This document shows positions 1-64,000 of a stretch of 64,000 nucleotides of DNA, in pieces (positions within the stretch are counted from its first letter, which is position 1; the number at the start of each line of letters is the position of its first letter). The stretch is from Methanosarcina sp. MTP4 (GTDB lineage: Archaea; Halobacteriota; Methanosarcinia; Methanosarcinales; Methanosarcinaceae): contig NZ_CP009505.1 in the NCBI RefSeq assembly GCF_000970045.1, positions 3,434,808-3,498,807 on the forward strand, given 5' to 3'. The notes under the pieces are model-generated. The model did not search any database. It was not told the origin of the DNA and saw only the letters and a program-made list of their open reading frames with translations. Both the position numbers and the translations under genes were made by a program.

Positions 1-48
1 CCTGAAACTTTATTCAGTAAAAAAAATGAGAAATTTTATTTCTATGAC

Positions 49-118
49 TTATATAATTACCAGATTTATAAGTTATTGATAGACCAGACGTTTCCATTTC
101 TGGCTAAGGGGGGCAAGG
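49..118 (+). promoter_or_regulatory. TATA box and Shine-Dalgarno of the CARDB surface-protein gene
   Basis: A TATA-like TTATATAA lies at 49-56, about 67 bases before the ATG at 123. A strong G-rich Shine-Dalgarno, AAGGGGGGCAAGGG, ends a few bases before that same ATG. No comparable site precedes the ATG at 192. The ribosome signal therefore points to 123 as the start, even though an in-frame TAG follows seven codons later. Confidence 0.6.
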
Positions 119-122
119 GATA

Positions 123-3100
123 ATGAAAATGAAGGTCACTATTTAGTACCCATCTATCATAGTAACGCTGGTAACTCTTGTATTTATTTCAATGATACCC
201 GGAATAGTATCTGCAGGAGAAGAGGATTACATAAGTTCCGGAGACGGAAATAATTCGTCCATAGAAAACTTACCGGACCTTGTAATCGAAACGCTCACAA
301 CGGAACCGGAGAACCCGGAACCCGGAGACATGATAACTATAACGGCAATTGTAAAAAACCAGGGGACTGAGAGATCGATTAAAACAAACCTGGCGTATAA
401 TATTGACTTAGTAGGAATAGGGGAAAGAGAAATACCGGAACTTGATCCGGGGTCAAGTTCTCAGATCTCGGAAACGTGGACACCGAGTACTGAAGGAAAG
501 GTGAATATCCTGGTATGGGCAGATTCAGAAAATTATGTTTCCGAAAGCGATGAGTGGAACAACGAAAAAACAGCATCAATAGAAGTGAAAAAACAAACGT
601 ATCCTGACCTGGTAGTCGAAACAATTTCCAGTAACCCGACCGAGCCGGAGCCAGGCCAAACGGCAACCGTAACAGTGACTGTAAAGAACCTGGGAACAGA
701 GAAATCGGGGCCGACAAATCTTGAATTCTACGTTGATGGAGTTTATACGGGAGAAGAGGAGATCCCGGACCTCAACTACTATGATAAAGGTAGTTATCTC
801 GGAACTTATGCAGAGGAAGGAGATGTACCCGAACTAACTCCAGAATCAAGTTCAGAAATATCATTCGAATGGACCCCGGAAACCGAAGGGGAAACTGAAA
901 TAAGAGCGGTAGTGGATTCCGAAGATATAGTTCCTGAAAGCGATGAGGAAAACAATGAGAAAACATTGAACATAACTGCAAAAAAGAAAATGTCTCCTGA
1001 CCTTATAATAACAGCATTCTCGGTGGAACCTGACAACCTGGAACCGGGGGAGACAGTAAACATAGCAGTAACGGTAAGAAACCGGGGAAATGAGAGATCC
1101 GGGCAGACAAATATCGCATTCTACGTTAATGAAGGGTTTATCGGAGAGGTCCAGTTGCCGGAACTCTCCGCAAAATCAAGCCTTTCCAGGTCTTACCAGT
1201 GGGTCCCGGAAACCGAAGGAATCAAGTGGATAAGGGCAAGGGTAGATGAGGATAACCTGGTTTTTGAAAGCAATGAATGGAACAACGATGAATCAGATTA
1301 CGTCGTAGTGGAAAAACAAACATACCCAGACCTGGTAATCGAAGATTTCACAGCAAATCCGTCCAACCCGGAACCTGGAGAGACGGTAATTCTAACAACA
1401 ATTGTAAAAAACCAGGGAAACGAAAAATCCGATGAGACAGACCTGACGTACTATATTGCAGGAAGTGGGATAGGAAAGGGAATAGTACCGGAACTTGAAC
1501 CGGAATCAAGTTTGGAAATATCATTTCCATGGATCCCGGAGACGGAAGAAACAGTGAATATCCTGGCATGGGCAGACGCGGGGAATCAGGTTGAAGAAAG
1601 CAATGAATGGAACAATGAAAAAACAGTATCATTAGAAGTAACAAAACAAACATTTCCCGACCTTATAATCGAAACACTCACGGCAGACCCGTCCAATCCG
1701 AAACCTGGAGACACAGTAACTGTAAAGGCAATTGTAAAAAACCAGGGAACGGAAAAATCCCCAGAGACAGACCTGGAGTACTATATTGATGAAACCTGGA
1801 CTGGAGAAAGGAAAATTCCAGGGATTGAACCGGGATCAAGTTCAGAAATATCATTTGCATGGATCCCAGCTACTGAAGAACCAGTGAATATCCTTGCAAA
1901 GGCAGACGCGGGGAATCAGGTTGAAGAAAGCAATGAAGAAAACAACGAAAAAACAGTATCAATCGATGTAATAAAACAAACATTCCCGGACCTGGTAATC
2001 GAAGATTTCGTAGCAGACCTGCCCAATCCGGAACCTGGAGAGACGGTAATTCTAACAACAATTGTAAAAAACCAGGGAACAGAAAAATCCCCAGAGACAG
2101 ACCTGGAGTACTATATTGCAGAAAGTGATATTGGAGAGAGAATAATACCGGATCTTGAACCCGAATCGAGTTCAGAAATATCATTTTCATGGACACCGGA
2201 GACGGAAGAAACAGTGAATATACGGGTACAGGCAGATGCAGAGGGGCAAGTTACCGAAAGTGACGAAGGGAACAATGAAGAAACGGTATCGATAAGAGTA
2301 GAAGGACAGAATTATCCGGACCTTGTAGTCGAAGACCTCTCCTGGGAACCTTCTGACCCTGAAACCGGAAAACCGTTAAATTTCACCCTGAAGGTGAAAA
2401 ACCAGGGGCTGGCAGTTTCCCCGGAAAGCATTGCAAAATATTATATCAACGGGACTCCCGTGGGAGAAATCTCCATCCCACTACTTCTCGCAGGGTCGGA
2501 AACAAACGCAGAATTTTCCCTGACCCCCGACAAAGAAGGAGTGATGGAGGTAAAGGTGCACTTAGACTTTGAGGATAAGGTGCCTGAAGGCGATGATACA
2601 AACAACGAATTTACAAAAGAAGTAAGCGTGAAAACAACGCTTGTTGAGTACCCTGACCTGGTTATAGATTCACTTACCTGGACACCGGAAAAGCCCGAAC
2701 CCAATGAGAGCGTAACTTTCACGGTAACGGTGAAAAATACGGGCACTGCAGGATCGGAAGAAAACGTTCTTGAATACGAGATTGACGGGGCAAGTGAAGG
2801 GAATCTGACAGTACCGGCACTTTCTGCGGGGGAGACTTTTGGAGGAACTTTTTCCTGGGTAGCAGGAGAGGAAGGAAAAATAGAAGTCAGAGCAGTTGTA
2901 GACACCGGAAATGAGGTGCTTGAAGGAAGTGAAACAAACAACGAAATCACAAAGACCATTACTGTCGCCAAAGAAACCGTAGTTAGTTCAGGCGGAGGAG
3001 GCGGAGGAGGTGGAGGGTCTTCAAGCTCTTCGAGTTCAAGCAGTTCAGGAGGCTCAAAAGAACCTGCACGGAACGTTGAAGTAAAAGAACTTTCCACCAG

Positions 3101-3743
3101 GCACATAATCAACGGCTACCATGTAAGGTATGAGTTCCCTGAGAACGTCACATGCATTACCATTATAGAATTCGATCCAAAGAGGACTTTTAAAAAGACA
3201 ACCACCACTGTAGAAGTACTTAAGGAAAAGTCAGCCTTCGCCTCAAACCTTCCACCCGGAAGGATATACAAAAACCTGAACATATGGGTAGGGGACAAAG
3301 GAGCCGGACTTCCGGAATATCTCGATAACGCATATATCGAGTTCAGAGTGGAAAAAAGCTGGATTGAAAAGAAAGGGATCAACGAATCCCTGATAACCCT
3401 GCTCCACTACGACAAAAAATGGAACCCTCTGGAAACCGAGAAAATGGGAGAAAACGAGCAATACGTCTACTTTAAGGCTACAACTCCCGGTTTCTCTCCC
3501 TTTGCAATAACCGAGTATACGGGGGAAGAGGAAGAAACAATCGGAGACCCTGAAGGAGAGCTGAAAGGAGTTCCCAGCAGTCTCGGAGGATTAGGAGAAG
3601 ACGGAGTCGTTAACGGGAGTGCGGAAATAGAAGAAAATGCTGAAGAAAAGAAACCAGTCGGGATGAAAAAAGTGCTTGTGGCAATTTCCCTGCCCATATT
3701 CATGATCCTTGTCCAATTCCTGGTTTTGAAGAAAAGAGACTAA
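123..3743 (+). CDS. CARDB-repeat surface protein with PGF-pre-PGF domain; in-frame UAG in its signal peptide
   Basis: Predicted cell-surface protein. From the ATG at 123 it reads MKMKVTI, then TAG at 144-146, then a hydrophobic signal core ending in GIVSAG; this is a normal signal peptide only if the amber codon is read. Eight CARDB-type repeats of about 100-115 aa follow, each starting PDLV/I and ending in a form of ESNEWNNEKT. Next come a Gly10/Ser10 linker, a PGF-pre-PGF domain (roughly residues 1000-1120) and a C-terminal membrane helix ending KKRD. No PGF tripeptide precedes the helix, so anchoring is probably direct. The alternative start at 192 (1183 aa) has no Shine-Dalgarno and loses most of the signal peptide. 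Methanosarcina can decode UAG as pyrrolysine; a nonsense mutation or sequencing error is the alternative. CARDB repeats usually serve adhesion or cell-surface structure; the ligand is unknown. Confidence 0.85.
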
Positions 3744-3797
3744 AGCCATTCTCTTTTCAATTTTTTCATTTTAAAGCGAAGAAAAACTTAAGTTAAA

Positions 3798-4958
3798 TCA
3801 ATCGAGAGCTACAATTTTCCAGAAATCGGGTTCAGCCTTTTCCTTAACGATTTTTGCCTGGTATACACCGGAGGTGGAAGGGTTTTCAAGGTTGAAAATG
3901 TTCCATTTGTTCAGCGCCGGAGGCCCGAAACATATCCTGGTTTCCCCTGTGGTCAGATCAAAGATAAGGGACCTGAGGGTTCCGAAAAATTCGTCATAAT
4001 AGGAACAGCAGACTCCATCAGGGTACTTTTGCGTAAATATTCTGCTCAATGTTCCCGGCCCGATTTCAGGGGATGCCTCCTGAAGGCTTGATTCGAGAAT
4101 CTCCTGCCTTAAAGCAGAATTTTTCATCGCATAGGGGATGTGCGGGACCATGCTGGGGATAGTAAGATGGTTGGTTGAGCACAGGAACTGTTCTTCAGAA
4201 GAAGCGTCGAGAAGCTTAACAGCCTTCTCTGTCCCCGAGATTTCAATCAGGGCCGCCTTTCCCCTCCGGTCAGCCACAATCAGGTTAAGGTTGCAACAGA
4301 GAGGCATTTCATCCATAAGCGCAAGCGCCTCTTCCACATTCTTGCAGTAATCAAGCACTGCCCTCAGAACTGCCCAGGACTGGAAACCGCTTTGTGGGAG
4401 CGGCTGCATCCCCTCCCCCACCCCGACCGGAACTCTTGCCGAGGACATGGTCGTGGAAAGTCCGTGCTCATTCATGCCCTCACTCCGCCCGAAAAAGAAG
4501 GTCGAAAAACCTATATGATCAGCCTTTCCCTTTATGCGGGTGGTGCAGAGCCGCAAGTCGTCTATCCTGTCGCTGAATTCGTAACTCCTTCCGACCAGAA
4601 CATGCTCGTTTTCGGAGATTGAAGGCAAGACCGCCATATGGCTGCAGTTCCCACTTTCTTCGGGAGAAGGTCCTGCTTTCAGGTAAGTACTCGCATAGTA
4701 AATGGCCTGTTCGGGAGACACATCCAGGCAGTCAGCAAAGCCTTCGATTTCTTCGTTCAACCCGGGACAAAAATCATCAAAAAGATCAATTACACCTGCA
4801 AACTCGAGGTCGGAAAATAGACCCTCCCCCGAAGTGAAAAACTCCACAGCCTGCGGGTAATCTTTGATCGCTGCTCCCTGCAGGTACCCGACTTCGTAAG
4901 AAGTGCCTTCGAGAACCGCATGGGTAAAAGCCAGCTCTTTGGTGGCGGAATTACTCAT
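3798..4958 (-). CDS. C45-family autoproteolytic acyltransferase/hydrolase-like protein
   Basis: 386-aa Ntn-hydrolase-like protein related to acyl-CoA:6-aminopenicillanate acyltransferase (peptidase family C45). These enzymes self-cleave before an internal cysteine near residue 100, which becomes the N-terminal nucleophile. Here GNCSHMAV places the candidate at Cys105, and the beta-strand block with the RSYEFSD segment follows as in the family. Start choice: the ATG at 4958 (MSNSATKE) follows GGGGGAAGGTG on the minus strand, whereas an in-frame TTG 18 bases upstream overlaps that site. No signal peptide, so probably cytoplasmic. The substrate is unknown; family members act on linear amides or acyl-CoA. 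It is convergent with the CARDB gene and has no evident operon partner. Confidence 0.75.
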   Translation of the reverse strand: MSNSATKELAFTHAVLEGTSYEVGYLQGAAIKDYPQAVEFFTSGEGLFSDLEFAGVIDLFDDFCPGLNEEIEGFADCLDVSPEQAIYYASTYLKAGPSPEESGNCSHMAVLPSISENEHVLVGRSYEFSDRIDDLRLCTTRIKGKADHIGFSTFFFGRSEGMNEHGLSTTMSSARVPVGVGEGMQPLPQSGFQSWAVLRAVLDYCKNVEEALALMDEMPLCCNLNLIVADRRGKAALIEISGTEKAVKLLDASSEEQFLCSTNHLTIPSMVPHIPYAMKNSALRQEILESSLQEASPEIGPGTLSRIFTQKYPDGVCCSYYDEFFGTLRSLIFDLTTGETRICFGPPALNKWNIFNLENPSTSGVYQAKIVKEKAEPDFWKIVALD

Positions 4959-5030
4959 GTAAACACCTTCCCCCAAAATCCGGTATCCAATCCTATATAG
5001 CAGGCAATCCGGATGCAGAGGGTATAAATA

Positions 5031-5080
5031 ATCAACATAAACTGATCATCAACATAAACTGATCATCAACATCAAGTGAC
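5031..5080. repeat. 17-bp direct repeat, about 2.9 copies
   Basis: ATCAACATAAACTGATC occurs twice back to back (5031-5064), followed by a degenerate third copy. It lies in the upstream region of the C45-type gene. The stretch 5081-5331 between it and the next repeat holds no convincing gene. Confidence 0.85.
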
Positions 5081-5331
5081 TTATAGTATTATTTTAATAA
5101 TAATTAAAACTAGCTGAAAGCATACCCGGAAAAGGTAACCCGCTTTACGACCCTCCTCTCAGAAAAGAGCCTGGAAACCAGGGATGAATTACGAGGGGAA
5201 CGCTGAACTTGAGAACAAAAAAGGAGAACTTTTCGGGATAGAGAAGGACAAAATACTGATTTGAAGACCTCCCGTACAGGGGCTTTAACCAGTTTATCCT
5301 TTCAAATAGGCTTACCATTTTTAACCTGTTC

Positions 5332-5410
5332 ACCAATTAAACCTGTTTACCAATTAAACCTGTTTACCAATTAAACCTGTTTACCAATTAAACCTGTTCA
5401 CCAATTTAAA
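5332..5410. repeat. 17-bp tandem repeat, 4.5 copies
   Basis: ACCAATTAAACCTGTTT repeats head to tail at 5332, 5349, 5366 and 5383 with a partial fifth copy. It sits just past the 3' end of the DUF5518-like gene. The sequence is unrelated to the other tandem repeats in the window. Confidence 0.9.
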
Positions 5411-5422
5411 ACGGTTGTTGTC

Positions 5423-5779
5423 TCAAACCAGTTTTCTTTCTGCAAGAATTGCCCCGATTGCCGAACCGATGATACCTATTATGGCAGTATGGGCCACCAG
5501 AATCAACGTAATTATAACGCCGGATACCGCTACAAATCCCCCCAGAACGGGAATATCACTGAGCACGGCTCCGAGAAACCCTGCCAGAAGGAAACCCGGG
5601 ATCACCATAAAAACAGTCATCAGTACCCCTGATTTAAGCCCCCCTCCAAAGCCCCCGTCGGCCACATAGCCGCCAAGAAGACCTCCGAGGAAAGGAGCGA
5701 TTACATTCACGCCAGGAATGAAATAAAAGATAGTGGTACAGACTAGGCCGACAAGTGCACCTTTTATGCTTTCACCCAT
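5423..5779 (-). CDS. DUF5518-like four-helix membrane protein
   Basis: 118-aa very hydrophobic, glycine-rich protein. Four membrane segments lie at about residues 5-25, 28-45, 50-75 and 78-108, with a repeated G-G-L-L-G-G-Y type motif after the first hairpin. Length and composition fit the small DUF5518 family common in Methanosarcina and haloarchaea; its function is unknown. The ATG at 5779 is preceded on the minus strand by GGAGATTGAG. It is divergent from the HIT gene and has no operon partner. Confidence 0.7.
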   Translation of the reverse strand: MGESIKGALVGLVCTTIFYFIPGVNVIAPFLGGLLGGYVADGGFGGGLKSGVLMTVFMVIPGFLLAGFLGAVLSDIPVLGGFVAVSGVIITLILVAHTAIIGIIGSAIGAILAERKLV

Positions 5780-5985
5780 TTATTCTCAATCTCCAGATTT
5801 ATCTCAATCTTCAGATTCATTCTCCGGGTACGGACATTATTTTCCGGATATAGGTATTTTTGGCCACAATGTGTTAAATCTATTTCTTACAAAAGGAGCT
5901 GAAAAAGAGCTTTTAGCAGGAACCCTACCAGGAAACCGAAGCCTGATATAAACGAAGCCCACAAAACTCTATGGGGGTACAATTC

Positions 5986-6405
5986 ATGACAGAAGACTGC
6001 CTTTTTTGCAAAATCGTATCAGGAGAAATACCTTCATACAGAGTCTATGAAGACGAAGCCGTGTACGCATTTCTTGACATAAATCCTGCAAGCGAAGGGC
6101 ACACGCTGGTTGCCCCAAAGAAGCACTTTAACAGTTTCACGGACCTGGGAGTGGAAGACATTGCAGCACTTTTTGAAGCTGCAAAAAAAGTAACGCTTGC
6201 CCTTGAGAAGGCTTTTTCGGCTAACGGGATGAATATAGGGGTCAACAACGGGGAGGTTGCCGGACAGGAAGTCCCCCATGTCCACGTCCACGTGATCCCC
6301 AGAAAGAAGGGAGACGGAGGAAGAGGGATCAAATCCATCGTCTGGACAGAGCCAGATACCGCCAATCTTGAAGGAATGGCTGAAAAAATAAGGAAAGCAT
6401 TCTGA
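5986..6405 (+). CDS. HIT family protein (histidine-triad nucleotide hydrolase)
   Basis: 139-aa HIT/HINT-type protein. It has the N-terminal CLFCKIV zinc-type motif, the DINPASEGH segment and the catalytic triad HVHVHVIPR near residue 95. The family hydrolyses nucleoside phosphoramidates or dinucleoside polyphosphates in the cytoplasm. Start: the ATG at 5986 (MTEDCLFC) follows GGGGGT by about 7 bases; an upstream in-frame ATG at 5971 would place that G-run inside the coding sequence, so it is less likely. The gene stands alone upstream of the sulfur-relay genes. Confidence 0.9.
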   Translation: MTEDCLFCKIVSGEIPSYRVYEDEAVYAFLDINPASEGHTLVAPKKHFNSFTDLGVEDIAALFEAAKKVTLALEKAFSANGMNIGVNNGEVAGQEVPHVHVHVIPRKKGDGGRGIKSIVWTEPDTANLEGMAEKIRKAF

Positions 6406-6647
6406 GATCGGAAGAGTTCTGAAATAGAAAACATATTGAACCAGGAAGAGTTCTGAAAAACTACAACTTATTTTAGAATGTTTCCGCTTTCCGGAGGAGA
6501 TGATCCATTAGAAAGTATGACAGTCTGTTCACTGGCAAGATTTTGACTACGAAACCATAATATATTTTTTGAAATATAATGAATGTAGGGGAGGAACTGA
6601 ATTCTTATTGCAAACCTTCCTTTTTTCATTGCTTTTGGGGAAAGAGC

Positions 6648-6875
6648 ATGGCAGAAATGGAAATCGACGTCAGGGGGGAGACCTGCCCGGTCCCGTTGGT
6701 AGAGTGCCGAAAAGCGCTCAAAAAGGCCTCGCCCGGAGACCTTGTGATTGTAAAAGGCACGCATCCCGCATCCAAAAAAGAAATACCCATGGCCTGCGAG
6801 GCAATGGGGCTTGAGGTGCTGGGGATCGAAGACAAGGAAAAAGGAAAAGAGTGGGAGATAAAGATCCGGAGATAA
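6648..6875 (+). CDS. TusA-family sulfur carrier (SirA/TusA)
   Basis: 75-aa TusA/SirA-like protein. RGETCPVPLVECRKAL carries the family CPxP motif whose cysteine takes up persulfide sulfur and hands it on. The ATG at 6648 follows GGGGAAAGAG; an upstream in-frame ATG at 6579 would add 23 residues not expected in this family. It is the first gene of a same-strand run (tusA, dsrE-like, nifS-like, iscU-like), which implies a role in moving sulfur for Fe-S clusters or thio-modification. The gap to the DsrE-like gene is about 20 bases, so the two are probably cotranscribed. Confidence 0.9.
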   Translation: MAEMEIDVRGETCPVPLVECRKALKKASPGDLVIVKGTHPASKKEIPMACEAMGLEVLGIEDKEKGKEWEIKIRR

Positions 6876-6894
6876 AACCGGATAGGGAGTGAGC

Positions 6895-7314
6895 ATGGGG
6901 GGAAAGGCAGTCCTTGTCCTGCACAGCGGGGATATGGACAAGGTGTACAGTGCACTCATAATAGGAAACGGAGCCCTGGCTATGGGCATGGAAGCTTCCA
7001 TATACTTCACCTTCTGGGGGCTCATGCGGCTGAAAAAAGGAGGGCTTGAAAAAGGCCCACTTTCCAAGATGCACATGCTGGGCCTGGGGAAGTGGATGGT
7101 CAAACAGAGGATGGACAAAGCCAACGTAGCTCCCCTTGAAAAACTCATGAACGACTTCAAGGAACTCGGGGGAAAGATCATCGCCTGTGAGATGACCATG
7201 GAGATCATGGGTATAAAGAAAGAAGAGCTTCGAACGGACTGGATAGATGAATGGGGGGCTGTGGGTTCCTATGTCTATGAAGCAAGGGATGCCAGCATAA
7301 CGCTCTTTATCTGA
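6895..7314 (+). CDS. DsrE/DsrF-like sulfur-relay protein
   Basis: 139-aa protein of the DsrE/DsrF/DrsH-like superfamily, with the Rossmann-like start KAVLVLHSGD and the late GGKIIACEMTMEIMGI segment containing the candidate persulfide cysteine. Members accept and pass sulfur, commonly together with TusA. The ATG at 6895 sits behind AGGGAGTG, better placed than the GTG at 6889. It lies directly downstream of the TusA gene, so the two probably exchange sulfur. The exact acceptor is unknown. Confidence 0.85.
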   Translation: MGGKAVLVLHSGDMDKVYSALIIGNGALAMGMEASIYFTFWGLMRLKKGGLEKGPLSKMHMLGLGKWMVKQRMDKANVAPLEKLMNDFKELGGKIIACEMTMEIMGIKKEELRTDWIDEWGAVGSYVYEARDASITLFI

Positions 7315-7350
7315 AGCTTTGGGCCTCTGAAGCCGGAACCTGAATTTCCG

Positions 7351-7463
7351 ATAATTCCGGTATTCCAATAGTCCCGGCATTCCAATAATTCCGGTATTCC
7401 AATAATCCCGGTATTCCGATAATCCCGGTATTCCAATAATTCCGGTATTCCGATAATCCCGGT
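7351..7463. repeat. 17-bp tandem repeat, about 6.6 copies
   Basis: Units of ATAATTCCGGTATTCCA, with small variants (T/C at position 6, A/G at the last base), run head to tail between the DsrE-like gene and the NifS-like gene. The array lies 60-180 bases before the first NifS codons and could separate the two transcripts; no function is evident. Confidence 0.9.
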
Positions 7464-7529
7464 AATATCTGAGATTTACTCTTAACCTTAATTTTATCCG
7501 AACTTTATCATATCCGAGGAGGGGTAAAA

Positions 7530-8696
7530 ATATTTGAAGAAATAACCTATCTTGACAATTCCGCCTGCACCCGGCTGGACGAAAGGGTGCTTGAGGTAAT
7601 GAAACCGTACTTTTTTGATACTTATGCGGTGGCAACGTCCGAATTCGGGTACTCGATGGGAATTGAAGCAAAAGAAGGACTTGAACAGGCCAGGGAAGGC
7701 ATCGCTTCCGGACTGGGTGCGGATCCTGGGGAAATTATCTTTACCTCAGGGTCTACGGAATCGAGCAACATGGCTCTAAAAGGAGTGGCATCGGCCCTGA
7801 AGGAGAAAAAAGGGAAGCACATCATCGTCTCAAAGATCGAGGACTTCCCGGTGCTGAACACGGCAAAAGCCCTGACAAAGCAGGGGTTTGATGTAACCTT
7901 CCTGGAAGTGGACTCGGAGGGTTTCGTAAACCCGGAAGAGCTGGAAAAGGCGATCACTGACGAAACGATCCTTGTCTCGGTCCAGCAGGGCAACCAGGAA
8001 ATCGGGACCGTTCAGGACCTGAAAGCCGTTTCCGAAATATGTGAAACAAAGGACGTGCTCCTGCACACCGACGCTACACACAGCTTTAAGCGGCTTCCCC
8101 TGGACTTAAAGGAATTACCTGTGGACCTTGTCACCACAGCCGCCCACACCATCCACGGCCCGAGAGGAGTGGGGGCCCTTTACATACGGGAAGGGACCCC
8201 CATCCACAAGTTCATGGACGGCGGGTTCCAGGAGTCGAACAGGAGGGCTGGAGTTGAGAACATCCCGGGAGCCGTTGGCTTTGCAAAAGCCGACGAACTG
8301 GTAACCCCGGAAGAAACCCGAAAGCTCGAAGCTATGCGGGACAGGGTTATCGAGCGGGCACTTGCCGAAATCCCCAGAGTCACCCTGAACGGGAGCAGGG
8401 AGAGACGCCTGCCCCAGAACGCGAACCTGACCTTTCACTACGTGGAAGGGGAATCTATTACCCTGCACATGGACATGAGGGGCTTTGCCCTGAGCACGGG
8501 TTCTGCCTGTTTTTCCCGCTCCCTGGAAGCCAGCCACGTAATCATGGGCATAGGAGGAGACCACGAGAGGGCACACGGTTCGGTGCGCTTTACTTTCGGG
8601 CGCTACAACAGCATGAAAGATGCGGATTCCGTAGTTGATGCCATGAGTGAAGTGGTAACGAGGCTGCGCGAAATCAGCCCCCTGGCTGAGAAATAA
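7530..8696 (+). CDS. nifS: NifS/IscS-like cysteine desulfurase homologue lacking the PLP lysine
   Basis: Class V aminotransferase-fold protein of the NifS/IscS family. Family-typical YLDNSACTR opens the protein and the mobile-loop cysteine is present in TGSACFS (Cys327). The Schiff-base lysine, normally in SAHKIHGPKG, is Thr207 here (AAHTIHGPRG), so ordinary PLP-dependent desulfuration is doubtful. Archaeoglobus fulgidus IscS also lacks this lysine yet binds IscU with a shared cluster, so a scaffold or sulfide-using role is plausible. Start: the conserved N-terminus lies upstream of the first GTG (7587), and no ATG, GTG or TTG is in frame between the stop at 7470 and that GTG. GAGGAGGGG at 7516-7524 precedes an ATA at 7530, which I take as the likely start; a one-base deletion after the out-of-frame TTG at 7534 is the alternative. 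IscU-like gene follows by 98 bases. Confidence 0.85.
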   Translation: MFEEITYLDNSACTRLDERVLEVMKPYFFDTYAVATSEFGYSMGIEAKEGLEQAREGIASGLGADPGEIIFTSGSTESSNMALKGVASALKEKKGKHIIVSKIEDFPVLNTAKALTKQGFDVTFLEVDSEGFVNPEELEKAITDETILVSVQQGNQEIGTVQDLKAVSEICETKDVLLHTDATHSFKRLPLDLKELPVDLVTTAAHTIHGPRGVGALYIREGTPIHKFMDGGFQESNRRAGVENIPGAVGFAKADELVTPEETRKLEAMRDRVIERALAEIPRVTLNGSRERRLPQNANLTFHYVEGESITLHMDMRGFALSTGSACFSRSLEASHVIMGIGGDHERAHGSVRFTFGRYNSMKDADSVVDAMSEVVTRLREISPLAEK

Positions 8697-8794
8697 GCCG
8701 GGAAAAGAAGATCGGAAAGAGGAATAGGGAAAAAGGAAGAAAGGAAAAATGAGAGGAAAAATGAGGAAGAAGGGCGGAGAGAAAAGGTGAGAAA

Positions 8795-9430
8795 ATGAAG
8801 TTTCCGTATAGTGAAAAGGTGCTTGAGCACTTCAGAAATCCCAGAAATGTGGGAAAAATCGAAGATCCGGATGGGAAAGGGCTGGAAGGGAGTCCCGCCT
8901 GCGGGGATATGGTTGCCGTTTACATTAAGGTAGAACCCGAAACAAAAGTTATCGAGGACGTAAAATTCGAGTCCTACGGCTGCGCCTCAAACATAGCCAC
9001 AGGGTCCGTGATAACCGAACTTGCAAAGGGCAGGACCCTGGAAGAAGCCAAGAAAATAACCTGGAAACAGGCTTCGGAAGAACTGGGGGGACTGCCCCCA
9101 ATAAAAGCCCACTGTTCCGTGCTTGCCGTAGAAGGTCTCAGGGCTGCAATCCGCGACTACGAAGAAAAGCACGGGCTTGTGACAGAACAGGAAGAGACCA
9201 CCGAAGAAGTGGTCCGCAGAAGGTTAAAACACGTAATGAACCCACTTACGGGCCTGGACGTCGTAAGGACAAACCTGATCCTGAAAACAACCGTGGAAGA
9301 CGGAGTGGTAAGAGTGGTGGTTGACCTGCCCTCGGATCATCAGTTCGCCTCCGCAATCAAAGAGGACATCACAGAAAAACTGGAGTCTTTGTGGGACGTG
9401 AAAAAGGTTGACGTAGTGTTCACAGAATGA
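8795..9430 (+). CDS. IscU/NifU-like Fe-S scaffold with C-terminal MIP18/DUF59-like domain
   Basis: 211-aa two-domain protein. Residues 1-125 are IscU/NifU-N: the three cluster cysteines are Cys36 in PACGD (with Asp38), Cys63 in YGCASN and Cys107 in AHCSVL. Residues 140-211 (RRLKHVMNPLTGLDVV...) resemble the MIP18/DUF59 domain of Fe-S assembly and targeting factors rather than the thioredoxin-like Nfu domain. It follows the NifS-like gene on the same strand, so the pair is probably the local scaffold and its partner. The ATG at 8795 follows AAAAGGTGAG. Because its neighbour lacks the PLP lysine, cluster sulfur may come from free sulfide or from the TusA/DsrE route (inference). Confidence 0.9.
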   Translation: MKFPYSEKVLEHFRNPRNVGKIEDPDGKGLEGSPACGDMVAVYIKVEPETKVIEDVKFESYGCASNIATGSVITELAKGRTLEEAKKITWKQASEELGGLPPIKAHCSVLAVEGLRAAIRDYEEKHGLVTEQEETTEEVVRRRLKHVMNPLTGLDVVRTNLILKTTVEDGVVRVVVDLPSDHQFASAIKEDITEKLESLWDVKKVDVVFTE

Positions 9431-9501
9431 AAAATGAAAGAACTAAAAAATGAAAAATGGAAAATGGAAAAACAGGAAAAAAGCCTGAAAACGGTCAGAG
9501 G

Positions 9502-9625
9502 CCTCAGCCGGGTTGAGATCCTCAGCCGGGTTGAGATCCTCAGCCGGGTTGAGATCCTCAGCCGGGTTGAGATCCTCAGCCGGGTTGAGATCCTCAGCCG
9601 GGTTGAGATCCTCAGCCAGGCTGAG
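9502..9625. repeat. 18-bp tandem repeat, six exact copies plus a degenerate one
   Basis: CCTCAGCCGGGTTGAGAT repeats six times exactly from 9502, then degenerates into the stop-codon region of the CDF transporter gene. Because 18 is a multiple of three, both strands stay open and spell hexapeptide repeats (SRVEIL on plus, AEDLNP on minus). I see no Shine-Dalgarno or homology that would make either frame a gene. Confidence 0.9.
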
Positions 9626-10787
9626 CATTTAGTTTTTGCTTCTGTTTTTGCTTTTGCTCCATAGTTCGGTCTTTTCCCACGTTTTCAGGTCTGATATGAC
9701 AGCACTCTCCCGAGGCTGTCGCGGGGTCCACATGAATGGTAGTTCCCGAGATGTAGGAGAAATTTTCCAGAAGCCTCTGCCTGATTCCGTCGGCAATCAC
9801 ATGGCCGTCCTCGACCGAAAGGGAAGGGTCAACTGCAGCGTTGATTTCCGCATGGATCCGATGCCCAATCCAGCGGACCCTCACATCCGTCACTTCACAG
9901 ACCCCATCGGCACACTGGGCCACGTCTTTGACCTTATCGAGAATCTCAGGCTCGACTCCGTCCAGGAGACGGGTGAAGACCAGCTTACTCGAATCAAGGA
10001 CAATCTTCAGGATGGCGACAGTGATAATAATCCCTATCAACGGGTCAACGATCGGGTACCCAAACCAGACCCCGAGAGCCCCGATGAGGACCGCAAGGCT
10101 GGTGAAACCGTCTACCCTGGCGTGATATCCATCAGCAACAAGAGCCGCACTCCCGATTTCCTTTCCCACCTTCATCCGGAACTGGGCCACGACTTCGTTT
10201 CCGATACAACCTATAATCGCGGCGATTGCCACGGCTCCTACATGCCCGATGGGCTGCGGGTTAAAGAAGCGGTGAACTGACTCATAGCCCGCCACTGCGG
10301 CACTGAAAAGGATCAGCAGAACAATGATCACGCCTGCAAGGTCTTCTACCCTGCCGTAACCGTAGGAAAAGCTTTTACTCGGTTTTCTCCGGGCTAAAGA
10401 AAAAGCGATTGCAAGCGGAATTGCCGTTGATGCATCCCCGAAGTTGTGAATGGTATCGGCAAGGAGGGCAACACTGCCCGAGATGTAAACGATGAAGATC
10501 TGCATAATGGCTGTAATCATCAGCCCGACAAAAGACCACTTTACTGCCCATATACCTTTTTCAGTAGCAAGGATGGAAGGGTCCACAGATCCGTGGGTAT
10601 GACTGTGCCCTTTGGAAGTCCCTTGAGAGGAGCTGCCAGAGTGCTCATTGGAATGATCGGAATGTTTGTGGAAATGGAAAAGCCCGTGTTTGTGGGATTT
10701 AGTTTCACCGGCATGTTCTGAATCAATGTTACTGTCATTTTCATGAGAATAATTATGAATATGTATTTCAGACAACTTTTTGGACAT
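9612..10787 (-). CDS. Cation diffusion facilitator (CDF) metal exporter with His-rich N-terminus
   Basis: 391-aa CDF-family antiporter expected to export Zn2+ or a similar divalent metal. The first 75 residues are strongly histidine-rich (HIHNYSHEND, HKHGLFHFHKHSD, GHSHTHG), a likely metal-sensing or binding tail. Six membrane helices follow with the two metal motifs LADTIHNFGD and ADGYHARVDG, then a cytoplasmic ferredoxin-like domain with paired cysteines near the end (GECCHI). Start: the ATG at 10787 follows GGGAGG by 5 bases; an ATG 21 bases upstream is less well placed. The C-terminus ends in a KQKQKQK stretch. Stand-alone gene, convergent with the Fe-S genes. Confidence 0.9.
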   Translation of the reverse strand: MSKKLSEIHIHNYSHENDSNIDSEHAGETKSHKHGLFHFHKHSDHSNEHSGSSSQGTSKGHSHTHGSVDPSILATEKGIWAVKWSFVGLMITAIMQIFIVYISGSVALLADTIHNFGDASTAIPLAIAFSLARRKPSKSFSYGYGRVEDLAGVIIVLLILFSAAVAGYESVHRFFNPQPIGHVGAVAIAAIIGCIGNEVVAQFRMKVGKEIGSAALVADGYHARVDGFTSLAVLIGALGVWFGYPIVDPLIGIIITVAILKIVLDSSKLVFTRLLDGVEPEILDKVKDVAQCADGVCEVTDVRVRWIGHRIHAEINAAVDPSLSVEDGHVIADGIRQRLLENFSYISGTTIHVDPATASGECCHIRPENVGKDRTMEQKQKQKQKLNAQPG

Positions 10788-11587
10788 GCTGCCTCCCTTG
10801 AATTTCATTCTGTTCTTAAGCCAAACTTGGAAGCTATTTTATAAATAGGTAGTTATCTTTAAAAAATAATTTATTATGCATCCATTCATACATCATTTCA
10901 GGATTATAGCATGGAATGAAAAAATATCTCCCCGCTATAAGCTGGAAATTACCGGGAAGAGTCAAAAAAAAAGTATTTTTATTACTATGAAGGTTTCCTG
11001 CACGACCCCATCTATATAAAACAGGCTAATGGCAGGGTTTTTTACAAGAAAAAAGTTGGAGAGAATATACATCAGCTTTATTTCTGCATCAAAATTTGAA
11101 TTTTCAATAAATTTTTTAACTCCAGTTTTACGAATTCTTACATAAAAAGCCAATCGTATGAGAAATTCAAACAAGAAAAAAATAAAAAAAAATATAACGG
11201 GATAAATCTGCCAGGAAGTATGAGCAAATAATAAAAACAGCGGAATTCAAAAAGTCAAAGTAAAAGGAATAGATAGAGTGGAACACCAAAGAAATGAATA
11301 GAGTAAAAAATCGAAAAAACTTGCATAAATAAGAAGAGAAAAAGATCCCTGTTATTCAGCCAGGATAACCAACATGTCAACTCCATATTAGCTCGTAAAC
11401 TAAGATCCGTTATCCGAATCCACAACCTTACATAATTTTCAATTTTTATTTAAATGGGATAGAATTCCCGAGACCTCCGACCTTTGATACAAAAGGCACT
11501 TTTCAAATCCAACATCGCTCCAGGGACCTATAAATATCCCTGAAAAACAAACCGAACAAAATGAAAGAAGAATTGGGAGAACTAAAC
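10788..11587. other. AT-rich intergenic region
   Basis: 800 bases between the CDF gene and the 44-aa gene. It is AT-rich with many A-runs. A 70-codon open frame on the minus strand (10962-11174) has no Shine-Dalgarno and a composition like the surrounding DNA, so I do not call it. The right end carries the promoter of the 44-aa gene. Confidence 0.6.
11527..11537 (+). promoter_or_regulatory. TATA box of the 44-aa protein gene
   Basis: CCTATAAATAT is a good archaeal TATA box. A transcript starting about 25 bases downstream would begin just before the first candidate ATG at 11561. Confidence 0.55.
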
Positions 11588-11722
11588 ATGATTCAAGCAA
11601 AAGAAGTTGGCAGAAAGCCCGAAGTCGTGTGGGCAGTTGACATCAAAGAAGACGGGAAAACATATTGTGAGAACTACATGCTCCTGTTTCCCAAGTATGA
11701 CAGTGCAATAGATGATGAATAA
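11588..11722 (+). CDS. Small conserved-looking protein, 44 aa, unknown function
   Basis: Short gene beginning MIQAKEVGRKPE and ending SAIDDE, acidic overall with one cysteine in TYCENYM. The ATG at 11588 follows TTGGGAGAAC with a fitting spacing; an in-frame ATG at 11561 would give 53 aa. A TATA box lies at a suitable distance upstream. The central stretch VVWAVDIKEDGKTYCENYML looks like a beta hairpin of a compact globular protein. I do not recognise the family. No neighbour suggests a role. Confidence 0.6.
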   Translation: MIQAKEVGRKPEVVWAVDIKEDGKTYCENYMLLFPKYDSAIDDE

Positions 11723-12158
11723 AAATTAATTATCTGATAAACAGAAAATTAAAAACGAACAGGACCCTGTTCAAAAACTAAGCCTGGGAAGCATCTTCCC
11801 GGGCGAACCTCCAATCAAACTTACTGCTTATTCAGCAATTGTGCTATAACCAATAATTGTGCTACTATCAATTAGACTTATTCTGGGATTCTACTTTAAT
11901 CAGCAATTTTACTTATGCAGCTCCTCCACCAACCAGCAACTTTCTTATTCAGCTATTTTATCAATCAACAATTTTACATATTCAGCGATTCTACCAATTA
12001 GCTACAGCATTAGTCACCTATCCCTCGGCAGTTTCACTTACATTTTACTTATCCCTACCTTTATTCCCCGCCCACAACGCATAAAAACACTTCAGGATAT
12101 ATTTAAAGACGGAAGAGAAGAACGTATTTTAACGCAGGTAAAAAAAGGAAGTGAAGCC
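11723..12158. other. Intergenic region with degenerate ATTCAGCNATTTTAC-type repeats
   Basis: The region between the 44-aa gene and the methyltransferase contains several degenerate copies of a 15-20 bp motif around CAGCAATTTTACTTAT (11822-12050). A frame open through it to the methyltransferase translates to low-complexity Ser/Tyr/Pro sequence without family resemblance, so I treat it as noncoding. An AAGCCTGGGAAG...CTTCCCGGGC hairpin lies near 11780-11803, a possible terminator for the 44-aa gene. Confidence 0.5.
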
Positions 12159-12842
12159 GTGAATAAAGAAGCTACTGAAAATATGGAAAAAACGGTCCTG
12201 AACAGCCAGCAGCCGCACTGGGAAAATGTTTTTTCGAACAGCTCTTCCAGGTTTGGGGATGAAGCAAGCTACCCGGCCCGGAGAGCAGCCGAACTTTTCA
12301 AAAAGGAAGGAAAAACAAAAATCCTGGAACTTGGAGGCGGCCAGGGTAGAGACAGCTGTTTTTTTGCAAATGAAGGTTTTTCCGTCCACGTGCTCGATTA
12401 TACCGAAAGCGGGGTCAGGTCGATAAAAGAGAAAGCTGAAGAAACCGGCTTATCAGGGTTCGTTAAAGCCCTCAGGCACGACGTCCGAGACCCCCTCCCC
12501 TTCGAAGACGAAACATTTGACGCCTGCTATTCCCACATGCTCTACTGCATGGCACTTACCACCGAAGAACTGGAGTTCCTCTCCAGCGAGGTCAAAAGAG
12601 TGCTCAACCCCAGGGGTGTGAACATCTACACCGCAAGGCACACCGGGGACGCCCACTACGGGACAGGGACCCTCCGGGGAGAGGACATGTACGAGATCAA
12701 GGGCGGTTTTATCGTGCACTTCTTCAGCAGGGAAAAGGTTGAACAGCTTGCCGCAGGGTATGAGAGCTTCGAAGTAGAGGAGTTTGAGGAAGGAGAACTG
12801 CCGAGGAAACTGTACCTGGTAACAATAAGAAAAGAAGATTGA
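12159..12842 (+). CDS. Class I SAM-dependent methyltransferase
   Basis: 227-aa methyltransferase. Motif I is ILELGGGQGRDS (the Gly-rich SAM loop), followed by the acidic strand end VHVLDYT and the DPLPFEDETFDACYSHM motif IV region; it fits the methyltransferase 11/25 group. The substrate cannot be told. Start: GTG at 12159 behind AGGAAGTGAAG; the frame stays open for 300 bases upstream, but that part translates to repeat-derived low-complexity sequence. It is convergent with the FilR1 regulator only 12 bases away. Confidence 0.85.
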   Translation: MNKEATENMEKTVLNSQQPHWENVFSNSSSRFGDEASYPARRAAELFKKEGKTKILELGGGQGRDSCFFANEGFSVHVLDYTESGVRSIKEKAEETGLSGFVKALRHDVRDPLPFEDETFDACYSHMLYCMALTTEELEFLSSEVKRVLNPRGVNIYTARHTGDAHYGTGTLRGEDMYEIKGGFIVHFFSREKVEQLAAGYESFEVEEFEEGELPRKLYLVTIRKED

Positions 12843-12854
12843 AGGAAAAAAGTT

Positions 12855-13736
12855 TCAAAGGGGAGTTTCAGAGGTAGACAACTGCCTGGACCTCTCCTTA
12901 TAATAGAGGAACAGTTCCTCACCCCATTTTAATGCCCGAGCTTCGGATGCCATAAGGACCCTGTTGGTTGACCGCCCCTTTTTGTCAAGCAGGGAGAGGA
13001 AAAAGACCTTATCAGTCACGATCATCGACATTGGCATCTTATCGCCCTCGTACACGAAAAGATTCGAATTCTCACTTGTTAACATATGCTTGATTTCATT
13101 TTTATACTCCAGCAGGGCCTTTTTAAAAATAGGATTACTGCTTTTGAGAAGAGGAAGGCCGGAACCGCACTCCTCCTGAAGCATTTCCAGAACGGGGTTC
13201 GTAAGAATCACTGTAACATCAGTCCCGCATTCCAGGTATTCGGAAAAGAGGAGAGGAGAAGAAGGATGAAATACCGAAACAAAAGTCATAACCCGGTTCG
13301 AATCCAGAATGTTCCGCAAAATATCTTCCGGGATTCTGAAAGCCTGGGAAAGGTCTTGCTCCAGGACCTTGCAACAACCAAGCTCCCCGACTCTGGTCAG
13401 AAGGTGGAAGGGAATCGAACTCAGATCGTGTTCGGACCAGAACTCCCGGTTTTCTTCGTATACCGCCAGGCTTTCCAGCAAAAAGCGGGCGTTTGTGGCA
13501 ATCACTCCCCCCATATCTGAAAGTGCGTACATATCATCTTTCTGAACCACTAGGTCCCAGTCCATCAGCTTCCTGATCTGGGGGATCATCGATTTCCAGG
13601 GAAAATCAAATGCACTTTTAATTTCTTCACTGCTTTTTGGCCCTTCTTCTTTCAGGAGGAGGAGAAGGTTCTTTCTTTTATCGGAAAGGAAAATCGTATC
13701 AAGAAGAGAAGATTTACTGCCTGCTCTGGAATTCAT
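12855..13736 (-). CDS. HTH transcriptional regulator of the FilR1/DUF1724 family
   Basis: 293-aa regulator. A winged helix-turn-helix at about residues 15-75 (SSLLDTIFLSDKRKNLLLLL, then EEIKSAFDFPWKSMIPQIRKL) is followed by the FilR1 middle domain (DUF1724), a family best known from methanogens. Start: the ATG at 13736 (MNSRAGSK); the frame extends 81 codons further upstream, but that extension lacks family resemblance and contains TATA-like sequence. Targets are unknown; no operon partner is present. Confidence 0.85.
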   Translation of the reverse strand: MNSRAGSKSSLLDTIFLSDKRKNLLLLLKEEGPKSSEEIKSAFDFPWKSMIPQIRKLMDWDLVVQKDDMYALSDMGGVIATNARFLLESLAVYEENREFWSEHDLSSIPFHLLTRVGELGCCKVLEQDLSQAFRIPEDILRNILDSNRVMTFVSVFHPSSPLLFSEYLECGTDVTVILTNPVLEMLQEECGSGLPLLKSSNPIFKKALLEYKNEIKHMLTSENSNLFVYEGDKMPMSMIVTDKVFFLSLLDKKGRSTNRVLMASEARALKWGEELFLYYKERSRQLSTSETPL

Positions 13737-14650
13737 CTCACTAAAATTATACTTTAAAGGGATGTATATAAACCCACTGGAAAAATCCCGATCGTTTGAA
13801 ACCTTGGAAAGCCCCTGGAATGTTCTAACGGTGTTTGCCCGGGCAAAAGCTGCTGGAATATTCCAGGCAAAATGTAAAAGAACACCATCGGTTTGGCTAT
13901 GTATTATCAAAATATAATGAATAAAAAGAGCCTGTTTGTCGGGAGTCCCGAAAAACAGCTCCAAAAGAATTCCATACAATGAAACAGCTCCATCAAAAAA
14001 AATATTCCAGGAAGCAAACTTCGGCGCGCATGAAGTTCCAGGCTTTCTGGAATATATCCCGGAGAGTATTCCTCATTTTTCCGGGAATATATTTCTACCC
14101 GGTCATAAATATTTTTCAACTTTTTTGCAAACGGTTTTCAACTTTTTTGCAAACGGTTTTCAACTTTTTTGCAAACGGTTTTCAACTTTTTTGCAAACGG
14201 TTTTCAACTCTTTTGCTAACGATTTTCAACTTTTTGATTGGATGCCCCCAAATTTTTTGACACTTCCCTTCGAAAAACAGGGTTTATTCCTCATTTCTAA
14301 AAGTGAAACCTATCCTGTGAGAGTTCAATTCATCCCGGAATTTTGTTTTCAATCTTCTGCTCAAAGAAATGATCAGGTCCTTGAAAAACTGGAAACCTCA
14401 GCAAAAATCCCAAATACAGAGGGAAAAAGCCAGAAAAATAAAGTTCCCGGACTGCTCAAAAAAGCCATTACTTTTTGAAGATTCCAAAGATATTTGCCGC
14501 AGCAAAACTCTTTGAAACATTCCAGTAGGAAGGAGAAAAACAGGCAACGGTTGGGCTATATACAGACATGACCTAAGATATATACTGGTATTCCAAACTT
14601 GTGGACCTATATCCCCCTATATCCCTAATGCAGAAAACTGGAGGCTTGAA
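13737..14650. other. Long intergenic region, repeats and promoter of the cupredoxin-like gene
   Basis: About 900 bases. It holds a 22-bp tandem array (14113-14240), copies of a TTCCAGGAAG-like motif (for example at 14005), and near its end a TATA box (CTATATAC, about 14556-14563) with GGAGG at 14640-14644 serving the next gene. A plus-strand frame of 180 codons through the array translates to repeat-derived Phe/Gln-rich sequence and is not called. Confidence 0.6.
14113..14240. repeat. 22-bp tandem repeat, about six copies
   Basis: Units spaced exactly 22 bases (CAAC at 14117, 14139, 14161, 14183, 14205 and 14227), each containing CAACTTTTTTGCAAACGG. The last two units are degenerate. The T6 runs would also act as archaeal termination signals on the plus strand. 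Confidence 0.9.
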
Positions 14651-15409
14651 ATGAAAAACTATAATAAACCCATAATTCTGGCCCTGCTTATGGTGTCAAT
14701 CCTGCTAATGTCAACAGGTTTGGCAGCAGCAAAAGGGCCGGCGGTACATTCCGTTAATGCCGCAAACCCCACAAACAAAATAGTTATTTACAATACATTT
14801 ACTCCTGAGACAGTCGACATCAACGCCGGAGAAAGTATTACCTGGATCAATTACCAGAGACCTAAAGGGCCTGTAACACTGGTTAGCGAGGACGGTCTGT
14901 GGGAAGAAGAGGTCCTTCACTACGGAGGAAGCTTCTCATACACATTCGAAGAGACCGGGACCTATACCTTCACCCTTGAAGAGACCCCCGAAATAAAACT
15001 CACGGTCAACGTAAATTCCGCTAAAACACAAAAGACCGGTTATGAAACTGCAACGGAAACCGGGATTTCTGCAGCCGAACCCCAGCCCCGAGGAGCAGAA
15101 ACGTCAGCCGGGGAAAAGCTCGTGAAAAACAATGAGAATGAAGAAAACGGCCGGAATGACGAGAAAAAGCTGGTAATATACGGCACATTCGTACCGGAAG
15201 TCACCGAGATAAAGGCAGGCGACACTGTTACATGGATCAACTTCAGGAGGCCGAAAGCTCCTGCGGAACTGGTAAGTGAAGACAGCCTGTGGGAAGAAAC
15301 GTTCCTTCACTACGGAGGAAGCTTCTCATACACATTCGAAGAGCCGGGAACCTACACAATCAGCCTCAAAGACAAGCCGGAAATAAAATCCACAATAATG
15401 GTAAAGTAA
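14651..15409 (+). CDS. Exported protein with two cupredoxin-like domains lacking copper ligands
   Basis: 252-aa protein with an N-terminal signal peptide (cleavage near GLAAAKG) and two homologous cupredoxin-fold domains of about 80 aa, at roughly residues 45-120 and 170-252. Each opens KxVIYxTFxPE and continues with TWINxxRPKxP, LWEExxLHYGGSFSYTFEE and GTYTxxL. Plastocyanin/halocyanin relatives bind copper through two His, a Cys and a Met; I see no cysteine in either domain and only the His of LHYGG, so electron transfer by type I copper is unlikely. A linker with PQPRGAETSAG separates the domains. GGAGG lies 6 bases before the ATG. Probably a structural or binding protein of the envelope. 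Confidence 0.75.
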   Translation: MKNYNKPIILALLMVSILLMSTGLAAAKGPAVHSVNAANPTNKIVIYNTFTPETVDINAGESITWINYQRPKGPVTLVSEDGLWEEEVLHYGGSFSYTFEETGTYTFTLEETPEIKLTVNVNSAKTQKTGYETATETGISAAEPQPRGAETSAGEKLVKNNENEENGRNDEKKLVIYGTFVPEVTEIKAGDTVTWINFRRPKAPAELVSEDSLWEETFLHYGGSFSYTFEEPGTYTISLKDKPEIKSTIMVK

Positions 15410-15962
15410 AGACGTTCTCTCAAAAACCGGGGTAAAAACATCCCCCGGAACAACCCCTAAAAAAACAGCCTCTCTACTCTGAAACAACCACGGAAAAATT
15501 CTAATAAACATCTCCACCCAATAAAATTCCAGGAAGTGAAAGGATCCCTAATTCCTGAGTATTCCTTCCTGGAATACCCTCATGCAAATAAAAAACAGGG
15601 AGTGCATAGAAAATTATTTAGACGCTTCTCTGGATTTCTAACCAAAAATTTCTGACCGAACAAACCACCCGACTCACATCAAAAAGCAAAGATCTCATCA
15701 AAAAGCCATATATGAAAAGGGAGTTAAAATTCCGTGCTCCAGGAATTTTGCTTCCTGAAATTCAAAAAGTAAAAGACTTCCGGGGAAACGTTTAGAAAAT
15801 TTTCTATTAATTCCAGTAATCCTCTAAATGAAAAAACGAGAAATCGTTTCAATAAAATAAGCCTTTTGACAAAATATCCTTCCTTAATAAAAGTTCAGGA
15901 AGTAAAAACACATTTTTCTGCGGATTACTTCCTGAAATATTTTTTTGATGCAAATTCGAATT
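15410..15962. other. Intergenic region with scattered TTCAGGAAGT-like motifs
   Basis: 550 bases without a convincing gene. AGGAAGT-type motifs recur in both orientations: ATTCCAGGAAGTGAA (15526), ATTCCTTCCTGGAAT (15561, palindromic), CTCCAGGAATTTTGCTTCC (about 15738), TTCAGGAAGTAAAA (about 15894) and ACTTCCTGAAAT (about 15926). They lie downstream of the cupredoxin-like gene and past the 3' end of upp. Confidence 0.5.
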
Positions 15963-16661
15963 TTATTCCAGATTATGCATTAAAGGGAGCATGGAAAAAT
16001 TCAAAGGCTCCCCGAAAGCCCGGTCTCCGGCATCGCCCAGACCAGGCAGGATGTAACCTTTTTTATTCAGTTCCCGGTCGATCTTTGCCACAAAGATTTC
16101 CACATCCGGGTGAAGTTCCTTGATTGAATCGATCCCTTCGGGAGCTGCAAGGACGCCCATGATCACCACACGTTTGGGTTTCCCGCACTGCTTGATCCCT
16201 TCGATTGTCCTGATCAGGGTGGAACCCGTTGCAATCATGGGGTCGGCAATGATAAGAGTATCTTCAGGCTTGATCTGAGGGACTTTTATGTATTTCATCT
16301 CAATGTTAAACTCGGGGGCATGTCCTCTGGATGCCGAGACGATCCCGACACGCGAACATTCCAGAGTCTTGATCAGCCCTTCCATCAGCGGGATTGCAAC
16401 CCTGAGCACGGTAATGATCAGGACATGCTTTCGGTCCCCGGCTGCGACCCCTTCGGTCGTTTCCAGGGGGGTCTCGACTCTTAACTTATCGTAGTCCATA
16501 GTCCGGGTGAATTCGTAGCCCATGTAGCGCCCGAGCTTTACGAGCCCTTTTCTGAACTTGATAGTGCCTGTTTCCTTGTCCCTGAGATTAGATAAAATTT
16601 CCATAAGGTAAGGGGAATCTTCAAAGGAGTACACCCCTTCCCACCGTTCATCTTTGATCAT
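15963..16661 (-). CDS. upp: Uracil phosphoribosyltransferase
   Basis: 232-aa enzyme converting uracil and PRPP to UMP (pyrimidine salvage, cytoplasm). The PRPP loop is [14 protein letters not shown], and the uracil-binding segment near the C-terminus is [16 protein letters not shown], as in bacterial and archaeal Upp. Length is slightly above the usual 208-225 aa. It follows the uracil permease gene on the same strand after 101 bases, so transport and salvage are probably co-regulated. Confidence 0.95.
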
Positions 16662-16762
16662 GTATTATACCTCAAATAGCCTTTTTTTCAAATTTATTTC
16701 TTCAAATAGCCTTTTTTGTCGAGCTAAATTGTAAATAATAAACACAAAATAACCGTTCTTAT

Positions 16763-18004
16763 TTATTTCAGTAACTGATCCATGATAATGGCCGAAATCG
16801 CGCCGACTGCCATCCCTGATTCAAGGATGCTCGCAATGATCTGGGGGAAATGAGCCAGAAGTTCGGGGGACAGCTGCGGGGCACCAAGCCCCAGCACCAG
16901 GGAACTCGCAAGGATTAATGTGTTCCGGTCATTTAATTCAACCTTGTCCTTGATCAGCTTGAGTCCGGTGACCCCGATCATGCCGTAGAGAGCAGTTGTA
17001 AGCCCACCCAGCACAGGGGCGGGGATAGAAGCAAGAAGCCCGGCAAACTTGGGGATCATGGACATGCAGATAAGGATAGCGGCCCCGATCTGGACCACCT
17101 GGACACTTGCAACCCTGGTAAGAGCCACAAGCCCGATATTTTCAGAATAACTGGTGGTGCCACAAGCCCCGAAGAGTCCTGCAATAGAACAGGAAAACCC
17201 TTCGGAGGCAATGCCCCTGTTGATCTTCTCGTTGTCAATGGGGAGGTTTGCAATAGCTGTGATTGCATGGTAGTCTCCCACACTCTCAATTATGCTGACC
17301 ATGAAGGCAAAAAGGATAATGATGATAGCGTTTGCGTCAAAGACCGGAGTGCCCCAGGGAAGCAGATGCGGAAGGCTGAAGAATTTCATTTCATTCACCA
17401 GCCCGAAGTCCACAAGCCCAAACCCGATGCTTACAAGATACCCGACAGCAGCCCCGGCAATCACAGGCATTGCCTTGAAAGTGCCCTTAGCCTTCAGGGC
17501 AACAAGAATCGTCGTGACAAAAGTAATAAGTGCGACAATGGAAGAGGGAAGAAGGGTGGTCCCGGCGGCATCCGCAAAAAAGTTGAACGTATACATAACA
17601 GCAACGTTGGCCAGAGAAAACCCGACAAGCATGATGGTAATCCCGGTCACGAGGGGAGAGAACAGCTTTTTTAATTTTCCGATCAGGCCAAGAGCCCCGG
17701 TCAAACCTTCAAGAATACCTCCGACGATCAGAGCCCCCTCAACCGCAGCAAGCCCTGCAGCCCCGGAACCGATGGAAATCAGCCCCGGAATAAAGGCAAA
17801 ACTCGAACCCTGAACGATTGGGAACTTTGAACCGATACCTGTTTGTAAAAGTGTGGCAACGCCCATAGCAAGCAGCACCGCCTGTATAAGGAACGCTATG
17901 TCCGAAATAGGCAGCCCAATGGCAGAGCCTACCACCAGGGGAACGGTGATGGTAGCCCCGAACATCGCCAGGACGTGTTGAAAACCTAAGACAATTCGTT
18001 TCAT
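16763..18004 (-). CDS. Uracil/xanthine permease (NCS2 family, UraA/PyrP type)
   Basis: 413-aa NCS2 transporter with about 14 membrane segments. The substrate-binding part carries the characteristic short helix and FVSIIESVGDYHAI, and the NIGLVALTRVASVQV stretch is typical of UraA. It imports uracil for the downstream Upp. Start: the ATG at 18004 (MKRIVLGFQ) sits behind GGAGACG; an open frame extends 28 codons upstream, but it reads MNSQMNSQMNSQ through a 12-bp tandem repeat and is best seen as leader DNA. Confidence 0.92.
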   Translation of the reverse strand: MKRIVLGFQHVLAMFGATITVPLVVGSAIGLPISDIAFLIQAVLLAMGVATLLQTGIGSKFPIVQGSSFAFIPGLISIGSGAAGLAAVEGALIVGGILEGLTGALGLIGKLKKLFSPLVTGITIMLVGFSLANVAVMYTFNFFADAAGTTLLPSSIVALITFVTTILVALKAKGTFKAMPVIAGAAVGYLVSIGFGLVDFGLVNEMKFFSLPHLLPWGTPVFDANAIIIILFAFMVSIIESVGDYHAITAIANLPIDNEKINRGIASEGFSCSIAGLFGACGTTSYSENIGLVALTRVASVQVVQIGAAILICMSMIPKFAGLLASIPAPVLGGLTTALYGMIGVTGLKLIKDKVELNDRNTLILASSLVLGLGAPQLSPELLAHFPQIIASILESGMAVGAISAIIMDQLLK

Positions 18005-18044
18005 TTTTCGTCTCCGAATGGGGTGAATCAAATGTGTTATTAAA

Positions 18045-18096
18045 GAATTCATTTGGGAATTCATTTGGGAATTCATTTGGGAATTCATTTGGGATT
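18045..18096. repeat. 12-bp tandem repeat upstream of the uracil permease
   Basis: GAATTCATTTGG repeats at 18045, 18057, 18069 and 18081 with a partial copy after. It lies 40-90 bases upstream of the permease ATG and would be in its 5' leader or promoter. It keeps the permease frame open (MNSQ repeats). Confidence 0.85.
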
Positions 18097-18286
18097 TATT
18101 TAAGAACCAAAGCTTCGTACCAGAGAATGATATTGCGTATCAAAGAATGATATGTACTTTGCAACCTAATTCAATAAAAATTAACAAAGCTAAATCCATT
18201 TCTTACTGAATCCATCCCTTAAAATAGCTCATCATTTTTATTTCTTATTCATTTGAACCGATGACACACTTTATAAGGTGAAGAAA

Positions 18287-18462
18287 ATGAAGATCAGGAA
18301 AACTCCAGGAAAAAACCTGATCTTTGAAACCCATCCTGATGCAGAAGGAGTTTTCAAAAGCCGCCAGAACAGGTTTCCCGAGTAGTCGAACTGGTTATCT
18401 ATACTTCAAAAGAGAAGTTACTTTCTGCAGAGCTTAAAAGAGAATTGCCCGGGAAAAATTAA
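18287..18462 (+). pseudogene. Decayed gene, possible SfsA-like N-terminus plus a frame-shifted tail
   Basis: An ATG with a good Shine-Dalgarno (AAGGTGAAGAAA) opens a 32-codon frame, MKIRKTPGKNLIFETHPD..., ending RQNRFPE and a TAG at 18383. This resembles the N-terminus of archaeal SfsA-like proteins (sugar fermentation stimulation protein homologue), where NRF is conserved. Immediately after, another frame continues as VVELVIYTSKEKLLSAELKR and ends PGKN-stop at 18460-18462. The pattern fits an internal deletion that left both ends of a gene. The family assignment is tentative; a functional 32-aa peptide is unlikely but not excluded. Confidence 0.4.
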
Positions 18463-18565
18463 TCCGTCACCAGTGAACCCGTCACCAGTTGATCCTGAAA
18501 AAATTCACAAAAAAGAAAAAAGAAAAAAAAGGGAAAAAGAAGAGGGAAACACCCTCATCCGGCAT

Positions 18566-21500
18566 TCAGTCTCTTCTCATGAAAAAACCGACTGCAAGCC
18601 CGATAACACCTGCAAAGATGCCGAAGCCGGGAGATTTTTCCTTATTTTCTTCGGGTTTTTCAACTTCTGATGCGGTTTCTTCCGCAGGAACTTCACCATT
18701 GACTGAGGGCTCGAGATCAAGCGTACCGGACCCGCCTTCTGCGACAATGGCAAAAGTGGAGAAGCCGGGCGTCAGAGCACTGAAGTAGAAGTAATCTGCG
18801 TCTTCGTCTTCAACTGTGGTTTCGAGTTCCACCCATTCCCCGTCGTGGTAGCGCAGGAGTTTTACGTCCTCGGCGTCCAGACCATTTTCTTCGAACCAGG
18901 CTTTATCGACTTTAAAGAAGATACTTGCTCCTTCAATGTCACAGTCCCCTGAAACGAACTCCATATCCATGTATTTGTAGACAGTGCCTTCCGGCTGTGG
19001 GACCCCTGAAGGCTGACCTGCATGGTTCTTTGTCCTGAAACGGGCATTGGAGAAGGGGTTTTTGGAATTGACCTCAATAGCATAGATGGGTTCTTTATCG
19101 AACTTGACGTTTGCTGAATCAGCCGGTTCCCTGAAGGTAACACCCTTTTCTTCCCATTCGGAAGGCTGAGGCTGGTAATGTGAAGGGCCGTTACTGTTAC
19201 TTCTGCTGCTGATGCTCACTGCTGTGTGGGAATCGTAGTCATCAGGCAGTCCTTCAACGTTTCCGTAGACGTCCGTGGCGACGGTGTAGAAATAGTAGTC
19301 ACCTGCTTCACTGGTAGAGAACTTGAAAGTGCCAGTGCTGCACTCTCCGTACTTGCTCCAGTCCCCACTGTCCTGTCTGTAATAGAGCTCAACCATGTCT
19401 ACACCGACACTTGCCGGGTTGGTAAACCTGGTACTTACAGTAAATGAGACCGTGCCCTCACTGCTGGCTTTGGACGGGGCATTTGCCTCGGAAAGAAGAA
19501 CAAGCGGGTAGGAATCGGTCTGCCGATCTCCCGAATAAGAACTGGAAATGGAGGAAATATAGCTGGCAATGCCGTATTCACTGTCTTCATCATAGCTGGC
19601 AATGTCATATGCACTGTCGGCAATGCCGTCCCCGTTAGCATCATAACTGCTCGAAAGAGTTCGGATAACCGGAGTGCCGAACGAGATTCCGTTCACGTAC
19701 TGTCCTGCCCTTGCAGCATGGACAAGCTCCTTTGCGTGTACGGACGAGTTGTTGCCCAGATACAAACCACTGTAGAGGGAAGCATCAAAGTAAGAATATT
19801 CAATCCTCTTAAAATTAAACCTGATGGTACCGTTTTCATACAGCAACACCTGGAATTCGAGGGGGGATTCGCCATAACCACCGTTATAATACGAATCCTC
19901 GTATGTAGCCAAGTGATAATCGATCACCGTCAGGTTAACGGGGATTTCATTTCCTTCGGAATCATTGTCTCCTGCCAAATACCTCGTGTACCCATACCAC
20001 TGAACATCCGGGAAAGTACTTTCCATGAGGGCAGTTTCAATTGGACCGGATTCCATGGTAACCTGAACATCCTTTACCTTGTCCTTGTCCTTGTCCTTGT
20101 CCTTGTCTTTTTCTGTTACAGCTTTTTCATTCAGAGTTTCAAGTTCTTCAGAGTTAACTACGAAGGTACTTTCAACCCCATGTTTTTCTGAAGCGGCTGT
20201 ATATTGATGTAAGTCTTCTTCAGATCCTTCTGCGCTAAGGTCATCACAGAGAGCAAATATGAACGTTTCGTCGGGATATGTTTCAACCCAGTATTTGTGA
20301 CCGTCATAGGAAGAATCATTAAGTTCCCCGGACCCTGCCGAAATCAGCTGGATCACGCCGTTGCTCACTACCTGCATGTGGGTATAGTTAACCCCATCAA
20401 GAGTGAGATTAAAGCCTATGGGAACCTTTTCTGAATAATCGTCATCTGACGTATCATTCCAGGTTGCATCGTTCCTGGTAGTGTTGAACCACTGATAAGC
20501 GGATTCAGTCAAAGAGTATTCACGGTAAACATCCCCGTAGTAGTTTCCGATGTGAGCGCTGGAAACAAGGGAGATGGGAGTGCTAAAAGACGTCTCATTT
20601 TCATAGTCTCCGGCCCTGGCTACATACATAAGCTCCTTTGAATGTTCGGAGGAATCGTTCCCGAGATACAAACCGCTGTCCAGGGAGTAGTCGAAAGAAA
20701 GATAGTCAATCCTCTTAAAATTGAACCTTAAGGTCCCGTCTTCATACAGCACTACCTGGAAATCATTGGGGTATTCACTGTAACCGTAGTCGTCATAGGT
20801 AGAAACATGATAATCTATCACCGTCATGTTGCAAGGGATCGCAATGCCCCCGGAATCAGTATCTCCTGTTAAATAGCTCTTATAACCGTACCAACCATCA
20901 TCTCCTGCATAAAGGTCGTCGGAAAGGGCGAATATGAACGTTTCTTCAGGGTACCAATCTGCCCACTGCGAAGCGTAATCATAATCGTCATCATCCAGTT
21001 CCACCCCGCCTTCGGGGATGAGATGAATAACACCGTTGCTCACGACTTCCATCCGGGTATAGGTCATTCCGTCAAGAGTGAAGTCAAAACCTATGGAAAC
21101 GCTTTCCGAACAATAATCATCATTCGAATTACTCCAGTCCAGGTCCTCCTGCGTGATGTTGATCCACTGGTAATCGGCTTCATTGAGGCAGTATTGATCG
21201 GATATACACCAGGAGTTGTCCGAATCACCGCCGTAAACGGGTAAGGTGAGGTTTCCACAAATAACGTTTCCGGAGAAAGTGTTCATCTCACAATAATCGT
21301 AAAGGATAATTCCATAACAATAGGAATCCGAATTACCGTTATTGATCAAAGTGTTGCCTGTAAACTCGTTGGAGTTGCAATAATCATCAAGGTAAATTCC
21401 ACAACATTCGGCATCATAATCACCGTCGTTGCTCAAAGTGTTGTCAGTAAACACGTTGGAATTGCATTCATAGTAAAGGTAAATTCCGTAACAGTCGTAA

Positions 21501-22573
21501 TCGGAATTCCCATAATTACTTACCATGTTGCCTGTAAACTTGTTGGAGTTGCAATAATCATCAAGGTAAATTCCACAACATTCGGCATCATAATCACCGT
21601 CGTTGCTCAAAGTGTTGTCAGTAAACACGTTGGAATTGCATTCATAGTAAAGGTAAATTCCGTAACAGTCGTAATCGGAATTCCCATAATTACTTACCAT
21701 GTTGCCTGTAAACTCGTTGGAGTTGCAATAATCATCAAGGTAAATTCCACAACATTCGGCATCGGAATTTCCATCATTACTTACCATGTTGCCGGTAAAC
21801 ACGTTGGAATCGCAATCTTCGTAAAGGTAAATTCCATAACAATCTTCATCGGAATCACCGGCATTGCTCAAAGTGTTGCCGGTAAACACGTTGGAGTTGC
21901 AATCATCGTAAAGGTAAATTCCGTAACAGTCGTAATCGGAATTCCCATCATTACTTACCATGTTGCCGGTAAACTCATTAAATCCTGATTTATACAGGAA
22001 AATTCCGTAACAGTCGTAATCGGAATCACCGTTATTATACACCTTGTTGTCGGTAAACGTATTGTCGGAAGCGTTGTATTCGAGACCGGAATCATAGCCT
22101 TCAAAAAAGTCATACCCAGAGGCATCCACATAAAAACCATAGGTTTCGGAACATACGATATTGTCTGAAACCGTATTACCACTCGACGCCACCCAGACCC
22201 CGACTTCGTCCGCACCGGTCACATTGAACCCCTCAAGCGTACAGGTATCTTCGCTCAATTTGATGCAGAAATCTCCTCCAGTTCCGTTAACCACAGGAAG
22301 GCCAGAATCCGTATCCATGCCCTGCAGGATAATCCCGGTTTTGTTCACATCCACATTTTCATAATATGTCCCGCTCTCCACAATGATCGTATCGCCGGGA
22401 CTGGCGGCGTTGATGGTCTCCTGAATGGATCCACTTTCATTAACGTAATGAGTCAGGGAATCTTCAGCAGCAAACTCGATTGAAGCTTCTGCCGCAGCGG
22501 TACAAATGAAAAACATTAGTAAAGAAATTGCAATAGAAATTTTTAAAAAGTTATGCTTTTTTCTGTTTTCCAA
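18566..22573 (-). CDS. Giant surface protein: NosD-like beta-helix repeats, two repeated beta domains, PGF-pre-PGF and PGF-CTERM
   Basis: About 1335 aa, exported and probably anchored by archaeosortase. Order: signal peptide (core ISIAISLLMFFICTAAAEA); pectate-lyase/NosD-type parallel beta-helix (about residues 40-470) whose central part is a run of 29-aa repeats such as SNYGNSDYDCYGIYLYYEC; two homologous beta-rich domains of about 190 aa (each with IGFxxTLDGxxYT and LYExGTxRFNFKRI) separated by a Lys/Asp stretch (KDKDKDKDKDK); a beta sandwich; a PGF-pre-PGF domain; and a C-terminal SPGFGIFAG helix ending MRRD, the PGF-CTERM signal. Start: TTG at 22573 with AAGAGGCG upstream; the upstream in-frame extension gives no signal peptide. 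Parallel beta-helices usually bind sugars or serve adhesion; the ligand is unknown. Confidence 0.85.
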   Translation of the reverse strand: MENRKKHNFLKISIAISLLMFFICTAAAEASIEFAAEDSLTHYVNESGSIQETINAASPGDTIIVESGTYYENVDVNKTGIILQGMDTDSGLPVVNGTGGDFCIKLSEDTCTLEGFNVTGADEVGVWVASSGNTVSDNIVCSETYGFYVDASGYDFFEGYDSGLEYNASDNTFTDNKVYNNGDSDYDCYGIFLYKSGFNEFTGNMVSNDGNSDYDCYGIYLYDDCNSNVFTGNTLSNAGDSDEDCYGIYLYEDCDSNVFTGNMVSNDGNSDAECCGIYLDDYCNSNEFTGNMVSNYGNSDYDCYGIYLYYECNSNVFTDNTLSNDGDYDAECCGIYLDDYCNSNKFTGNMVSNYGNSDYDCYGIYLYYECNSNVFTDNTLSNDGDYDAECCGIYLDDYCNSNEFTGNTLINNGNSDSYCYGIILYDYCEMNTFSGNVICGNLTLPVYGGDSDNSWCISDQYCLNEADYQWINITQEDLDWSNSNDDYCSESVSIGFDFTLDGMTYTRMEVVSNGVIHLIPEGGVELDDDDYDYASQWADWYPEETFIFALSDDLYAGDDGWYGYKSYLTGDTDSGGIAIPCNMTVIDYHVSTYDDYGYSEYPNDFQVVLYEDGTLRFNFKRIDYLSFDYSLDSGLYLGNDSSEHSKELMYVARAGDYENETSFSTPISLVSSAHIGNYYGDVYREYSLTESAYQWFNTTRNDATWNDTSDDDYSEKVPIGFNLTLDGVNYTHMQVVSNGVIQLISAGSGELNDSSYDGHKYWVETYPDETFIFALCDDLSAEGSEEDLHQYTAASEKHGVESTFVVNSEELETLNEKAVTEKDKDKDKDKDKVKDVQVTMESGPIETALMESTFPDVQWYGYTRYLAGDNDSEGNEIPVNLTVIDYHLATYEDSYYNGGYGESPLEFQVLLYENGTIRFNFKRIEYSYFDASLYSGLYLGNNSSVHAKELVHAARAGQYVNGISFGTPVIRTLSSSYDANGDGIADSAYDIASYDEDSEYGIASYISSISSSYSGDRQTDSYPLVLLSEANAPSKASSEGTVSFTVSTRFTNPASVGVDMVELYYRQDSGDWSKYGECSTGTFKFSTSEAGDYYFYTVATDVYGNVEGLPDDYDSHTAVSISSRSNSNGPSHYQPQPSEWEEKGVTFREPADSANVKFDKEPIYAIEVNSKNPFSNARFRTKNHAGQPSGVPQPEGTVYKYMDMEFVSGDCDIEGASIFFKVDKAWFEENGLDAEDVKLLRYHDGEWVELETTVEDEDADYFYFSALTPGFSTFAIVAEGGSGTLDLEPSVNGEVPAEETASEVEKPEENKEKSPGFGIFAGVIGLAVGFFMRRD
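21371..21892. repeat. 174-bp near-identical duplications inside the beta-helix gene
   Basis: GGAGTTGCAATAATCATC recurs at 21371, 21545 and 21719, exactly 174 bases apart; each 174-bp unit holds two 29-codon beta-helix repeats. The first two units differ at only a few bases, so the expansion is recent. Diverged 87-bp copies continue to about 21990. Confidence 0.9.
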
Positions 22574-23110
22574 GAAGAATCGCCTCTTAATAGTCACAAT
22601 ACCTATTCTGGATGAAAAGCAAAGAAACAGCGGCATTTCCAAACAATAACAGGGCCGGGTGAGAGAGATATTGCTTAGATTTGAAAAGACAAAATTTCCA
22701 TTTATCAACATGTCCGGTTTACTTCCTCACCTTATAGTCTTCTGCCTGCCGTCCGTCTACCACGATCTTACCCATTCACCCAGAAATTATCCAAGATGAC
22801 TTTTGATATAAAAAAAACAAGTTATATAATTTAAACATAACTACAGATGCACAGAAAAATCATAAAAAAATTAAAACTATGGGCAAATATATTCAAGTAA
22901 GATATGCAGATATTTACAAATTGAAAAAAAAACTGAGAAGGAAATACAAAAAGAAATATAATATTATCTTTGCAAATTCAAACTGTTTGAAAAAAAGATA
23001 TTTCAAAAATATTTGAAATAAACTTAAATAGCAAAAATGCCATAGTGAATAAGAAACCTACTTAACACCGTTAACATCAGAGCAGCCAACATAAAAAAGG
23101 AGCGAACCCA
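22574..23110. other. Very AT-rich intergenic region
   Basis: About 540 bases, divergent promoters expected for the beta-helix gene (minus) and the CMD-family gene (plus). A long A-rich stretch at 22800-23050 contains TATA-like sequences (GTTATATAATTTAAAC near 22822, and CTTAAATAGC near 23022). No gene seen. Confidence 0.55.
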
Positions 23111-23443
23111 ATGAGAATGCTGGAAGAATTTTTCCCGGAATTCACCGAGAAACTTGACGAAATCGATCAGCTCTACACAGAAAAACGGACGATTGACGAA
23201 AAGACCTACCAGTTCATCTGCTTTGCCCTCTCGATTAAGGGCAGGTCAAAACCCTGCGTCCTGAAGCACTTCAAAGGTGCCCTCGAAGCCGGGGCCACGG
23301 TCAAGGAACTTTCCTACATCTTTGCCCTGGTCATGCGGGAAGCCGCAGGCGCCGACGACTGCTGGACCCATGACGTTATCGGGGACTGGAAAGAAATTTT
23401 GAAAGGAAACGTTTCCTGCGGCTGTGCAGGAGACGAAGAGTAA
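23111..23443 (+). CDS. Carboxymuconolactone decarboxylase/AhpD-like (CMD family) protein
   Basis: 110-aa all-helical CMD-family protein. The family's catalytic CxxC...H element appears here as SKPCVLKHF, so the first cysteine is a serine while the second Cys and the His remain; a CGC motif sits at the C-terminus (NVSCGCAGDEE). AhpD relatives are thiol-disulfide proteins in peroxide defence; with one active-site cysteine missing, the activity may differ or use the C-terminal CGC. Shine-Dalgarno AAGGAG lies before the ATG. Monocistronic. Confidence 0.75.
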   Translation: MRMLEEFFPEFTEKLDEIDQLYTEKRTIDEKTYQFICFALSIKGRSKPCVLKHFKGALEAGATVKELSYIFALVMREAAGADDCWTHDVIGDWKEILKGNVSCGCAGDEE

Positions 23444-23780
23444 GAAGCCCCTAACCAAAAATCAGACCTGATCAAAACTTCAGATCTGACAAAAGATTCC
23501 TTAGTTGACCAAAACTTCAGACCGGACCAGAAAATTCCTTAGTTGACCTTGAAATCAAGAAATAGCGATGGGAAAAGTAAGTCACCATTTAATGCATTCA
23601 CCTCGCAACTCCTTAACCCATTTGCTATTTCCTGGATCAAATCCATTTGTGTTCAGTTATTGCAGTGAACTTCTTAATCATGAAAGTGCTGTGTGTACTT
23701 CCATTTATTTGAACCTGTTATTCAACAAATTTAATGTCCTCTTTTTCAGCTCTTTTTTCAGCTCTTTTTTCCATATCTCC
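23444..23780. other. Intergenic region with a short direct repeat
   Basis: ATTCCTTAGTTGACC occurs twice (about 23496 and 23533) within a degenerate repeat including CAGATCTGAC/CAGACCGGAC. A plus-strand open frame of 120 codons (from 23568) overlaps the 3' end of the EamA gene and shows no family resemblance; not called. Confidence 0.5.
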
Positions 23781-24680
23781 CTAATTGTTTTTCTCCGAAA
23801 AACTGGCTATCAGGACCCCGGAAATAATGAGGAAGCTCCCTATAAGATGGTAATACCCGAATTCCTCATGCAGCACAAAGACCCCTGCAACAACTGCTAT
23901 AACCGGGCAGAGGTTCATGAACACGGCTGACCTAGAAGCTTCCAGTTCCCCAAGGCTGTAAATGGTCAGGAAAGATGTTCCAACCGAGGTAAAGAGACCC
24001 AGATAAAGTATCCCGAAAATGAACTCCGAATTGTACAGCAGGGATAATGTATCTTGAAGTGTCAAATGTTCAAGCCCGAGGGCCAGCAGCAAGAACACGA
24101 AAGCCCCGTTTGCCATCATCCCGAAGGTAAGGGTCATGGGATCAAAACTTTTTGAAAGCTTCCGGCCCGTAATTATGTAAAGAGAAGTGGAGACCACGGA
24201 CAGAAGGGTGAAAACCACGCCTGAGGAATTGAAATCCCCGGCATCTCCATTCATTAAGAAAAGGAATACGATCCCGGCTATGGATATGAAAAAAGATCCT
24301 AACTGTTTCGGGGTAAGTTTCTCCCCCAGGAAAAACATCCCGAAGATCCCCACGGATACCGGGATTAAGGCATTAATGAGCCCTGCCTCTGAAGAGGAAA
24401 TATACAGCAGACCAAGCGCCTGGAAGGAGAAAAAGAGAACCGGTTGAAAAGTGGACAAAACAAGCAGGTCTTTAAGCTGGCTCCTGTTCAGATCAAGCTT
24501 TACGTTTATGAATTTCAACTTGAGCAGCAGGGACATAACAATGAAAGAGAGCACGAACCTGAAAGCCAGGGTTGTGAAGGGAGCTGCGAAAGCCAGGGAC
24601 TGTTTTGTGAATAAGAAGGTGAGGCCGATAAAAACGGCATTAAAAACTGCTGCAAGGTATGCTAACGTTTTTTTCTCCAT
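23781..24680 (-). CDS. EamA/DMT-family transporter, ten membrane helices
   Basis: 299-aa drug/metabolite transporter with two EamA halves of five helices each (about residues 5-140 and 150-295), typical length for the family. Substrate unknown. No Shine-Dalgarno precedes the ATG; instead a TATA box (AAATTATATAC on the minus strand, about 24705) lies roughly 25 bases upstream, so the mRNA is probably leaderless. Not in an operon. Confidence 0.88.
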   Translation of the reverse strand: MEKKTLAYLAAVFNAVFIGLTFLFTKQSLAFAAPFTTLAFRFVLSFIVMSLLLKLKFINVKLDLNRSQLKDLLVLSTFQPVLFFSFQALGLLYISSSEAGLINALIPVSVGIFGMFFLGEKLTPKQLGSFFISIAGIVFLFLMNGDAGDFNSSGVVFTLLSVVSTSLYIITGRKLSKSFDPMTLTFGMMANGAFVFLLLALGLEHLTLQDTLSLLYNSEFIFGILYLGLFTSVGTSFLTIYSLGELEASRSAVFMNLCPVIAVVAGVFVLHEEFGYYHLIGSFLIISGVLIASFSEKNN

Positions 24681-24745
24681 GGTGCAAATTCAGGATGAAA
24701 AAAAGGGTATATAATTTTATTCCAGAATAAGGGAAAAAAGAGGTT

Positions 24746-24825
24746 GAAAAGGAAAGAGGGATGAAAAGGAAGGAGGCTGAAAAGAAAGAGGGATGAAAAG
24801 GAAGGAGGCTGAAAAGGAAAGGGGC
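24746..24825. repeat. 32-33 bp purine-rich direct repeat, about 2.4 copies
   Basis: GAAAAGGAAAGAGGGATGAA followed by AAGGAAGGAGGCT recurs twice, with a third partial copy ending at the 3' end of the lipoprotein gene. Strongly purine-biased on the plus strand. Confidence 0.8.
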
Positions 24826-24832
24826 GGAAACC

Positions 24833-25459
24833 TCAATTTTCCGCTGCCGATTCTTCAGGTATGGCCCCTCCACCCGGAGCGTATGCAAATTCCGTCCTTT
24901 CTTCCGGATCACCATCAACCCAGGCTTCAAGATAGTAAGCGTCATCCGTTTCCAGCTTTTCCGGAACACCGTTTTCTCCGAAAGTTACCGAAACTTCCCA
25001 GTACCCGTCCTGAACAACGGCACATTCCCCGGAAGGCCACCAGCTTACCGGTTCGTCCCCGTAAAATAACCGGGTGCGTATACAGGTCCCGTCCGGAAGA
25101 GTGCTGACCCCGTAAAACCTGAACCTATTGTCCAGAGTCCCTCCCCCGCTTATAGCCCTGATTTTAGCCCCGTTTTCTTCCCGAAGCCTCTTCAATTGTT
25201 CTTCAACGTGCCTTTTGCGGTTTTCCTCTTCATTAATTATTGCTTCTTCGAGATACTTTTCCTCTAAATAATAGGGCAGCTCCTGAGAATTCTGGCCCCC
25301 TTCAGGGGAATATTCCCCGAGAACCGCATTATCGACAGCTTCTTCACTTTCATTAATTCGAGCCTCGTCGTTTTCTTCACAGCCGGAAATAAGGGTTATA
25401 GCCGCCACCATTACCAGCATGAGCAGAAAATGGGAGAATTTAAAGCCTTTAAACGACAC
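24833..25459 (-). CDS. Predicted lipoprotein, unknown function
   Basis: 208-aa protein with a lipoprotein signal: a hydrophobic N-terminus ending in the lipobox LISGC (Cys27). It then has an acidic, coiled-coil-like stretch (about residues 60-95, EEKYLEEAIINEEENRKRHV) and a C-terminal beta domain with paired features such as GTCIRTRLFYGD and GECAVVQDGYWEV. The GTG at 25459 follows GAGGG by 7 bases. I do not recognise the family. Likely outer-face lipoprotein. Confidence 0.75.
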   Translation of the reverse strand: MSFKGFKFSHFLLMLVMVAAITLISGCEENDEARINESEEAVDNAVLGEYSPEGGQNSQELPYYLEEKYLEEAIINEEENRKRHVEEQLKRLREENGAKIRAISGGGTLDNRFRFYGVSTLPDGTCIRTRLFYGDEPVSWWPSGECAVVQDGYWEVSVTFGENGVPEKLETDDAYYLEAWVDGDPEERTEFAYAPGGGAIPEESAAEN

Positions 25460-25753
25460 AGAAAATCCCTCTAAAGAGAATGGCAGGATAATGGATTATA
25501 TAAGTCTTTCATTTTCAACACAAAAATAAAATTGAAAAGCCCGATAGGAAAAAAATAAAGATGAGAAATAACCTGGAATCCGAATAAACAATAAAAAGAT
25601 TTATCCATCTTTAGGAAGAAACACTTAGTTTCTTACAACTTGATAAGTACGCAGTTTCTATATTCCCTCTCTTAGGGGCAAAACTTATTAAATAAGATAC
25701 ACAAATTATTTAATGAGTCCCATATGTTTTTCAGTCACTTATAATTTTAAAAT
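25460..25753. other. Intergenic region with divergent promoters
   Basis: 294 AT-rich bases between the lipoprotein (minus) and the radical SAM gene (plus). TATAAT-like sequence (CTTATAATTTT) lies just before the radical SAM ATG. No gene seen. Confidence 0.5.
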
Positions 25754-26908
25754 ATGTTGGGGGATGAACATATTAATCCGGATAAAGAAAACTTTTTTTC
25801 ACCACCTCCGATTCTGAGAGGGTACATGTACGGGGCAAAGGAAGCCTATGAAGCCAGGGACTCGGGTCGGCTTCTGGCGATACGCCTTGAAACAAACACT
25901 TCATGCAACCTCCGCTGCCGCTACTGCTATGCGCAGAGCGGAGGGGATTCGGTAAAAATAGCTGATTTTGATGTGTTGAAACGGGTTATTTCCGAAGCAA
26001 AGGAACTCGGGATAAGGTCCGTGGTCGTGATCGGGGGAGGAGAACCTACTCTTTACCCGGATTTCAGGGAATTGATTGCTTACATCGACTCCCTCGGGAT
26101 CATACCCATGATGTTTTCAAATACTGTTTTGATGACGAAGGACCTTGCAGAGTTCCTTTACGAACACAACGTCTCAGTAATGGGAAAACTCGATTCCCTC
26201 AAGCCTGAAGTACAGGACTACCTGGCAGGCCGGGAAGGTTCGGCAGTCGATATCCGCAGGGGGCTTTCAAACCTAATGGATGCCGGTTTTAACGAACCTG
26301 CCGAACCGGGAAAACTCAGGCTTGGGATTTCCTTTGTGAGCAACAGGCTGAACCTCGAGGAAATAGAGGATATCTGGCACTTTTGCCGGCGGAACAACAT
26401 TTTCCCGAACATGGAGATTCTAACACCCACGGGCAGGGCAAACGAAGAACTTGCGGACAAGATGCTCACCGCCGATGAGATTCAGGCCTACAAAATGAAG
26501 CTGCTTGACATCGACCGGAAATACTACGGATATGACTGGCTGCCCTATACGCCGATCACCGCAAGCGGCTGCCTGCAACACCTCTACAGCCTCTATATAA
26601 CCATAGACGGAAGCGTCAGGCCCTGCGCCCCGACCAAGCTGGATGAGCACCCTGCCCTGAAGGTTAACGGGGAATATCCCTGCAACATTAACAAAATGAG
26701 CCTGAAAGAGATTTTCGATTCCGAACTCTTCAGCTACGTCCGGAATATTGACAAAGTCCTTGAAGGCAGGTGTGGGGACTGCAAACACCTGAACGAGTGC
26801 ATCGGGTGCCGGGGTTATGCTTACAGCGTGGGGGTGAACAAAGGAATGAACCCCCTGGAAGCGCTCAGGATGGAATGTCAGCAGTGCTTTAAAGATTCAC
26901 TTGAATGA
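25754..26908 (+). CDS. Radical SAM protein with SPASM domain
   Basis: 384-aa radical SAM enzyme. The CxxxCxxC cluster motif is CNLRCRYC (Cys51, 55, 58), followed by the GGEPTL SAM-binding motif. The C-terminal SPASM region holds several further cysteines (SGCLQ, RPCAPT, EGRCGDCKHLNECIGCRG, ECQQC), enough for auxiliary Fe-S clusters. SPASM enzymes often modify peptides or small amino-acid substrates. It is followed on the same strand by an EgtD-like methyltransferase and an arginine-deiminase-like protein, which suggests one pathway. The start is uncertain: the TATA-like box lies only about 10 bases before the ATG, so a later start is possible. Confidence 0.88.
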   Translation: MLGDEHINPDKENFFSPPPILRGYMYGAKEAYEARDSGRLLAIRLETNTSCNLRCRYCYAQSGGDSVKIADFDVLKRVISEAKELGIRSVVVIGGGEPTLYPDFRELIAYIDSLGIIPMMFSNTVLMTKDLAEFLYEHNVSVMGKLDSLKPEVQDYLAGREGSAVDIRRGLSNLMDAGFNEPAEPGKLRLGISFVSNRLNLEEIEDIWHFCRRNNIFPNMEILTPTGRANEELADKMLTADEIQAYKMKLLDIDRKYYGYDWLPYTPITASGCLQHLYSLYITIDGSVRPCAPTKLDEHPALKVNGEYPCNINKMSLKEIFDSELFSYVRNIDKVLEGRCGDCKHLNECIGCRGYAYSVGVNKGMNPLEALRMECQQCFKDSLE

Positions 26909-27066
26909 GACACCTAGGGCCTGGCGGGTATCGTCAGAATTACAAAAGCCTGACCTGCAGAGAAGCTGAACAGTAAGGACTGAAAGGAAAAACTTAAAGA
27001 GAAGATAGGCTTAAAGAGAAAATAGACTGGAAAGGAAAATAAAGACGGAACAGGAGAAGAGACAGG

Positions 27067-28125
27067 ATGCAGGGTACGGGACAATTAAGAAAGGATTCCG
27101 GGAACGAAACAAAGGTAGTAATGATCGACGAGGAAGGCCTTGAAGAAAAACTGTATGAAAGCCTCAAAAAGTATGAACTTCCCGACTACTTCCTGTACAC
27201 GGGCAGCGGAGGAGCCAGAAACTGGTTAAATCTGGACGAGTCAAAGACATTTCCCATAGCCCGTAAGCTCAAAAACCTGCTTGAGGAAAATCTTATCTCG
27301 ATAGTGAAGTTCATTCCCACAGGGATGAACTTTGTAAGCATCGGAGTAGGAAGCGGGGAAAAGGAAAGAATCATCCTCAATGAAATGATAAAAAAAAATG
27401 AAGAAGAGGCTAAAAACAAATCCGAAGAAGAAGTCTTCGGATCCGGGAAAAAAAAGCAACTCCACTATTATCCCATCGATATAAATTCCCGGATGGTCGA
27501 TATAGCCCTCGAAAAAGTGCAGGACCTGCCTGTGGAAAAAAAAGGAATCGTAGGTTTTATAGAAGATATGCCGCTCCTGAAAAAACACTGGCACCTTCCG
27601 GTCCTGTTTTGCATCATGGGAAATACATTTTGCAACTATGAACCGGACTTTATCCTGAAACTGGTTGGGGAAAACCTGGAGTCAGGAGACCTCTTCATGT
27701 TCGACGCACACATCTTTCCCGCCATTGACGGAAGCGATGACGCAAAGTCCATGAGAAATAAGGTCCTGGCTACATATTCTTCAAGGGAAAACGCTCTCTT
27801 CAACGTGTACCCGCTGCTCCACTACGGAATGGCCCCTGAAGACTTTGACTTCGAACTACTGCTCTCTCGCATAGAATCAGGGACAGAAGGATCCCTGTAC
27901 AGGACTCGCAAGACCCTGCAAATCCTCAATGATACCGAGATAAGGGTCGGCCCCGGCACTGTGAAATTCAAAGAAGGGGATGTCATCAAGATGGGGTTCA
28001 CCTACAAATATACCTTTGAACAGATCTGCGCGTTCCTGAATAAAGAAGGATTTGAAATCCTCAGGAAGTTCCTGAGTGAAGACCGGACCAATGTCATAAT
28101 CCTGGCAAAGAAGCGTACCTCGTAA
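27067..28125 (+). CDS. EgtD-like SAM-dependent methyltransferase (histidine-specific methyltransferase fold)
   Basis: 352-aa methyltransferase resembling the histidine N-alpha-methyltransferase family (EgtD, PF10017). SAM motif: FVSIGVGSGEKERI (about residues 90-102). The later LFCIMGNTFCNYEPD matches the family's GSTIGNF segment, and MFDAHI follows. The length fits the family, but substrate identity cannot be inferred from this alone; other amino groups are possible. It lies 158 bases after the radical SAM gene and 128 bases before the deiminase-like gene, all plus strand. A Shine-Dalgarno, AGGAG, is a little far from the ATG at 27067. Confidence 0.78.
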   Translation: MQGTGQLRKDSGNETKVVMIDEEGLEEKLYESLKKYELPDYFLYTGSGGARNWLNLDESKTFPIARKLKNLLEENLISIVKFIPTGMNFVSIGVGSGEKERIILNEMIKKNEEEAKNKSEEEVFGSGKKKQLHYYPIDINSRMVDIALEKVQDLPVEKKGIVGFIEDMPLLKKHWHLPVLFCIMGNTFCNYEPDFILKLVGENLESGDLFMFDAHIFPAIDGSDDAKSMRNKVLATYSSRENALFNVYPLLHYGMAPEDFDFELLLSRIESGTEGSLYRTRKTLQILNDTEIRVGPGTVKFKEGDVIKMGFTYKYTFEQICAFLNKEGFEILRKFLSEDRTNVIILAKKRTS

Positions 28126-28253
28126 ACATAGAATAACAAATCTAAAAAACACATCTAATGAGAAACTCTGATTCTAATAAGCACACCTTATAAGCACACC
28201 TTATAAACACAGCTGATAACACACCTGAAAAATCAGAAAATGGGGAGTTGAGA

Positions 28254-29225
28254 ATGGGTTGTCAGATAGAGAAGATTAACAGCGTGAAAAAAACAGAATC
28301 ATGTATCGCCTATGGCTGCGATGAACTGGGGAGACTGAAAAGCGTACTTTTGCATACTCCGGGAGAGGAACTCTCCCTGATAAACGAATCGAACTATAAA
28401 TACTGGCTTTATGATGAAGTCCCGGAAATGTCTGCGTACATCGAAGAACACCGGCAGTACAGGGAACTGCTCGAGTCAAACGGGGTAAAGGTCCACGAAC
28501 TCTCCGATTATGTGGAAGAAAACAAAGCTCTGATAGGAAAAATGCCCAACCTCACTTTTCTGCATGATACCGCGGTAATCTCCGAAAAAGGGGCCATGAT
28601 TTCAAAAATGCGCCCTCCGGCCAGGGAAAACGAAGAAGTTGTCGTAAAAGAAGCCCTGGACAACCTTGGCATACCTATCCTGAACGAGTTCAAAAGCAGC
28701 AACGGTTTTTTCGAAGGCTGTCTCCTTCTTTCAAGGGATACCATATTCGTTGCGGAAACCGAGAGACACACCTATCCTTTTGTCAGGGAATTCGTCTCAA
28801 ACATCCTCAACGAGTTTAAAGAAGTGATCTATGTCCGCACCCCCAAAGCCCGCCGCTACATGCACCCGGATACCATTTTCAACAGGATAAGGGAAGACCT
28901 TGCCCTGGCATACCTGCCCGCCTTTGAAGAGACCTGCCTCTTCACCCGGGATTCCAGGGAAAAGATCGATTTCAAGGAATTCATGCAGCAGAGAGGCATG
29001 GAAATCATCCCGGTCTCGGGTTCCGAACAAAGTCGTCTTGCCTGTTCCTTCGTACCCCTGGAAAGCGGAACTATCTTCCACTACGACATAGCCCTTGACG
29101 GCAAGACAAAAGAAGCCCTGGCCGAAGAAGGAGTGGAAATCATTTCCTTCCACCCGGAAGCCATCCTCGCAGGAGGGGGAAGCCTGCGCTGCCACACCCT
29201 GAGGCTTTGCCGGCGGAAGGATTAA
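28254..29225 (+). CDS. Arginine deiminase/amidinotransferase superfamily protein with altered active site
   Basis: 323-aa pentein-fold protein. The catalytic cysteine is Cys313 in GGGSLRCHTLRL, His204 lies in MHPDTIFNR, and Asp105 in FLHDTAV replaces the usual FTRDP, while EGC (155) stands where many family members have EGGD. So the guanidine-processing core is present but the substrate pocket differs from classical arginine deiminase, and the real substrate is probably another guanidino or amidino compound. The ATG at 28254 follows GGGGAG; a TTG at 28248 overlaps the site. It is third in the row after the radical SAM and EgtD-like genes. Confidence 0.82.
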   Translation: MGCQIEKINSVKKTESCIAYGCDELGRLKSVLLHTPGEELSLINESNYKYWLYDEVPEMSAYIEEHRQYRELLESNGVKVHELSDYVEENKALIGKMPNLTFLHDTAVISEKGAMISKMRPPARENEEVVVKEALDNLGIPILNEFKSSNGFFEGCLLLSRDTIFVAETERHTYPFVREFVSNILNEFKEVIYVRTPKARRYMHPDTIFNRIREDLALAYLPAFEETCLFTRDSREKIDFKEFMQQRGMEIIPVSGSEQSRLACSFVPLESGTIFHYDIALDGKTKEALAEEGVEIISFHPEAILAGGGSLRCHTLRLCRRKD

Positions 29226-29266
29226 ACGAGGTAGGGGAAACGAAGTAAGGGAAAATAAGAAAAAAA

Positions 29267-30160
29267 TTAGAACGCATAGTCAAGGATAATCGAAACCGCA
29301 TAGACAAGCAGTGAGGCGTGATAGAGGGGGAGGGCAAACAGGCCCGCCTTCGGACTCTTTTCTTTCAGGAGCTTATAGTTAGCAATTACGATCAGGCCAG
29401 CGCCCAGCATAAAACCGTAGATCGCTGTTGTCCCGAGCTGCCCCAGGAACGGGACCGCTGCAAGGAAGTGCAGGAGCGTAAAACCTGCAATCCAGTAGAG
29501 AGTCCCCTTAGCCCCGTAAAGCACGGTTATTGAATTCATGCCCCTTGCCCGGTCATTTGCGATATCTGCAAGGTCGTTTACTGCCAGGTGCGCCATAGTC
29601 CAGGGGTAGAAGAAGAGCATGTAGAGCAGCACGGTCATGTCAGGCTGCCCGTAGCAGAGGTAGCCTGCAACCGGGAAAAGGGTAAAATCCGTCCTTCCCA
29701 GGAGCTGGGCTATCGGGTATTTCTGGTCCCTTTTTTTCACCTGGTAAAAGGCTTCGATCCCGTAAGAGTAGAGCATGATGGCAAAGACGTAGAGGGAATT
29801 CGGGAAAGGAAGCGTAAAAATCAGCGCGGAACTAATCCCTGCGAGCAGGAGAAACGTCCGGAGGGCGCTCTTGGAAGAAATCTGCCCTGAAGGGAGGGGT
29901 CTCTTCTTGAAAGGCCTCCAGTACTTTGTAAGGGTATGTTCCACGTCCAGCTTATCCCGATTCTGGTCCACATAATCATTGAGAACAAAACCGGCTTCAA
30001 AACCGAAAATTCCTATCAGAGCCGCCTTTATGGTCAGAGGCCAGGAAAAGCCCCCGTAGTTCTCAAAAGCAAGGACCAGGCCCGAGCAGAAGATCAGGGG
30101 CCAGGCCGGAAGGAAGTGGGCGCGGATGAGGTCGATGTAGGCTTTAAGGGTGTTTATCAT
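29267..30160 (-). CDS. UbiA-family prenyltransferase
   Basis: 297-aa integral membrane prenyltransferase with about nine helices. Two Asp-rich motifs are present: NDYVDQNRDK (first, NDxxDxxxD) and NDLADIANDRARG (second), which bind the prenyl diphosphate through Mg2+. The acceptor is not determinable from sequence; in Methanosarcina such enzymes serve membrane lipid or methanophenazine synthesis. Start: ATG at 30160 behind GAGGACG; an upstream in-frame extension of 19 codons lacks support. Convergent with the deiminase-like gene, ending 41 bases from it, and 53 bases downstream of the ABC ATPase on the same strand. Confidence 0.9.
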   Translation of the reverse strand: MINTLKAYIDLIRAHFLPAWPLIFCSGLVLAFENYGGFSWPLTIKAALIGIFGFEAGFVLNDYVDQNRDKLDVEHTLTKYWRPFKKRPLPSGQISSKSALRTFLLLAGISSALIFTLPFPNSLYVFAIMLYSYGIEAFYQVKKRDQKYPIAQLLGRTDFTLFPVAGYLCYGQPDMTVLLYMLFFYPWTMAHLAVNDLADIANDRARGMNSITVLYGAKGTLYWIAGFTLLHFLAAVPFLGQLGTTAIYGFMLGAGLIVIANYKLLKEKSPKAGLFALPLYHASLLVYAVSIILDYAF

Positions 30161-30213
30161 TGGGCGTCCTCGTGGAAAAAAGAATGCGAAATAGGAAATA
30201 GGAAAAAGAGAGA

Positions 30214-30936
30214 TCAAAGAATCTTACTCAAAAACGACTTTGTCCTCTCGTTCCGGGCGTTGCGGAAGATATCTTCTGGTGTTCCTTTCTCCACAATTAC
30301 ACCTTCGTCCATAAAGAGCACGCGGTCCCCGACTTCCCGGGCAAAGCCCATTTCGTGGGTCACGACGACCATGGTCATGCCTTCTTTTGCGAGGTCTTTC
30401 ATGACGTTCAGGACTTCCCCTACCATTTCGGGGTCAAGAGCCGAGGTGGGTTCGTCAAAAAGCATGACTTTCGGGCGCATGGCAAGGGCTCTTGCTATTG
30501 CGACCCTCTGCTGCTGGCCGCCTGAGAGGGAACTGGGGTAGACGTTGGCTTTGTCTTCCAGACCAACCTTTTTCAGGAGATCATAGGCGCGGTCGTAGGC
30601 TTCCTTTTCGGAAAGACCCCTTACTCTCATAGGAGCGAGAGCCACATTTTTAAGGGCGGTCATGTGGGGGAAAAGATTGAAGCGCTGGAAGACCATCCCG
30701 ACTTCCTCGCGGATCTTGTTAATATCCACTTTCGGGTCCGTGACCAGTTCTCCTTCGATCCTGATTTCTCCTGCAGTGGGGGTTTCGAGAAGGTTCAGGC
30801 AGCGAAGGAAAGTGCTTTTTCCGGAACCTGAAGGCCCGATCACACAGACGACCTCCCTTTCGTCAACCTTTTCCGTGATCCCTTTCAGGACCTCAAGCTT
30901 TCCGAAATGTTTGTGAAGATTATTCACTTCTATCAC
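30214..30936 (-). CDS. Polar amino-acid ABC transporter ATP-binding protein (GlnQ/ArtP/HisP type)
   Basis: 240-aa ABC ATPase. Walker [11 protein letters not shown]-loop FQRFNLFPH, signature LSGGQQQR, Walker [15 protein letters not shown] and switch His in VVTHEMGF are all intact. The family energises uptake of polar amino acids. The GTG start overlaps the permease 3' end by 17 bases, so the two are translationally coupled. Together with the permease and the binding lipoprotein this is a complete importer; the substrate cannot be told between Gln/Glu, His or Arg. Confidence 0.95.
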
Positions 30937-31615
30937 TTACACCAAGCCTCCTCTCGATATATGCAAGTATACGGGAAATTCCCATGGTCAGTGCCAGATA
31001 TACAAGGGCAACCGAAATGTATGTGGGAAATGCCGCAAAAGTCTTTGAGACATAGAGCATCCCGTTCTTTGAAAGTTCGTGCACACTAATGATTGCAAGC
31101 AGGGACGAGTCCTTCAAAAGCGCAATGAACTCGTTTCCGAGCGGGGGGATAATCAGTTTTACAGCCTGAGGCATGATGACATCCTTCATCGCCTGCCTAT
31201 CCGTCATCCCCAGGGAACGGGCAGCTTCCATTTGCCCCCTGTCAACGGACTTTATGCCCGCACGTACGATCTCTGCGTTATAGGCTCCACTGTTGATACT
31301 GCAGACCACGATCCCGGCAATGATCGGGTCGATCCTGAAAATCTGCCCCGTAGCAGCAGTTATCAACCCCGGAATTCCGTAATAGAAAAGCAGGATCTGT
31401 ACGAAGAGGGGAGTCCCCCGGATAAAATCAATATATACGATACTGGGAACTTTGAAAAACGATCTTTTAGAAAGTTTTCCAAAAGCTGCAATTGTGCCGA
31501 GAATGAGTCCAAAGCAGATTGAAAAGGTTGTGACCTCTACGGTAATTACCGCACCCCTTAACAAACTTGGAAATACAGCAGCGGCATGTTCAAGGTAAGA
31601 AACTAAAAGAGACAA
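30920..31615 (-). CDS. Polar amino-acid ABC transporter permease (HisM/GlnP type)
   Basis: 231-aa permease with five membrane helices and the conserved EAA loop [25 protein letters not shown] start preceded by GAGGTCGGAG. It forms the membrane channel with the ATPase encoded directly downstream (17-base overlap). The binding protein is encoded 551 bases upstream on the same strand. Confidence 0.93.
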
Positions 31616-32165
31616 AACTCCGACCTCAACTTTTTATAAATTTTTAATTCCGTTACGCAAACTGGACCTTGCCATAAATAAGGCATCTTTTGCGGCATTA
31701 GCTGTTATGGATAAGATTTCCGGGACCATGAATCTCGAACGGGCAAAGCACCCTTTTCAGAGCCTAAATCCCGTAAAAACACAGCAACACCTATTAATTG
31801 AAAACTTTTCACTAAACTTTTCCACTTTCACAAATACCTGTTTTACAGAAATATATAGGTGCTTTAGACTTTTCAATTATATAAATTAAATGATTTGAGG
31901 AAAATCGACATTTGAAGCGAATAACAGGATAAAAAGGAAAAGGTAAAGAGAGCGAAATAAAATGGAAAGCAAAGAGAACAGAATAAAATGGAAAGCAAAG
32001 AGAACAGAATAAAATGGAAAGCAAAGAGAACAGAATAAAATGGAAAGCAAAGAGAACAGAATAAAATGGAAAGCAAAGAGAACAGAATAAAATGAAAAGT
32101 AAAGAGAACAGAATAAAATGAAAAGAAAAAAAAGTGAGCATAACAAAAAGTTATGCTTAAAAAAA
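31616..32165. other. Spacer between binding-protein and permease genes, with a tandem repeat
   Basis: 550 bases separate the binding-protein gene from its permease, unusually long for one operon. The left part (31640-31900) has TATA-like sequences (TTTATAAATTTTT on the minus strand near 31632) that could give the permease its own promoter. The rest is a purine-rich 26-bp array. Minus-strand frames through the array read Phe/Ser repeats and are not genes. Confidence 0.6.
31948..32125. repeat. 26-bp tandem repeat, about six copies
   Basis: GAGAACAGAATAAAATGGAA plus AGCAAA repeats with starts at 31974, 32000, 32026, 32052, 32078 and 32104; a degenerate copy precedes it. Located between the amino-acid binding protein and permease genes. 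Confidence 0.92.
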
Positions 32166-33014
32166 TTACTCGGTAACGTTCTCTTCTGCAACGACTTCTT
32201 CAGTTACGTTCCCTTCTGCAGTGTCCTCTTCTTCCATGTACATCGGGAGATCAGAAATGAGCTCGTCGTACTTGCCGCTGTCCTTCACGTTCTGAAGCCC
32301 TGTGTTGATCTTCTCAAGAAGTTCGGTGTTGCCGGTGCGGACTGCAAAACCGTAGGACTCACTGTTAAGGGGCTCGCCTACGACCTTGATTACACCCGGC
32401 TGTGCAGCAATGAAAGCGTTGGTCACGGGTATGTCGTTGATCATGGCATCTGCTCCGCCGATCTTAACCTCTTCGATGGCTTCGTTTACGTGGGGGAAGT
32501 CCTTGATTTTGGCAATGGTTCCGTTGTTCATGAGTTCTTCTGACTTAAAGTACCCGGTGGACCCTGTCTGAACAGCGACGGTCTTGCCCTGGAGGCCATC
32601 AACACCCTGGATATCTTCATTGTCTACTGCAACTGCGATAGCCAGCCCTGCGTTAATGTAAGGTTCACTGAAGTCGACCTGTTCCTCACGGTCTGGTCTG
32701 ATGGTCATCCCGGAGGCGATAATGTCAATGTTTCCAGTCTGAAGAGCCGGGATAAGGCCTGAAAAGTCCTGGTCCTGGTAGATAACCTTGAAACCCTGGT
32801 CTTCTGCAATCGCATTCATAAGGTCAACGTCAAAACCGATGACATTACCTGCATCATCCACAATTTCGAAGGGAGGGAACTGAGCTTCCGTGCCTACATA
32901 ATAAGTAGACATCTCCTCAACTGCACCTTCTTCACCCTGTTCGGCACAGCCAGCTGCAAAGACAACTGTCGTGATGACGAGGAGAAGTGCCAAGATCTTA
33001 AGCATTTTTTTCAT
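32166..33014 (-). CDS. Polar amino-acid ABC transporter binding lipoprotein (SBP family 3)
   Basis: 282-aa extracellular solute-binding protein. Lipobox VFAAGC (Cys23), then the bilobed family 3 fold (FPPFEIVDDAGNVIGFDVDL, SGMTIRPDREEQVDFSEPY, the latter with the Arg that clamps the amino-acid carboxylate). The tail is an acidic Asn-Val-Thr-Glu stretch (EGNVTEEVVAEENVTE). The ATG follows GAGGTACGATT. It feeds the permease/ATPase pair. A truncated copy of its signal peptide and tail lies 735 bases upstream. Confidence 0.95.
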   Translation of the reverse strand: MKKMLKILALLLVITTVVFAAGCAEQGEEGAVEEMSTYYVGTEAQFPPFEIVDDAGNVIGFDVDLMNAIAEDQGFKVIYQDQDFSGLIPALQTGNIDIIASGMTIRPDREEQVDFSEPYINAGLAIAVAVDNEDIQGVDGLQGKTVAVQTGSTGYFKSEELMNNGTIAKIKDFPHVNEAIEEVKIGGADAMINDIPVTNAFIAAQPGVIKVVGEPLNSESYGFAVRTGNTELLEKINTGLQNVKDSGKYDELISDLPMYMEEEDTAEGNVTEEVVAEENVTE

Positions 33015-33749
33015 AATCGTACCTCTGAAAATCTCTTCTTAAAATATAATAATCTTTAATAAAACTACAAAATATATATGTATAAGTAGTTAATTAGAGA
33101 AATACACCTTTATTGTATAATTATTTTATTATTTCGGACGGTTAATAAGTAGGTGCCGAATGACGGTTATCCTCTGATGGTTACCTTCTTTTGTCGGGAC
33201 TATTCACCCGGATTGTATATTTCCTCAAGAAATGAAAACATACAGCTGATTCTCCAATCTCACCAAAAGGTCTGAGAGAAAAACCTGAGAAATCGCCGTA
33301 CCTCTCATTGAGATTGCAACAAAGCTTACAATAATTACGGAGAGGATTGCCCCCAGCAAACCCCACTTTTTTTATTAATTGTCACACCCACACCCATTTT
33401 TATTAGATAATCGAGTTTGTATCAAGTTTTAAAATGATGCAAACAGCAAATTACAATTATTTTACATAGTACTTATCTTCCTGAGAAACTATGATTACTA
33501 TAAATACGACACAATGCCTTATTTAAGAAAAGTAAGAATACATAAAAACAGACATGATAAAAGAGGATCAATAAAAATAGAATCAATAAAAATAGAATCA
33601 ATAAAAATAGAATCAATAAAAATAGAATCAATAAAAATAGAATCAATAAAAACGAGTCAATAAAAATGACGCCGATTTTCTAAAAAAGAAAATTGTAGCC
33701 ATAAAAAGGCTACCTGAATAGCGATTGTATACTTTTCTTCAGTTGCAGT
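33015..33749. other. Intergenic region with a 15-bp tandem array
   Basis: 735 AT-rich bases between the miniature lipoprotein gene and the binding-protein gene (both minus). Contains the array at 33568-33670 and AT-rich sequence likely to hold the binding-protein promoter (about 33040-33100, with TATATATGTATAAG). No gene seen; a 61-codon minus frame at 33181-33366 has no support. Confidence 0.55.
33568..33670. repeat. 15-bp tandem repeat, about seven copies
   Basis: TCAATAAAAATAGAA repeats head to tail from 33568 to about 33642, with two degenerate copies after. Located about 80 bases past the 3' end of the miniature lipoprotein gene. Confidence 0.92.
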
Positions 33750-34046
33750 TTATTCTGCCACTTCTTCTGCTGCATCTTCAGCGGCAACGTCTTCTGTTAC
33801 GTTTTCAGTGGCAACGTCTTCTGTTACGTTTTCAGTGGCAACATCTTCTGTTACGTTTTCAGCGGCAACATCTTCTGTTACGTTTTCAGCGGCAACATCT
33901 TCTGTTACGTTTTCAGCGGCAACATCTTCTGCTGCTTCTTCAACTACTTCTTCTCCACCTTCTTCAGCCTGTTCGGAACAGCCAGCTGCAAAGACAACTG
34001 TCGTGACAACAAGGAGCAGGGCCAAGATCTTTAACATTTTCTTCAT
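33750..34046 (-). CDS. Miniature lipoprotein: SBP-type signal peptide fused to acidic octapeptide repeats
   Basis: 98-aa protein. Residues 1-23 (MKKMLKILALLLVVTTVVFA AGC lipobox) are almost identical to the start of the neighbouring amino-acid binding protein, and the upstream DNA with its Shine-Dalgarno is also conserved. The whole binding domain is missing; instead there are octapeptides AAENVTED/ATENVTED (24-bp units, five to six copies) that resemble the binding protein's tail. So it looks like a duplicate of the binding-protein gene that lost its middle and expanded its tail. The lipoprotein signal is intact, so it could be displayed at the surface; otherwise it is a decaying copy. N-glycosylation sequons (NVT) occur in each repeat. 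Confidence 0.65.
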   Translation of the reverse strand: MKKMLKILALLLVVTTVVFAAGCSEQAEEGGEEVVEEAAEDVAAENVTEDVAAENVTEDVAAENVTEDVATENVTEDVATENVTEDVAAEDAAEEVAE

Positions 34047-34305
34047 AATCAAACCTCTGAAAATTCTCTTCCTTTTATTTAAACGACTCAAAAAATAAGG
34101 GACACTTAGGCATGAGAAGTCGATTACATTAAAACTTTTCGATTTTTATCAGTGAGAAGCCCTGGTGCGATTAAATAATGAGGGAGAAATAATAAAATGG
34201 TTAATAATTTTGACTTAGATAATATTACACTTATTTATTCCATAATTCATTTATATACATCGGATTCGTGTCGAGAGCGAATACTTATCCATAATTATTA
34301 GAGGT

Positions 34306-34329
34306 CCATGGGCATACCAGCTATATAAT
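34306..34329 (+). promoter_or_regulatory. Promoter of the IMPACT-family gene with shared element CATACCAGCTATA
   Basis: CCATGGGCATACCAGCTATATAAT combines a TATA box (CTATATAAT) with an upstream element. The 13-base string CATACCAGCTATA recurs in front of the surface beta-propeller gene at 35223. The ATG lies about 45 bases after the TATA box. Confidence 0.55.
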
Positions 34330-34369
34330 ATAGAATAATTATGAGGCCCATCAATCTTGCTTTTAATAG

Positions 34370-35044
34370 ATGCTCACCCTCAAATTGGAACCTGATACTC
34401 TCCGATCCAGCAGCACAAAAGACTTAAATGAGGATTCATGCTTGGCCAGTTACAAAACACTGAAAGAACCTGGAAAAGTCCAAAAAGAATTCAAAAACTC
34501 CATATTCATAGGTTACGCCAGGCCCGTGAAAAGTGAGGATGAAGCGAAAGCTTTCGTCAAAGAGATTAAAGAACTTCACCCCAACGCAAACCACAACGTT
34601 TCAGCCTACCTCGTAAAAAATGAGAACTTCTTTGCCCTCAAATATGATGATGACGGGGAACCTGCAGGGAGTTCAGGAAAACCCATCTTCAAAGTCCTGG
34701 AATTAAAAGAAATCCGGAATGCCGCCGTCGTTGTAACCCGTTATTTCGGAGGGATAAAACTTGGCTACGGGGGGCTTTCAAGGGCATACAGGGAAACGGC
34801 AACCTCAGCAATCGAGGAAGCAGGGACTATGGAAGTGTTCGAAAAAGTCCGGTTCAGCATATGCACAGGGTATCCGGAAATCCAGAAAGTAAGGAATCTC
34901 ATAGGAAAGTATGGGGAGATTTCGCGAGAAGAGTATTCGGATGTAGTAGAATTCACCTTTGAAATAATACAGGGGATGGAAGAAGAGTTTTTAGAAAAAC
35001 TGGGGAACCTGACAAAGAATAGGGTAGAAATCAAAAAACTGTAA
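34370..35044 (+). CDS. IMPACT/YigZ-family protein
   Basis: 224-aa protein of the IMPACT (YigZ) family. The N-terminal UPF0029 domain (FKNSIFIGYARPVKSEDEA, DDDGEPAGSSGKPI, VVVTRYFGGIKLGYGGL) is followed by the C-terminal DUF1949-like ferredoxin fold. Bacterial and yeast relatives link to translation control, but the archaeal role is not established. Start uncertain: no clear Shine-Dalgarno before the ATG at 34370; the promoter at 34306 fits a short leader. No operon partner. Confidence 0.88.
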   Translation: MLTLKLEPDTLRSSSTKDLNEDSCLASYKTLKEPGKVQKEFKNSIFIGYARPVKSEDEAKAFVKEIKELHPNANHNVSAYLVKNENFFALKYDDDGEPAGSSGKPIFKVLELKEIRNAAVVVTRYFGGIKLGYGGLSRAYRETATSAIEEAGTMEVFEKVRFSICTGYPEIQKVRNLIGKYGEISREEYSDVVEFTFEIIQGMEEEFLEKLGNLTKNRVEIKKL

Positions 35045-35214
35045 CTTAACAAAACTGTAACTTAATTATTAAGGTACACCTCTAACTTCGACCTGAAAAT
35101 TATTCTGCAACTCCAAAAGCTTTTACTTCCGACAAAATTTGAATATCGTTCCAGTTATATTTGGGAAATTACTAAAAAGTATAGACGGAATATACTACTA
35201 AGGTATTACTTTGC

Positions 35215-35240
35215 CCATTGGACATACCAGCTATAAAAAC
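35215..35240 (+). promoter_or_regulatory. Promoter of the surface beta-propeller gene, sharing CATACCAGCTATA
   Basis: CCATTGGACATACCAGCTATAAAA: TATA box CTATAAAA preceded by the same 13-base CATACCAGCTATA found at 34313. A start about 25 bases downstream falls at the GTG at 35261, so the mRNA may be leaderless. Confidence 0.55.
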
Positions 35241-35260
35241 TATCCAGTGGGAATAACGGA

Positions 35261-36409
35261 GTGTTTGAGTTGAGTCGGAATAGAGTTACATTTATGCTAA
35301 TTGCACTTGTTTTTTCGGGAATCGTATTGGCCGCGGCCTCAACTTCCGCTGCCGGAGCAGCTCTGGAAGGAACGGAAACTGAGATCATTTCAGAGTACGG
35401 GAACCAGTTTTACCCGGTAATCACGGAAGATTACATTGTCTGGCAGGATGAGAGAGAGGACAATTTTGACATCTACATGTATGACCTTGAGTCCGGAAGA
35501 ACGGAAGTCCCCGTATTTTCGGGTTCCAGGGATGAGATCGACCCTGCAGTCTCAGGCACGCACCTGGTTGTTGCGGATGACCGACGCAAGAACTTTGATA
35601 TATACCTGTATGACCTTGAATCCGGAAAAGAGACCCAGATCACCACAGATAGCAAAGACCAGACAGAACCCGCAATATGGGAAAACACAATCGTCTGGAC
35701 AGACAGGCGCAACCAGCACCTGGACATCTACATGTATGACCTTGGGTCCGGAACGGAAACCCGGGTAACAACAAACACCGATGACCAGACCCAACCTGAT
35801 GTAGGGGAAAACATAATCGTCTGGACGGACACCCGAAACGGGAACGATGATATCTACATGTACGACATCTCCACGGGAAAAGAAAGCCCTGTGGTGACGG
35901 ACACTGCGGACCAGTCTAAACCGGCAGTTGACGGGGATTATATAGTCTGGGAAGATAGACGTAACGGGAACCTCGATATATACATGTACGAAATTTCCAC
36001 AGGGAGAGAAATCGCAGTTTCAACCCATTCATCCGCCCAGAAAGACCCTGCAATATCAGAAGGAAGAATTGTCTGGACGGATTCAAGAGGGGATGGCACC
36101 AATATTTACATTTATGACATTTCCTCGGAAACATTAAAAACCGTCTCTACAGCTTCCGCATACCAGAGCAACCCGGCAATTGACGGCAACAAGATTGTCT
36201 GGCAGGACAAGCGCAGCGGGTCAATGGACATCTACCTCTTCACGGCAGAAGAGCCTGCGGGAGGAGAAGCCTCAGGAGGGGAAGCCTCAGGAGGGGAAAC
36301 TCCTGAAAGCGAAAGCGAGGCAAAAGAATCACCTCTCGGAAGCTTTATTGCAGCCACTTCCATAACAATGGCATACTTCATTGTGGCAGGGAGAAAAAAG
36401 AAGAATTAA
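35261..36409 (+). CDS. Surface beta-propeller protein (TolB-like repeats)
   Basis: 382-aa exported protein. Signal peptide (core FMLIALVFSGIVLAAAST), seven or so TolB/WD-like blades of about 45 aa (each with a form of IVWxDxRxxNxDIYMYDLxSG), a Ser/Gly/Glu linker (EASGGEASGGETPES), and a C-terminal membrane helix ending GRKKKN. Such propellers are common in the Methanosarcina envelope; their ligands are unknown. Start choice: GTG at 35261 or TTG at 35270 (with GGAG at 35257-35260); both keep the signal peptide. Confidence 0.82.
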   Translation: MFELSRNRVTFMLIALVFSGIVLAAASTSAAGAALEGTETEIISEYGNQFYPVITEDYIVWQDEREDNFDIYMYDLESGRTEVPVFSGSRDEIDPAVSGTHLVVADDRRKNFDIYLYDLESGKETQITTDSKDQTEPAIWENTIVWTDRRNQHLDIYMYDLGSGTETRVTTNTDDQTQPDVGENIIVWTDTRNGNDDIYMYDISTGKESPVVTDTADQSKPAVDGDYIVWEDRRNGNLDIYMYEISTGREIAVSTHSSAQKDPAISEGRIVWTDSRGDGTNIYIYDISSETLKTVSTASAYQSNPAIDGNKIVWQDKRSGSMDIYLFTAEEPAGGEASGGEASGGETPESESEAKESPLGSFIAATSITMAYFIVAGRKKKN

Positions 36410-36519
36410 AGGCAGGATAGAACTAAAGGCAGAATAGAACTGAAAAGCAAAAAAGGACCGGTCCCGGAAAATGACAGATTTTTTACAGGGGGCCCTTTAT
36501 TTCATTCATTTTTACTATT

Positions 36520-36831
36520 TCAGTTATCATTCTGCAGGAACAAATTCGTTTCAAACCCACCACTCTTTTCTTTCTTTTTTACCCTTATTGCTTCCAGTTC
36601 TTCCTTTGAGAAGCCTTTCAATTCAGCGATCCTGTAAATAACCTCGAGGAGATCAACAAGCTCTTCCAGGTCCTTGCTCTCAAGATATTCATCCAGTTCT
36701 TCAGAGAGCTTTTTTTCAAGTTCAGGCAGGAACTCAGAATCAGGTAAGGCTTTAGAAGTGCATTATAGACCTGAACTTTTAATAATTTCGGGGGCCCTGT
36801 CCCTGACCGCTTTGAAGTGACTTCCTGCCAT
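36520..36831 (-). pseudogene. MazG/phosphoribosyl-ATP pyrophosphohydrolase-like gene broken by an ochre codon
   Basis: A 104-codon frame on the minus strand opens with ATG and a good Shine-Dalgarno (AGGAGAAACAG). Codons 2-22 read like the family's N-terminus (AVRDRAPEIIKSSGL), then a TAA at 36763-36765 interrupts. The same frame continues DSEFLPELEKKLSEELDEYL, then LEELVDLLEVIYRIAEL, and ends at TGA 36520. The helical MazG-type metal-binding EExxE region and the closing GGFE motif are intact, so one substitution, probably AAA to TAA, seems to have killed the gene recently. A restart downstream of the TAA would lack the first helix. Confidence 0.7.
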
Positions 36832-36975
36832 CTGTTTCTCCTGTTTTATCCCGAATCAACCGGTTTGAACTGGGCCGGCCACTTTTTACCGGGATAAGCC
36901 ATCATTGCTGAACGTTAACCGACAATGAACACTCTTCCAACAGATATATAAGTGCTATATGTATATTCATCTAAA

Positions 36976-37920
36976 ATGTTCCTGGAGAGCAAAAAGGCAC
37001 ACATGGCAGTGCTTATCGGCTGTGTTTTTTACAGCATGAACGGACTGTTCATTGCCCGAATCCATGACATGTCCATATATTCCACAGTCTTTTACAGGCT
37101 GCTCTTTGGCCTGCTCTTCTTATTCGCCTATATAGTGCTCAGGGGAAAAACCTCCGACCTCCGGCTGAAAAAAAAGAAAAAGAAAGGCTATCTGTTCCTG
37201 CAGGGGACTCTGGTCGTAGCCTGCATGCTGCTCTACTTTACCTGTCTTAAGATTACCTGCGTATCCATTGCAATCCTGCTCCAGTATACGGCCCCCATCT
37301 ATGTGATGCTGGCTTCTCCTTTTATCCTGAACGAAAAGATAGGACAGGAAAGCATAGCTGCCCTTTTTGTTGCAATTACAGGGGTCTACCTGATAGTAAA
37401 ACCGGAAGGAGGCTTTTCAGGAATCGAACTTACAGGCACCTACATGCTCGGAATGGCAGCCGGGATGCTTTCAGGAATCGTTTTTGCAGCCATGATTATA
37501 AATGTAAAAATCCTGAAGACGGAATACCCGGAACTGGGAATGGTCTTCTGGCCTATGGGAATCGCTTTTTTGCTCCTCAGCCCTTTCGCATTCAACGTTT
37601 CCCCCGCTGTCCTTTCGGACAATGTGCCCGTACTCATGGCCTTCGGGATAGTCTCCATAGGCCTTGGGGAGATCTTTACCATAATAGGGTTTGCTAACCT
37701 TGAAACCCAGACAGGAAGCCTGCTTGCCCTTATAGAACCCGTAAGCGGAGTCTTTTTTGACATCGCGGTGCTGGGCATAGCCTTATCCCCAAACACCCTT
37801 ATCGGGTGCATCCTTATCATGGCATCGGCCTCACTGGTGAGCCTAAAAGATTCCGGAAAAAGGGAAAAAGGAAGCCAGGAACCTCTGCCCCAGGAAATCA
37901 CTCCCGAAAGTTCAATTTGA
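36976..37920 (+). CDS. EamA/DMT-family transporter (second copy)
   Basis: About 314-aa transporter with ten membrane segments in two EamA halves. It is distinct from the gene at 23781: a Lys-rich loop (RLKKKKKKG) follows the second helix. Substrate unknown. TATA box GATATATAAG at 36941-36950 fits a near-leaderless start at the ATG at 36976 (MFLESKKAH); a GTG 24 bases upstream is also in frame. Confidence 0.87.
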   Translation: MFLESKKAHMAVLIGCVFYSMNGLFIARIHDMSIYSTVFYRLLFGLLFLFAYIVLRGKTSDLRLKKKKKKGYLFLQGTLVVACMLLYFTCLKITCVSIAILLQYTAPIYVMLASPFILNEKIGQESIAALFVAITGVYLIVKPEGGFSGIELTGTYMLGMAAGMLSGIVFAAMIINVKILKTEYPELGMVFWPMGIAFLLLSPFAFNVSPAVLSDNVPVLMAFGIVSIGLGEIFTIIGFANLETQTGSLLALIEPVSGVFFDIAVLGIALSPNTLIGCILIMASASLVSLKDSGKREKGSQEPLPQEITPESSI

Positions 37921-38047
37921 AAAGATCTTCAAAGTTTCCAGGGTTCAGGGTTTACGGTTAACCTGATCTCTGTTTAAAAGGGCACCAGGTATACAGTTTA
38001 GAGGATCACTTTTAACAGTTTACTTTTAACGGATTACTTTTAACGGT

Positions 38048-39073
38048 TCACTTCAAGTAGTACTCGTCCCGGGCTCTTACAAAAGCTTTTATGTTTTCCA
38101 GGGGGGTGTGGGGAGCAAGCCCGCATCCGGGAGCCAGGATGTCAATCCCGTCTTCGAGACAGGCCCTGGCTTCCATGGCAACGATATCCGGTCCTCTTGT
38201 CAGCAGGGTATCCGAAGGTGAGACGTTTCCGATAAGCCTCGCCCGACTTCCCACTATTTCTTTTGCAAAACTGACACCCACTTTCTCCTCTATGCTAATT
38301 CCCTCAAAACCGGACTCTGCCAGCGTGCCCAGAACAGCGGTAGCATCCCCACACATATGGATAATTTTCAATCCTTCTACCCTGTTGCAGAATTTCCTGT
38401 ACAGTGGGTATACCGAAGTTTCGAACATCCTGGGAGCAATAATATCGGGACCTGCTTCAGAATCGATCAGGACAACTGCATCGGCACCCCGCTCAAGGAG
38501 GACGTTTGCATATTCGATGCAGGCTTCCATCAAAACAGCAAGAAGGTCTTCCACGACTTCGGGTTTGCTCACAAACCACATCAGGTAATTCTTCATTCCG
38601 GCAAGCATGGAAGCAAGCCCTGCTGGCCCCACAAGACCCGCGATCACAGGCACGTCCTCACCTGCTTTCTTCGTCATGATTTCAACAGCGTCCAGAACTG
38701 CGGCTGTCCGCCTGCTTTCGAGAAAATCGGCAGGAATTGCAAAATCCTTCACATCAGCCTTCTTCTGTATGGGGAAATCCCTCACGAAAGGCTGGATGTC
38801 CACAGTCCCCTCGTCCACGATGCAGCCAAAGGTCTCCGCAAGCACGGTCGTGCAGAAGGGACAGCGTACATTTTCAAACCCCGCGATCTCGTGCCCTGCA
38901 AGGGCCAGGGCAGCCATCTTTTCGGCATCGTAGTTGGCCTCAGGCCAGTAAGCTCCGGTCATTTCCATGAGTTCGACAATCCCTGTCTGGGTTACGGAAC
39001 AGACAGGAACCTTATCCACTGACTCTCCTTTTAGCACTTTTTCGAATCTCTCTTTCAGGGTAAACTCGTTCAT
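38048..39073 (-). CDS. Methylcobamide:coenzyme M methyltransferase, MtaA/MtbA/uroporphyrinogen decarboxylase family
   Basis: 341-aa enzyme of the family that moves a methyl group from a corrinoid protein to coenzyme M in methylotrophic methanogenesis. VPVCSVTQTGIVELM near the N-terminus is typical of MtaA/MtbA, and the zinc ligands appear as HMCG (H-x-C) plus the later APGCGLAPHT cysteine. MtaA (methanol) and MtbA (methylamines) cannot be told apart with certainty from this alone. Strong Shine-Dalgarno GGAGG. It stands alone: no corrinoid protein or substrate-specific methyltransferase is adjacent. Confidence 0.87.
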   Translation of the reverse strand: MNEFTLKERFEKVLKGESVDKVPVCSVTQTGIVELMEMTGAYWPEANYDAEKMAALALAGHEIAGFENVRCPFCTTVLAETFGCIVDEGTVDIQPFVRDFPIQKKADVKDFAIPADFLESRRTAAVLDAVEIMTKKAGEDVPVIAGLVGPAGLASMLAGMKNYLMWFVSKPEVVEDLLAVLMEACIEYANVLLERGADAVVLIDSEAGPDIIAPRMFETSVYPLYRKFCNRVEGLKIIHMCGDATAVLGTLAESGFEGISIEEKVGVSFAKEIVGSRARLIGNVSPSDTLLTRGPDIVAMEARACLEDGIDILAPGCGLAPHTPLENIKAFVRARDEYYLK

Positions 39074-39259
39074 ATATCCTCCTGAGAAATAAGATAAACG
39101 GGATGCTTCAAAAAGATCTTTTCAGACGATCACGGTTTTCAAGTATATGTTAATAGCTGCAAAAACATATAAATAAAGACACTCTCAAAAAAGTAACTTA
39201 CAAAAATAACTCACAGAAGTAAATTAGAATCAAATGAGCGGGAAAAGGGAAAAGGGAAA

Positions 39260-39565
39260 ATGAAAAACCAGAATGAACGGGACCCAGGCAAACCGGAAAA
39301 GCCACAGTGGATGGTTACGTCTTTTGCAGCATGTACAGCCCTCGGGCTCCTCTACGGACTGTTTATCCTCGGGCCTTCCATAAGCAGCCTCCCGGAAGGG
39401 GTAGCAATAGGCCTTTCGATCGGGGCAGGCGCGGGCGTAAGCATAGGAGCAATTCTTGAAGTGAGAAAGAACCCTGAAACAACTGAGAAAAAACACAACA
39501 AACTTTTGATACTTGTGGTGGCATCAACAGCACTTCTGGTCCTGTTAACATTCCTATATCTTTGA
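39260..39565 (+). CDS. Small membrane protein, unknown function
   Basis: 101-aa protein with a charged N-terminus (MKNQNERDPGKPEKP) and three hydrophobic stretches, at about residues 18-40, 45-65 and 80-101. The middle region is Gly-rich (GLSIGAGAGVSIGA). Purine-rich GGGAAAAGGGAAAA precedes the ATG. I do not recognise a family; homologous proteins in Methanosarcina are likely. It sits between the methyltransferase and a histidine kinase and is convergent with the latter. Confidence 0.6.
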   Translation: MKNQNERDPGKPEKPQWMVTSFAACTALGLLYGLFILGPSISSLPEGVAIGLSIGAGAGVSIGAILEVRKNPETTEKKHNKLLILVVASTALLVLLTFLYL

Positions 39566-39612
39566 ATTGATAAAGCTTGATTTTTGAATTACCTGGACTC
39601 TCTGTATTTGAA

Positions 39613-41361
39613 TTAATTGAGGTTTTCAGCAGTGATTCCAGTGGTGATGCCAGCGGCGGTTTTCAGATCAGGACTGACTTGCCGCCAGTTTCCGGCAGGA
39701 ATGGTGATTTCAAACTTCGCCCCTTCCCCTTCTTTGCCGGTTTCTTTAATTTCCATGCCCGTGATAGAGAGAATTCCTCTTACCAGGAAAAGCCCAAGCC
39801 CGGTGTTTTTCCCCACTGATTTCTCAAAGATCAGCTCCTTCATATCTTCCGGAACTCCCACGCCGTTGTCCCGGATTTCGATCACAATGCCTTCCCCTTC
39901 CATCCGGTAACTGCAGGAAATCTCTGTTACCGATTCCCCGTGAGCCCTTGCATTGTCAAAGAGATTGTAAAAGGCTTTCCTTAGCAGGGGGTCAGCATAC
40001 ACTTCCAGAGAGCTGTCCTCTATGGAAAAATTAATCCCCTGGCCTGAAAAGGCAAAAGCAGCTTCTCTAGTAGCCCCGGCTATGCACTGCCAGGTAGGGG
40101 AAACAACCCCAAGGTCCTGGTAGTCCCTTGTGAAGATGATCTGGTAGTGAATTGTTTCGATGCCCTTATTGAGGTTTTTCAGGTACCTGCTGATCCGGGG
40201 GTCCTCCTTAACATCCGGAGGCAGCATCTCGGAAATAAGCTCGGTGTACCCGGAAAGCACATTAACCTGGTTCAGGATATCGTGCCTGGTGATGTTGCTC
40301 ATGAGGTTGATCTTCTTGTTGGCCTGTTTCAAAGCTTCCTGATACCGGTAGATCTCCGTAATATCATGGATCATGACCAGTCTGCCTTCCGAAGCATCCT
40401 TGTGCTCGAGAGGGGTTACGGTGAGAGTGAAATACCCTGGCTGTGCCCCGCCTTTAAGGGAAAATTCCCTGCTGAAACTGCCCTCAGGCACGTCTCCGGA
40501 AAAGAGGGTAATTTCTTCCCCGAAAAATTCATCCAGGCTTTTCCCAATTGCTTCTTTTCTCGTTTTGCCCTTCAGTACAAGCGCAGCTTCATTGATATCG
40601 ACAATAAAATTGGAGAGATCCACCACAACGTAGCCATCACTCATTGATTCAATAACGTTTTCCCTCGCAATCGGGATAATGTTCAGGAACTCGTGCTGCA
40701 TTGCCCCCCAGAAAAGAATCATTCCGGTGATGGTAAAGGAAAAGGGGGTGGGGTCAAAAAACTCAAAAGGACCGATATCTGCGATGTGGAGCAAATTTCC
40801 CAGAACCGGGATACAGGCTGCAGTAAGAGCTATTGCTGCCTGAGCCCGATAAGGGACCGTCAGGCGGACAAACTGCCTGACAAAGAAAAGAATTCCCAGG
40901 GAAATTAAAAAGAAGGAGTAAATGTAGAAAAACCAGAAAAAGGGTCCGTGCTGGAATACGAGCAGGGGAAAACCCCCGGAGGTATCCAGGGAATAACTTG
41001 TGAAATGAAGCCCGTGCAAGCTGTTCGTGAGCATAGAAAGGATTGTAAAAACGGGGATCAAAAAAAATATTTTTTCGTGCCTGTGCGTAAACGTCCTGAA
41101 AATCCCGGAATACTCAGCAGCAAACAAAAACCAGGCTACAGGGGCAAAGGCCATTCCTAAATATTCCAGGCGGGCAAAAAAGTACTTGTATTCGATTTCA
41201 ACGAACCCGACCTCAAAAGCATAATTAAAAGACCATATAGCCATGCTGAGCATAATCAGGATAAAATATTTGGCAAAAGGCATCCTGCGGTAATTGAAGG
41301 CCCTGTAAGCTTTTACAGCAAGTGCAAGGGACAGGAAACCTGAAAAAATAAGTGCTCCCAT
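39613..41361 (-). CDS. Sensor histidine kinase: 7TM (HisKA_7TM) - PAS - HisKA - HATPase
   Basis: At least 582 aa. Seven N-terminal membrane helices (about residues 1-215), a PAS domain (about 235-340), a phosphoacceptor helix with the H-box TRHDILNQVNVLSGY, and an ATPase domain with N-box FYNLFDNARAHGE, G1 DNGVGVP and the GLGLFLV lid. Close paralogue of the kinase at 48765. In both, codons upstream of the ATG read IHPxxxPYMGALIF with mostly synonymous differences, so this gene probably starts at the CTG at 41391 (non-AUG). No response regulator is in the window. The sensed signal is unknown. Confidence 0.9.
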   Translation of the reverse strand: MGALIFSGFLSLALAVKAYRAFNYRRMPFAKYFILIMLSMAIWSFNYAFEVGFVEIEYKYFFARLEYLGMAFAPVAWFLFAAEYSGIFRTFTHRHEKIFFLIPVFTILSMLTNSLHGLHFTSYSLDTSGGFPLLVFQHGPFFWFFYIYSFFLISLGILFFVRQFVRLTVPYRAQAAIALTAACIPVLGNLLHIADIGPFEFFDPTPFSFTITGMILFWGAMQHEFLNIIPIARENVIESMSDGYVVVDLSNFIVDINEAALVLKGKTRKEAIGKSLDEFFGEEITLFSGDVPEGSFSREFSLKGGAQPGYFTLTVTPLEHKDASEGRLVMIHDITEIYRYQEALKQANKKINLMSNITRHDILNQVNVLSGYTELISEMLPPDVKEDPRISRYLKNLNKGIETIHYQIIFTRDYQDLGVVSPTWQCIAGATREAAFAFSGQGINFSIEDSSLEVYADPLLRKAFYNLFDNARAHGESVTEISCSYRMEGEGIVIEIRDNGVGVPEDMKELIFEKSVGKNTGLGLFLVRGILSITGMEIKETGKEGEGAKFEITIPAGNWRQVSPDLKTAAGITTGITAENLN

Positions 41362-41717
41362 GTAAGGAAGTGCAACGGGGTGGATTTCCAGACTTATAAA
41401 ATAACCTTCTTATTTTCAATATGCATTGGCCGACATTTAGTGCCGGAATAAATGTGGGAATTTAGAACTACAAAATGTTTTATTAGTTACATAGGACATT
41501 TGTATATAAATTTATTTCTCACAGTATGTCTTTCCGTACATATCGATCCTGAAAAGAGAAACGAAAGCTTAAATGTTCAAAATTATGTTGGGGTTATTAC
41601 CCTGCATTTTGAGGAAAAATTCAAGATTCTAAAGCTGAAGGAGTGTATATGGGCAATAACTCGGTTTAAAGCCTTAATGAACAGGAATTTTCCTGCAAGC
41701 CTTGAACCTGAAACCCA

Positions 41718-43091
41718 TTACTTGCCCACATTCTTAACGTAATTGCGGATCCTGGAGAAAAAATTCAAACCTGATCCGGAAGTCCCGGAAGGATTTGAAA
41801 CCGCAGCCATTTCCTGCAGGCTTCGGACCTCATTTATTTCGGACACGGGATCGGCACGCCGGGCCAACTGCTCGTTCCCGGCACCTTCTTCAAGTTTCCG
41901 GAATGCAAGCCTCTTGCGCTCAGCTGCCCTTGCATTGACCGGACCGTACTCAAGGAATTTTTCATAGCACCTGAGGGCTGCGGAATAATTCCCGCTTTCA
42001 AAATAAGCATCTCCCATATGCTCCAGGGCCTCAGGGTAAACGGGTTTCAGTTCGAGGGCATGCTCGTAAGCCAGGACTGCTTCTTCATATCGCTGCAGTT
42101 TGTGCAGGAGGAGGCCCCTGTGGTCCCAGGCTGAAGCATAGGCGGGATCAGAATTTAGCGCCCGGCCAACGTAACGAAGGGCTTCTTTGTAGTGCTTCTG
42201 CCGGTGCAGGACCCGGGCTTTCCCGTTGAGGGCTGTTGAGCGGTTGGACTCGATTTTAAGAGCCCGGTCAAAGCAACGCAGGGAAGCTGAGAAAGATTCA
42301 AGCCGGAAAAGAACCCAGCCTTTCCCGTCCAGGGCACTGGCATCCTTCCGGTCGGTTTCAAGTGCAACGTCAAAACAGGAAAGAGCCGCTTCATAACTTT
42401 TAAGATGGTAAAGGGACCATCCCTGTGCGGAAAGCACCTCTGCTGAACTCTCATCCCTGGAAAACAGCCTGGAAAAACAGGGTACTGCCTCATCATAACG
42501 CCCGAGCCTGTACAGGGACCAGGCCTGCCCGGAAAGAGCGGTCACGGACATGGGGTTGAGCCTGACAGCATTTTCAAAAGCAGAAAGCGCTTCCTTATAC
42601 CGCTCGAGGTTATAGAGAGCCCAGCCAAAGCCCGTAAAAGCGTCCTCGATGGAGGGGGCCACCCTGACCGCCCTGGAAAAACAGGACACGGCAAATTCAT
42701 ATTGCCCGAGGTGGTAGAGGCACCAGCCCTTCCCGTCCAGGGCACTTACGTCCCGAACATCAATTTCAAGCGCCCTGTCAAAAAAAGGAGAAGCTTCCTC
42801 GTATTTCTCAAGGAAGTAGAGGCACCAGCCCTTCCAGTTCAGGGCAGCCAGGTAATGGGGATCGATTTTGAGCACCCGGTCGTAGCACTGGATTGCTTCT
42901 TTAAAACGCTTCAGGTGCCGGAGAGCGTTGGCTTTGTGCTGCCAGGGGAATTTGTCGCGGGGGTCAAGCCCGATCGCCCTGTCATAGCAGTTTATAGCTT
43001 TCTCGGGAAAGCCCCGCTGAGCCCAGTAGAGCCCTTCGTTGTCCCATTCCTCCCTGCTTTTTTCAGTGAGCCTTTTTTTCTTCCCTATCAT
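41718..43091 (-). CDS. Tetratricopeptide-repeat protein, 11 TPRs
   Basis: 457-aa protein. From about residue 12 to 385 it has eleven tandem 34-aa TPRs, many with the GWCLYxLxxYEEA pattern, ending in a low-complexity tail with a Gly/Ser stretch. TPR arrays mediate protein-protein contacts; no catalytic domain is visible. Start: the ATG at 43091 (MIGKKKRL) follows AGGAGGGCGGGG; a 66-codon upstream extension is hydrophobic, without TPRs, and lacks support. No partner is evident from the neighbours. Confidence 0.85.
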   Translation of the reverse strand: MIGKKKRLTEKSREEWDNEGLYWAQRGFPEKAINCYDRAIGLDPRDKFPWQHKANALRHLKRFKEAIQCYDRVLKIDPHYLAALNWKGWCLYFLEKYEEASPFFDRALEIDVRDVSALDGKGWCLYHLGQYEFAVSCFSRAVRVAPSIEDAFTGFGWALYNLERYKEALSAFENAVRLNPMSVTALSGQAWSLYRLGRYDEAVPCFSRLFSRDESSAEVLSAQGWSLYHLKSYEAALSCFDVALETDRKDASALDGKGWVLFRLESFSASLRCFDRALKIESNRSTALNGKARVLHRQKHYKEALRYVGRALNSDPAYASAWDHRGLLLHKLQRYEEAVLAYEHALELKPVYPEALEHMGDAYFESGNYSAALRCYEKFLEYGPVNARAAERKRLAFRKLEEGAGNEQLARRADPVSEINEVRSLQEMAAVSNPSGTSGSGLNFFSRIRNYVKNVGK

Positions 43092-43620
43092 GCTGAACCC
43101 CGCCCTCCTGGCGGGACCGAACCGTATTACCGGGGCTGCTATTTTCCGGAATAACAGCTTTCCAGTCCTTCCCCTTTTATTCGGCAAGCACCGATTGACT
43201 CCAACCAGGTATAGAAAGCAAAAATCACACAGGTCAAACGAATAAATCATCCGAATGAACCGGGTGAATAAACCATGTAAATACCACATGGATATGAATA
43301 TATATGGAAATTATAATACTAAAATATTCTTAATAAATTCATATAATATACTAAATGTCTGTATAATAAAAATAAAAAAATAATCACCAGGTTTACGGGG
43401 AACAGGATTCCAGAATATTCAGAAAACATTATTTAAAGAGCTTATCCAGAGAAAAATATTTGAAAATAAAAGCTTAAAAAAACTGAAAAATATATAAAAA
43501 AATAAATCACTTGAAAGTAAATATTTTTTTGAACTTGGGCACGGGAAAGCGCCCTGCACGCCCGGGGGGTAAAAAAGATATCCGAGTATTATCCGGACCT
43601 TCAATGCAGGTTAGAAAATT
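43092..43620. other. Intergenic region
   Basis: About 530 bases, AT-rich in the middle with TATA-like sequences serving the TPR gene on the minus strand (near 43310-43350). A GC-rich stem (GGGCACGGGAAAGCGCCC, about 43536-43553) lies near the 3' end of the ZIP transporter gene, possibly a terminator. No gene seen. Confidence 0.5.
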
Positions 43621-44394
43621 TCAACCCAGAAGGTAGAGGCTCAGGGCTACCACAGCCATCCCGGAAACAAGGCCCGAGAATGTCAGGTGCTCGTCCCCAT
43701 ATTTTATGGCAATGGGCAGCAGCTCGTCAAAACAGATAAAAACCATTATTCCACCTACCGCTCCCAGCACAAGGGAGAGTATTTCAGGGCTCAAAAAGCG
43801 AAAGAGAAGCAGATAGCCAAGCGCTGCCCCGAGAGGCTCGGCAAGCCCGGCAAGGAAGGAATAGGTAAACGCTTTTTTCCTGTCCCCGCTTGCATAATAG
43901 ATAGGGACCGAAACCGCAATTCCCTCGGGGATATTATGTATTGCGATAGCCACAGCCACGGAAAGCCCAAGGTAAGGCGAACTCATAGAGGTCACCAGCA
44001 CTGCCATGCCTTCCGGGAAATTATGCATTGCAATTCCCGCAGCAGTGAGCAAGCCGGCCTTCTGGAGTTTCTGGCTTTCAGCCTCAACTCCCGTTTGAAA
44101 GTTTCCATCAGGCAGGGTATCCAGATGGACGTGCCAGACAAGCCGGTCCAGAAACCCCATCCCGAGCACCCCCAGGAAAAATGCCGCATTCCCCCGGAAA
44201 AATCCCGCACTTTCCACCGAGTCTGCCAGGAGTTCCGCAAAAGAGAGGTAAAGCATGGCCCCGGCTGCAAAGCCGAGAAGAACCGATAGATGGGTCTTTT
44301 TCGGGCACGGGATAAAAAAAGCGATCAGACTCCCGATTCCAGTGGAAAGACCGGCAAGGGTTGTAAGGATAAAAGCGGTGGTTGCACCATCCAT
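43621..44394 (-). CDS. ZIP-family metal transporter (ZupT/GufA type)
   Basis: 257-aa eight-helix ZIP transporter for zinc or related divalent metals. The two hallmark motifs occur in helices 4 and 5: AMHNFPEGMAV and AIHNIPEGIAV. A short loop with a His (VWHVHLD) precedes helix 4. ZIP proteins bring metal into the cytoplasm, the reverse of the CDF exporter at 9.6-10.8 kb. Stand-alone gene. The ATG at 44394 follows weak purine-rich sequence (GGGGAGAATT). Confidence 0.92.
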   Translation of the reverse strand: MDGATTAFILTTLAGLSTGIGSLIAFFIPCPKKTHLSVLLGFAAGAMLYLSFAELLADSVESAGFFRGNAAFFLGVLGMGFLDRLVWHVHLDTLPDGNFQTGVEAESQKLQKAGLLTAAGIAMHNFPEGMAVLVTSMSSPYLGLSVAVAIAIHNIPEGIAVSVPIYYASGDRKKAFTYSFLAGLAEPLGAALGYLLLFRFLSPEILSLVLGAVGGIMVFICFDELLPIAIKYGDEHLTFSGLVSGMAVVALSLYLLG

Positions 44395-44487
44395 AATTCT
44401 CCCCGATAAAGAAATGAGAGCTTATGGGCTTTAAAGGAAGTAGAAAAACAGATCACGGGAAAAGAGGGAATCACAGGGTTAAGCATT

Positions 44488-44527
44488 AAAAAAGAAAAAG
44501 CTGGAAAGGGTGATTAAGCCCTTTCCT
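44488..44527 (-). terminator. Hairpin plus T-run after the LruC-type gene
   Basis: GGAAAGGG/CCCTTTCC forms an 8-bp stem (44504-44527). On the minus strand it is followed by AGCTTTTTCTTTTTT, a good terminator for the gene ending at 44557. Confidence 0.7.
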
Positions 44528-44556
44528 TTTAAAGAGTTTATCCGGTCTGTTAGCAG

Positions 44557-46221
44557 TTACGGTGCAGGCACGAACCAGTTTTCGTAGCTTGAATCCTCAG
44601 TCTGATAGTAGTCATCGAATTCAGGATACGGACCTGTTATGGTTTTTGATTCATCAGGGGCCGGCCAGTCGGTGTACGGCACGACAACTATGTACGGGAC
44701 ATTATACCCGACTTCAGGAAGTTTTGTAGTTGCTGGCTGCATATCAGGGATGTGGCGTTCAACATTACCGATTGAGCGGTCGTTCATCCAGGGGTCATAA
44801 AACGCAAAGAGCGGATCAAGATCAAACCTGGGAGCGGCCGGGTTTTCGTCATACATGTCGTCACTGGAAGTGATTTCGATCATAATGCTGACATTGTCAT
44901 CTGCAGTGAAGTGGAGAGTGTCAAAGAGCACTGCGTCAAAGTCTCCGGCTCCGGAATAGACACCCTCTGGAGTTTCTGAACCCTCTTCAGCGGTGCTTCT
45001 GCTAATGGTGTAGGTATACTCGGTACTGTCGGAGAGTTCACGGAAGATGTGGATGTCGTGCTTATCCCCGGCTTTGTGGGCAACAGCCTCAAATTCCATG
45101 TAAATTGAAGAAAGTGCGCTTCCGGTATACTTTTCCTCAACCTGCATGTTCATTCCAAAGTCGTTGTAGTCGAAATCGCCGCCCTGCCTATCTTCATACC
45201 CAACATATGCGTTGCCTTCAGCCGGGAAGGAAACAGTGGTTTCAATGTCATATGTGAAGTACATTGCCCAGTTTCCTTTCTCAAGGAAGGGAGTTCCATT
45301 GCCCCAGGCAGTTTCCTCCGTAACTTCAATGCAATCTTGCAAGGACTGTATAGCGTTCAGGTCGTACCCGTCGGCGTTGGAGTTATGTTCAGAGGGATCG
45401 GAAGTGTCAACTATTTTGATGTATCTTGCTTCTTCCAGGCTCCCCAGGTCGAATTCAGCAATGGTGTGGATGTAATTAACCGGGTCTCTCTGAGTGTTGT
45501 TGGCTTCACCAAGATATGTCCACACCTCTCCATCCGGACTGGCATAGACTTCAGCTTTTTCAACCGGGTAAGATCCCCAGGTGTCTTCGATGATCTTCAG
45601 GTCATTGCCTTCACCATTCCTGATCGGGCATGCGAATTCAACGGTGATATTGCCGCCAAACCCGAGGCTGAAGAAATTTGTTTCATCCCGCCCGGTTTCA
45701 TATACCAGTCCCTGTTCCGGAACAGAGCGTGCAACTGAGACATTATTGCCGTTCTTCTGAAGTCCCTGGTTATAATCAATAACCCTGGATGCATCATAGG
45801 GAGCCGGAGTAATAACTTCGGTTTTCTGAACTACTGCATGGGTGGCGATGAAGAGAGTATCGTCATCCTCAACATCATTCGGATCGATACCGAGCTCATC
45901 CAGGCTAATTGTGTAAGTATACTCTGTCACCGCAGGGTCATGGGTGTCGGTGAGAGCAAATTGTCCCGGAATAGGACTGCCCTTTTTGGTAGTTGGGATC
46001 CCATCAAGGCTGTTGGCAACAGCGAGATGTGTTTCGGTAATAACCCAGCCGTCTTCTGCGGCGTACTTAACTGAAAGGTTTTCCAGGTCGTTCCATACTG
46101 TTATGTTTCCGGCGTCTATGTTCTGGCCTGCAACCAGGTCGACTTCTTCAAGTGCTGAAGCCGCAGGGACCAGGGCTATCAGAACAAGAGCCATTGTGAA
46201 CAGACTATTCAATTTTTTCAT
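44557..46221 (-). CDS. Exported LruC-domain surface protein
   Basis: 554-aa protein with a signal peptide (core TMALVLIALVPAASA). The N-terminal part is a beta domain (TYTISLDELGIDPND); the middle (about residues 180-290) resembles a discoidin-like binding domain (PDGEVWTYLGEANN, ARYIKIVDTSD). The C-terminal part matches the LruC/DUF4842 type, marked by EDRQGGDFDYNDF. No membrane anchor is visible, so it may be secreted or bound by another surface protein. Start: ATG at 46221 with GAGGAGGTATGA upstream; the ATG 15 bases earlier lies inside that signal. Function unknown. Confidence 0.8.
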   Translation of the reverse strand: MKKLNSLFTMALVLIALVPAASALEEVDLVAGQNIDAGNITVWNDLENLSVKYAAEDGWVITETHLAVANSLDGIPTTKKGSPIPGQFALTDTHDPAVTEYTYTISLDELGIDPNDVEDDDTLFIATHAVVQKTEVITPAPYDASRVIDYNQGLQKNGNNVSVARSVPEQGLVYETGRDETNFFSLGFGGNITVEFACPIRNGEGNDLKIIEDTWGSYPVEKAEVYASPDGEVWTYLGEANNTQRDPVNYIHTIAEFDLGSLEEARYIKIVDTSDPSEHNSNADGYDLNAIQSLQDCIEVTEETAWGNGTPFLEKGNWAMYFTYDIETTVSFPAEGNAYVGYEDRQGGDFDYNDFGMNMQVEEKYTGSALSSIYMEFEAVAHKAGDKHDIHIFRELSDSTEYTYTISRSTAEEGSETPEGVYSGAGDFDAVLFDTLHFTADDNVSIMIEITSSDDMYDENPAAPRFDLDPLFAFYDPWMNDRSIGNVERHIPDMQPATTKLPEVGYNVPYIVVVPYTDWPAPDESKTITGPYPEFDDYYQTEDSSYENWFVPAP

Positions 46222-46678
46222 TTCATACCTCCTCATAGGGAAACAGGGAGAACTCCTTGTTAATAGGGAAACAGGGAGTACTTCTTGAGTTTAGGAAATT
46301 TTAATCAATTCACTCTTGACAGAGTGAAAATATAAAGATACTTTAATAAAGTGGGATATATACAGAGATGTTTATAAATAGTAAAGAATGAAAAAGCTTT
46401 TAAAATTAATTTAAAGCTTCACAAACCTTCATGTCATTAAAAAAAGCCCATAATTACCCGGAAAAACAGATTGAACAGATTATAAAGTTTTTACAGAATA
46501 TAAGATGTCGAAATCGATAAAATATAACAAAGAATATAAAAATAGAAACATATGGTAAAATGAGAGAACAAAGTAAAAATAAAAGAAAGGTAAAAATCGA
46601 AAAACAAGGGAAAAAGGAGAAAAAAGATAAAAGAAAAAAGAAAAAAAGAATTGTACTTCCTTTATTTACTTACTTTGT
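46222..46678. other. Intergenic region with a 28-bp spaced direct repeat
   Basis: ATAGGGAAACAGGGAG occurs at 46235 and 46263. The first copy sits across the Shine-Dalgarno region of the LruC-type gene. Then come TATA-like sequences (about 46340-46380, GGATATATACAG) for that gene and an A-rich stretch to 46670. No gene seen. Confidence 0.6.
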
Positions 46679-47227
46679 TCATCGGGTCACGAAAGTAGCC
46701 AGCCCCAGCACAGCAAGCAGCAGCAGACAGGAATCGGCATAACCGCCAGCAGGGGATGTTTCGGAAACTGCCAGGCTTCCTCCCCTGACTGTTGGAAGGA
46801 CCTCAACAAGGTCAAGGTTGTGCACGGAAACCTCCTCAAAGGTGAGCGGGGACGAACTGCCTGCTTCCCCTTTCATAAGGAAAGAGACAAGCACTACTGA
46901 GCCGTCTCCGTTTATTCCCGAAGCATCGGCAAGGGCTATTACAACTTTCCCGGGGGTTTTGGTTCCGGACTCGATAAATGCGTTTTTCCCCAGATCTCCG
47001 GCTTCGACCCCGGTCGCCTGGAGCACAGAACTGTCATATGCAAGCACGATATCCATGCTCCCGATATTATCGGCGCCCTGAAGTTTGATCGGGATCATTA
47101 CCGTGTTCCCCGGTGCGGCTCCGGCATCTGCGATGCTTACAGTCAGGGAGGCTGCACATGCAGGAGAAATAAAGCAGAGCAGGGCTGCTCCGAACAGGAG
47201 CATTTTCATAGGATTCATTTGTCTCAT
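46679..47227 (-). CDS. Exported cohesin-type domain protein
   Basis: 182-aa protein: signal peptide (MKMLLFGAALLCFISPACAA), one cohesin-like beta-sandwich of about 130 aa (SIADAGAAPGNTVMIPIKL, MDIVLAYDSSVLQATGVEAG, LVSFLMKGEAGSSS), and a C-terminal hydrophobic helix ending FVTR as anchor. Cohesins bind dockerin modules; archaeal versions outside cellulosomes probably organise surface proteins. No dockerin is recognised in the window. Start: ATG at 47227 behind GAGGTGAAAAG. Confidence 0.82.
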   Translation of the reverse strand: MRQMNPMKMLLFGAALLCFISPACAASLTVSIADAGAAPGNTVMIPIKLQGADNIGSMDIVLAYDSSVLQATGVEAGDLGKNAFIESGTKTPGKVVIALADASGINGDGSVVLVSFLMKGEAGSSSPLTFEEVSVHNLDLVEVLPTVRGGSLAVSETSPAGGYADSCLLLLAVLGLATFVTR

Positions 47228-47639
47228 CTTTTCACCTCAGACAGTGCCGACTGCCTGCTAGCGACACAGATGCTGCAGAAACTACTGAAGTTGTGACAAT
47301 AACAAAAATAAAAAACAAAAGAAGAAATATTCCAGATGATCGGGTATTTCCTGTACTCACGTCACCACAACCTTTAACGTTAAAATATAATTGGTTTTGA
47401 ACCTTAATAAATACTGACAAAGTAGAAATAAAATATAGTATAAAAACTTATGAAGAAAATTAAACAAATGTCCAAAAAAACAACCCGGGTGTGAAAATAT
47501 AAAAAATATTAAACCTATGAACAGAAACTATCCCTAACAGAAGCTATCCCTTATCCGGAAAAAAGAACACAGGAATAAGTCAAATTAAAAATCAAGGAGA
47601 TACCAGCTTTCTGCCCGGCTTACTTCGAAGGTGAAAAAA
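47228..47639. other. Intergenic region
   Basis: About 410 AT-rich bases between divergent genes. TATA-like sequence for the cohesin-type gene lies near 47385-47410 (minus strand). No gene seen. Confidence 0.45.
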
Positions 47640-48236
47640 ATGAATTTTGAAAATCCAGGCCTCTTAGAAAAAATAATGGAAGAAATCCTGGAATATCGGA
47701 TAATGTCCCATGCACCCATGTACAAAAAGTATCTCATGAAACTTCCATTAAAAGGAAACGAAAAAGTGCTGGAGTTCGGAAGTGGAGGAGGAGTCTGCTC
47801 AAGACACCTTGCAAAAATACTTTCAAATGGAGGAAAACTGACCTGCATAGACATCTCCGAATACTACATTTCAAAAGCCAGAAAAAGGCTGCAGAAATTC
47901 AATAACATCGAAATCCTGGAAGGGGACTTGCGAAAAATGGAGATACCAGCTTCCTCTTTCGATGCCATACTCATCCACTTCGCCTTTCACCATGTATCCG
48001 AACATGAAAAACAGGATATCATGAATACCCTGGCATCCAAACTGAAAAAGAGCGGGACAGTTTTTATAAGGGAGCCAATTGACGAAAAAGGATTCGAACT
48101 TCCCGTAGAAGAGATCAGGACCCTGACGAAAAAAGCGGGACTTGAAGAAGTGGAATTCGGGATGGGAAAAGTGATGAGGATGGGAACGGTCTATGAGGGA
48201 GTTTTCAAGCCAGGTCCGGGAAAAACTGAAAATTGA
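47640..48236 (+). CDS. Class I SAM-dependent methyltransferase
   Basis: 198-aa methyltransferase 11-type protein. Motif I is VLEFGSGGGVCS, followed by CIDISEYYI (acidic residue for the ribose) and the FDAILIHFAFHHV motif IV region. The substrate is unknown. Start: the ATG at 47640 follows AAGGTGA; a GTG nine bases upstream overlaps that signal. No operon partner. Confidence 0.85.
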   Translation: MNFENPGLLEKIMEEILEYRIMSHAPMYKKYLMKLPLKGNEKVLEFGSGGGVCSRHLAKILSNGGKLTCIDISEYYISKARKRLQKFNNIEILEGDLRKMEIPASSFDAILIHFAFHHVSEHEKQDIMNTLASKLKKSGTVFIREPIDEKGFELPVEEIRTLTKKAGLEEVEFGMGKVMRMGTVYEGVFKPGPGKTEN

Positions 48237-48764
48237 AAACTGAAATAAAGAAAAATGGAATCCTGAAACCCGGAATTCTAAGATGATCGAAACTGAAAGA
48301 TTGGTCATCCTGCATTATTCGATTGAATCTTTAAGTAAAAAAGAGTAAGGGCTTGCTCTGAATTCCCGGTTATGCCCTATACAACTTGAACTGGTTATCT
48401 CACGTCGTTTTTGTTCCGGGCTCCGAAGGCGGCCGGCTTTTCCAGAAAAAAGTCTAGACAGAATAAAAAGAAGAGAAAAAGGCAAAATAGAAGTTAGAAG
48501 AATAGAGAATACAAAAAAATAAAATCAGTGAGAAAAAAGGCAAGAGTAAAAAATCAAAACAAATACGATCTGTAAAACAATCTGTAAATATTCTTTTCAA
48601 TAATTCTTTCCAATATCTCTTTTCTTTTTGTGAGGACCGCCGGGCAAGCTGGCGGAGGCACTCCTATGAAATTCTAATTGAAAAACGGATTTAAGGGCCA
48701 GGGAAATTTAAGACAGTGAAATATTTCTCGGACCAGGAAACCATTCCTCGAGCTTGTTTCAGCT
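48237..48764. other. Intergenic region with a gene remnant and GC-rich hairpins
   Basis: About 530 bases between a methyltransferase and a histidine kinase (convergent). It holds a 21-codon GNAT-like remnant, a GC-rich element at about 48416-48450 ending GGCCGGCTTTTCCAGAAA, and another hairpin near 48637-48663 (GACCGCCGGGCAAGCTGGCGG). The rest is A-rich. Confidence 0.5.
48283..48348 (+). pseudogene. N-terminal remnant of a GNAT-type acetyltransferase (possible)
   Basis: ATG opens a 21-codon frame MIETERLVILHYSIESLSKK E-stop. MIETERLxxL is the usual first strand of GNAT N-acetyltransferases. Nothing downstream continues the fold. Probably the stub of a deleted gene; chance resemblance is possible given its length. 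Confidence 0.35.
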
Positions 48765-50573
48765 TCAGGTCAAATCAGGACTTAACTCCGGTTCGAAAAC
48801 AGGTTCAAAACTAAGTTCATTTTCTATTGGCCTCAAGTCCGGGCTAAGGTCAGTTCCGGCCGGTCTCCAGTTTCCAGGCGGGACGGTGATCTCGAACCTT
48901 GCGCCTTCTCCTTCGCACCCTGTTTCCCTGATTTCCATTCCCGTGATTGAGAAGATGTTTTTTACGAGGAAGAGCCCAAGCCCTGTGTTTTTCCCGACGG
49001 ACTTTTCGAAAATGATTTCTTTCATGTCCGCGGGGATGCCAACTCCGTTGTCCAGGACTTCGATTACAGCGTTTTCCCCGGCTTCCCGGAAAGTAACAGA
49101 AATCTCTGATACGGATTCCCCGTGGGAAAGGGCATTGTCAAAAAGGTTATAGAATGCTTTCTGGAAAAGGGGATCAGCGTATACTTCCATATCCCCTTCC
49201 TGTATGGAAAATTTAACCCCGGCGTTTGAAAAAGCAAATGCGGCTTCATTTGCCGTGCTGCGGACAGATTGCCAGACCGGAGACTCGACTCCGAGGTTCT
49301 GGTAGTCCCCGGTAAAAAGTATCTGGGAATGGATCGTTTCAATGCTTTTTTTGAGGTTGTTCAGGTATCTTTCGGTTTTAGGATCGTTTATTAGGTTTGC
49401 AGGCAGTCTTTCGGAAAGCAGTTCCGTATATCCGGAAAGCACGTTGACCTGGTTAAGGATATCGTGGCGAGTGATGCTGCTCATGAGGTTTATCTTTTTA
49501 TTAGCCTCCTTCAAAGCTTCCCTATACAGGTATGCCTCCGTAACATCCCGGATTATGACCAGTCTTCCCTCTACACGGCCCTCAAAACGGATAGGAGAAA
49601 CTTTTACGTTAAAGAAGATCTCATTCGAGCCTTTTTTTGTTGAGACTTCCTGAGAAAAATCCTCTTCCCAACCATGCCCTGAAAAAGAGTCCACATGCTC
49701 CCCTAAAATTTCCATCACACTTTTTCCGAGAGCGAATTTCCTGCTCTTGCCTGCTATGTCCAGAACCGCGGAGTTGATATCAGCGATATTCCCTTCCGTG
49801 TCCAGCACAATATATCCGTCTTTCATGGTCTCAATTACATTTTCCCGGGCAATAGGGACAAGGTTGAGGAACTCCTCCTCCCGGGTCCCCCAGAAAAAGA
49901 ACAAACCTGCAATGGCAAAGGAAAAAGCGGTCGGGTCAATGAAGGCAAAGGGACCGATGTTCTTTACATAGAGCACATTGCCAAAAATTGGCAGAAGAGC
50001 CCCGGACGTAAGGATACCCAGCTGGGGCTTTAAAGCCGGACTCGAACGGATAAACTTGATGGCAAAGAAAAAGATTCCGAGCAAGCTTAAAGAAAAGGAA
50101 TAAACATAAAGTATACGGAAAAGTGGCCCTTGTTCAAGTATGAGTATGGGAACTTCCCCAAAAGTTTCAACGGAATAACCGCTGTAATAGAGCCAGTGAA
50201 GGCTGTTGGTATTAACTGCAAGTACCGACAGTACAGGCTCGATAAAAAAGAACTTTTCAAACCTGCGGGTGAAGTTTCGGCCCATGTCACAGTACTCGGC
50301 CGCGAATAAAAACCACATCACAGAAAGAAACGCATTCCCCGGGTATGAGAGTCGGGTACAGAGGAACTTGGCCTCCGCACCGATGAAGCCCACCTCTCCT
50401 GCGTAAAATACCGTCCACTCAGCCATGCAGAGCATGAGAAAAATGAAATACTTTGCAAAACGCACCCTTCGGTAGTCAAAGGTCAGGTATGCCTTATAGG
50501 CCAGGAGAAGTGAGACAAAAGCCGAAAAAATCAGGGCGCCCATATACGGAACTGAGGCAGGATGGATTTGCAA
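48765..50573 (-). CDS. Sensor histidine kinase, paralogue of the 39613 kinase
   Basis: 602 aa: seven N-terminal membrane helices, PAS domain (about residues 245-350), H-box TRHDILNQVNVLSGY, and an ATPase domain with FYNLFDNALSHGE, DNGVGIP and GLGLFLV. Highly similar over its length to the kinase 8 kb away, so the two arose by duplication. Start: TTG at 50573 (MQIHPASVPYMGAL); an ATG ten codons later (50543) is the alternative. A TATA-like GTATAATT lies directly upstream. The tail beyond the ATPase domain differs between the two and is Glu/Leu/Pro/Ser-rich here. No response regulator nearby. Confidence 0.9.
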   Translation of the reverse strand: MQIHPASVPYMGALIFSAFVSLLLAYKAYLTFDYRRVRFAKYFIFLMLCMAEWTVFYAGEVGFIGAEAKFLCTRLSYPGNAFLSVMWFLFAAEYCDMGRNFTRRFEKFFFIEPVLSVLAVNTNSLHWLYYSGYSVETFGEVPILILEQGPLFRILYVYSFSLSLLGIFFFAIKFIRSSPALKPQLGILTSGALLPIFGNVLYVKNIGPFAFIDPTAFSFAIAGLFFFWGTREEEFLNLVPIARENVIETMKDGYIVLDTEGNIADINSAVLDIAGKSRKFALGKSVMEILGEHVDSFSGHGWEEDFSQEVSTKKGSNEIFFNVKVSPIRFEGRVEGRLVIIRDVTEAYLYREALKEANKKINLMSSITRHDILNQVNVLSGYTELLSERLPANLINDPKTERYLNNLKKSIETIHSQILFTGDYQNLGVESPVWQSVRSTANEAAFAFSNAGVKFSIQEGDMEVYADPLFQKAFYNLFDNALSHGESVSEISVTFREAGENAVIEVLDNGVGIPADMKEIIFEKSVGKNTGLGLFLVKNIFSITGMEIRETGCEGEGARFEITVPPGNWRPAGTDLSPDLRPIENELSFEPVFEPELSPDLT

Positions 50574-51072
50574 AATTATACGTTTTCCCCCTTTTTCCTT
50601 TTTTTATTCATTCATAAGCACCGGCATTAAGCCCCGGGAAATTGAGACCAAACACTACCCAATTAATATAAGTGTTATACGGAAACGACGTATATAAAAG
50701 CTTTCATATATATAGAAAGCACTAAATATTAAAAATGGAGCGGGAGGGAAAAAATAATAGAAGATTAAAGAAAAATGAGAGAGAATAAAGGAAAAAAGGG
50801 GTAAAGGGAGGGAATAAAGAACCTTAGTTCCCAAATTTTAAGCGCATATAAGCATTATATGACCTCAATAGATGCCGATTTTGAGATCCAGTCAAAAAAA
50901 ATAATGTGCTTATAATTTAAGCACATAATTCAACATCTGAAGGCCTTTATGCGCCTAAAAATACGGAATGCAGGAAAGAAGATTAAAGAAGAAAAAAGGA
51001 GATAGAAAGGCAAAAAAGAAGAATAAAGGAGAATAAAAAAGATTAAAGAAGAATAAAAAGGAATACAGACAC
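50574..51072. other. Intergenic region with a perfect inverted repeat
   Basis: About 500 bases between divergent genes (kinase minus, small membrane protein plus). Purine-rich tracts (50740-50820 and 50965-51065) flank the inverted repeat at 50904-50926. TATA-like sequences occur near 50690-50710 (GTATATAAAAG; minus-side gene would use the other strand). No gene seen. Confidence 0.5.
50904..50926. promoter_or_regulatory. Perfect 9-bp inverted repeat, candidate operator
   Basis: ATGTGCTTA and TAAGCACAT are separated by TAATT. A dimeric repressor could bind here, 147 bases before the small membrane protein gene. No TATA box is centred on it, so the assignment is tentative. Confidence 0.4.
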
Positions 51073-51312
51073 ATGGGATCTGAGGAGAAACTGGGAGCCC
51101 TGGAAACAATGGGAAGAATCCTTATATTCACGCCTCTGATTATGGGCCTTATGAACTTCATAATGGAGATATGGGGAAAAGGACCTGACCTGGGATCAGA
51201 AGCCGGGTATTCTGTGATCCTGATGATCAATACAGGCATTATAACCCTCCTGTATGTCTCGGTCCACCGCTTCAGGGAAGGGATACGGCAAGCTGAATCT
51301 GGAAAAGGTTGA
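51073..51312 (+). CDS. Small two-helix membrane protein, unknown function
   Basis: 79-aa protein with two membrane helices (ILIFTPLIMGLMNFIMEIW and YSVILMINTGIITLLYVSV) joined by a short Gly/Asp loop. The first residues are acidic (MGSEEKLGALE) and the C-terminus is basic. AAGGA precedes the ATG by about 9 bases. No family recognised. It is convergent with the specificity-domain gene. Confidence 0.55.
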   Translation: MGSEEKLGALETMGRILIFTPLIMGLMNFIMEIWGKGPDLGSEAGYSVILMINTGIITLLYVSVHRFREGIRQAESGKG

Positions 51313-51440
51313 ACGGCAATAGAGAAAGAAGTCCAAAATCCAGAAAATGGGTGCAAAAGGAGTGAAAGAAGATCTTCCGGGAAAACTCCCGTTGAAAGTA
51401 ATCAGAGGAAATGGTTAGGGAAGGAGGAAACCCTAACCGG

Positions 51441-51462
51441 TAAAAATCCCCGCAGCAAGGGG
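51441..51462 (-). terminator. Hairpin plus T-run after the TaqI-like specificity-domain gene
   Basis: CCCC-GCAGCAA-GGGG stem at 51448-51462; on the minus strand it is followed by ATTTTTA. It lies about 50 bases past the stop codon at 51514. Confidence 0.6.
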
Positions 51463-51513
51463 ACTTTATTTAGCGTCTTTATTTAGTGTCTTTTTTCAGT
51501 AGCTCCGGCTTGT

Positions 51514-52599
51514 TTACGGGAAGCTCATGAGGTCGGGAAACCCGACGTCAAGCCTGCATTTTTCGAAATCGCGCGTGCCCAGAAGCTTCTGCTTTATGCA
51601 GTGCATTGCAGCCAGCAGGCTTCCGTCGTTTTCAAATTCCATGCCACCGGCAAACGGGTGGACGTTTTCCTCCAGGATTTCCAGGAAGCGCAAGGACGTG
51701 TCCTTTCCGAGATAGGTGTCCATGACCAGGAGGTTTGCGAGTTCTTCGTAGAAACCTGTGAGTTCTGTGAGTTCGTCAAGCCAGCCGGAATTTTCGGCTT
51801 CTTTCGCCGCATACTGCTGTCCGTGGAGGTAAATGAGGTAGCTGGAAAGCGTACTGACCAGGTTTTCAACGCGACTGTCTTCCGGGAATGCAATAGGGAA
51901 GCGCTTCAGGACCGCAGGGGTCAGGGAGACCGGATACGACATTTCATTTTTGCAGAGCGAGGGGAAGAGCTTTGCAAGCGGACTGTTCAGGACTGCCGTT
52001 ACGTAGAGGTACTTTTCAGGGTCTTTGAGGACAATCCCGCAGCCTTCCCTGAAAACGTGGTTTCCGGTGGGATCGTAAGCAGCCTGCAGGCGGTAGCCTT
52101 CGTTAATGATGATTTTCGGGGTGTTGAGGTACTCCATGACCTTTCTTCCCCTCACGCTGTAATAGTCAGCAGAATCAAGCGGGGAGGCGTCATGGTGAAA
52201 AAGCTTCTTGAAATCCATCACCTGATAGTAAGCCAGCGGATATTTTTCCTGCAGTTCGGAAGGAGGAATTGCCCTGCAAGCCTTTCGGACTCCACTGCCT
52301 GAAAACTCGTAAGGCAGCATAAAACCATAAGGTGAAGACCGGACTGCAAATTTTCCGGCAAGGGTCCCGGAAACATAGGGATAGACCAGTTCCGGTTCTA
52401 TGTTTACGGCCACACAGAGCCCTTCGCACATGAACATGGCCTGCGGGTCGTTATTCCCCGGGAAGCCCACCTTGTGTAAAAAGATGTTACCGGTGCTGAT
52501 GCCTCCGAATACGTCTTCGGAGATGTCTCCAAGTGTCAACGGCGTTTCACGAATTTTTTCGACAAGACCGTTTTTTTTCAAGAACATTTTGATACTCAC
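51514..52599 (-). CDS. Stand-alone TaqI-like target-recognition (specificity) domain protein
   Basis: 361-aa protein that looks like the C-terminal DNA-recognition half of type IIG or class I DNA methyltransferases (TaqI-like C-terminal specificity domain). Matching parts: DVFGGISTGN, EPELVYPYVSGTLAGKF, LPYEF, KYPLAYYQVMDFKK, TPKIIINEGYRLQAAYD and YLYVTAVLNSPLAKLF. No methyltransferase motifs (SAM loop or NPPY) are present in it or next door, so it is a specificity domain without its enzyme. Start GTG at 52599 or, more conventionally, ATG at 52587 (MFLKKNGL). It may be a remnant that stays open, or a regulatory DNA binder. Confidence 0.7.
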   Translation of the reverse strand: MSIKMFLKKNGLVEKIRETPLTLGDISEDVFGGISTGNIFLHKVGFPGNNDPQAMFMCEGLCVAVNIEPELVYPYVSGTLAGKFAVRSSPYGFMLPYEFSGSGVRKACRAIPPSELQEKYPLAYYQVMDFKKLFHHDASPLDSADYYSVRGRKVMEYLNTPKIIINEGYRLQAAYDPTGNHVFREGCGIVLKDPEKYLYVTAVLNSPLAKLFPSLCKNEMSYPVSLTPAVLKRFPIAFPEDSRVENLVSTLSSYLIYLHGQQYAAKEAENSGWLDELTELTGFYEELANLLVMDTYLGKDTSLRFLEILEENVHPFAGGMEFENDGSLLAAMHCIKQKLLGTRDFEKCRLDVGFPDLMSFP

Positions 52600-53093
52600 T
52601 TCGGATAAAATATATTAATAAAGATATATGATAAAGGACATTTTACGGGAATTTTTAGTTGGGATTTTATTGAAGGAAACGAGGGGAGGAGAAAACTCCT
52701 CTTTTTAGGCTATTTTTGCTACGGATAGGATTTTGGAACAACCCGAAAGCCCGGGGTTTTCTAAAACCTTTACCATCCGGCCTGTTGAGCACAGGAAACT
52801 ATTGTTCTGTGCAGGGGTTACTAAATATCATAAGTATATAAATATATTCGCACTGAAAATAAATTATAAATATAAATCATGACAAATTGGATAAAAATAA
52901 CTCAATTACAGAAAAAAGGGGCCAAAACCCCGGGAAATCCGGACTAAACTCCCTAAGAATATCACGATTAATAAGGCAAAACCCGGAGTTTCCCCTTTCT
53001 CCGGATCGAACACGATGTTTAAAAATTAAAAAATCGTTTTTCAATCAACCTTAAAACCCTGATAGACCAATATCATCCATCAGAAAGCTCCGC
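52600..53093. other. Intergenic region
   Basis: About 490 bases. A short hairpin (GAGGAGAAAACTCCTCTTTTT, about 52691-52711) could end plus-strand transcripts. AT-rich centre with TATA-like sequences (about 52830-52860). No gene seen. Confidence 0.5.
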
Positions 53094-54284
53094 TTACAAC
53101 GCTACAGGCGAGACAGGCATTCCAGATACGTATTCCATAAACCCGTCCGCAGTGTATGAAACCGGATCTCCGCCTATCGTCCCGTTGACCTGGTAGTTTC
53201 CGATCATTCCCCAGAGAACCCGGAATTTGACATTCCCGCTTTCATCGACTATTACTATCGGGACAAGTACGGACTGCTCCGTGTTGAACCCGATTTCGAG
53301 ATTATTGGCATCAGGAGACAAGGCATTTGATGCGCTTATGCTCGTATCCACGGGAAGAGGGAAGGAAGCTATGGGCAGGCCAATACCCTGGTCCGGTATC
53401 GGGAAGGTTTCATTGAAGGATGTCAGGTTATGCTCTATTTTCAGTTCATCCCCGCTGAAACTGGCAGTTATGTTTTCTCCCTTCCAGACACTCAGGAGAG
53501 AGAATGCAGATTGCGTATGGGAAGCGTTGGTAATGTTTCCGAAACTGAGGGAATATTCCCCTACCTCACTTTCATTCGAGCTGGAATTTAGCTGGATGAC
53601 CTGACCCCTTTCCCAGCCAAAGTCCGAATCCCAGGACCAGTAGCCCCAGTTGTGGTCATGGTATCCTCTCCTCTGATCAAAGGCGTATGTCTGCCCGTCA
53701 ACAGTAAGTGTCCCGTTAACCGTCATTTTCGCGGAAGTTATCAGCCCGTTGGTTTCCGTTCCCGGCACAGGCACCCCTGATATATTGTATGCAGGACTGG
53801 GCTCCACCTCAGGTACGAAAAGCGCGTCAAAAACCTTCGTCCCGTCATCCGACTCAACATACACGACGTATCCCTGATCCGTTAACGTCACCGAACTGTT
53901 AGAGATCGTAACGTTCGGGGATTCGGAAGAATACTCCACCACTCCCGGAACGAGAGGATAAACTCCATAAAACAAGCCAGTAGTGACATTAGTGGCGTTA
54001 GTGGCATTAGCCGAATACCCAAGCATGACTTCGGAAGCATTGAGAGCACCGTTCAATTTAAAAGTGCACGTTACTGAGAGGTTCTGTTCCTCATCGATGA
54101 CGTTGAAATAGTGCCATTCGTTGTAAAGGTTTACAGGATCCCCCTCCCCGGGCGGATGGAATGCATCTACCACAGAGAGTTCTTCAATCAATGAACTATT
54201 CAGGGCTCCAAGACCCACATTCGAAACAAACAGAAGCAAAAAAATTCCAGTAAGTATCGGTTTCAATATTTCTTTAGTTTTCAC
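53094..54284 (-). CDS. Exported AttH/CrtC-like (hydroxyneurosporene synthase/tocopherol cyclase-like) protein
   Basis: 396-aa protein with a signal peptide (core LTGIFLLLFVSNVGLGA). The tandem lipocalin-like fold of AttH/CrtC shows as FHPPGEGDPVNLYNEWHYF near the N-terminus and the family signature RGYHDHNWGYWSWDSDFGW in the middle. It has many N-glycosylation sites (NAT, NVT, NSS). CrtC relatives add water to carotenoids, but an exported archaeal form may just bind lipids or isoprenoids. GTG start at 54284 behind GTGGGGGTT. No anchor is visible. Confidence 0.75.
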   Translation of the reverse strand: MKTKEILKPILTGIFLLLFVSNVGLGALNSSLIEELSVVDAFHPPGEGDPVNLYNEWHYFNVIDEEQNLSVTCTFKLNGALNASEVMLGYSANATNATNVTTGLFYGVYPLVPGVVEYSSESPNVTISNSSVTLTDQGYVVYVESDDGTKVFDALFVPEVEPSPAYNISGVPVPGTETNGLITSAKMTVNGTLTVDGQTYAFDQRRGYHDHNWGYWSWDSDFGWERGQVIQLNSSSNESEVGEYSLSFGNITNASHTQSAFSLLSVWKGENITASFSGDELKIEHNLTSFNETFPIPDQGIGLPIASFPLPVDTSISASNALSPDANNLEIGFNTEQSVLVPIVIVDESGNVKFRVLWGMIGNYQVNGTIGGDPVSYTADGFMEYVSGMPVSPVAL

Positions 54285-54699
54285 TCATTAACCCCCACCC
54301 AATATCAAAAACGATGATCGTTCTTGCTTTCAAGATAGCATCGGGTTTAAAAGATACCCTTTACTATGCACAGATAAATTAACGGGAAATTATAAAAACA
54401 TATTTATAAACAAAATGGAGAGACTCAATTTCTTCAATTCTTAATTAAACCCTGTAAAAAAATCAGGGCCATTTCAAGCAATTGACAGGATTTCTACAAA
54501 GCCAACGCAACCTTATTAGCCGTCCTCACGGGTTATTTCCCCGCGCCTTGGCGCGGCTTTTCCACGGCAGACAGGGAGAAAAGATGCCTTCAATATATCT
54601 TCCAGGCAGCCTGACAATAAGCCTACCCAAAAAACCCAAAAATGCTCTAAGTTACCAAAAGAAGCCCAAAAAGTAAAAGCAGGATAAGTTATCTCCATA
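54285..54699. other. Intergenic region with a GC-rich hairpin element
   Basis: About 415 bases. Left part AT-rich with TATA-like sequence (about 54395-54412, minus strand) for the AttH-like gene. At 54523-54570 a GC-rich block includes CCGCGCCTTGGCGCGGCTTTT, a perfect 6-7 bp stem followed by Ts, similar to elements near 48420 and 58320. Two short frames here read through the hairpin and are not called; no HicA-type toxin gene follows the HicB-like gene. Confidence 0.55.
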
Positions 54700-54867
54700 T
54701 CATTCCGCTTCAAGGCAGACCTGAATAGCTTCCTCTACACGCTCCATAGCCTGTTCCAGGGTTTTTCCCTGCGTGTAGCAACCGGAAATGTCCGGCACTG
54801 TCGCTATGTACATCCCGCCTTTATCCTGCTCAACCAGGACTGTGAAACCTGATTTTTTGAATTTCAT
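54700..54867 (-). CDS. Small HicB-like antitoxin, orphan
   Basis: 55-aa protein, MKFKKSGFTVLVEQDKGG, then YIATVPDISGCYTQGKTLEQ and the helix AMERVEEAIQVCLEAE. This is the minimal HicB-like fold (partial RNase H) that normally pairs with a HicA mRNA interferase. HicA would be expected directly next to it, but neither flank encodes one. Start: ATG at 54867; an in-frame extension to 54990 runs antisense to the HTH remnant and is not supported. It may be a solitary regulator or a leftover. Confidence 0.75.
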   Translation of the reverse strand: MKFKKSGFTVLVEQDKGGMYIATVPDISGCYTQGKTLEQAMERVEEAIQVCLEAE

Positions 54868-54901
54868 TTTGAACCGTTTACATATTGATCCGGGGGTATT
54901 T

Positions 54902-55126
54902 AAGGAAAATGCACCTGTAAATGCACCTGTAAAATTGACAACTTCAGAAGAAGAAATTCTCGGACTGATCAAAAACGACATCAATATCACTTATGATACT
55001 ATCGCAGAATCCCTTGGAAAAAACCGAACAACAATAATGAGAAATATCAAAAAACTGAAAGACGGGGACATCCTTACAAGAATCGGATCAGACAAAACAG
55101 GACACTGGGTAGTGACCAGAAAATAA
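54902..55126 (+). pseudogene. 3' remnant of an AlbA_2/HTH protein gene
   Basis: About 74 codons ending at TAA 55124-55126: a linker (NAPVNAPVKLT) and a winged helix (EEEILGLIKNDINITYDTIA, RTTIMRNIKKLKDGDILTRI) closing GSDKTGHWVVTRK. This matches the C-terminus of AlbA_2 (Schlafen-like) HTH proteins such as the gene at 55514, which ends GPDKGGHWEIT. The catalytic N-terminal part is missing. A TTG start in the linker could still give a small HTH protein. The 165-bp repeat follows its stop codon, as it does after the intact gene. Confidence 0.65.
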
Positions 55127-55200
55127 GATACGAATAAAGTATGAGAAACTGGGGAAATCGGCTGGTTGCGCCGCGGTTTAGAAGTTAATATAGTTTCCAA

Positions 55201-55345
55201 AATAACTGTTTTATTATATATTCCAGCCAGCCAACCGCCCACCCTCAAATCAGCAAATCGAAAAACGGGACGCTAATATTCATTTCAACCTTTCGAAGTA
55301 CGCAGCAGTAAACATTAATTTTCATCAGAACTTTAGAAGAGATGC
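55201..55345 (+). repeat. 165-bp structured repeat, copy a (single, 3' part diverged)
   Basis: Begins AATAACTGTTTTATTATAT and continues with CCAGCCAACCGCCCACC, CAAATCAGC, GAAAAACGGGACGCTAA and CAACCTTTCG. The last third is diverged and lacks the ACGGAAGGATGGA stem. The 40 bases before it (CCGCGGTTTAGAAG...) resemble those before copy b, so each follows an AlbA_2-type 3' end by a related leader. Confidence 0.8.
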
Positions 55346-55513
55346 CAGTCTGAAATTCAAATTACAAGAAATAAGAAGGCGTTCCAAAAACCAGAAAAAC
55401 ATTAGCTGAAGCGAGATCAAAAAAACAAAGGGCAGAAATTTAAGTACTCGAAGAACTCTTATGAAAACTGGAAAGCAGGAAAAAGAATTAAGCGAATGTT
55501 GTAGGCCACCCAT

Positions 55514-56986
55514 ATGAATCAGAAAGAGCTGTTGGATAAACTGGAAGAACTGGAGTGGGAAGACTTTGAGGTAAAGGAAGCAAGAACCTCCATTCCAAAA
55601 AGCAGCTTTGAGACGGTCAGCGCCTTTTCCAACACAAATGGCGGCTGGCTGGTTTTCGGGATAAAAGAATACAGAAGAGGGTATAATATTACTGGCGTAG
55701 AAGACGCCGAAAAAATCGAACAGGATTTTACAACTGCTCTAAGAGGAGAGAAATTCAACCAGAAAATAATAGCCACCTGTAAAAAATACCTGATAGAAGG
55801 AAAAAACGTGCTTGCCTTCTATATCCAGACTTCCGAAAAAAGACCTGTTTACTTCAACTCCAGGAAAAACACCTTCATAAGAACCGGAAGTGGGGACCAG
55901 CGAGCCACGGACGCGGAAATCGATGCAATGTACAGGGACTCCGCTTTTGGGACAAAAGACAAGGAACTTACGGACTTCACAATTGAAGATCTCAACCCGA
56001 AGACAATTGAAGATTACAAAATCTACCTCGGGAACGTAAATCCGGAACACAGGTACAACAAGCTTTCAGCTGAAGCTCTTCTTGAGAAACTGCAGGCCAT
56101 AGTTGACGGGAAAGTTACCATTGGAGGTCTCCTTGTTTTCGGCACCGAAGACAACATCAACCGCCTGCTTACCGATTTCAGGATCGACTACCTGGAAATC
56201 CCTGGCACCTCATATTCAGATGCCCCAACCCGCTACAGCTACCGACTCTCTGAAGAAGAAAACCTCTTCCGCTTCTATTTCAGCATATTCGAGCGCCTGA
56301 TAAAGAAAATAGACCTGCCCTTTACCCTCCGGGCAGATGGCTTTGCAACCGACAGACAGCCCCAGCTAACAGCAATCCGGGAAGCCCTGGTAAACCTCCT
56401 TATGCACTCCGACTACTTCAGCCCCATGAAACCCAGAATCCGGGTCTTCCTTGACCGGATCGAGTTCATGAACCCCGGCGCACTCCCAAAAGACCTGGAC
56501 TCAATCATGAAAGAAGACTTCACAATGCCCAGGAACCCGACAGTTGCGAGGATCTTCCGGGTAATCCGGCTCTCGGAAAATGCAGGTTCAGGATTCGATA
56601 AGATGTTCGGAGGATGGAAGTCCTATTATGAAGTGGAACCGAAAGTTTCAGGAGAACTTGATTACTACAAGATAGTTTTCCCGTTATCGAAAGAAGAAAC
56701 TGTAAAGGAAAGCACCCGAAAGGTTCAGGAAGAACTTAAAACCGGGGAGAAAATAATCCTCCTGATTAAAGAAGAACCTTCCATAACTACAAAAGAACTG
56801 GCAGGTGAACTGGGAGTTACAGTAAAAGGCATTGAATGGCAGCTTAAAAGCCTGAAAGAAAAAGACATCCTTAGAAGGGTAGGCCCCGATAAGGGCGGAC
56901 ATTGGGAAATAACTGAAAATTGGACAGGGGAGAAAACTAGGGAGAAAACTAGGGAGAAAACTAGGGAGAAAACTAGGGAGAACTAA
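55514..56986 (+). CDS. AlbA_2/Schlafen-like ATP-binding protein with C-terminal winged helix
   Basis: 490 aa. AlbA_2 domain at about residues 17-130 (FEVKEARTSIPKSSFETV, then SNTNGGWLVFGI), a long middle region related to RecG-like HTH proteins (NPEHRYNKLSAEALLEKL, AIREALVNLLMHSDY, FMNPGALPKDLDSI), and a C-terminal winged helix (about 415-465). The last 20 residues are a TREK repeat (four 12-bp copies of GGGAGAAAACTA), a likely variable tail. Such proteins act as regulators or in phage defence; here the role is unknown. No Shine-Dalgarno is visible before the ATG. It lies between repeat copies a and b, the first intact gene of the cassette-like row. Confidence 0.85.
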   Translation: MNQKELLDKLEELEWEDFEVKEARTSIPKSSFETVSAFSNTNGGWLVFGIKEYRRGYNITGVEDAEKIEQDFTTALRGEKFNQKIIATCKKYLIEGKNVLAFYIQTSEKRPVYFNSRKNTFIRTGSGDQRATDAEIDAMYRDSAFGTKDKELTDFTIEDLNPKTIEDYKIYLGNVNPEHRYNKLSAEALLEKLQAIVDGKVTIGGLLVFGTEDNINRLLTDFRIDYLEIPGTSYSDAPTRYSYRLSEEENLFRFYFSIFERLIKKIDLPFTLRADGFATDRQPQLTAIREALVNLLMHSDYFSPMKPRIRVFLDRIEFMNPGALPKDLDSIMKEDFTMPRNPTVARIFRVIRLSENAGSGFDKMFGGWKSYYEVEPKVSGELDYYKIVFPLSKEETVKESTRKVQEELKTGEKIILLIKEEPSITTKELAGELGVTVKGIEWQLKSLKEKDILRRVGPDKGGHWEITENWTGEKTREKTREKTREKTREN

Positions 56987-57091
56987 AAAATCACCGGAAA
57001 CCCGGATTATTTTTCAGTCTCAAACCTTCTCCACCCATCCCCTCAAATCCTCAGATTTCACCGCTGTTTTGAAGTTTATTTAGTTATCCAA

Positions 57092-57318
57092 AATAACTGT
57101 TTTATTATATTTTTCAGCCAGCCAACCACCCACCATCAAATCGGCAGGTCGAAAACTGGAACGCTAAAATCCCTATCAACCTTTCGGAAGCTTAACGCAG
57201 CAAAAATCCATTTTTCCGTAGAACAATTGAAGGCTGGAACTAATCCGAGCAACCGGAATAACTGTTTTATTATATTTTTCCGCCAGCCAACCACCCACCC
57301 ACAAATCAGCCAAATTCT
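57092..57318 (+). repeat. 165-bp structured repeat, copies b and c (dimer, c truncated)
   Basis: Copy b runs 57092-57256; c begins at 57257, exactly 165 bases later, and stops after CAAATCAGCC at about 57311. In b a long imperfect stem joins TCCATTTTTCCGT and (degenerate) its complement; the join CCGAGCAACCGGAATAACTG leads straight into c. Confidence 0.9.
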
Positions 57319-57415
57319 ATCAAAGCCGAATATCTCCCAACATTAAAATAAATTATATAAGGAGAAAGAAAGTTAAGGTAAGTAAGTACTCTGAAAAGAG
57401 AAGATATTATAGGGA

Positions 57416-57904
57416 GTGCATAGTACGTCAGAAGAACCAGGGCTGCTTGCAAAGATCGCATCTGTCACCATAGTTCCAATCATTATTTGTGCAATCTTTA
57501 TTGCTCTGGATAACGGGGAGTGCATTTTTGCAGAGTACATATCAAACGAATCGGAGTTTCAAGTAAATCTTAGTAAAAATACTAAATATGAACTCTGGGT
57601 TGTTGACCTGATAGGCCCCGAAAAAATCAACATATCAGTGAGAAAAGATTCCTACGTTGCATATGAAGACACGTTCATGCTAATGCATCCTGAAGGAGAT
57701 TATCTTCCCTATCATCCGGATTTCACAGTAAAAGAAAACGGAACTTACAAAGTACATATCAAACCACAGGACCCAGGTACTGTCAAGATAGGAATCCTGG
57801 AATATCCATCAAAAAACGGCGGAATCATAAAAGAGAAAAGTGAGCAAAAAAAAGAAGTAAAACTGCTGACACCCTCAAAACTTAAGGAAGAATTAGGGAT
57901 CTAA
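57416..57904 (+). CDS. Exported or membrane-anchored beta-domain protein, unknown
   Basis: 162 aa. One N-terminal membrane helix (about residues 12-32, ASVTIVPIIICAIFIAL), then a beta sandwich (about 45-130: EFQVNLSKNTKYELWVVDL, DFTVKENGTYKVHIKP), and a charged Lys/Glu tail. The domain resembles pre-peptidase C-terminal-like beta sandwiches, but I cannot assign a family. Start GTG at 57416 lies within AGGGAGTG, an awkward spot. It sits between repeat dimers b/c and d/e. Confidence 0.65.
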   Translation: MHSTSEEPGLLAKIASVTIVPIIICAIFIALDNGECIFAEYISNESEFQVNLSKNTKYELWVVDLIGPEKINISVRKDSYVAYEDTFMLMHPEGDYLPYHPDFTVKENGTYKVHIKPQDPGTVKIGILEYPSKNGGIIKEKSEQKKEVKLLTPSKLKEELGI

Positions 57905-57922
57905 TCTTATCCGAGCAACCGA

Positions 57923-58235
57923 AATAACTGTTTTATTATATTTTCCGCCAGCCAACCGCCCACCATCAAATCAGCACGTCGAGAAACGGGACGCTAAAAA
58001 TCCACTCAACCTTTCGAAAGGATGCAGCAGTTGACACCTATTTTCCATCAGAACAACGGAAGGACGGAACTTACCCGAACAACCGAAATAACTGTTTTAT
58101 TATATTTTTCCGCCAGCCAACCGCCCACCATCAAATCGGCAAGTCGAAAAACGGGACCTTAAAATCACCTTCAACCATTCGAAAGGATGCAGCAGTGGAC
58201 ATCCATTTTTCAGCAGAATAACGGAATGACGGATA
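57923..58235 (+). repeat. 165-bp structured repeat, copies d and e (dimer)
   Basis: AATAACTG starts at 57923 and 58087, 164 bases apart. Both copies include CCTTTCGAAAGG or a near form (palindrome) and GCAGCAGT. The hairpin region is TCCATTTTTCAGCAGAATAACGGAATGACGG in e (weaker) and carries AACAACGGAAGGACGGAAC in d. The dimer begins 18 bases after the upstream gene's stop codon. Confidence 0.9.
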
Positions 58236-58664
58236 GAATTAGAAAAATAGAGCCGGGTAAGAACAATTCCTCCATCAGCTATTCACTAAAACCTTTTTTC
58301 GATTTGCATTCCAGGTACCGGCGCTCTCACCGGTCGGCGAAGACGACCGGCTTTTCCAGAAAGTAAATTAAAATGAATAAAAATAATGAGTAAGTTCCCA
58401 AAAGTATGTTTATAATTAAAAAACAGAATATCGACATAAAATGAGTTGAATGAAAAGAAAAGCTAATAACAGAAGCTTATTTTTCAATACCTTTTTTCAG
58501 AAATTAAGGAAAAGGCCGTTTGCTCACGCAAACGGTGAGGGCCCTAGTTATCGAAATAAAGAAAGAAATTCCCAAAATTGGAATCAGTAGTAATCTCCGT
58601 AACAAAAACCAGGGCCATCTCAAGTAATATGCCAGGGGTTCTACATTTCCAGTTTTAATTGGAA
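58236..58664. other. Spacer with two hairpins inside the repeat region
   Basis: No gene seen between copies e and f. It holds a GC-rich element at about 58315-58360 (ACCGGCGCTCTCACCGGTCG, ending GACCGGCTTTTCCAGAAAG) and the hairpin CCGTTTGC-TCAC-GCAAACGG at 58516-58535. A gene may have been lost from this position. Confidence 0.5.
58516..58535. other. Perfect 8-bp hairpin with TCAC loop
   Basis: CCGTTTGCTCACGCAAACGG. Outer GGCC/GGGCC bases could extend the stem imperfectly. No T-run follows, so it is not an obvious terminator. Confidence 0.7.
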
Positions 58665-58920
58665 CAACGGAAAGCTGGAACTTAGCCGAGCAACCGAAAT
58701 AACTGTTTTATTATATTTTCCGCCAGCCAACCGCCCACCCTCAAATCAGCAGGTCGAAAAACGGGACGCTAAAAATCCATTTCAACCTTTCGAAAGAATG
58801 CAGCAGTGGGAATCCATTTTTCCGTAGAACAACGGAAGGATGGAACTTGCCCGAGCAATCGAAATAACTGTTTTATTATATTTTTCCGCCAGCCAACCGC
58901 CCACCCTCAAATCAGCAAAA
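58665..58920 (+). repeat. 165-bp structured repeat, partial tail plus copies f and g (dimer, g truncated)
   Basis: A repeat tail (AACAACGGAAAGCTGGAACT) leads into copy f at 58698; g starts at 58863, 165 bases later, and is cut after CAAATCAGCA, the same place as copy c. Copy f shows the best hairpin: TCCATTTTTCCGT pairs with ACGGAAGGATGGA around AGAACA. Confidence 0.92.
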
Positions 58921-59084
58921 AGTTATCAAAAAATTAATACCATTAAATAATCTTACTTCATCTTAGAAAAACTGAAAGTTGAAAAGAAAAACTCAATTTG
59001 ATAAAAATAGATAATTATTTAACCACCTTTTTAAAAATATGGTGAACTGGACGGTACTTAGAATATCAAGGAGAGAAACTGAAT

Positions 59085-59333
59085 ATGATTGGCTCTGCTT
59101 ATGAAATCGTAACAAATACCATAAAAAATGGCTTACAATCATCGAAAAATAAAGATGAGATAAGGGAATGTAAGGAGAAAATAGAACACTTAGAAAAGAG
59201 CCACACTATTGAAGAAATAAAAGACTGCAAAGAAAAAATAAGAAAACTAGAAATGGAAGTTGCTGGTTTGAACGCATTCCAAAGAATAGTAGAAGGCTCA
59301 CTGGAAATCAACATAAGAGGGGGAAACAAATAA
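59085..59333 (+). CDS. Small coiled-coil protein, first of an overlapping pair
   Basis: 82-aa, strongly charged helical protein. Two related segments, DEIRECKEKIEHLEKS and EEIKDCKEKIRKLEME, form a probable coiled-coil hairpin with a Cys in each. AAGGAG lies about 10 bases before the ATG. Its stop codon overlaps the next start by one base (TAATG), so the two are translated together. Family not recognised. Lies between repeat dimers f/g and h/i. Confidence 0.7.
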   Translation: MIGSAYEIVTNTIKNGLQSSKNKDEIRECKEKIEHLEKSHTIEEIKDCKEKIRKLEMEVAGLNAFQRIVEGSLEINIRGGNK

Positions 59334-59623
59334 TGGAGTTATCACCGGAAAAACGCAATGAGATATACAGACTCAGAGATAAAATTGCCAACAATCAAGC
59401 AACTAGCGCCGAAATGAAGAGGTACCTTAATTTAATTTTAGAATCCAGTGACTACAACCGAAACGTTGTGGAAAAATACGTTAGAGAAATTGGTTATGAC
59501 TCTATAGAGGATTACGAGGATCATTTGGACGAAAAGAACAGCGACGAATTTGTTGGTGGATTGTTACTAATTGGTGGAGCTGTTCTTGTTGGGTACCTTA
59601 TCAACAAATTATCAAATAAATGA
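59333..59623 (+). CDS. Small protein with C-terminal membrane helix, second of an overlapping pair
   Basis: 96 aa. The N-terminal 70 residues are helical and charged (MELSPEKRNEIYRLRDKIA, SAEMKRYLNLILESSDYN), and a Gly-rich membrane helix closes the protein (FVGGLLLIGGAVLVGYLI). One-base overlap with the coiled-coil gene implies a fixed stoichiometry. A small coiled-coil/membrane pair in a cassette resembles toxin-antitoxin or immunity modules in layout, but I see no sequence evidence for either. Confidence 0.7.
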   Translation: MELSPEKRNEIYRLRDKIANNQATSAEMKRYLNLILESSDYNRNVVEKYVREIGYDSIEDYEDHLDEKNSDEFVGGLLLIGGAVLVGYLINKLSNK

Positions 59624-59671
59624 AGTCCTGCTTTTTTGGCGAAGTGCCGGCTTAATGTCGATGTGATGAAA

Positions 59672-59970
59672 TATAACGGTTTTATTATATTTATCTGCTA
59701 GCCAACCGCCCACCATCAAATCAGCAAGTAGAAAAAGGGGACGCTAAAAATCCATTTAACCTTTCGAAAGCTCAATGCAGAAAAAGATCCATTTTTCCGT
59801 AGAACAACTGAAGGATGGAACTTAGCCGAGCAACCGAAATAACTGTTTTATTATATTTTTCCTCCAGCCAACCGCCCACCCTAAAATCGTCAGGTCGAGA
59901 ACTGGGACGCTAAAAATCCACTCAGCCTTTCGAAAGGATGCAGAAGTGGATACCCATTTTTCAGTAACTT
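59672..59970 (+). repeat. 165-bp structured repeat, copies h and i (dimer)
   Basis: Copy h starts (degenerate, TATAACGG) at 59672 and i at 59838, 166 bases apart. Copy h contains TCCATTTTTCCGTAGAAC and AGGATGGAAC; i contains CCTTTCGAAAGG and ends at CCCATTTTTCAGTAAC. The dimer begins about 50 bases after the small-pair stop codon. Confidence 0.9.
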
Positions 59971-60123
59971 TTGAGGGGCTGCTTATATGTTTTTCAAATC
60001 TACAAGAAATCTAGAAAATTGAGGGCTAAAATATGTTCCACCAAAAAAACAGGGGTATACTTGTCATCAATTTAATATTCGAGAAGTAAAAATTTTAAGT
60101 ATCTTTTAATCATATACGTAATC

Positions 60124-60915
60124 ATGGTCAGTAATGAACTTCAATTAATCATATGGCTTGAAGAATTACTACAAAACAATCAGAAATTTTTTTATTATCT
60201 ATCGATACTTTCACCATATGGTTTCATTTATTGGCTATACCCAGAAGAATTTTCGTTTTATAACTTTCTTTTCTCATTTGTGTTATTTACACTCCTAATC
60301 CATTTCATTTACGATAGGTATCTAGATGAAAAATTAAAGATTATAATAAAGATAAGGGATCGTATAGGATTAGAATTTGTAAAGGACAAAAGCACACTTT
60401 TAGAAATACAAAATGAGATGGAAATTTCACAAAAAAAGTATGAGCTAAAATCAAAGAATTTCAATGAAACAGATGTATTAAATCAAAAAGTGAAAAACCG
60501 AATTACCGTTTCATACAACAGAAAAAATGAAAGAATTGAAACTCTTATTAATGAGATGAAGAAACTTGAAGAAAAAATCATCAAACAAAAAGAAAATAAA
60601 AATCTACATGAATGTTTAAAAAATTATCAAGAACTTGATTTATTTATTATTTTTACTGCTTCATGTTTATTTATATTAATGTTTTTCCTCAAAAATGAGA
60701 TAGCTCAGTCTTACCTTAAGATAATCTTTTTCTTGTTTTTTATCATACTTTTATCAATAGATATAATTCACAGAAATGTTAAGTATATTAAACTGTGGTT
60801 TAAGTATTATATATTCAAAAAAATTTGTTTATTTGCAATAAAATTTATTAAATTCCAAAATGAAAGATATGAAAAACATGACACATATTCAAGCAACATT
60901 TTGCGAAAACAATAA
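60124..60915 (+). CDS. Four-helix membrane protein with central coiled coil, unknown
   Basis: 263 aa. Two membrane helices near the N-terminus (about residues 22-38 and 44-63), a cytoplasmic coiled coil (about 70-160, rich in Lys/Glu/Asn), two more helices (about 172-190 and 197-214) and a basic tail. Composition is much more AT-rich than the core genes, a sign of recent transfer. Shine-Dalgarno absent; AT-rich promoter-like sequence lies just upstream, so the mRNA may be leaderless. No family recognised. The topology resembles membrane effectors of some defence systems, but this is only an analogy. Confidence 0.7.
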   Translation: MVSNELQLIIWLEELLQNNQKFFYYLSILSPYGFIYWLYPEEFSFYNFLFSFVLFTLLIHFIYDRYLDEKLKIIIKIRDRIGLEFVKDKSTLLEIQNEMEISQKKYELKSKNFNETDVLNQKVKNRITVSYNRKNERIETLINEMKKLEEKIIKQKENKNLHECLKNYQELDLFIIFTASCLFILMFFLKNEIAQSYLKIIFFLFFIILLSIDIIHRNVKYIKLWFKYYIFKKICLFAIKFIKFQNERYEKHDTYSSNILRKQ

Positions 60916-61361
60916 AATATAAGAAACTATCTATAATTAATTACTGACCGAAATTATAGTCTTGAACGCAACTATTTACACTTCATTTCTCATAACGAAC
61001 TAAAAACACAATGTTTCGGACTAAAAAATGGGTCAGTCCAATCTCAAGTGTAATTCTTTGCGTAAATGACTATAGTCTAGTTTTTTGACATATTTTTCTT
61101 TTTCACCAGAACTTCTCCATTTTCACATACTGCCTCTCACCCTTCAGAATATCCCTTAAAAATACTTCTTCATCCACCATTACCTTTTAACCATCCTTGA
61201 TATCATTTCATATCCAACCTACTCGGTCTTTCAAACTCCGAAAAAAAGTACTGAATAATCAAGAAGTTTCCAGCAAAAAATGAGAGTATGGGGGTCCAGG
61301 AACTGATGAAAAGAAAGTTAAATAAGAAAATTTTAAATATGTGACAAGAAATCTTATCTGT
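60916..61361. other. Intergenic region containing a displaced helicase 3' end
   Basis: About 445 AT-rich bases. At 61103-61178 lies a diverged copy of the last 24 codons and stop of the helicase gene. Before the ATPase gene, TTTTAAATATG (about 61331-61341) is TATA-like. No complete gene seen. Confidence 0.7.
61103..61178. repeat. 76-bp direct repeat, left copy (possible attachment-site remnant)
   Basis: Aligns without gaps to 62924-62999 with about 10 mismatches. On the minus strand it still reads VDEEVFLRDILKGERQYVK and MEKFW-stop, matching the helicase C-terminus ([24 protein letters not shown]). Upstream of it the frame is broken. Confidence 0.85.
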
Positions 61362-62813
61362 ATGAAATTTAAAGATATTGAATTTGGGAGAATTGCCGCA
61401 GAGTATGAATTAACTTATTCTCCTAAACTCATTATCGACGGTTTTTTAGATGCATATGGATATATTGACTCCATAATCAATAGTGAAAAATTTTTAATTC
61501 TGGGTCCAAAGGGTTCTGGCAAATCAGCAATTGGATCCAAACTGGAAGTAATCGCACAGGAAGAAGGCGATATTTGTACCAAAAGTTATTATCTTGACAA
61601 CTTTCCATATAATCGATTTTCAGAAGTAATTCCGTGCAGAGAGGCACCTGAAACAAAATATCCAGACAATTGGGAATTCATTTTGATGGTTGCGTCTCTA
61701 AATTCTTTCATCGAAGATAAAGGATTTCGCTATCCAAACACAAAAAAAGCAAAAACTGTTTTAAAAGCACTTTTTGATCTCGGATTGTTATCGGTAAAAG
61801 AAGATCTATCCTTAGAGAACATTGTAAAAACTACTACAGACAAAAACTTTAAAATTGGACTGAGCAAAGTTGGATATGAATCATCAAAAAAACAAGAAAA
61901 AATTACCAATGTAAAAAAATTATATAGCGCACTACAAGAAATTTTCTACTTAGTGGAATTACAATCTAAACATTTCATCATTATAGATGGACTAGATGAC
62001 GTTTTGACCCAGAGGGAGAAACAGTATAAGTCCCTTTCTGCACTTGTTGCAACTGCAGATAAGATAAATAAAAAGTTTTATCAAAAAGGTATTAAGGCAA
62101 AAATAATCACAATGTGTAGAACAGACCTTTTCAACAAGTTATCAGAACCAAATAAAAACAAAATTAAACAAAACTCTGGAATAGTACTTGATTGGCACCA
62201 AGATAAAATAGATTTGAAATCCACAAACTTAAGCAAACTGGTAAATTTACGTGCTAAAATATCACTGGGTGAGGAAATAGATGTCTTTGAAATGTATTTA
62301 CCTCCAGATATTTATCACGGGAATCAAAACAAAGAAATTGAACAAGTTCTTTTTGACTACACAAGGCATTTACCCCGAGATATAATTCAGCTATTCAACG
62401 AAATCCAAAAACATTCAGGAAACAACGAAAAACCCTCAAAATCCAATGTTAAATATGCATTGACAACTTATTCAAAAGATTATTTCGTTGGAGAAATAAA
62501 AGACCACTTGTGTGGATTTTTAAAAGACGAAGATATAGAAAAGACGATTCAACTCCTAGTAAAAGTAAAGAAAAATAAATTTGACATATCCCAATTAGAA
62601 GAAATTATAGAATCCGATGATAAATTCAAATCACTTAATTTAAATGACATTTTGAACTTTCTGTTCGACTCCAATGCAATAGGTAACATTGACAAAGAAA
62701 CTAACTTTGTGACATTCAAATATCGAAATCAATATGCGGAATTCAATCCAAACCAAAATATATTGGTACATTATGGTCTCAGAAAAGGATTGAATTTGAG
62801 TAATGCAACTTAA
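61362..62813 (+). CDS. P-loop ATPase, Sll1717-like
   Basis: 483 aa. Walker A GPKGSGKSA (residues 48-56), Walker B FIIIDGLDDVL (about 205-215) and a following arginine in MCRTDLF; the remainder is helical. It resembles stand-alone P-loop ATPases of the Sll1717 type, often found in accessory or defence loci, but its partner is unknown. AT-rich and rich in Lys/Asn/Ile, unlike the core genes. Start: ATG at 61362, about 27 bases after a TATA-like box; a GTG at 61341 is also in frame. It is bracketed by the two 76-bp repeats. Confidence 0.8.
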   Translation: MKFKDIEFGRIAAEYELTYSPKLIIDGFLDAYGYIDSIINSEKFLILGPKGSGKSAIGSKLEVIAQEEGDICTKSYYLDNFPYNRFSEVIPCREAPETKYPDNWEFILMVASLNSFIEDKGFRYPNTKKAKTVLKALFDLGLLSVKEDLSLENIVKTTTDKNFKIGLSKVGYESSKKQEKITNVKKLYSALQEIFYLVELQSKHFIIIDGLDDVLTQREKQYKSLSALVATADKINKKFYQKGIKAKIITMCRTDLFNKLSEPNKNKIKQNSGIVLDWHQDKIDLKSTNLSKLVNLRAKISLGEEIDVFEMYLPPDIYHGNQNKEIEQVLFDYTRHLPRDIIQLFNEIQKHSGNNEKPSKSNVKYALTTYSKDYFVGEIKDHLCGFLKDEDIEKTIQLLVKVKKNKFDISQLEEIIESDDKFKSLNLNDILNFLFDSNAIGNIDKETNFVTFKYRNQYAEFNPNQNILVHYGLRKGLNLSNAT

Positions 62814-62923
62814 CAAAATTAAAAAATATATCAAAAACTTACTAAAATATAGAACATAAAATTTGTCAACGACAATTGTAAAAAACTTATATTAAGATCA
62901 TAAATGTGATTTATTTCCTCCCC

Positions 62924-62999
62924 TCACCAGAACTTCTTCGTCTTCACATACTGCCTCTCAGCCTTCAGGATATCCCTGTAAAACGCCTCTTCATCCACC
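62924..62999. repeat. 76-bp direct repeat, right copy (helicase 3' end)
   Basis: The last 24 codons and stop of the helicase gene. Together with 61103-61178 it brackets the P-loop ATPase gene (about 1.7 kb between copies). Confidence 0.85.
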
Positions 63000-64000
63000 C
63001 TCAACTTCGCAATAACCCTTGAAGCCGTCTCAGGCCCGACTCCCCTGCTCGCAAGTGCAATTACTGCCTTATTCCCCTGGGACATCACAAGGCTTGCGTT
63101 CCTGTAGACCCGCTGGACCCTCTTTTTCTCCTCGTTTGAGATGGGGCTGCCTTTGCCCTGTTTTCTCACCAGTTTGATCTCCTCTTCTTCCCAGGGCTTG
63201 AGGGCTGCAATAGACCTGGAATCGCAGACCGGGCAGACGATTTCTTCGGGGACGTTCTTGACCTGGCGGCGGGAGGTCCATTTCTTGCAGGTCGTACAGA
63301 AGAGGATCACCCGGTCGTTCATGATCCGTTCCTTTAAGGCAAGGACGATTGAGCGGTCCGCCTTTTCGGGGGCTACCAGGTCCTTTTTCATGGCAAAGCC
63401 CGCAGAGCCGATCGGGGTAGGGCCCGAGACCTCGACTGCGATTTCCCCGGAAGCAATCCTTTCCAGCACCTCCTTTGCCCGTTCCACGTCCAGCATATCA
63501 TGGAAAATCTCCCGGACCACCTCGTCGTACATGGAAGAGCCCTCGTAGATGTCCAGCAGCTTCTTCATGCTGATCCGGTCGTACTCTATGTCCTTTGAAA
63601 GGGCGCCGAACTTCCGGGCTACGTGGACCATCTTCCACTTCATCAGGGTCGTGTTTTTAAGCGTCATCTCGATGATTGGCTCCACATGCTCCGGACGGAT
63701 CGCAAGCAGCATGTCCCGGATCTGCACAGCCCCAACCCGCCTTGGAAGCGTAAGCCTGATCCGGTACGGGTCCACCTCCTGAGCCACACTGCTCCCGAAG
63801 CGTGCCGAAAGAAGCGAGGTCAAAACCCGTGCCAGCGTCCCGTTGGTATTGTGCCCGAAACAGGCGTTCAGGGTCACAGCCTCCCCCTCGTCCTCGATCA
63901 CGATCGTGTCCGCGTCCGGAAGCGGAAAGCCCCCTTCCACGTGTTCCCGGACCAGCCTGACCAGCTCAAGCACGGAACGCACGTCCACCGGGTACTTTTC
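62924..64000 (-). CDS. Lhr-type ATP-dependent helicase, C-terminal part (runs off the window)
   Basis: The frame is open to the window edge, so only the last 359 or so codons are seen. It matches the C-terminal region of archaeal Lhr-core/Lhr2 DEAD/DEAH helicases: a helical region ([38 protein letters not shown]), a four-cysteine zinc motif (CTTCKKW...CPVCDSR), and a helix-hairpin-helix-like end ([17 protein letters not shown]). The ATPase motor lies outside the window. GC-rich and codon-biased, unlike its AT-rich left neighbours; its 3' end appears to have served as an insertion target. Confidence 0.82.

Follow-up and report, generated by a model that had tools for sequence, protein, structure and literature searches.

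A conserved radical SAM, EgtD-fold methyltransferase, and deiminase-like gene cassette in Methanosarcina and its possible role in forming an arginine-derived betaine

Organization of the locus

The window analyzed in the present study, a stretch of 64,000 nucleotides from Methanosarcina sp. MTP4, carries three consecutive open reading frames on the plus strand, which were predicted to encode a radical SAM/SPASM enzyme (25754..26908, 384 aa), a SAM-dependent amino-acid N-methyltransferase with an EgtD fold (MT; 27067..28125, 352 aa), and an arginine-deiminase-family enzyme (28254..29225, 323 aa). The initial annotation had placed three genes of these types in this row, and the open reading frames as well as their Pfam families agree with it. 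Regarding the start of the deiminase-like gene, ATG at 28254 is more likely than TTG at 28248 because the alignment of its relatives begins at that Met. The gaps between cassette genes were mostly shorter than 200 bases or negative, and overlaps were found in bacterial cassettes, such as that in L086, in which the radical SAM gene ends at 7047 and the MT gene starts at 7026.

A putative promoter or operator element of 23 bases, CTTAGTTTCTTACAACTTGATAA, is located upstream of the putative operon on the plus strand (25624..25646), and occurs once in the window against a mean of 0.01 by chance. Among the 22 genomes searched, each of the 18 in which the radical SAM gene or a remnant of it is present had one such site upstream of this gene with 0-2 mismatches, while an additional match with three mismatches in the genome G081 was located elsewhere. 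The mean top-base frequency in 24 genomes was 0.93 in the site versus 0.57 in its flanks.

Downstream of the cassette on the minus strand, a UbiA prenyltransferase gene (29267-30217) separates the cassette from a polar amino-acid ABC importer (30214-33014). The importer is present on the other strand, as had been noted initially; however, a connection with the cassette was not supported, and neither the importer nor UbiA was accepted as a pathway member. UbiA remains in L057, L061, and L062, in which the cassette is disrupted or has lost some of its genes, accompanied by the importer in L062, where two cassette genes are gone; furthermore, neither is found next to the cassettes of L053, L055, and L063, and the importer is likewise missing beside that of L052. 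The window contained no Rfam match, and no tRNA was found by ARAGORN.

Arginine-deiminase-family enzyme

The deiminase-like enzyme matched Pfam ADI (E 5.3e-24) and, in a profile comparison, the arginine deiminase 4e4j (E 9.3e-27). Residues D105, E154, H204, D206, and C313, together with N99, R124, and R171, did not vary among 10 sequences from two domains, and their counterparts in Mycoplasma ADI are D161, E213, H269, D271, C398, N155, R180, and R232. The catalytic Cys-His-Glu-Asp-Asp set and Arg-binding residues of arginine deiminase (ArcA) are retained in register, in which respect the enzyme resembles ArcA and DDAH. It differs from ArcA in its length (323 aa versus about 409, range 409-433), with a deletion of approximately 80 residues in the helical-domain region, and in its score against the ArcA model TIGR01078 (102.5 bits, cut-off 489.1). 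The pocket had initially been described as different from that of arginine deiminase, and the cassette enzyme does carry FLHDT in place of FTRDP and EGC in place of EGGD; however, the catalytic Asp and Glu inside these motifs are kept. Since the structural model was poor (pLDDT 60.7), this view of the pocket rests on the sequence alignment only.

Deiminases and amidinotransferases have their catalytic residues in common, and the deiminase-like enzyme could instead be an arginine:acceptor amidinotransferase, the product of which would carry a new guanidine according to a creatine-like logic combining an amidinotransferase and a methyltransferase. All of the shared catalytic residues are present, and the adjacent MT recalls creatine synthesis. 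However, the PDB profile matches at E 0.01 were to arginine deiminases, DDAH, and 2-nitroimidazole nitrohydrolase (E 7.3e-8), with no amidinotransferase among them, and the MT is of the EgtD type, not the GAMT type, such that we regard an amidinotransferase as unlikely.

Radical SAM/SPASM enzyme

The product of the first cassette gene matched Radical_SAM (E 4.3e-20) and SPASM (E 4.5e-7) in Pfam. The CxxxCxxC motif (C51, C55, and C58) and eight more Cys residues (273, 291, 340, 343, 349, 352, 375, and 378) were the same in all 10 sequences compared, which came from two domains. With this core and a complete SPASM cysteine set, the enzyme resembles NirJ, AhbC/AhbD, SkfB, and the tungsten-enzyme maturase, whereas the NCBIfam matches shown were far below the cut-offs of the named SPASM families, the best being NirJ2 with 91.2 versus 500 bits.

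The nearest solved sequence was that of the peptide maturase SkfB (E 3.2e-14), and many of the SPASM families listed act on peptides, which is consistent with the maturation of a RiPP or protein, in which the three enzymes would act on a ribosomally made peptide or on a protein of the host. On the other hand, no small ORF that may encode a precursor peptide was common to most of the 17 cassettes within 700 bases upstream and 500 bases downstream, and the small ORFs shared between flanks were parts of known neighbors or present in few genomes. The short or negative gaps between the genes also argue against this possibility, and the Arg carboxylate-binding residues kept in the deiminase-like enzyme and the amine- and carboxylate-binding residues of EgtD kept in MT suggest that free amino acids are the substrates. 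We consider the maturation of a peptide or protein to be distinctly unlikely.

EgtD-fold methyltransferase

MT matched Pfam Methyltransf_33, the histidine-specific methyltransferase family (E 7.9e-20), as did 10 out of 10 members of the MT family. Neither phmmer nor an archaeal-only profile gave a PDB match for MT; a cross-domain profile did recover one. The top structural match of the AlphaFold2 model (pLDDT 84.6) was EgtD 4uy6 (Z 31.5, 299 aligned residues, 2.9 A), and EgtD structures filled ranks 1-9 (Z 27.4-31.5) ahead of the next family at Z 17.4, in a structural-match list from which the absence of a family does not exclude that family. The modeled MT has the EgtD fold, including its accessory domain. 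According to PMC8593015, EgtD Asn166 contacts the alpha-amine, and Tyr206 and Ser284 the carboxylate. The corresponding residues of MT, namely, Asn190, Tyr237, and Thr312, are invariant, and EgtD Tyr39 is also retained, whereas the carboxylate ligand Tyr56 is replaced by Phe62, with the loss of one carboxylate contact.

Besides this replacement, MT differs from EgtD, to which it is 17-23% identical, at two positions of the side-chain pocket. Glu282 of EgtD is Gly310 in MT, invariant in 16 sequences and in 10 cross-domain sequences, and Met252 corresponds to Lys282, also invariant, as assigned from the low-identity alignments. In EgtD, Glu282 reads the imidazole of histidine, with which the title of PDB entry 4pip is consistent, and the title of a PDB entry describes engineered EgtD (M252V,E282A) with tryptophan bound, and, thus, positions 252 and 282 set side-chain choice. 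Histidine is unlikely to be the substrate of MT because of the changes from Glu282 to Gly and from Met252 to Lys. MT and its bacterial orthologue scored 45.1 and 72.3 bits, respectively, against the EgtD equivalog TIGR03438 (cut-off 290.9).

A quaternary-amine transporter was found beside one of the five bacterial cassettes (L108) and none of the archaeal cassettes looked at. It consists of an ATPase of the OpuC/EgtU type and a binding protein fused to a permease, the genes of which immediately precede the cassette in the same orientation, with junctions formed by an overlap of 4 bases and a gap of 3 bases. The binding protein matched OpuAC (E 1e-53), its best PDB match was EgtUC (E 1.8e-37), and it resembles EgtU, OpuC, and ProX in keeping the aromatic cage and carboxylate residues listed in PMC9732360. 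However, the positions of the EgtU-specific residues Phe293, Tyr337, and Gly244 are occupied by Tyr, Phe, and Phe in this protein, as in ProX (AfProX at the Gly244 position). The Phe293/Tyr337 switch and Gly244 distinguish EgtU, and the ProX-type residues are tied to other ligands (PMC9732360), and, thus, ergothioneine is not the predicted ligand.

These findings bear on an anaerobic ergothioneine-like route, in which MT would convert histidine into hercynine, the radical SAM enzyme would attach sulfur or a different group to the imidazole, and the deiminase-like enzyme would act on the ring amidine carbon. Although the EgtD fold, the EgtU-like transporter, and the imidazole chemistry present in the deiminase superfamily, as exemplified by the nitrohydrolase, are in line with this route, the loss of Glu282 in every member, the low score of MT against the EgtD model, the ProX-type residues of the transporter, and the Arg-binding residues of the deiminase-like enzyme all argue against it, and it appears very unlikely. 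The cassette partners also differ from those in ergothioneine synthesis, being none of EgtB, EanB, or the metallopterin synthase (MES). The initial annotation had envisaged a betaine- or ergothioneine-like product: the EgtD fold and the L108 transporter support the former, while the latter, as derived from histidine, conflicts with the Gly found in all members.

Distribution and conservation

Among the 111 Methanosarcinaceae genomes searched, 27 of the 28 bearing the radical SAM gene also carried its two partners next to it in an unchanged order, with some copies broken. The same cassette was present in five Phycisphaerae (Planctomycetota) genomes, and the order was identical in these and in three archaeal genera. 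The retention of this order across genera and two domains is beyond chance, and the chance cohabitation of three unrelated neighbors, for which the occurrence of MT alone in a few Methanosarcina may be cited, is extremely improbable. dN/dS was 0.07-0.24 in every pair tested, indicating purifying selection, and MT was the fastest evolving among the three. The row is supported as one conserved unit resembling a small-molecule amino-acid pathway.

MT was found alone in G081, a single-contig Methanosarcina genome, and in G098, while in G096 and G100 it was open and its partners were broken or missing. The joint conservation expected in relatives was, thus, observed in nearly all holders of the radical SAM gene, but the genes also occurred independently to some extent, an outcome that had been named as evidence against a common pathway. 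These four genomes look like cases of decay, but show that MT is able to outlast its partners; the dN/dS of pairs with orphan MTs (0.11-0.24) overlapped with that of cassette MTs (0.10-0.21), which neither supports nor refutes the decay of the former. Since it stands alone in G081 and G098, MT may act on another substrate.

Weak matches to MT in G051 and G055 (E 3-4e-4) and to ADI in G002 (E 4.3e-5) were omitted from the family counts as non-orthologous. Distant ADI-family matches in Planctomycetota and Halobacteriota (L090-L095 and L111-L115; 24-29% identity where tblastn aligned) were rejected as cassette members and regarded as general ADI relatives, neither radical SAM nor MT matches being present in the stretches around them (G1049 was left out of this inspection). 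In plasmids, the searches recovered nothing closer than distant EgtD-family relatives (3 records) and distant ADI relatives (40 records).

Proposed pathway

Taken together, we tentatively propose that the three genes form one operon, the products of which convert arginine or a derivative into an amino acid that is N-alpha-methylated, probably of the betaine type, and modified by the radical SAM enzyme. Arginine as the substrate, the order of the steps, the betaine product, and co-transcription all belong to this proposal, in which, as a whole, our confidence is slightly less than even. Cys313 of the deiminase-like enzyme would attack the guanidine carbon, followed by hydrolysis to a ureido group or by amidino transfer, while MT would methylate an amino acid other than histidine at its alpha-amine, and an oxygen-bearing end (ureido or carboxylate) would be suited by the invariant Lys in the MT side-chain pocket. 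The radical SAM/SPASM enzyme would be responsible for the other modification, made at a carbon that is unreactive. A trimethylated alpha-amine is probably a poor fit for the deiminase-like site, and, thus, the reactions would have to follow a fixed sequence. A betaine-like, N-methylated product is favored by the EgtD-type fold and by the quaternary-amine transporter encoded next to one bacterial cassette, and a further hint of a betaine is an MttB-family gene in L122, approximately 3 kb away from its cassette.

No description of this three-gene combination was found in literature searches, in accordance with the initial view that no such pathway has been described in methanogens, and the literature matches listed for the M. 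acetivorans tags MA0775-MA0780, which were guessed from position, were unrelated. If the arginine-derived betaine reading is true, its logic would parallel that of ergothioneine, built on arginine and not on histidine; a new betaine would extend the short list of amino-acid betaines in anaerobes and provide a naturally occurring member of the EgtD family in which the side-chain pocket has been re-set. It is conceivable, albeit doubtful, that these betaines represent an unknown class with a radical-SAM carbon change in methanogens and planctomycetes, encoded by an operon that has moved between domains and making use of a quaternary-amine transporter. Methanosarcina species, including M. acetivorans, which has good genetics, appear to carry this uncharacterized pathway with its conserved upstream site.

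Conservation and Distribution of the Three-Gene Cassette

The three consecutive genes that were initially annotated as a candidate pathway for an amino acid-derived product were all present on the plus strand in an ORF reading of the window, and comprise a radical SAM/SPASM gene (25754-26908; Pfam E 4.3e-20), a methyltransferase (MT) gene of the Methyltransf_33/EgtD family (27067-28125; Pfam E 7.9e-20), and a deiminase-like gene of the arginine deiminase (ADI) family (28254-29225; Pfam E 5.3e-24), for which the start codon ATG at 28254 was preferred to TTG at 28248. Among the matches listed, none of the three proteins reached a curated NCBIfam cut-off and, therefore, no named function was obtained from that source for any of them. 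Pairwise dN/dS values were 0.07-0.24 in the pairs tested for all three genes.

Among 111 genomes of Methanosarcinaceae, an orthologous MT was detected in 32, the deiminase-like gene or its fragments in 29, and the radical SAM gene, whole or fragmentary, in 28 (at E 1e-40); three weak matches were left out of these counts, and the cassette genes were confined to three of the 14 genera. Both partners were adjacent and in the same order in 27 of the 28 radical SAM holders (some copies being damaged), the lone exception being a 3.8-kb contig of G100 with radical SAM remnants and an open MT, without the deiminase-like gene. Independent occurrence in relatives, which the initial annotation had set against a common pathway, was thus found in only a small minority: the MT stood without partners in the single-contig genome G081 and in G098 (79% complete), and in G096 an open MT was flanked by broken radical SAM and deiminase-like genes. 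The MT and deiminase-like genes were both broken in G075 and in G102, the radical SAM gene of the latter being intact, and that of G008 was divided between two overlapping frames (L051:10195-11348) by either a frameshift or a sequencing error. The MT was still open at four Methanosarcina loci (L057, L061, L062, and L067) in which the other two genes were lost or broken, and the three of these that were tested gave pairwise dN/dS values of 0.11-0.24. MT-only or broken cassettes in Methanosarcina are most simply explained by decay of the cassette, and we regard the joint working of the three genes as close to certain.

A profile scan of genome contigs for the deiminase-like protein returned 20 loci, 19 of which were from Methanosarcinaceae and one, L086, from a metagenome-assembled genome of a Phycisphaerae bacterium that carries the whole cassette in unchanged order (64, 38, and 57% identity) and in which the radical SAM gene overlaps the MT gene. 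Searches around this genome added four complete cassettes (G773, G706, G1101, and G1240) and one fragment (G707). Three complete cassettes, including that of the L086 genome, and one fragment were present in an order-level sample of 161 genomes; a class-level sample of 397 genomes also contained three, again including that of the L086 genome, with the same fragment, and the only true orthologue in a phylum-level sample of 392 genomes was in the L086 genome itself. When 392 genomes were sampled from the phylum to which the window belongs, no true orthologue turned up outside Methanosarcinaceae, and three other genomes matching near 1e-23 represented general ADI relatives. Contamination is an unlikely source of the bacterial cassettes because their flanking genes look bacterial where read, few having been run through family searches. 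The simplest reading is that the cassette was transferred as a block between domains.

Predicted Properties of the Enzymes

The three core and eight further cysteines of the radical SAM enzyme were invariant across domains, as would be expected of an enzyme with two auxiliary clusters. Its nearest solved sequence was SkfB, a peptide maturase (E 3.2e-14). In the flanks of 17 cassettes, no small ORF recurred in the majority, which makes a linked precursor peptide less likely; a distant one may exist. In G076, G078, and G087 (L066:6783-6785, L027, and L023) and, by count only, in G088, codon 80 of the radical SAM gene, which specifies Ser in the window, is an in-frame TAG. The frame of the TAG-bearing genes was otherwise intact over 373-380 aligned residues, and the codon is probably read through as pyrrolysine, a feature common to related species.

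In a structure search with the AlphaFold2 model of the MT (pLDDT 84.6), EgtD occupied ranks 1-9 (Z 27.4-31.5), and the next family scored 17.4. The register was the same in an alignment with two annotated EgtD sequences and in one to solved EgtD: EgtD Asn166, Ser284, Met252, and Glu282, the last of which reads the imidazole, stand opposite Asn190, Thr312, Lys282, and Gly310 of the MT; the former alignment also paired Tyr206 with Tyr237, Tyr39 with Tyr44, and Tyr56 with Phe62. Asn190, Tyr237, Lys282, Gly310, and Thr312 were invariant in all ten cross-domain sequences. The title of PDB entry 4pip, EgtD M252V,E282A with tryptophan, agrees with positions 252 and 282 setting the side-chain choice of EgtD. 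According to an excerpt of PMC8593015, Asn166 is an amine ligand in EgtD, and Tyr56, Tyr206, and Ser284 are carboxylate ligands. Judging from these residues, the MT substrate would be an alpha-amino acid with a side chain suiting the invariant lysine, and an amino acid other than histidine is quite likely.

The deiminase-like enzyme is shorter (323 aa) than deiminases (409-433 aa). Asp105, Glu154, His204, Asp206, and Cys313 align with the catalytic residues of Mycoplasma arginine deiminase, and Asn99, Arg124, and Arg171 with those binding its substrate (chain numbers in the alignment being one below the usual residue numbers). None of the eight varied among ten sequences drawn from two domains. 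Deiminases headed the PDB profile ranking, followed by DDAH and a 2-nitroimidazole nitrohydrolase; the enzyme's own structure model was poor. It may be either a hydrolase or an amidinotransferase, and an arginine-like guanidine is somewhat favored as its substrate.

Transport and the Possible Product

At the Phycisphaerae locus L108, a fused binding protein-permease gene (10370-11863) and an ABC ATPase gene (11860-12621), both on the same strand as the cassette, share 4 bases, and only 3 bases separate them from the radical SAM gene that follows. The binding domain belongs to OpuAC (E 1e-53), and its best solved match was the ergothioneine transporter EgtUC (E 1.8e-37). We compared it with the EgtU residues listed in an excerpt of PMC9732360, for which Leu374-Glu375 and Phe293 served as anchors to set the numbering offset at 229. 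Asn339, Tyr341, Tyr419, and Tyr443 of the cage were kept, as were, among the ligand residues, Glu375, Arg379, and Thr296, whereas Phe293/Tyr337 were changed to Tyr/Phe, an exchange shared with ProX, which binds glycine betaine, and Gly244 was replaced by Phe. This combination leads us to predict a quaternary amine as the ligand, without singling out ergothioneine. The transporter adjoins one of the five bacterial cassettes; another, at L109, lies on a contig of only 5,273 bases, so that its surroundings are barely visible. An MttB-family methyltransferase gene (L122:2423-3913; PF06253, E 5.3e-89) lies approximately 3 kb from the cassette at L122.

A betaine-type compound may only tentatively be proposed as the pathway product. 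Our literature search found no published description of the three-gene combination; an excerpt of a review on archaeal thiols (PMC7278568) touches on archaeal EgtD homologues at a general level, and other anaerobic ergothioneine routes appear in an excerpt of PMC9516567.

Upstream Site and Surroundings of the Cassette

A 23-base site lies 5' of the radical SAM gene. When 22 genomes were searched with up to three mismatches, one site with 0-2 mismatches was present at that place in all 18 with a radical SAM gene or remnant; G081 had a single three-mismatch match located elsewhere, no match was found in G098, G055, or G020, and a reversed control pattern gave four matches across the 22 genomes. 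That the site occurs once per genome suggests regulation specific to this operon. The mean top-base frequency was 0.93 within the site and 0.57 around it (24 genomes). The site may belong to the core promoter or act as an operator of its own; an RNA leader element appears less likely because the distance from the site end to the start codon varies, from 107 bases in the window to 24 bases in M. acetivorans.

The region 5' of the cassette also encodes a 110-aa carboxymuconolactone decarboxylase-like protein (23111-23443) that shares 93-97% identity with its counterparts at 11 further loci of Methanosarcinaceae, exceeding the conservation of the cassette proteins, and a 1381-aa surface-type protein (18566-22711, minus strand) whose gene contains large 87/174/261-base repeats (21291-22037). 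A tandem pair of UbiA prenyltransferase paralogues adjoins the cassette in some Methanosarcina (L054:5331-7426 and L065:5622-7701), and the window has one. The amino acid importer locus has a 26-base tandem array (31923-32129; 7.9 copies, 92% match) between its permease and binding-protein genes, and a 27-base array (33763-33931; 6.3 copies) encodes a repeated AENVTEDVA-type unit within a short minus-strand ORF with a lipoprotein-like start (33750-34091).

Follow-up and report, generated by a model that had tools for sequence, protein, structure and literature searches.

The window, i.e. the whole analysed stretch of 64,000 nucleotides from Methanosarcina sp. MTP4 (NZ_CP009505.1:3434808-3498807), harbors a row of repeats and genes at the lhr 3' end, which is a gene hotspot throughout the Methanosarcinaceae with a cargo that includes toxin-antitoxin and defence-type genes. 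In this genome, the slot spans from the C-terminal part of lhr (62924-63988, minus strand), its fixed lhr-side boundary, to a conserved exported protein (53094-54284, minus strand), which forms the fixed distal boundary within the genus. The cassette genes of the row are all located on the plus strand. They encode a protein with SLFN_AlbA_2, HATPase_c_4 and winged-helix domains (55514-56986), an exported Ig-like protein (57416-57904), a pair of small proteins with lengths of 82 aa (59085-59333; without Pfam or PADLOC match) and 96 aa (59333-59623), and a 263-aa protein with hydrophobic stretches and without Pfam match (60124-60915). Elsewhere in the family, the 96-aa protein was found in a single genome, which belongs to another genus. 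Homologs of the Ig-like exported protein occur in other Methanosarcinaceae slots, two of them ending 47-85 nt before a repeat core.

Remnants of further genes are present upstream of the row. A HicB-like remnant (54700-54870, minus strand) matches L048 and L050 at about 82%, and intact hicB/hicA genes are present in the same slot of relatives. An open reading frame on the plus strand (54788-55126) has a winged-helix C-terminus like the end of the AlbA_2 gene and falls into the same protein cluster (F30); judged from its sequence, it is probably a truncated AlbA_2 copy.

The row comprises nine repeat units (a to i) and a tenth fragment, all on the plus strand. Counted from the first base of its AT box, unit a (55202-55345) holds the AT box, the C-rich core and most of the filler, whereas units b (57093-57252), d (57924-58082), e (58088-58245), f (58699-58858) and h (59673-59833) are full. 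Units c (57258-57310) and g (58864-58918) consist of the core only, and unit i (59839-59966) is truncated at its 3' end. Unit c ends with CAAATCAGC ahead of the exported-protein cassette, and the AT box of unit d starts 20 nt past the stop codon of the same gene. The tenth copy is a 3' fragment of the unit (model positions 119-164) located directly 5' of unit f (about 58647-58692). Paired units are spaced by 165, 164, 165 and 166 bases. A preliminary description made from this DNA had listed nine copies in one orientation with these spacings, which was confirmed by position and by blastn, and had noted a common truncation point in units c and g, both of which stop at CAAATCAGC/CAAATCAGCA. Its count was correct as far as it went and understated the extent of the repeat, given the tenth fragment and the slot-specific core family across the Methanosarcinaceae presented below.

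The identity of the window copies to one reference copy is 66-89%, and blastn comparisons between them gave E-values down to 3e-51, so that the likeness of the copies is far beyond chance. In the whole genome (4.21 Mb, one contig), unit matches with E < 0.001 are confined to the row of the window. The 20-nt AT box with at most two mismatches was found 23 times in this genome, compared to 0 times for a reversed-letter control. In addition, the row includes remnants of a related repeat type (type 3, see below), one with a GCGCCGC tail immediately upstream of unit a (55155-55201, plus strand) and a second one 5' of unit b (57045-57092), showing 79.6% and 84.7% identity to genome G096.

Conserved core and secondary structure

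The most conserved part of the unit, as deduced from 21 units of several genomes, is formed by its first 57-66 nt (ATAACTGTTTTATTATATTTTTCCGCCAGCCAACCGCCCACCCTCAAATCAGC), and the other approximately 100 nt are a looser filler. The core has a length of approximately 60-75 nt and combines an AT box of 20 nt (ATAACTnTTTTATTATATTT), sharply delimited at ATAAC, with a C-rich box after it. At the first base of ATAAC, the per-column information rises abruptly from about 0.5 bits to 1.6 bits, and does so in both repeat types. The tandem units of 165 bp in this genome are the core grown longer.

The preliminary description had proposed an imperfect 13-bp stem and a palindrome within the unit, and RNA processing as one possible function. 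If the repeat were a structured non-coding RNA or an RNA-processing site, the locally good stems in single copies would be its natural trace, and the 13-bp stem is indeed good in the best copies and only there. Across 21 units, its positions pair in 71.6% of cells, which equals the mean of the shuffled controls (71.6%), and compensatory changes were not in excess in the proposed stem of these units. RNAalifold predicted no consensus pair on the forward strand, and Rfam, searched with the row and with related loci, revealed nothing relevant to the repeat. Owing to the pairing at the shuffled mean and the lack of both a consensus pair and an Rfam match, we do not regard the repeat as a structured RNA, and such a function, RNA processing included, is highly improbable. 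The palindrome is conserved as a sequence, with nothing that shows an RNA structure.

Distribution and orientation of the core in the Methanosarcinaceae

Searches in this genome and in its relatives revealed a repeat family specific to the lhr slot. In three other genomes of the genus, the repeats recur at this position and the genes between them differ, so that the same gene order with the same repeats is not a general feature of the relatives. The repeat type of the row (type 1) was also found in the lhr slot of G096 and G087, which both belong to the larger sister genus. Other genomes contain the related shorter type 3 in the slot, composed of an AT box and CCGCCCCAGCCCCCCTCAAATCCTTCGATT and ending with GCGCCGC.

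A core profile search detected 74 cores in 23 lhr-slot sequences, and their orientation is uniform, with 74/74 on the strand opposite to lhr. The genes of the slots point both ways (76 vs 49), and the same-strand arrangement noted in the preliminary description holds for this genome and not for its relatives. When a core model was applied to 22 whole genomes, 56 of the 60 matches with E < 1e-6 were located in the lhr slot, a specificity that could be somewhat overstated since the model was built from 39 cores, almost all of them slot copies, and since scoring was limited to the 150 best candidates of each genome. The matches outside the slot are two in G079 and one each in G081 and G097. Plasmid, phage and viral-contig sequences searched with the row or its core gave no match.

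AT boxes of a related family (type 2) are found dispersed close to other accessory loci. This distribution would suit a small mobile element, MITE-like or of another kind, which repeatedly inserted beside accessory genes by chance. Types 1 and 3 are, in contrast, almost confined to one slot, all cores share one orientation, and the units lack inverted-repeat ends, as none were found when terminal inverted repeats were looked for in the window units. Furthermore, neither target-site duplications nor dispersed full-length copies have been seen so far. An origin of the row from such insertions is thus very unlikely.

Of the six AlbA_2 genes above the cut-off in this genome, three are located no more than about 2 kb from an AT box. 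A repeat linked to AlbA_2 was considered as the main explanation and dropped, because many other genes carry the core in lhr slots.

Cassettes and their exchange

The cargo of the slots, classified by Pfam-type matches, includes HicAB, HepT/MNT, an Mrr-like nuclease, SIR2-nSTAND, a PLD-type nuclease, nSTAND proteins and many unknowns, and variable cargo between conserved flanking genes is seen across the slots. PADLOC matched the cargo of the window only weakly, and for this reason the term "defence-type" is derived mainly from Pfam domains.

When the slot is drawn with lhr on the left, the core is located on the left side of its gene, regardless of the gene's direction. The distance from the core to the gene on the ATAAC side falls into a narrow range, whereas the gene on the other side varies. 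The start of hicB is mostly located 17-42 nt from the ATAAC edge, and that of MNT 95-127 nt from it where no further unit intervenes. Likewise, the stop codon of the zinc-ribbon gene is mostly found at 22-37 nt and that of a RelE/ParE-like gene at 23-24 nt. At least six different kinds of genes are left neighbours of hicB. The tight distance between core and gene together with the changing gene on the other side points to modules of core plus gene which are exchanged at the repeat.

Several cassettes recur with changed neighbours, namely HicAB, MNT/HepT, a DUF3467 trio, the zinc-ribbon protein and the Ig-like exported protein, and the homology between shared cassettes breaks at the repeat edges. 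The HicAB cassette recurs with both flanking cores in G096. In G002, MNT/HepT is followed by repeat units, and in G003 it adjoins HicAB across one core. This reordering of shared cassettes gives the strongest support to an exchange at the repeats. The evidence for exchange is a comparison between species, each represented by one genome. It bears out the earlier proposal that the repeats punctuate exchangeable cassettes, in that slot genes differ from genome to genome and shared cassettes are reordered with breaks at the repeat edges. The tree of the units shows no clear grouping by genome and is weakly supported, and concerted evolution within arrays was dropped as an argument for this reason.

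The position of the cores relative to genes also bears on a regulatory function, either as a terminator combined with an opposite-strand promoter or as a shared operator of a defence regulon, in which case the exchange would be a by-product of the shared sequence. Such a function could account for AT boxes located 16-50 nt past many stop codons, for starts of hicB and MNT at 17-142 nt from the edge, and for the reverse strand GGAAAnATATAATA, which resembles a BRE/TATA element. The orientation of the element is fixed while that of the genes varies (76 vs 49), which means that the core does not follow transcription, and for many units of the window, no gene starts on the side of the putative promoter. 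As a full account of the row, regulation appears rather improbable.

Duplications of the lhr 3' end

In the MTP4 genome, the last approximately 90 bp of lhr are duplicated at 61098-61187 (minus strand), and the gene of a P-loop (AAA-like) ATPase (61341-62813, plus strand) is located between lhr and this displaced copy of its end. Partial duplications of the lhr 3' end are a repeated feature of the slot. Apart from this genome (G000), they were detected in G075 (twice), G078, G086 and G097, with further copies in G100 and G104, and the insert between the lhr ends of G086 holds TPR proteins. The length of the duplicated stretch varies, which fits homologous recombination with incoming lhr-bearing DNA. 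None of the lhr-flanked inserts examined encodes a recombinase.

Recombinases and integron features

The architecture of the row resembles that of integrons, which have been reported in archaeal metagenome-assembled genomes (PMC9668308), and an ordinary integron or a CALIN with archaeal cassettes might look similar. The likeness ends with this architecture. A simple pattern test, distinct from a covariance model, found 0 pairs of attC-type R'' (RYYYAAC) and R' (GTTRRRY) motifs in seven repeat regions, and no IntI (TIGR02249) was over the cut-off in any of 112 genomes of the family. CALINs may themselves be without IntI. The preliminary description had seen neither attC sites nor an integrase at the locus, and the tests agree with it on both. 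With attC pairs and IntI both absent, membership of the row among integrons can hardly be entertained.

Another explanation is that the cores are sites of a trans-acting candidate site-specific recombinase. The system would then be a true integron analogue composed of gene and site, a directional array and a fixed landing place. This would be in line with the orientation of 74/74 cores, the sharp ATAAC edge, the cassette-like modules and the fixed slot, and also with the small integrase-free inserts between lhr and duplicated lhr ends. It is weakened by the search for recombinase genes, none of which were found near the row or among the slot proteins examined, and by the distance of the tyrosine recombinases encoded in the same genome, which are located about 200 kb or more from the row. 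In addition, the core has a ragged second edge, with truncations near 43, 57-58 and 66 nt. We consider a dedicated recombinase of this kind unlikely, though worth keeping in view.

Discussion

Our preferred reading, to which we assign a rough probability of 0.45, is that the row is a cassette rack at the lhr hotspot which was seeded by an integration at lhr and is shuffled by recombination between direct repeats. Cassettes would be taken up through recombination at lhr as well as at the repeats, and would then be shuffled, duplicated or lost via homologous recombination between the direct-repeat cores, for which the tandem 165-bp units of the genus could serve as spare homology. More tentatively, the core may end the transcripts of genes which stop at ATAAC, and it may bear an opposite-strand BRE/TATA-like promoter for genes which start there.

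Some properties of the core stand against shuffling by homologous recombination. With a length of approximately 60 nt and an identity of 80-90% among type 1 copies, it offers poor homology for RecA/RadA-type exchange. Recent homogenisation within arrays is not visible in the weakly supported unit tree, and an edge as sharp as that at ATAAC is seen more typically where a boundary is functional or set in a site-specific way than where homologous recombination acts. Regarding the putative promoter, the reverse strand of the core reads GGAAAnATATAATAAAACAGTTAT, which is BRE/TATA-like by eye; both the promoter and the terminator are predicted by motif inspection.

A search of the literature for this repeat found no description of it, and several known systems share part of its features. 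Integrons and CALINs, including archaeal ones (PMC9668308), are similar in having a row of exchangeable cassettes, sites of constant orientation and a fixed locus. The row differs from them by lacking IntI, attC and a recognised attI, by its free gene orientation, by a site made of an AT box and a C-rich box without the covariation of a folded site, and by the near confinement of this site to one chromosomal slot. Core defence hotspots of Pseudomonas aeruginosa (PMC10250203) and defence islands of E. coli (PMC10121019), as described in their titles and abstracts, likewise carry variable defence and toxin-antitoxin cargo between conserved genes; on the same basis, they are set apart from the lhr slot by the specific oriented repeat family at its junctions. 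The dark-matter islands of archaea (PMC4158269) are comparable as fast-evolving accessory clusters rich in defence genes and integrated elements, and the part of that paper considered here mentions neither the repeat nor the lhr slot. The paper also discusses archaeal integrative elements which target the 3' ends of genes, with tRNA genes as targets. A duplicated target 3' end also flanks the genes inserted at lhr, but lhr is protein-coding, the inserts examined are without integrase, and the length of the duplication varies. As a hotspot flanked by core genes, the lhr slot belongs to a known class, and its unusual feature is the oriented, slot-specific punctuation.

A further-reaching proposal is that the Methanosarcinaceae possess a previously undescribed archaeal platform for cassette capture, with lhr as the landing place, a gene or operon joined to one oriented site of AT box and C-rich box, and a putative recombination activity. 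We regard this as possible but doubtful.

The significance of the row lies in the link between an archaeal hotspot with toxin-antitoxin and defence-type cargo and a specific DNA element which has one orientation and marks the cassette junctions. With such an element at the junctions, the way in which hotspots gain and swap genes becomes testable. Should the site be the substrate of a dedicated enzyme, this would be a second, unrelated integron-like system. If the capture platform holds true, the Methanosarcinaceae would have an archaeal toxin-antitoxin and defence counterpart of the bacterial integrons, built from unrelated parts.

Duplications and remnants at the lhr slot

The terminal ~90 bp of the helicase gene lhr is present twice in the window (61098-61187 and 62924-63013), with the two copies flanking a P-loop ATPase gene, and such a duplication of the lhr end was seen in at least four further genomes. 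Beside the first repeat unit (unit a), a HicB gene remnant on the minus strand overlaps a remnant of an AlbA_2 C-terminus on the plus strand (54700-55126). The non-coding stretch at 58245-58645 is composed of two parts, of which 58245-58387 is common to the window and a sister-genus genome (G096) and 58348-58645 to the window and another Methanosarcinaceae genome (G003), where its counterpart directly abuts the distal flank.

Repeats outside the slot

In the family genome G079, the lhr slot contains no cores, and three are located ~65 kb from lhr (G079:C1:1299325-1300486), possibly through relocation of the array.

The type 2 repeat (loci L058, L059, L072-L074, L057, L076, L077 and L053) has the AT box in common with the window repeat and differs in its C-rich part (GCCGGCGGACTGCTCCC...); its filler includes a decayed coding fragment (...LSIDFYSRQPKELRDRNCYVIRTGKGNF...). 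These repeats lie near other accessory loci, including, as judged by appearance, restriction-type and AlbA_2 genes. A CRISPR direct repeat (RF01320; L057:13978-14014) is also found near type 2 elements, and a few kb away from one of them lies a 438-aa ORF (L076:13813-15129) whose start, judged by eye, looks like that of an IscB/RRXRR-type protein.
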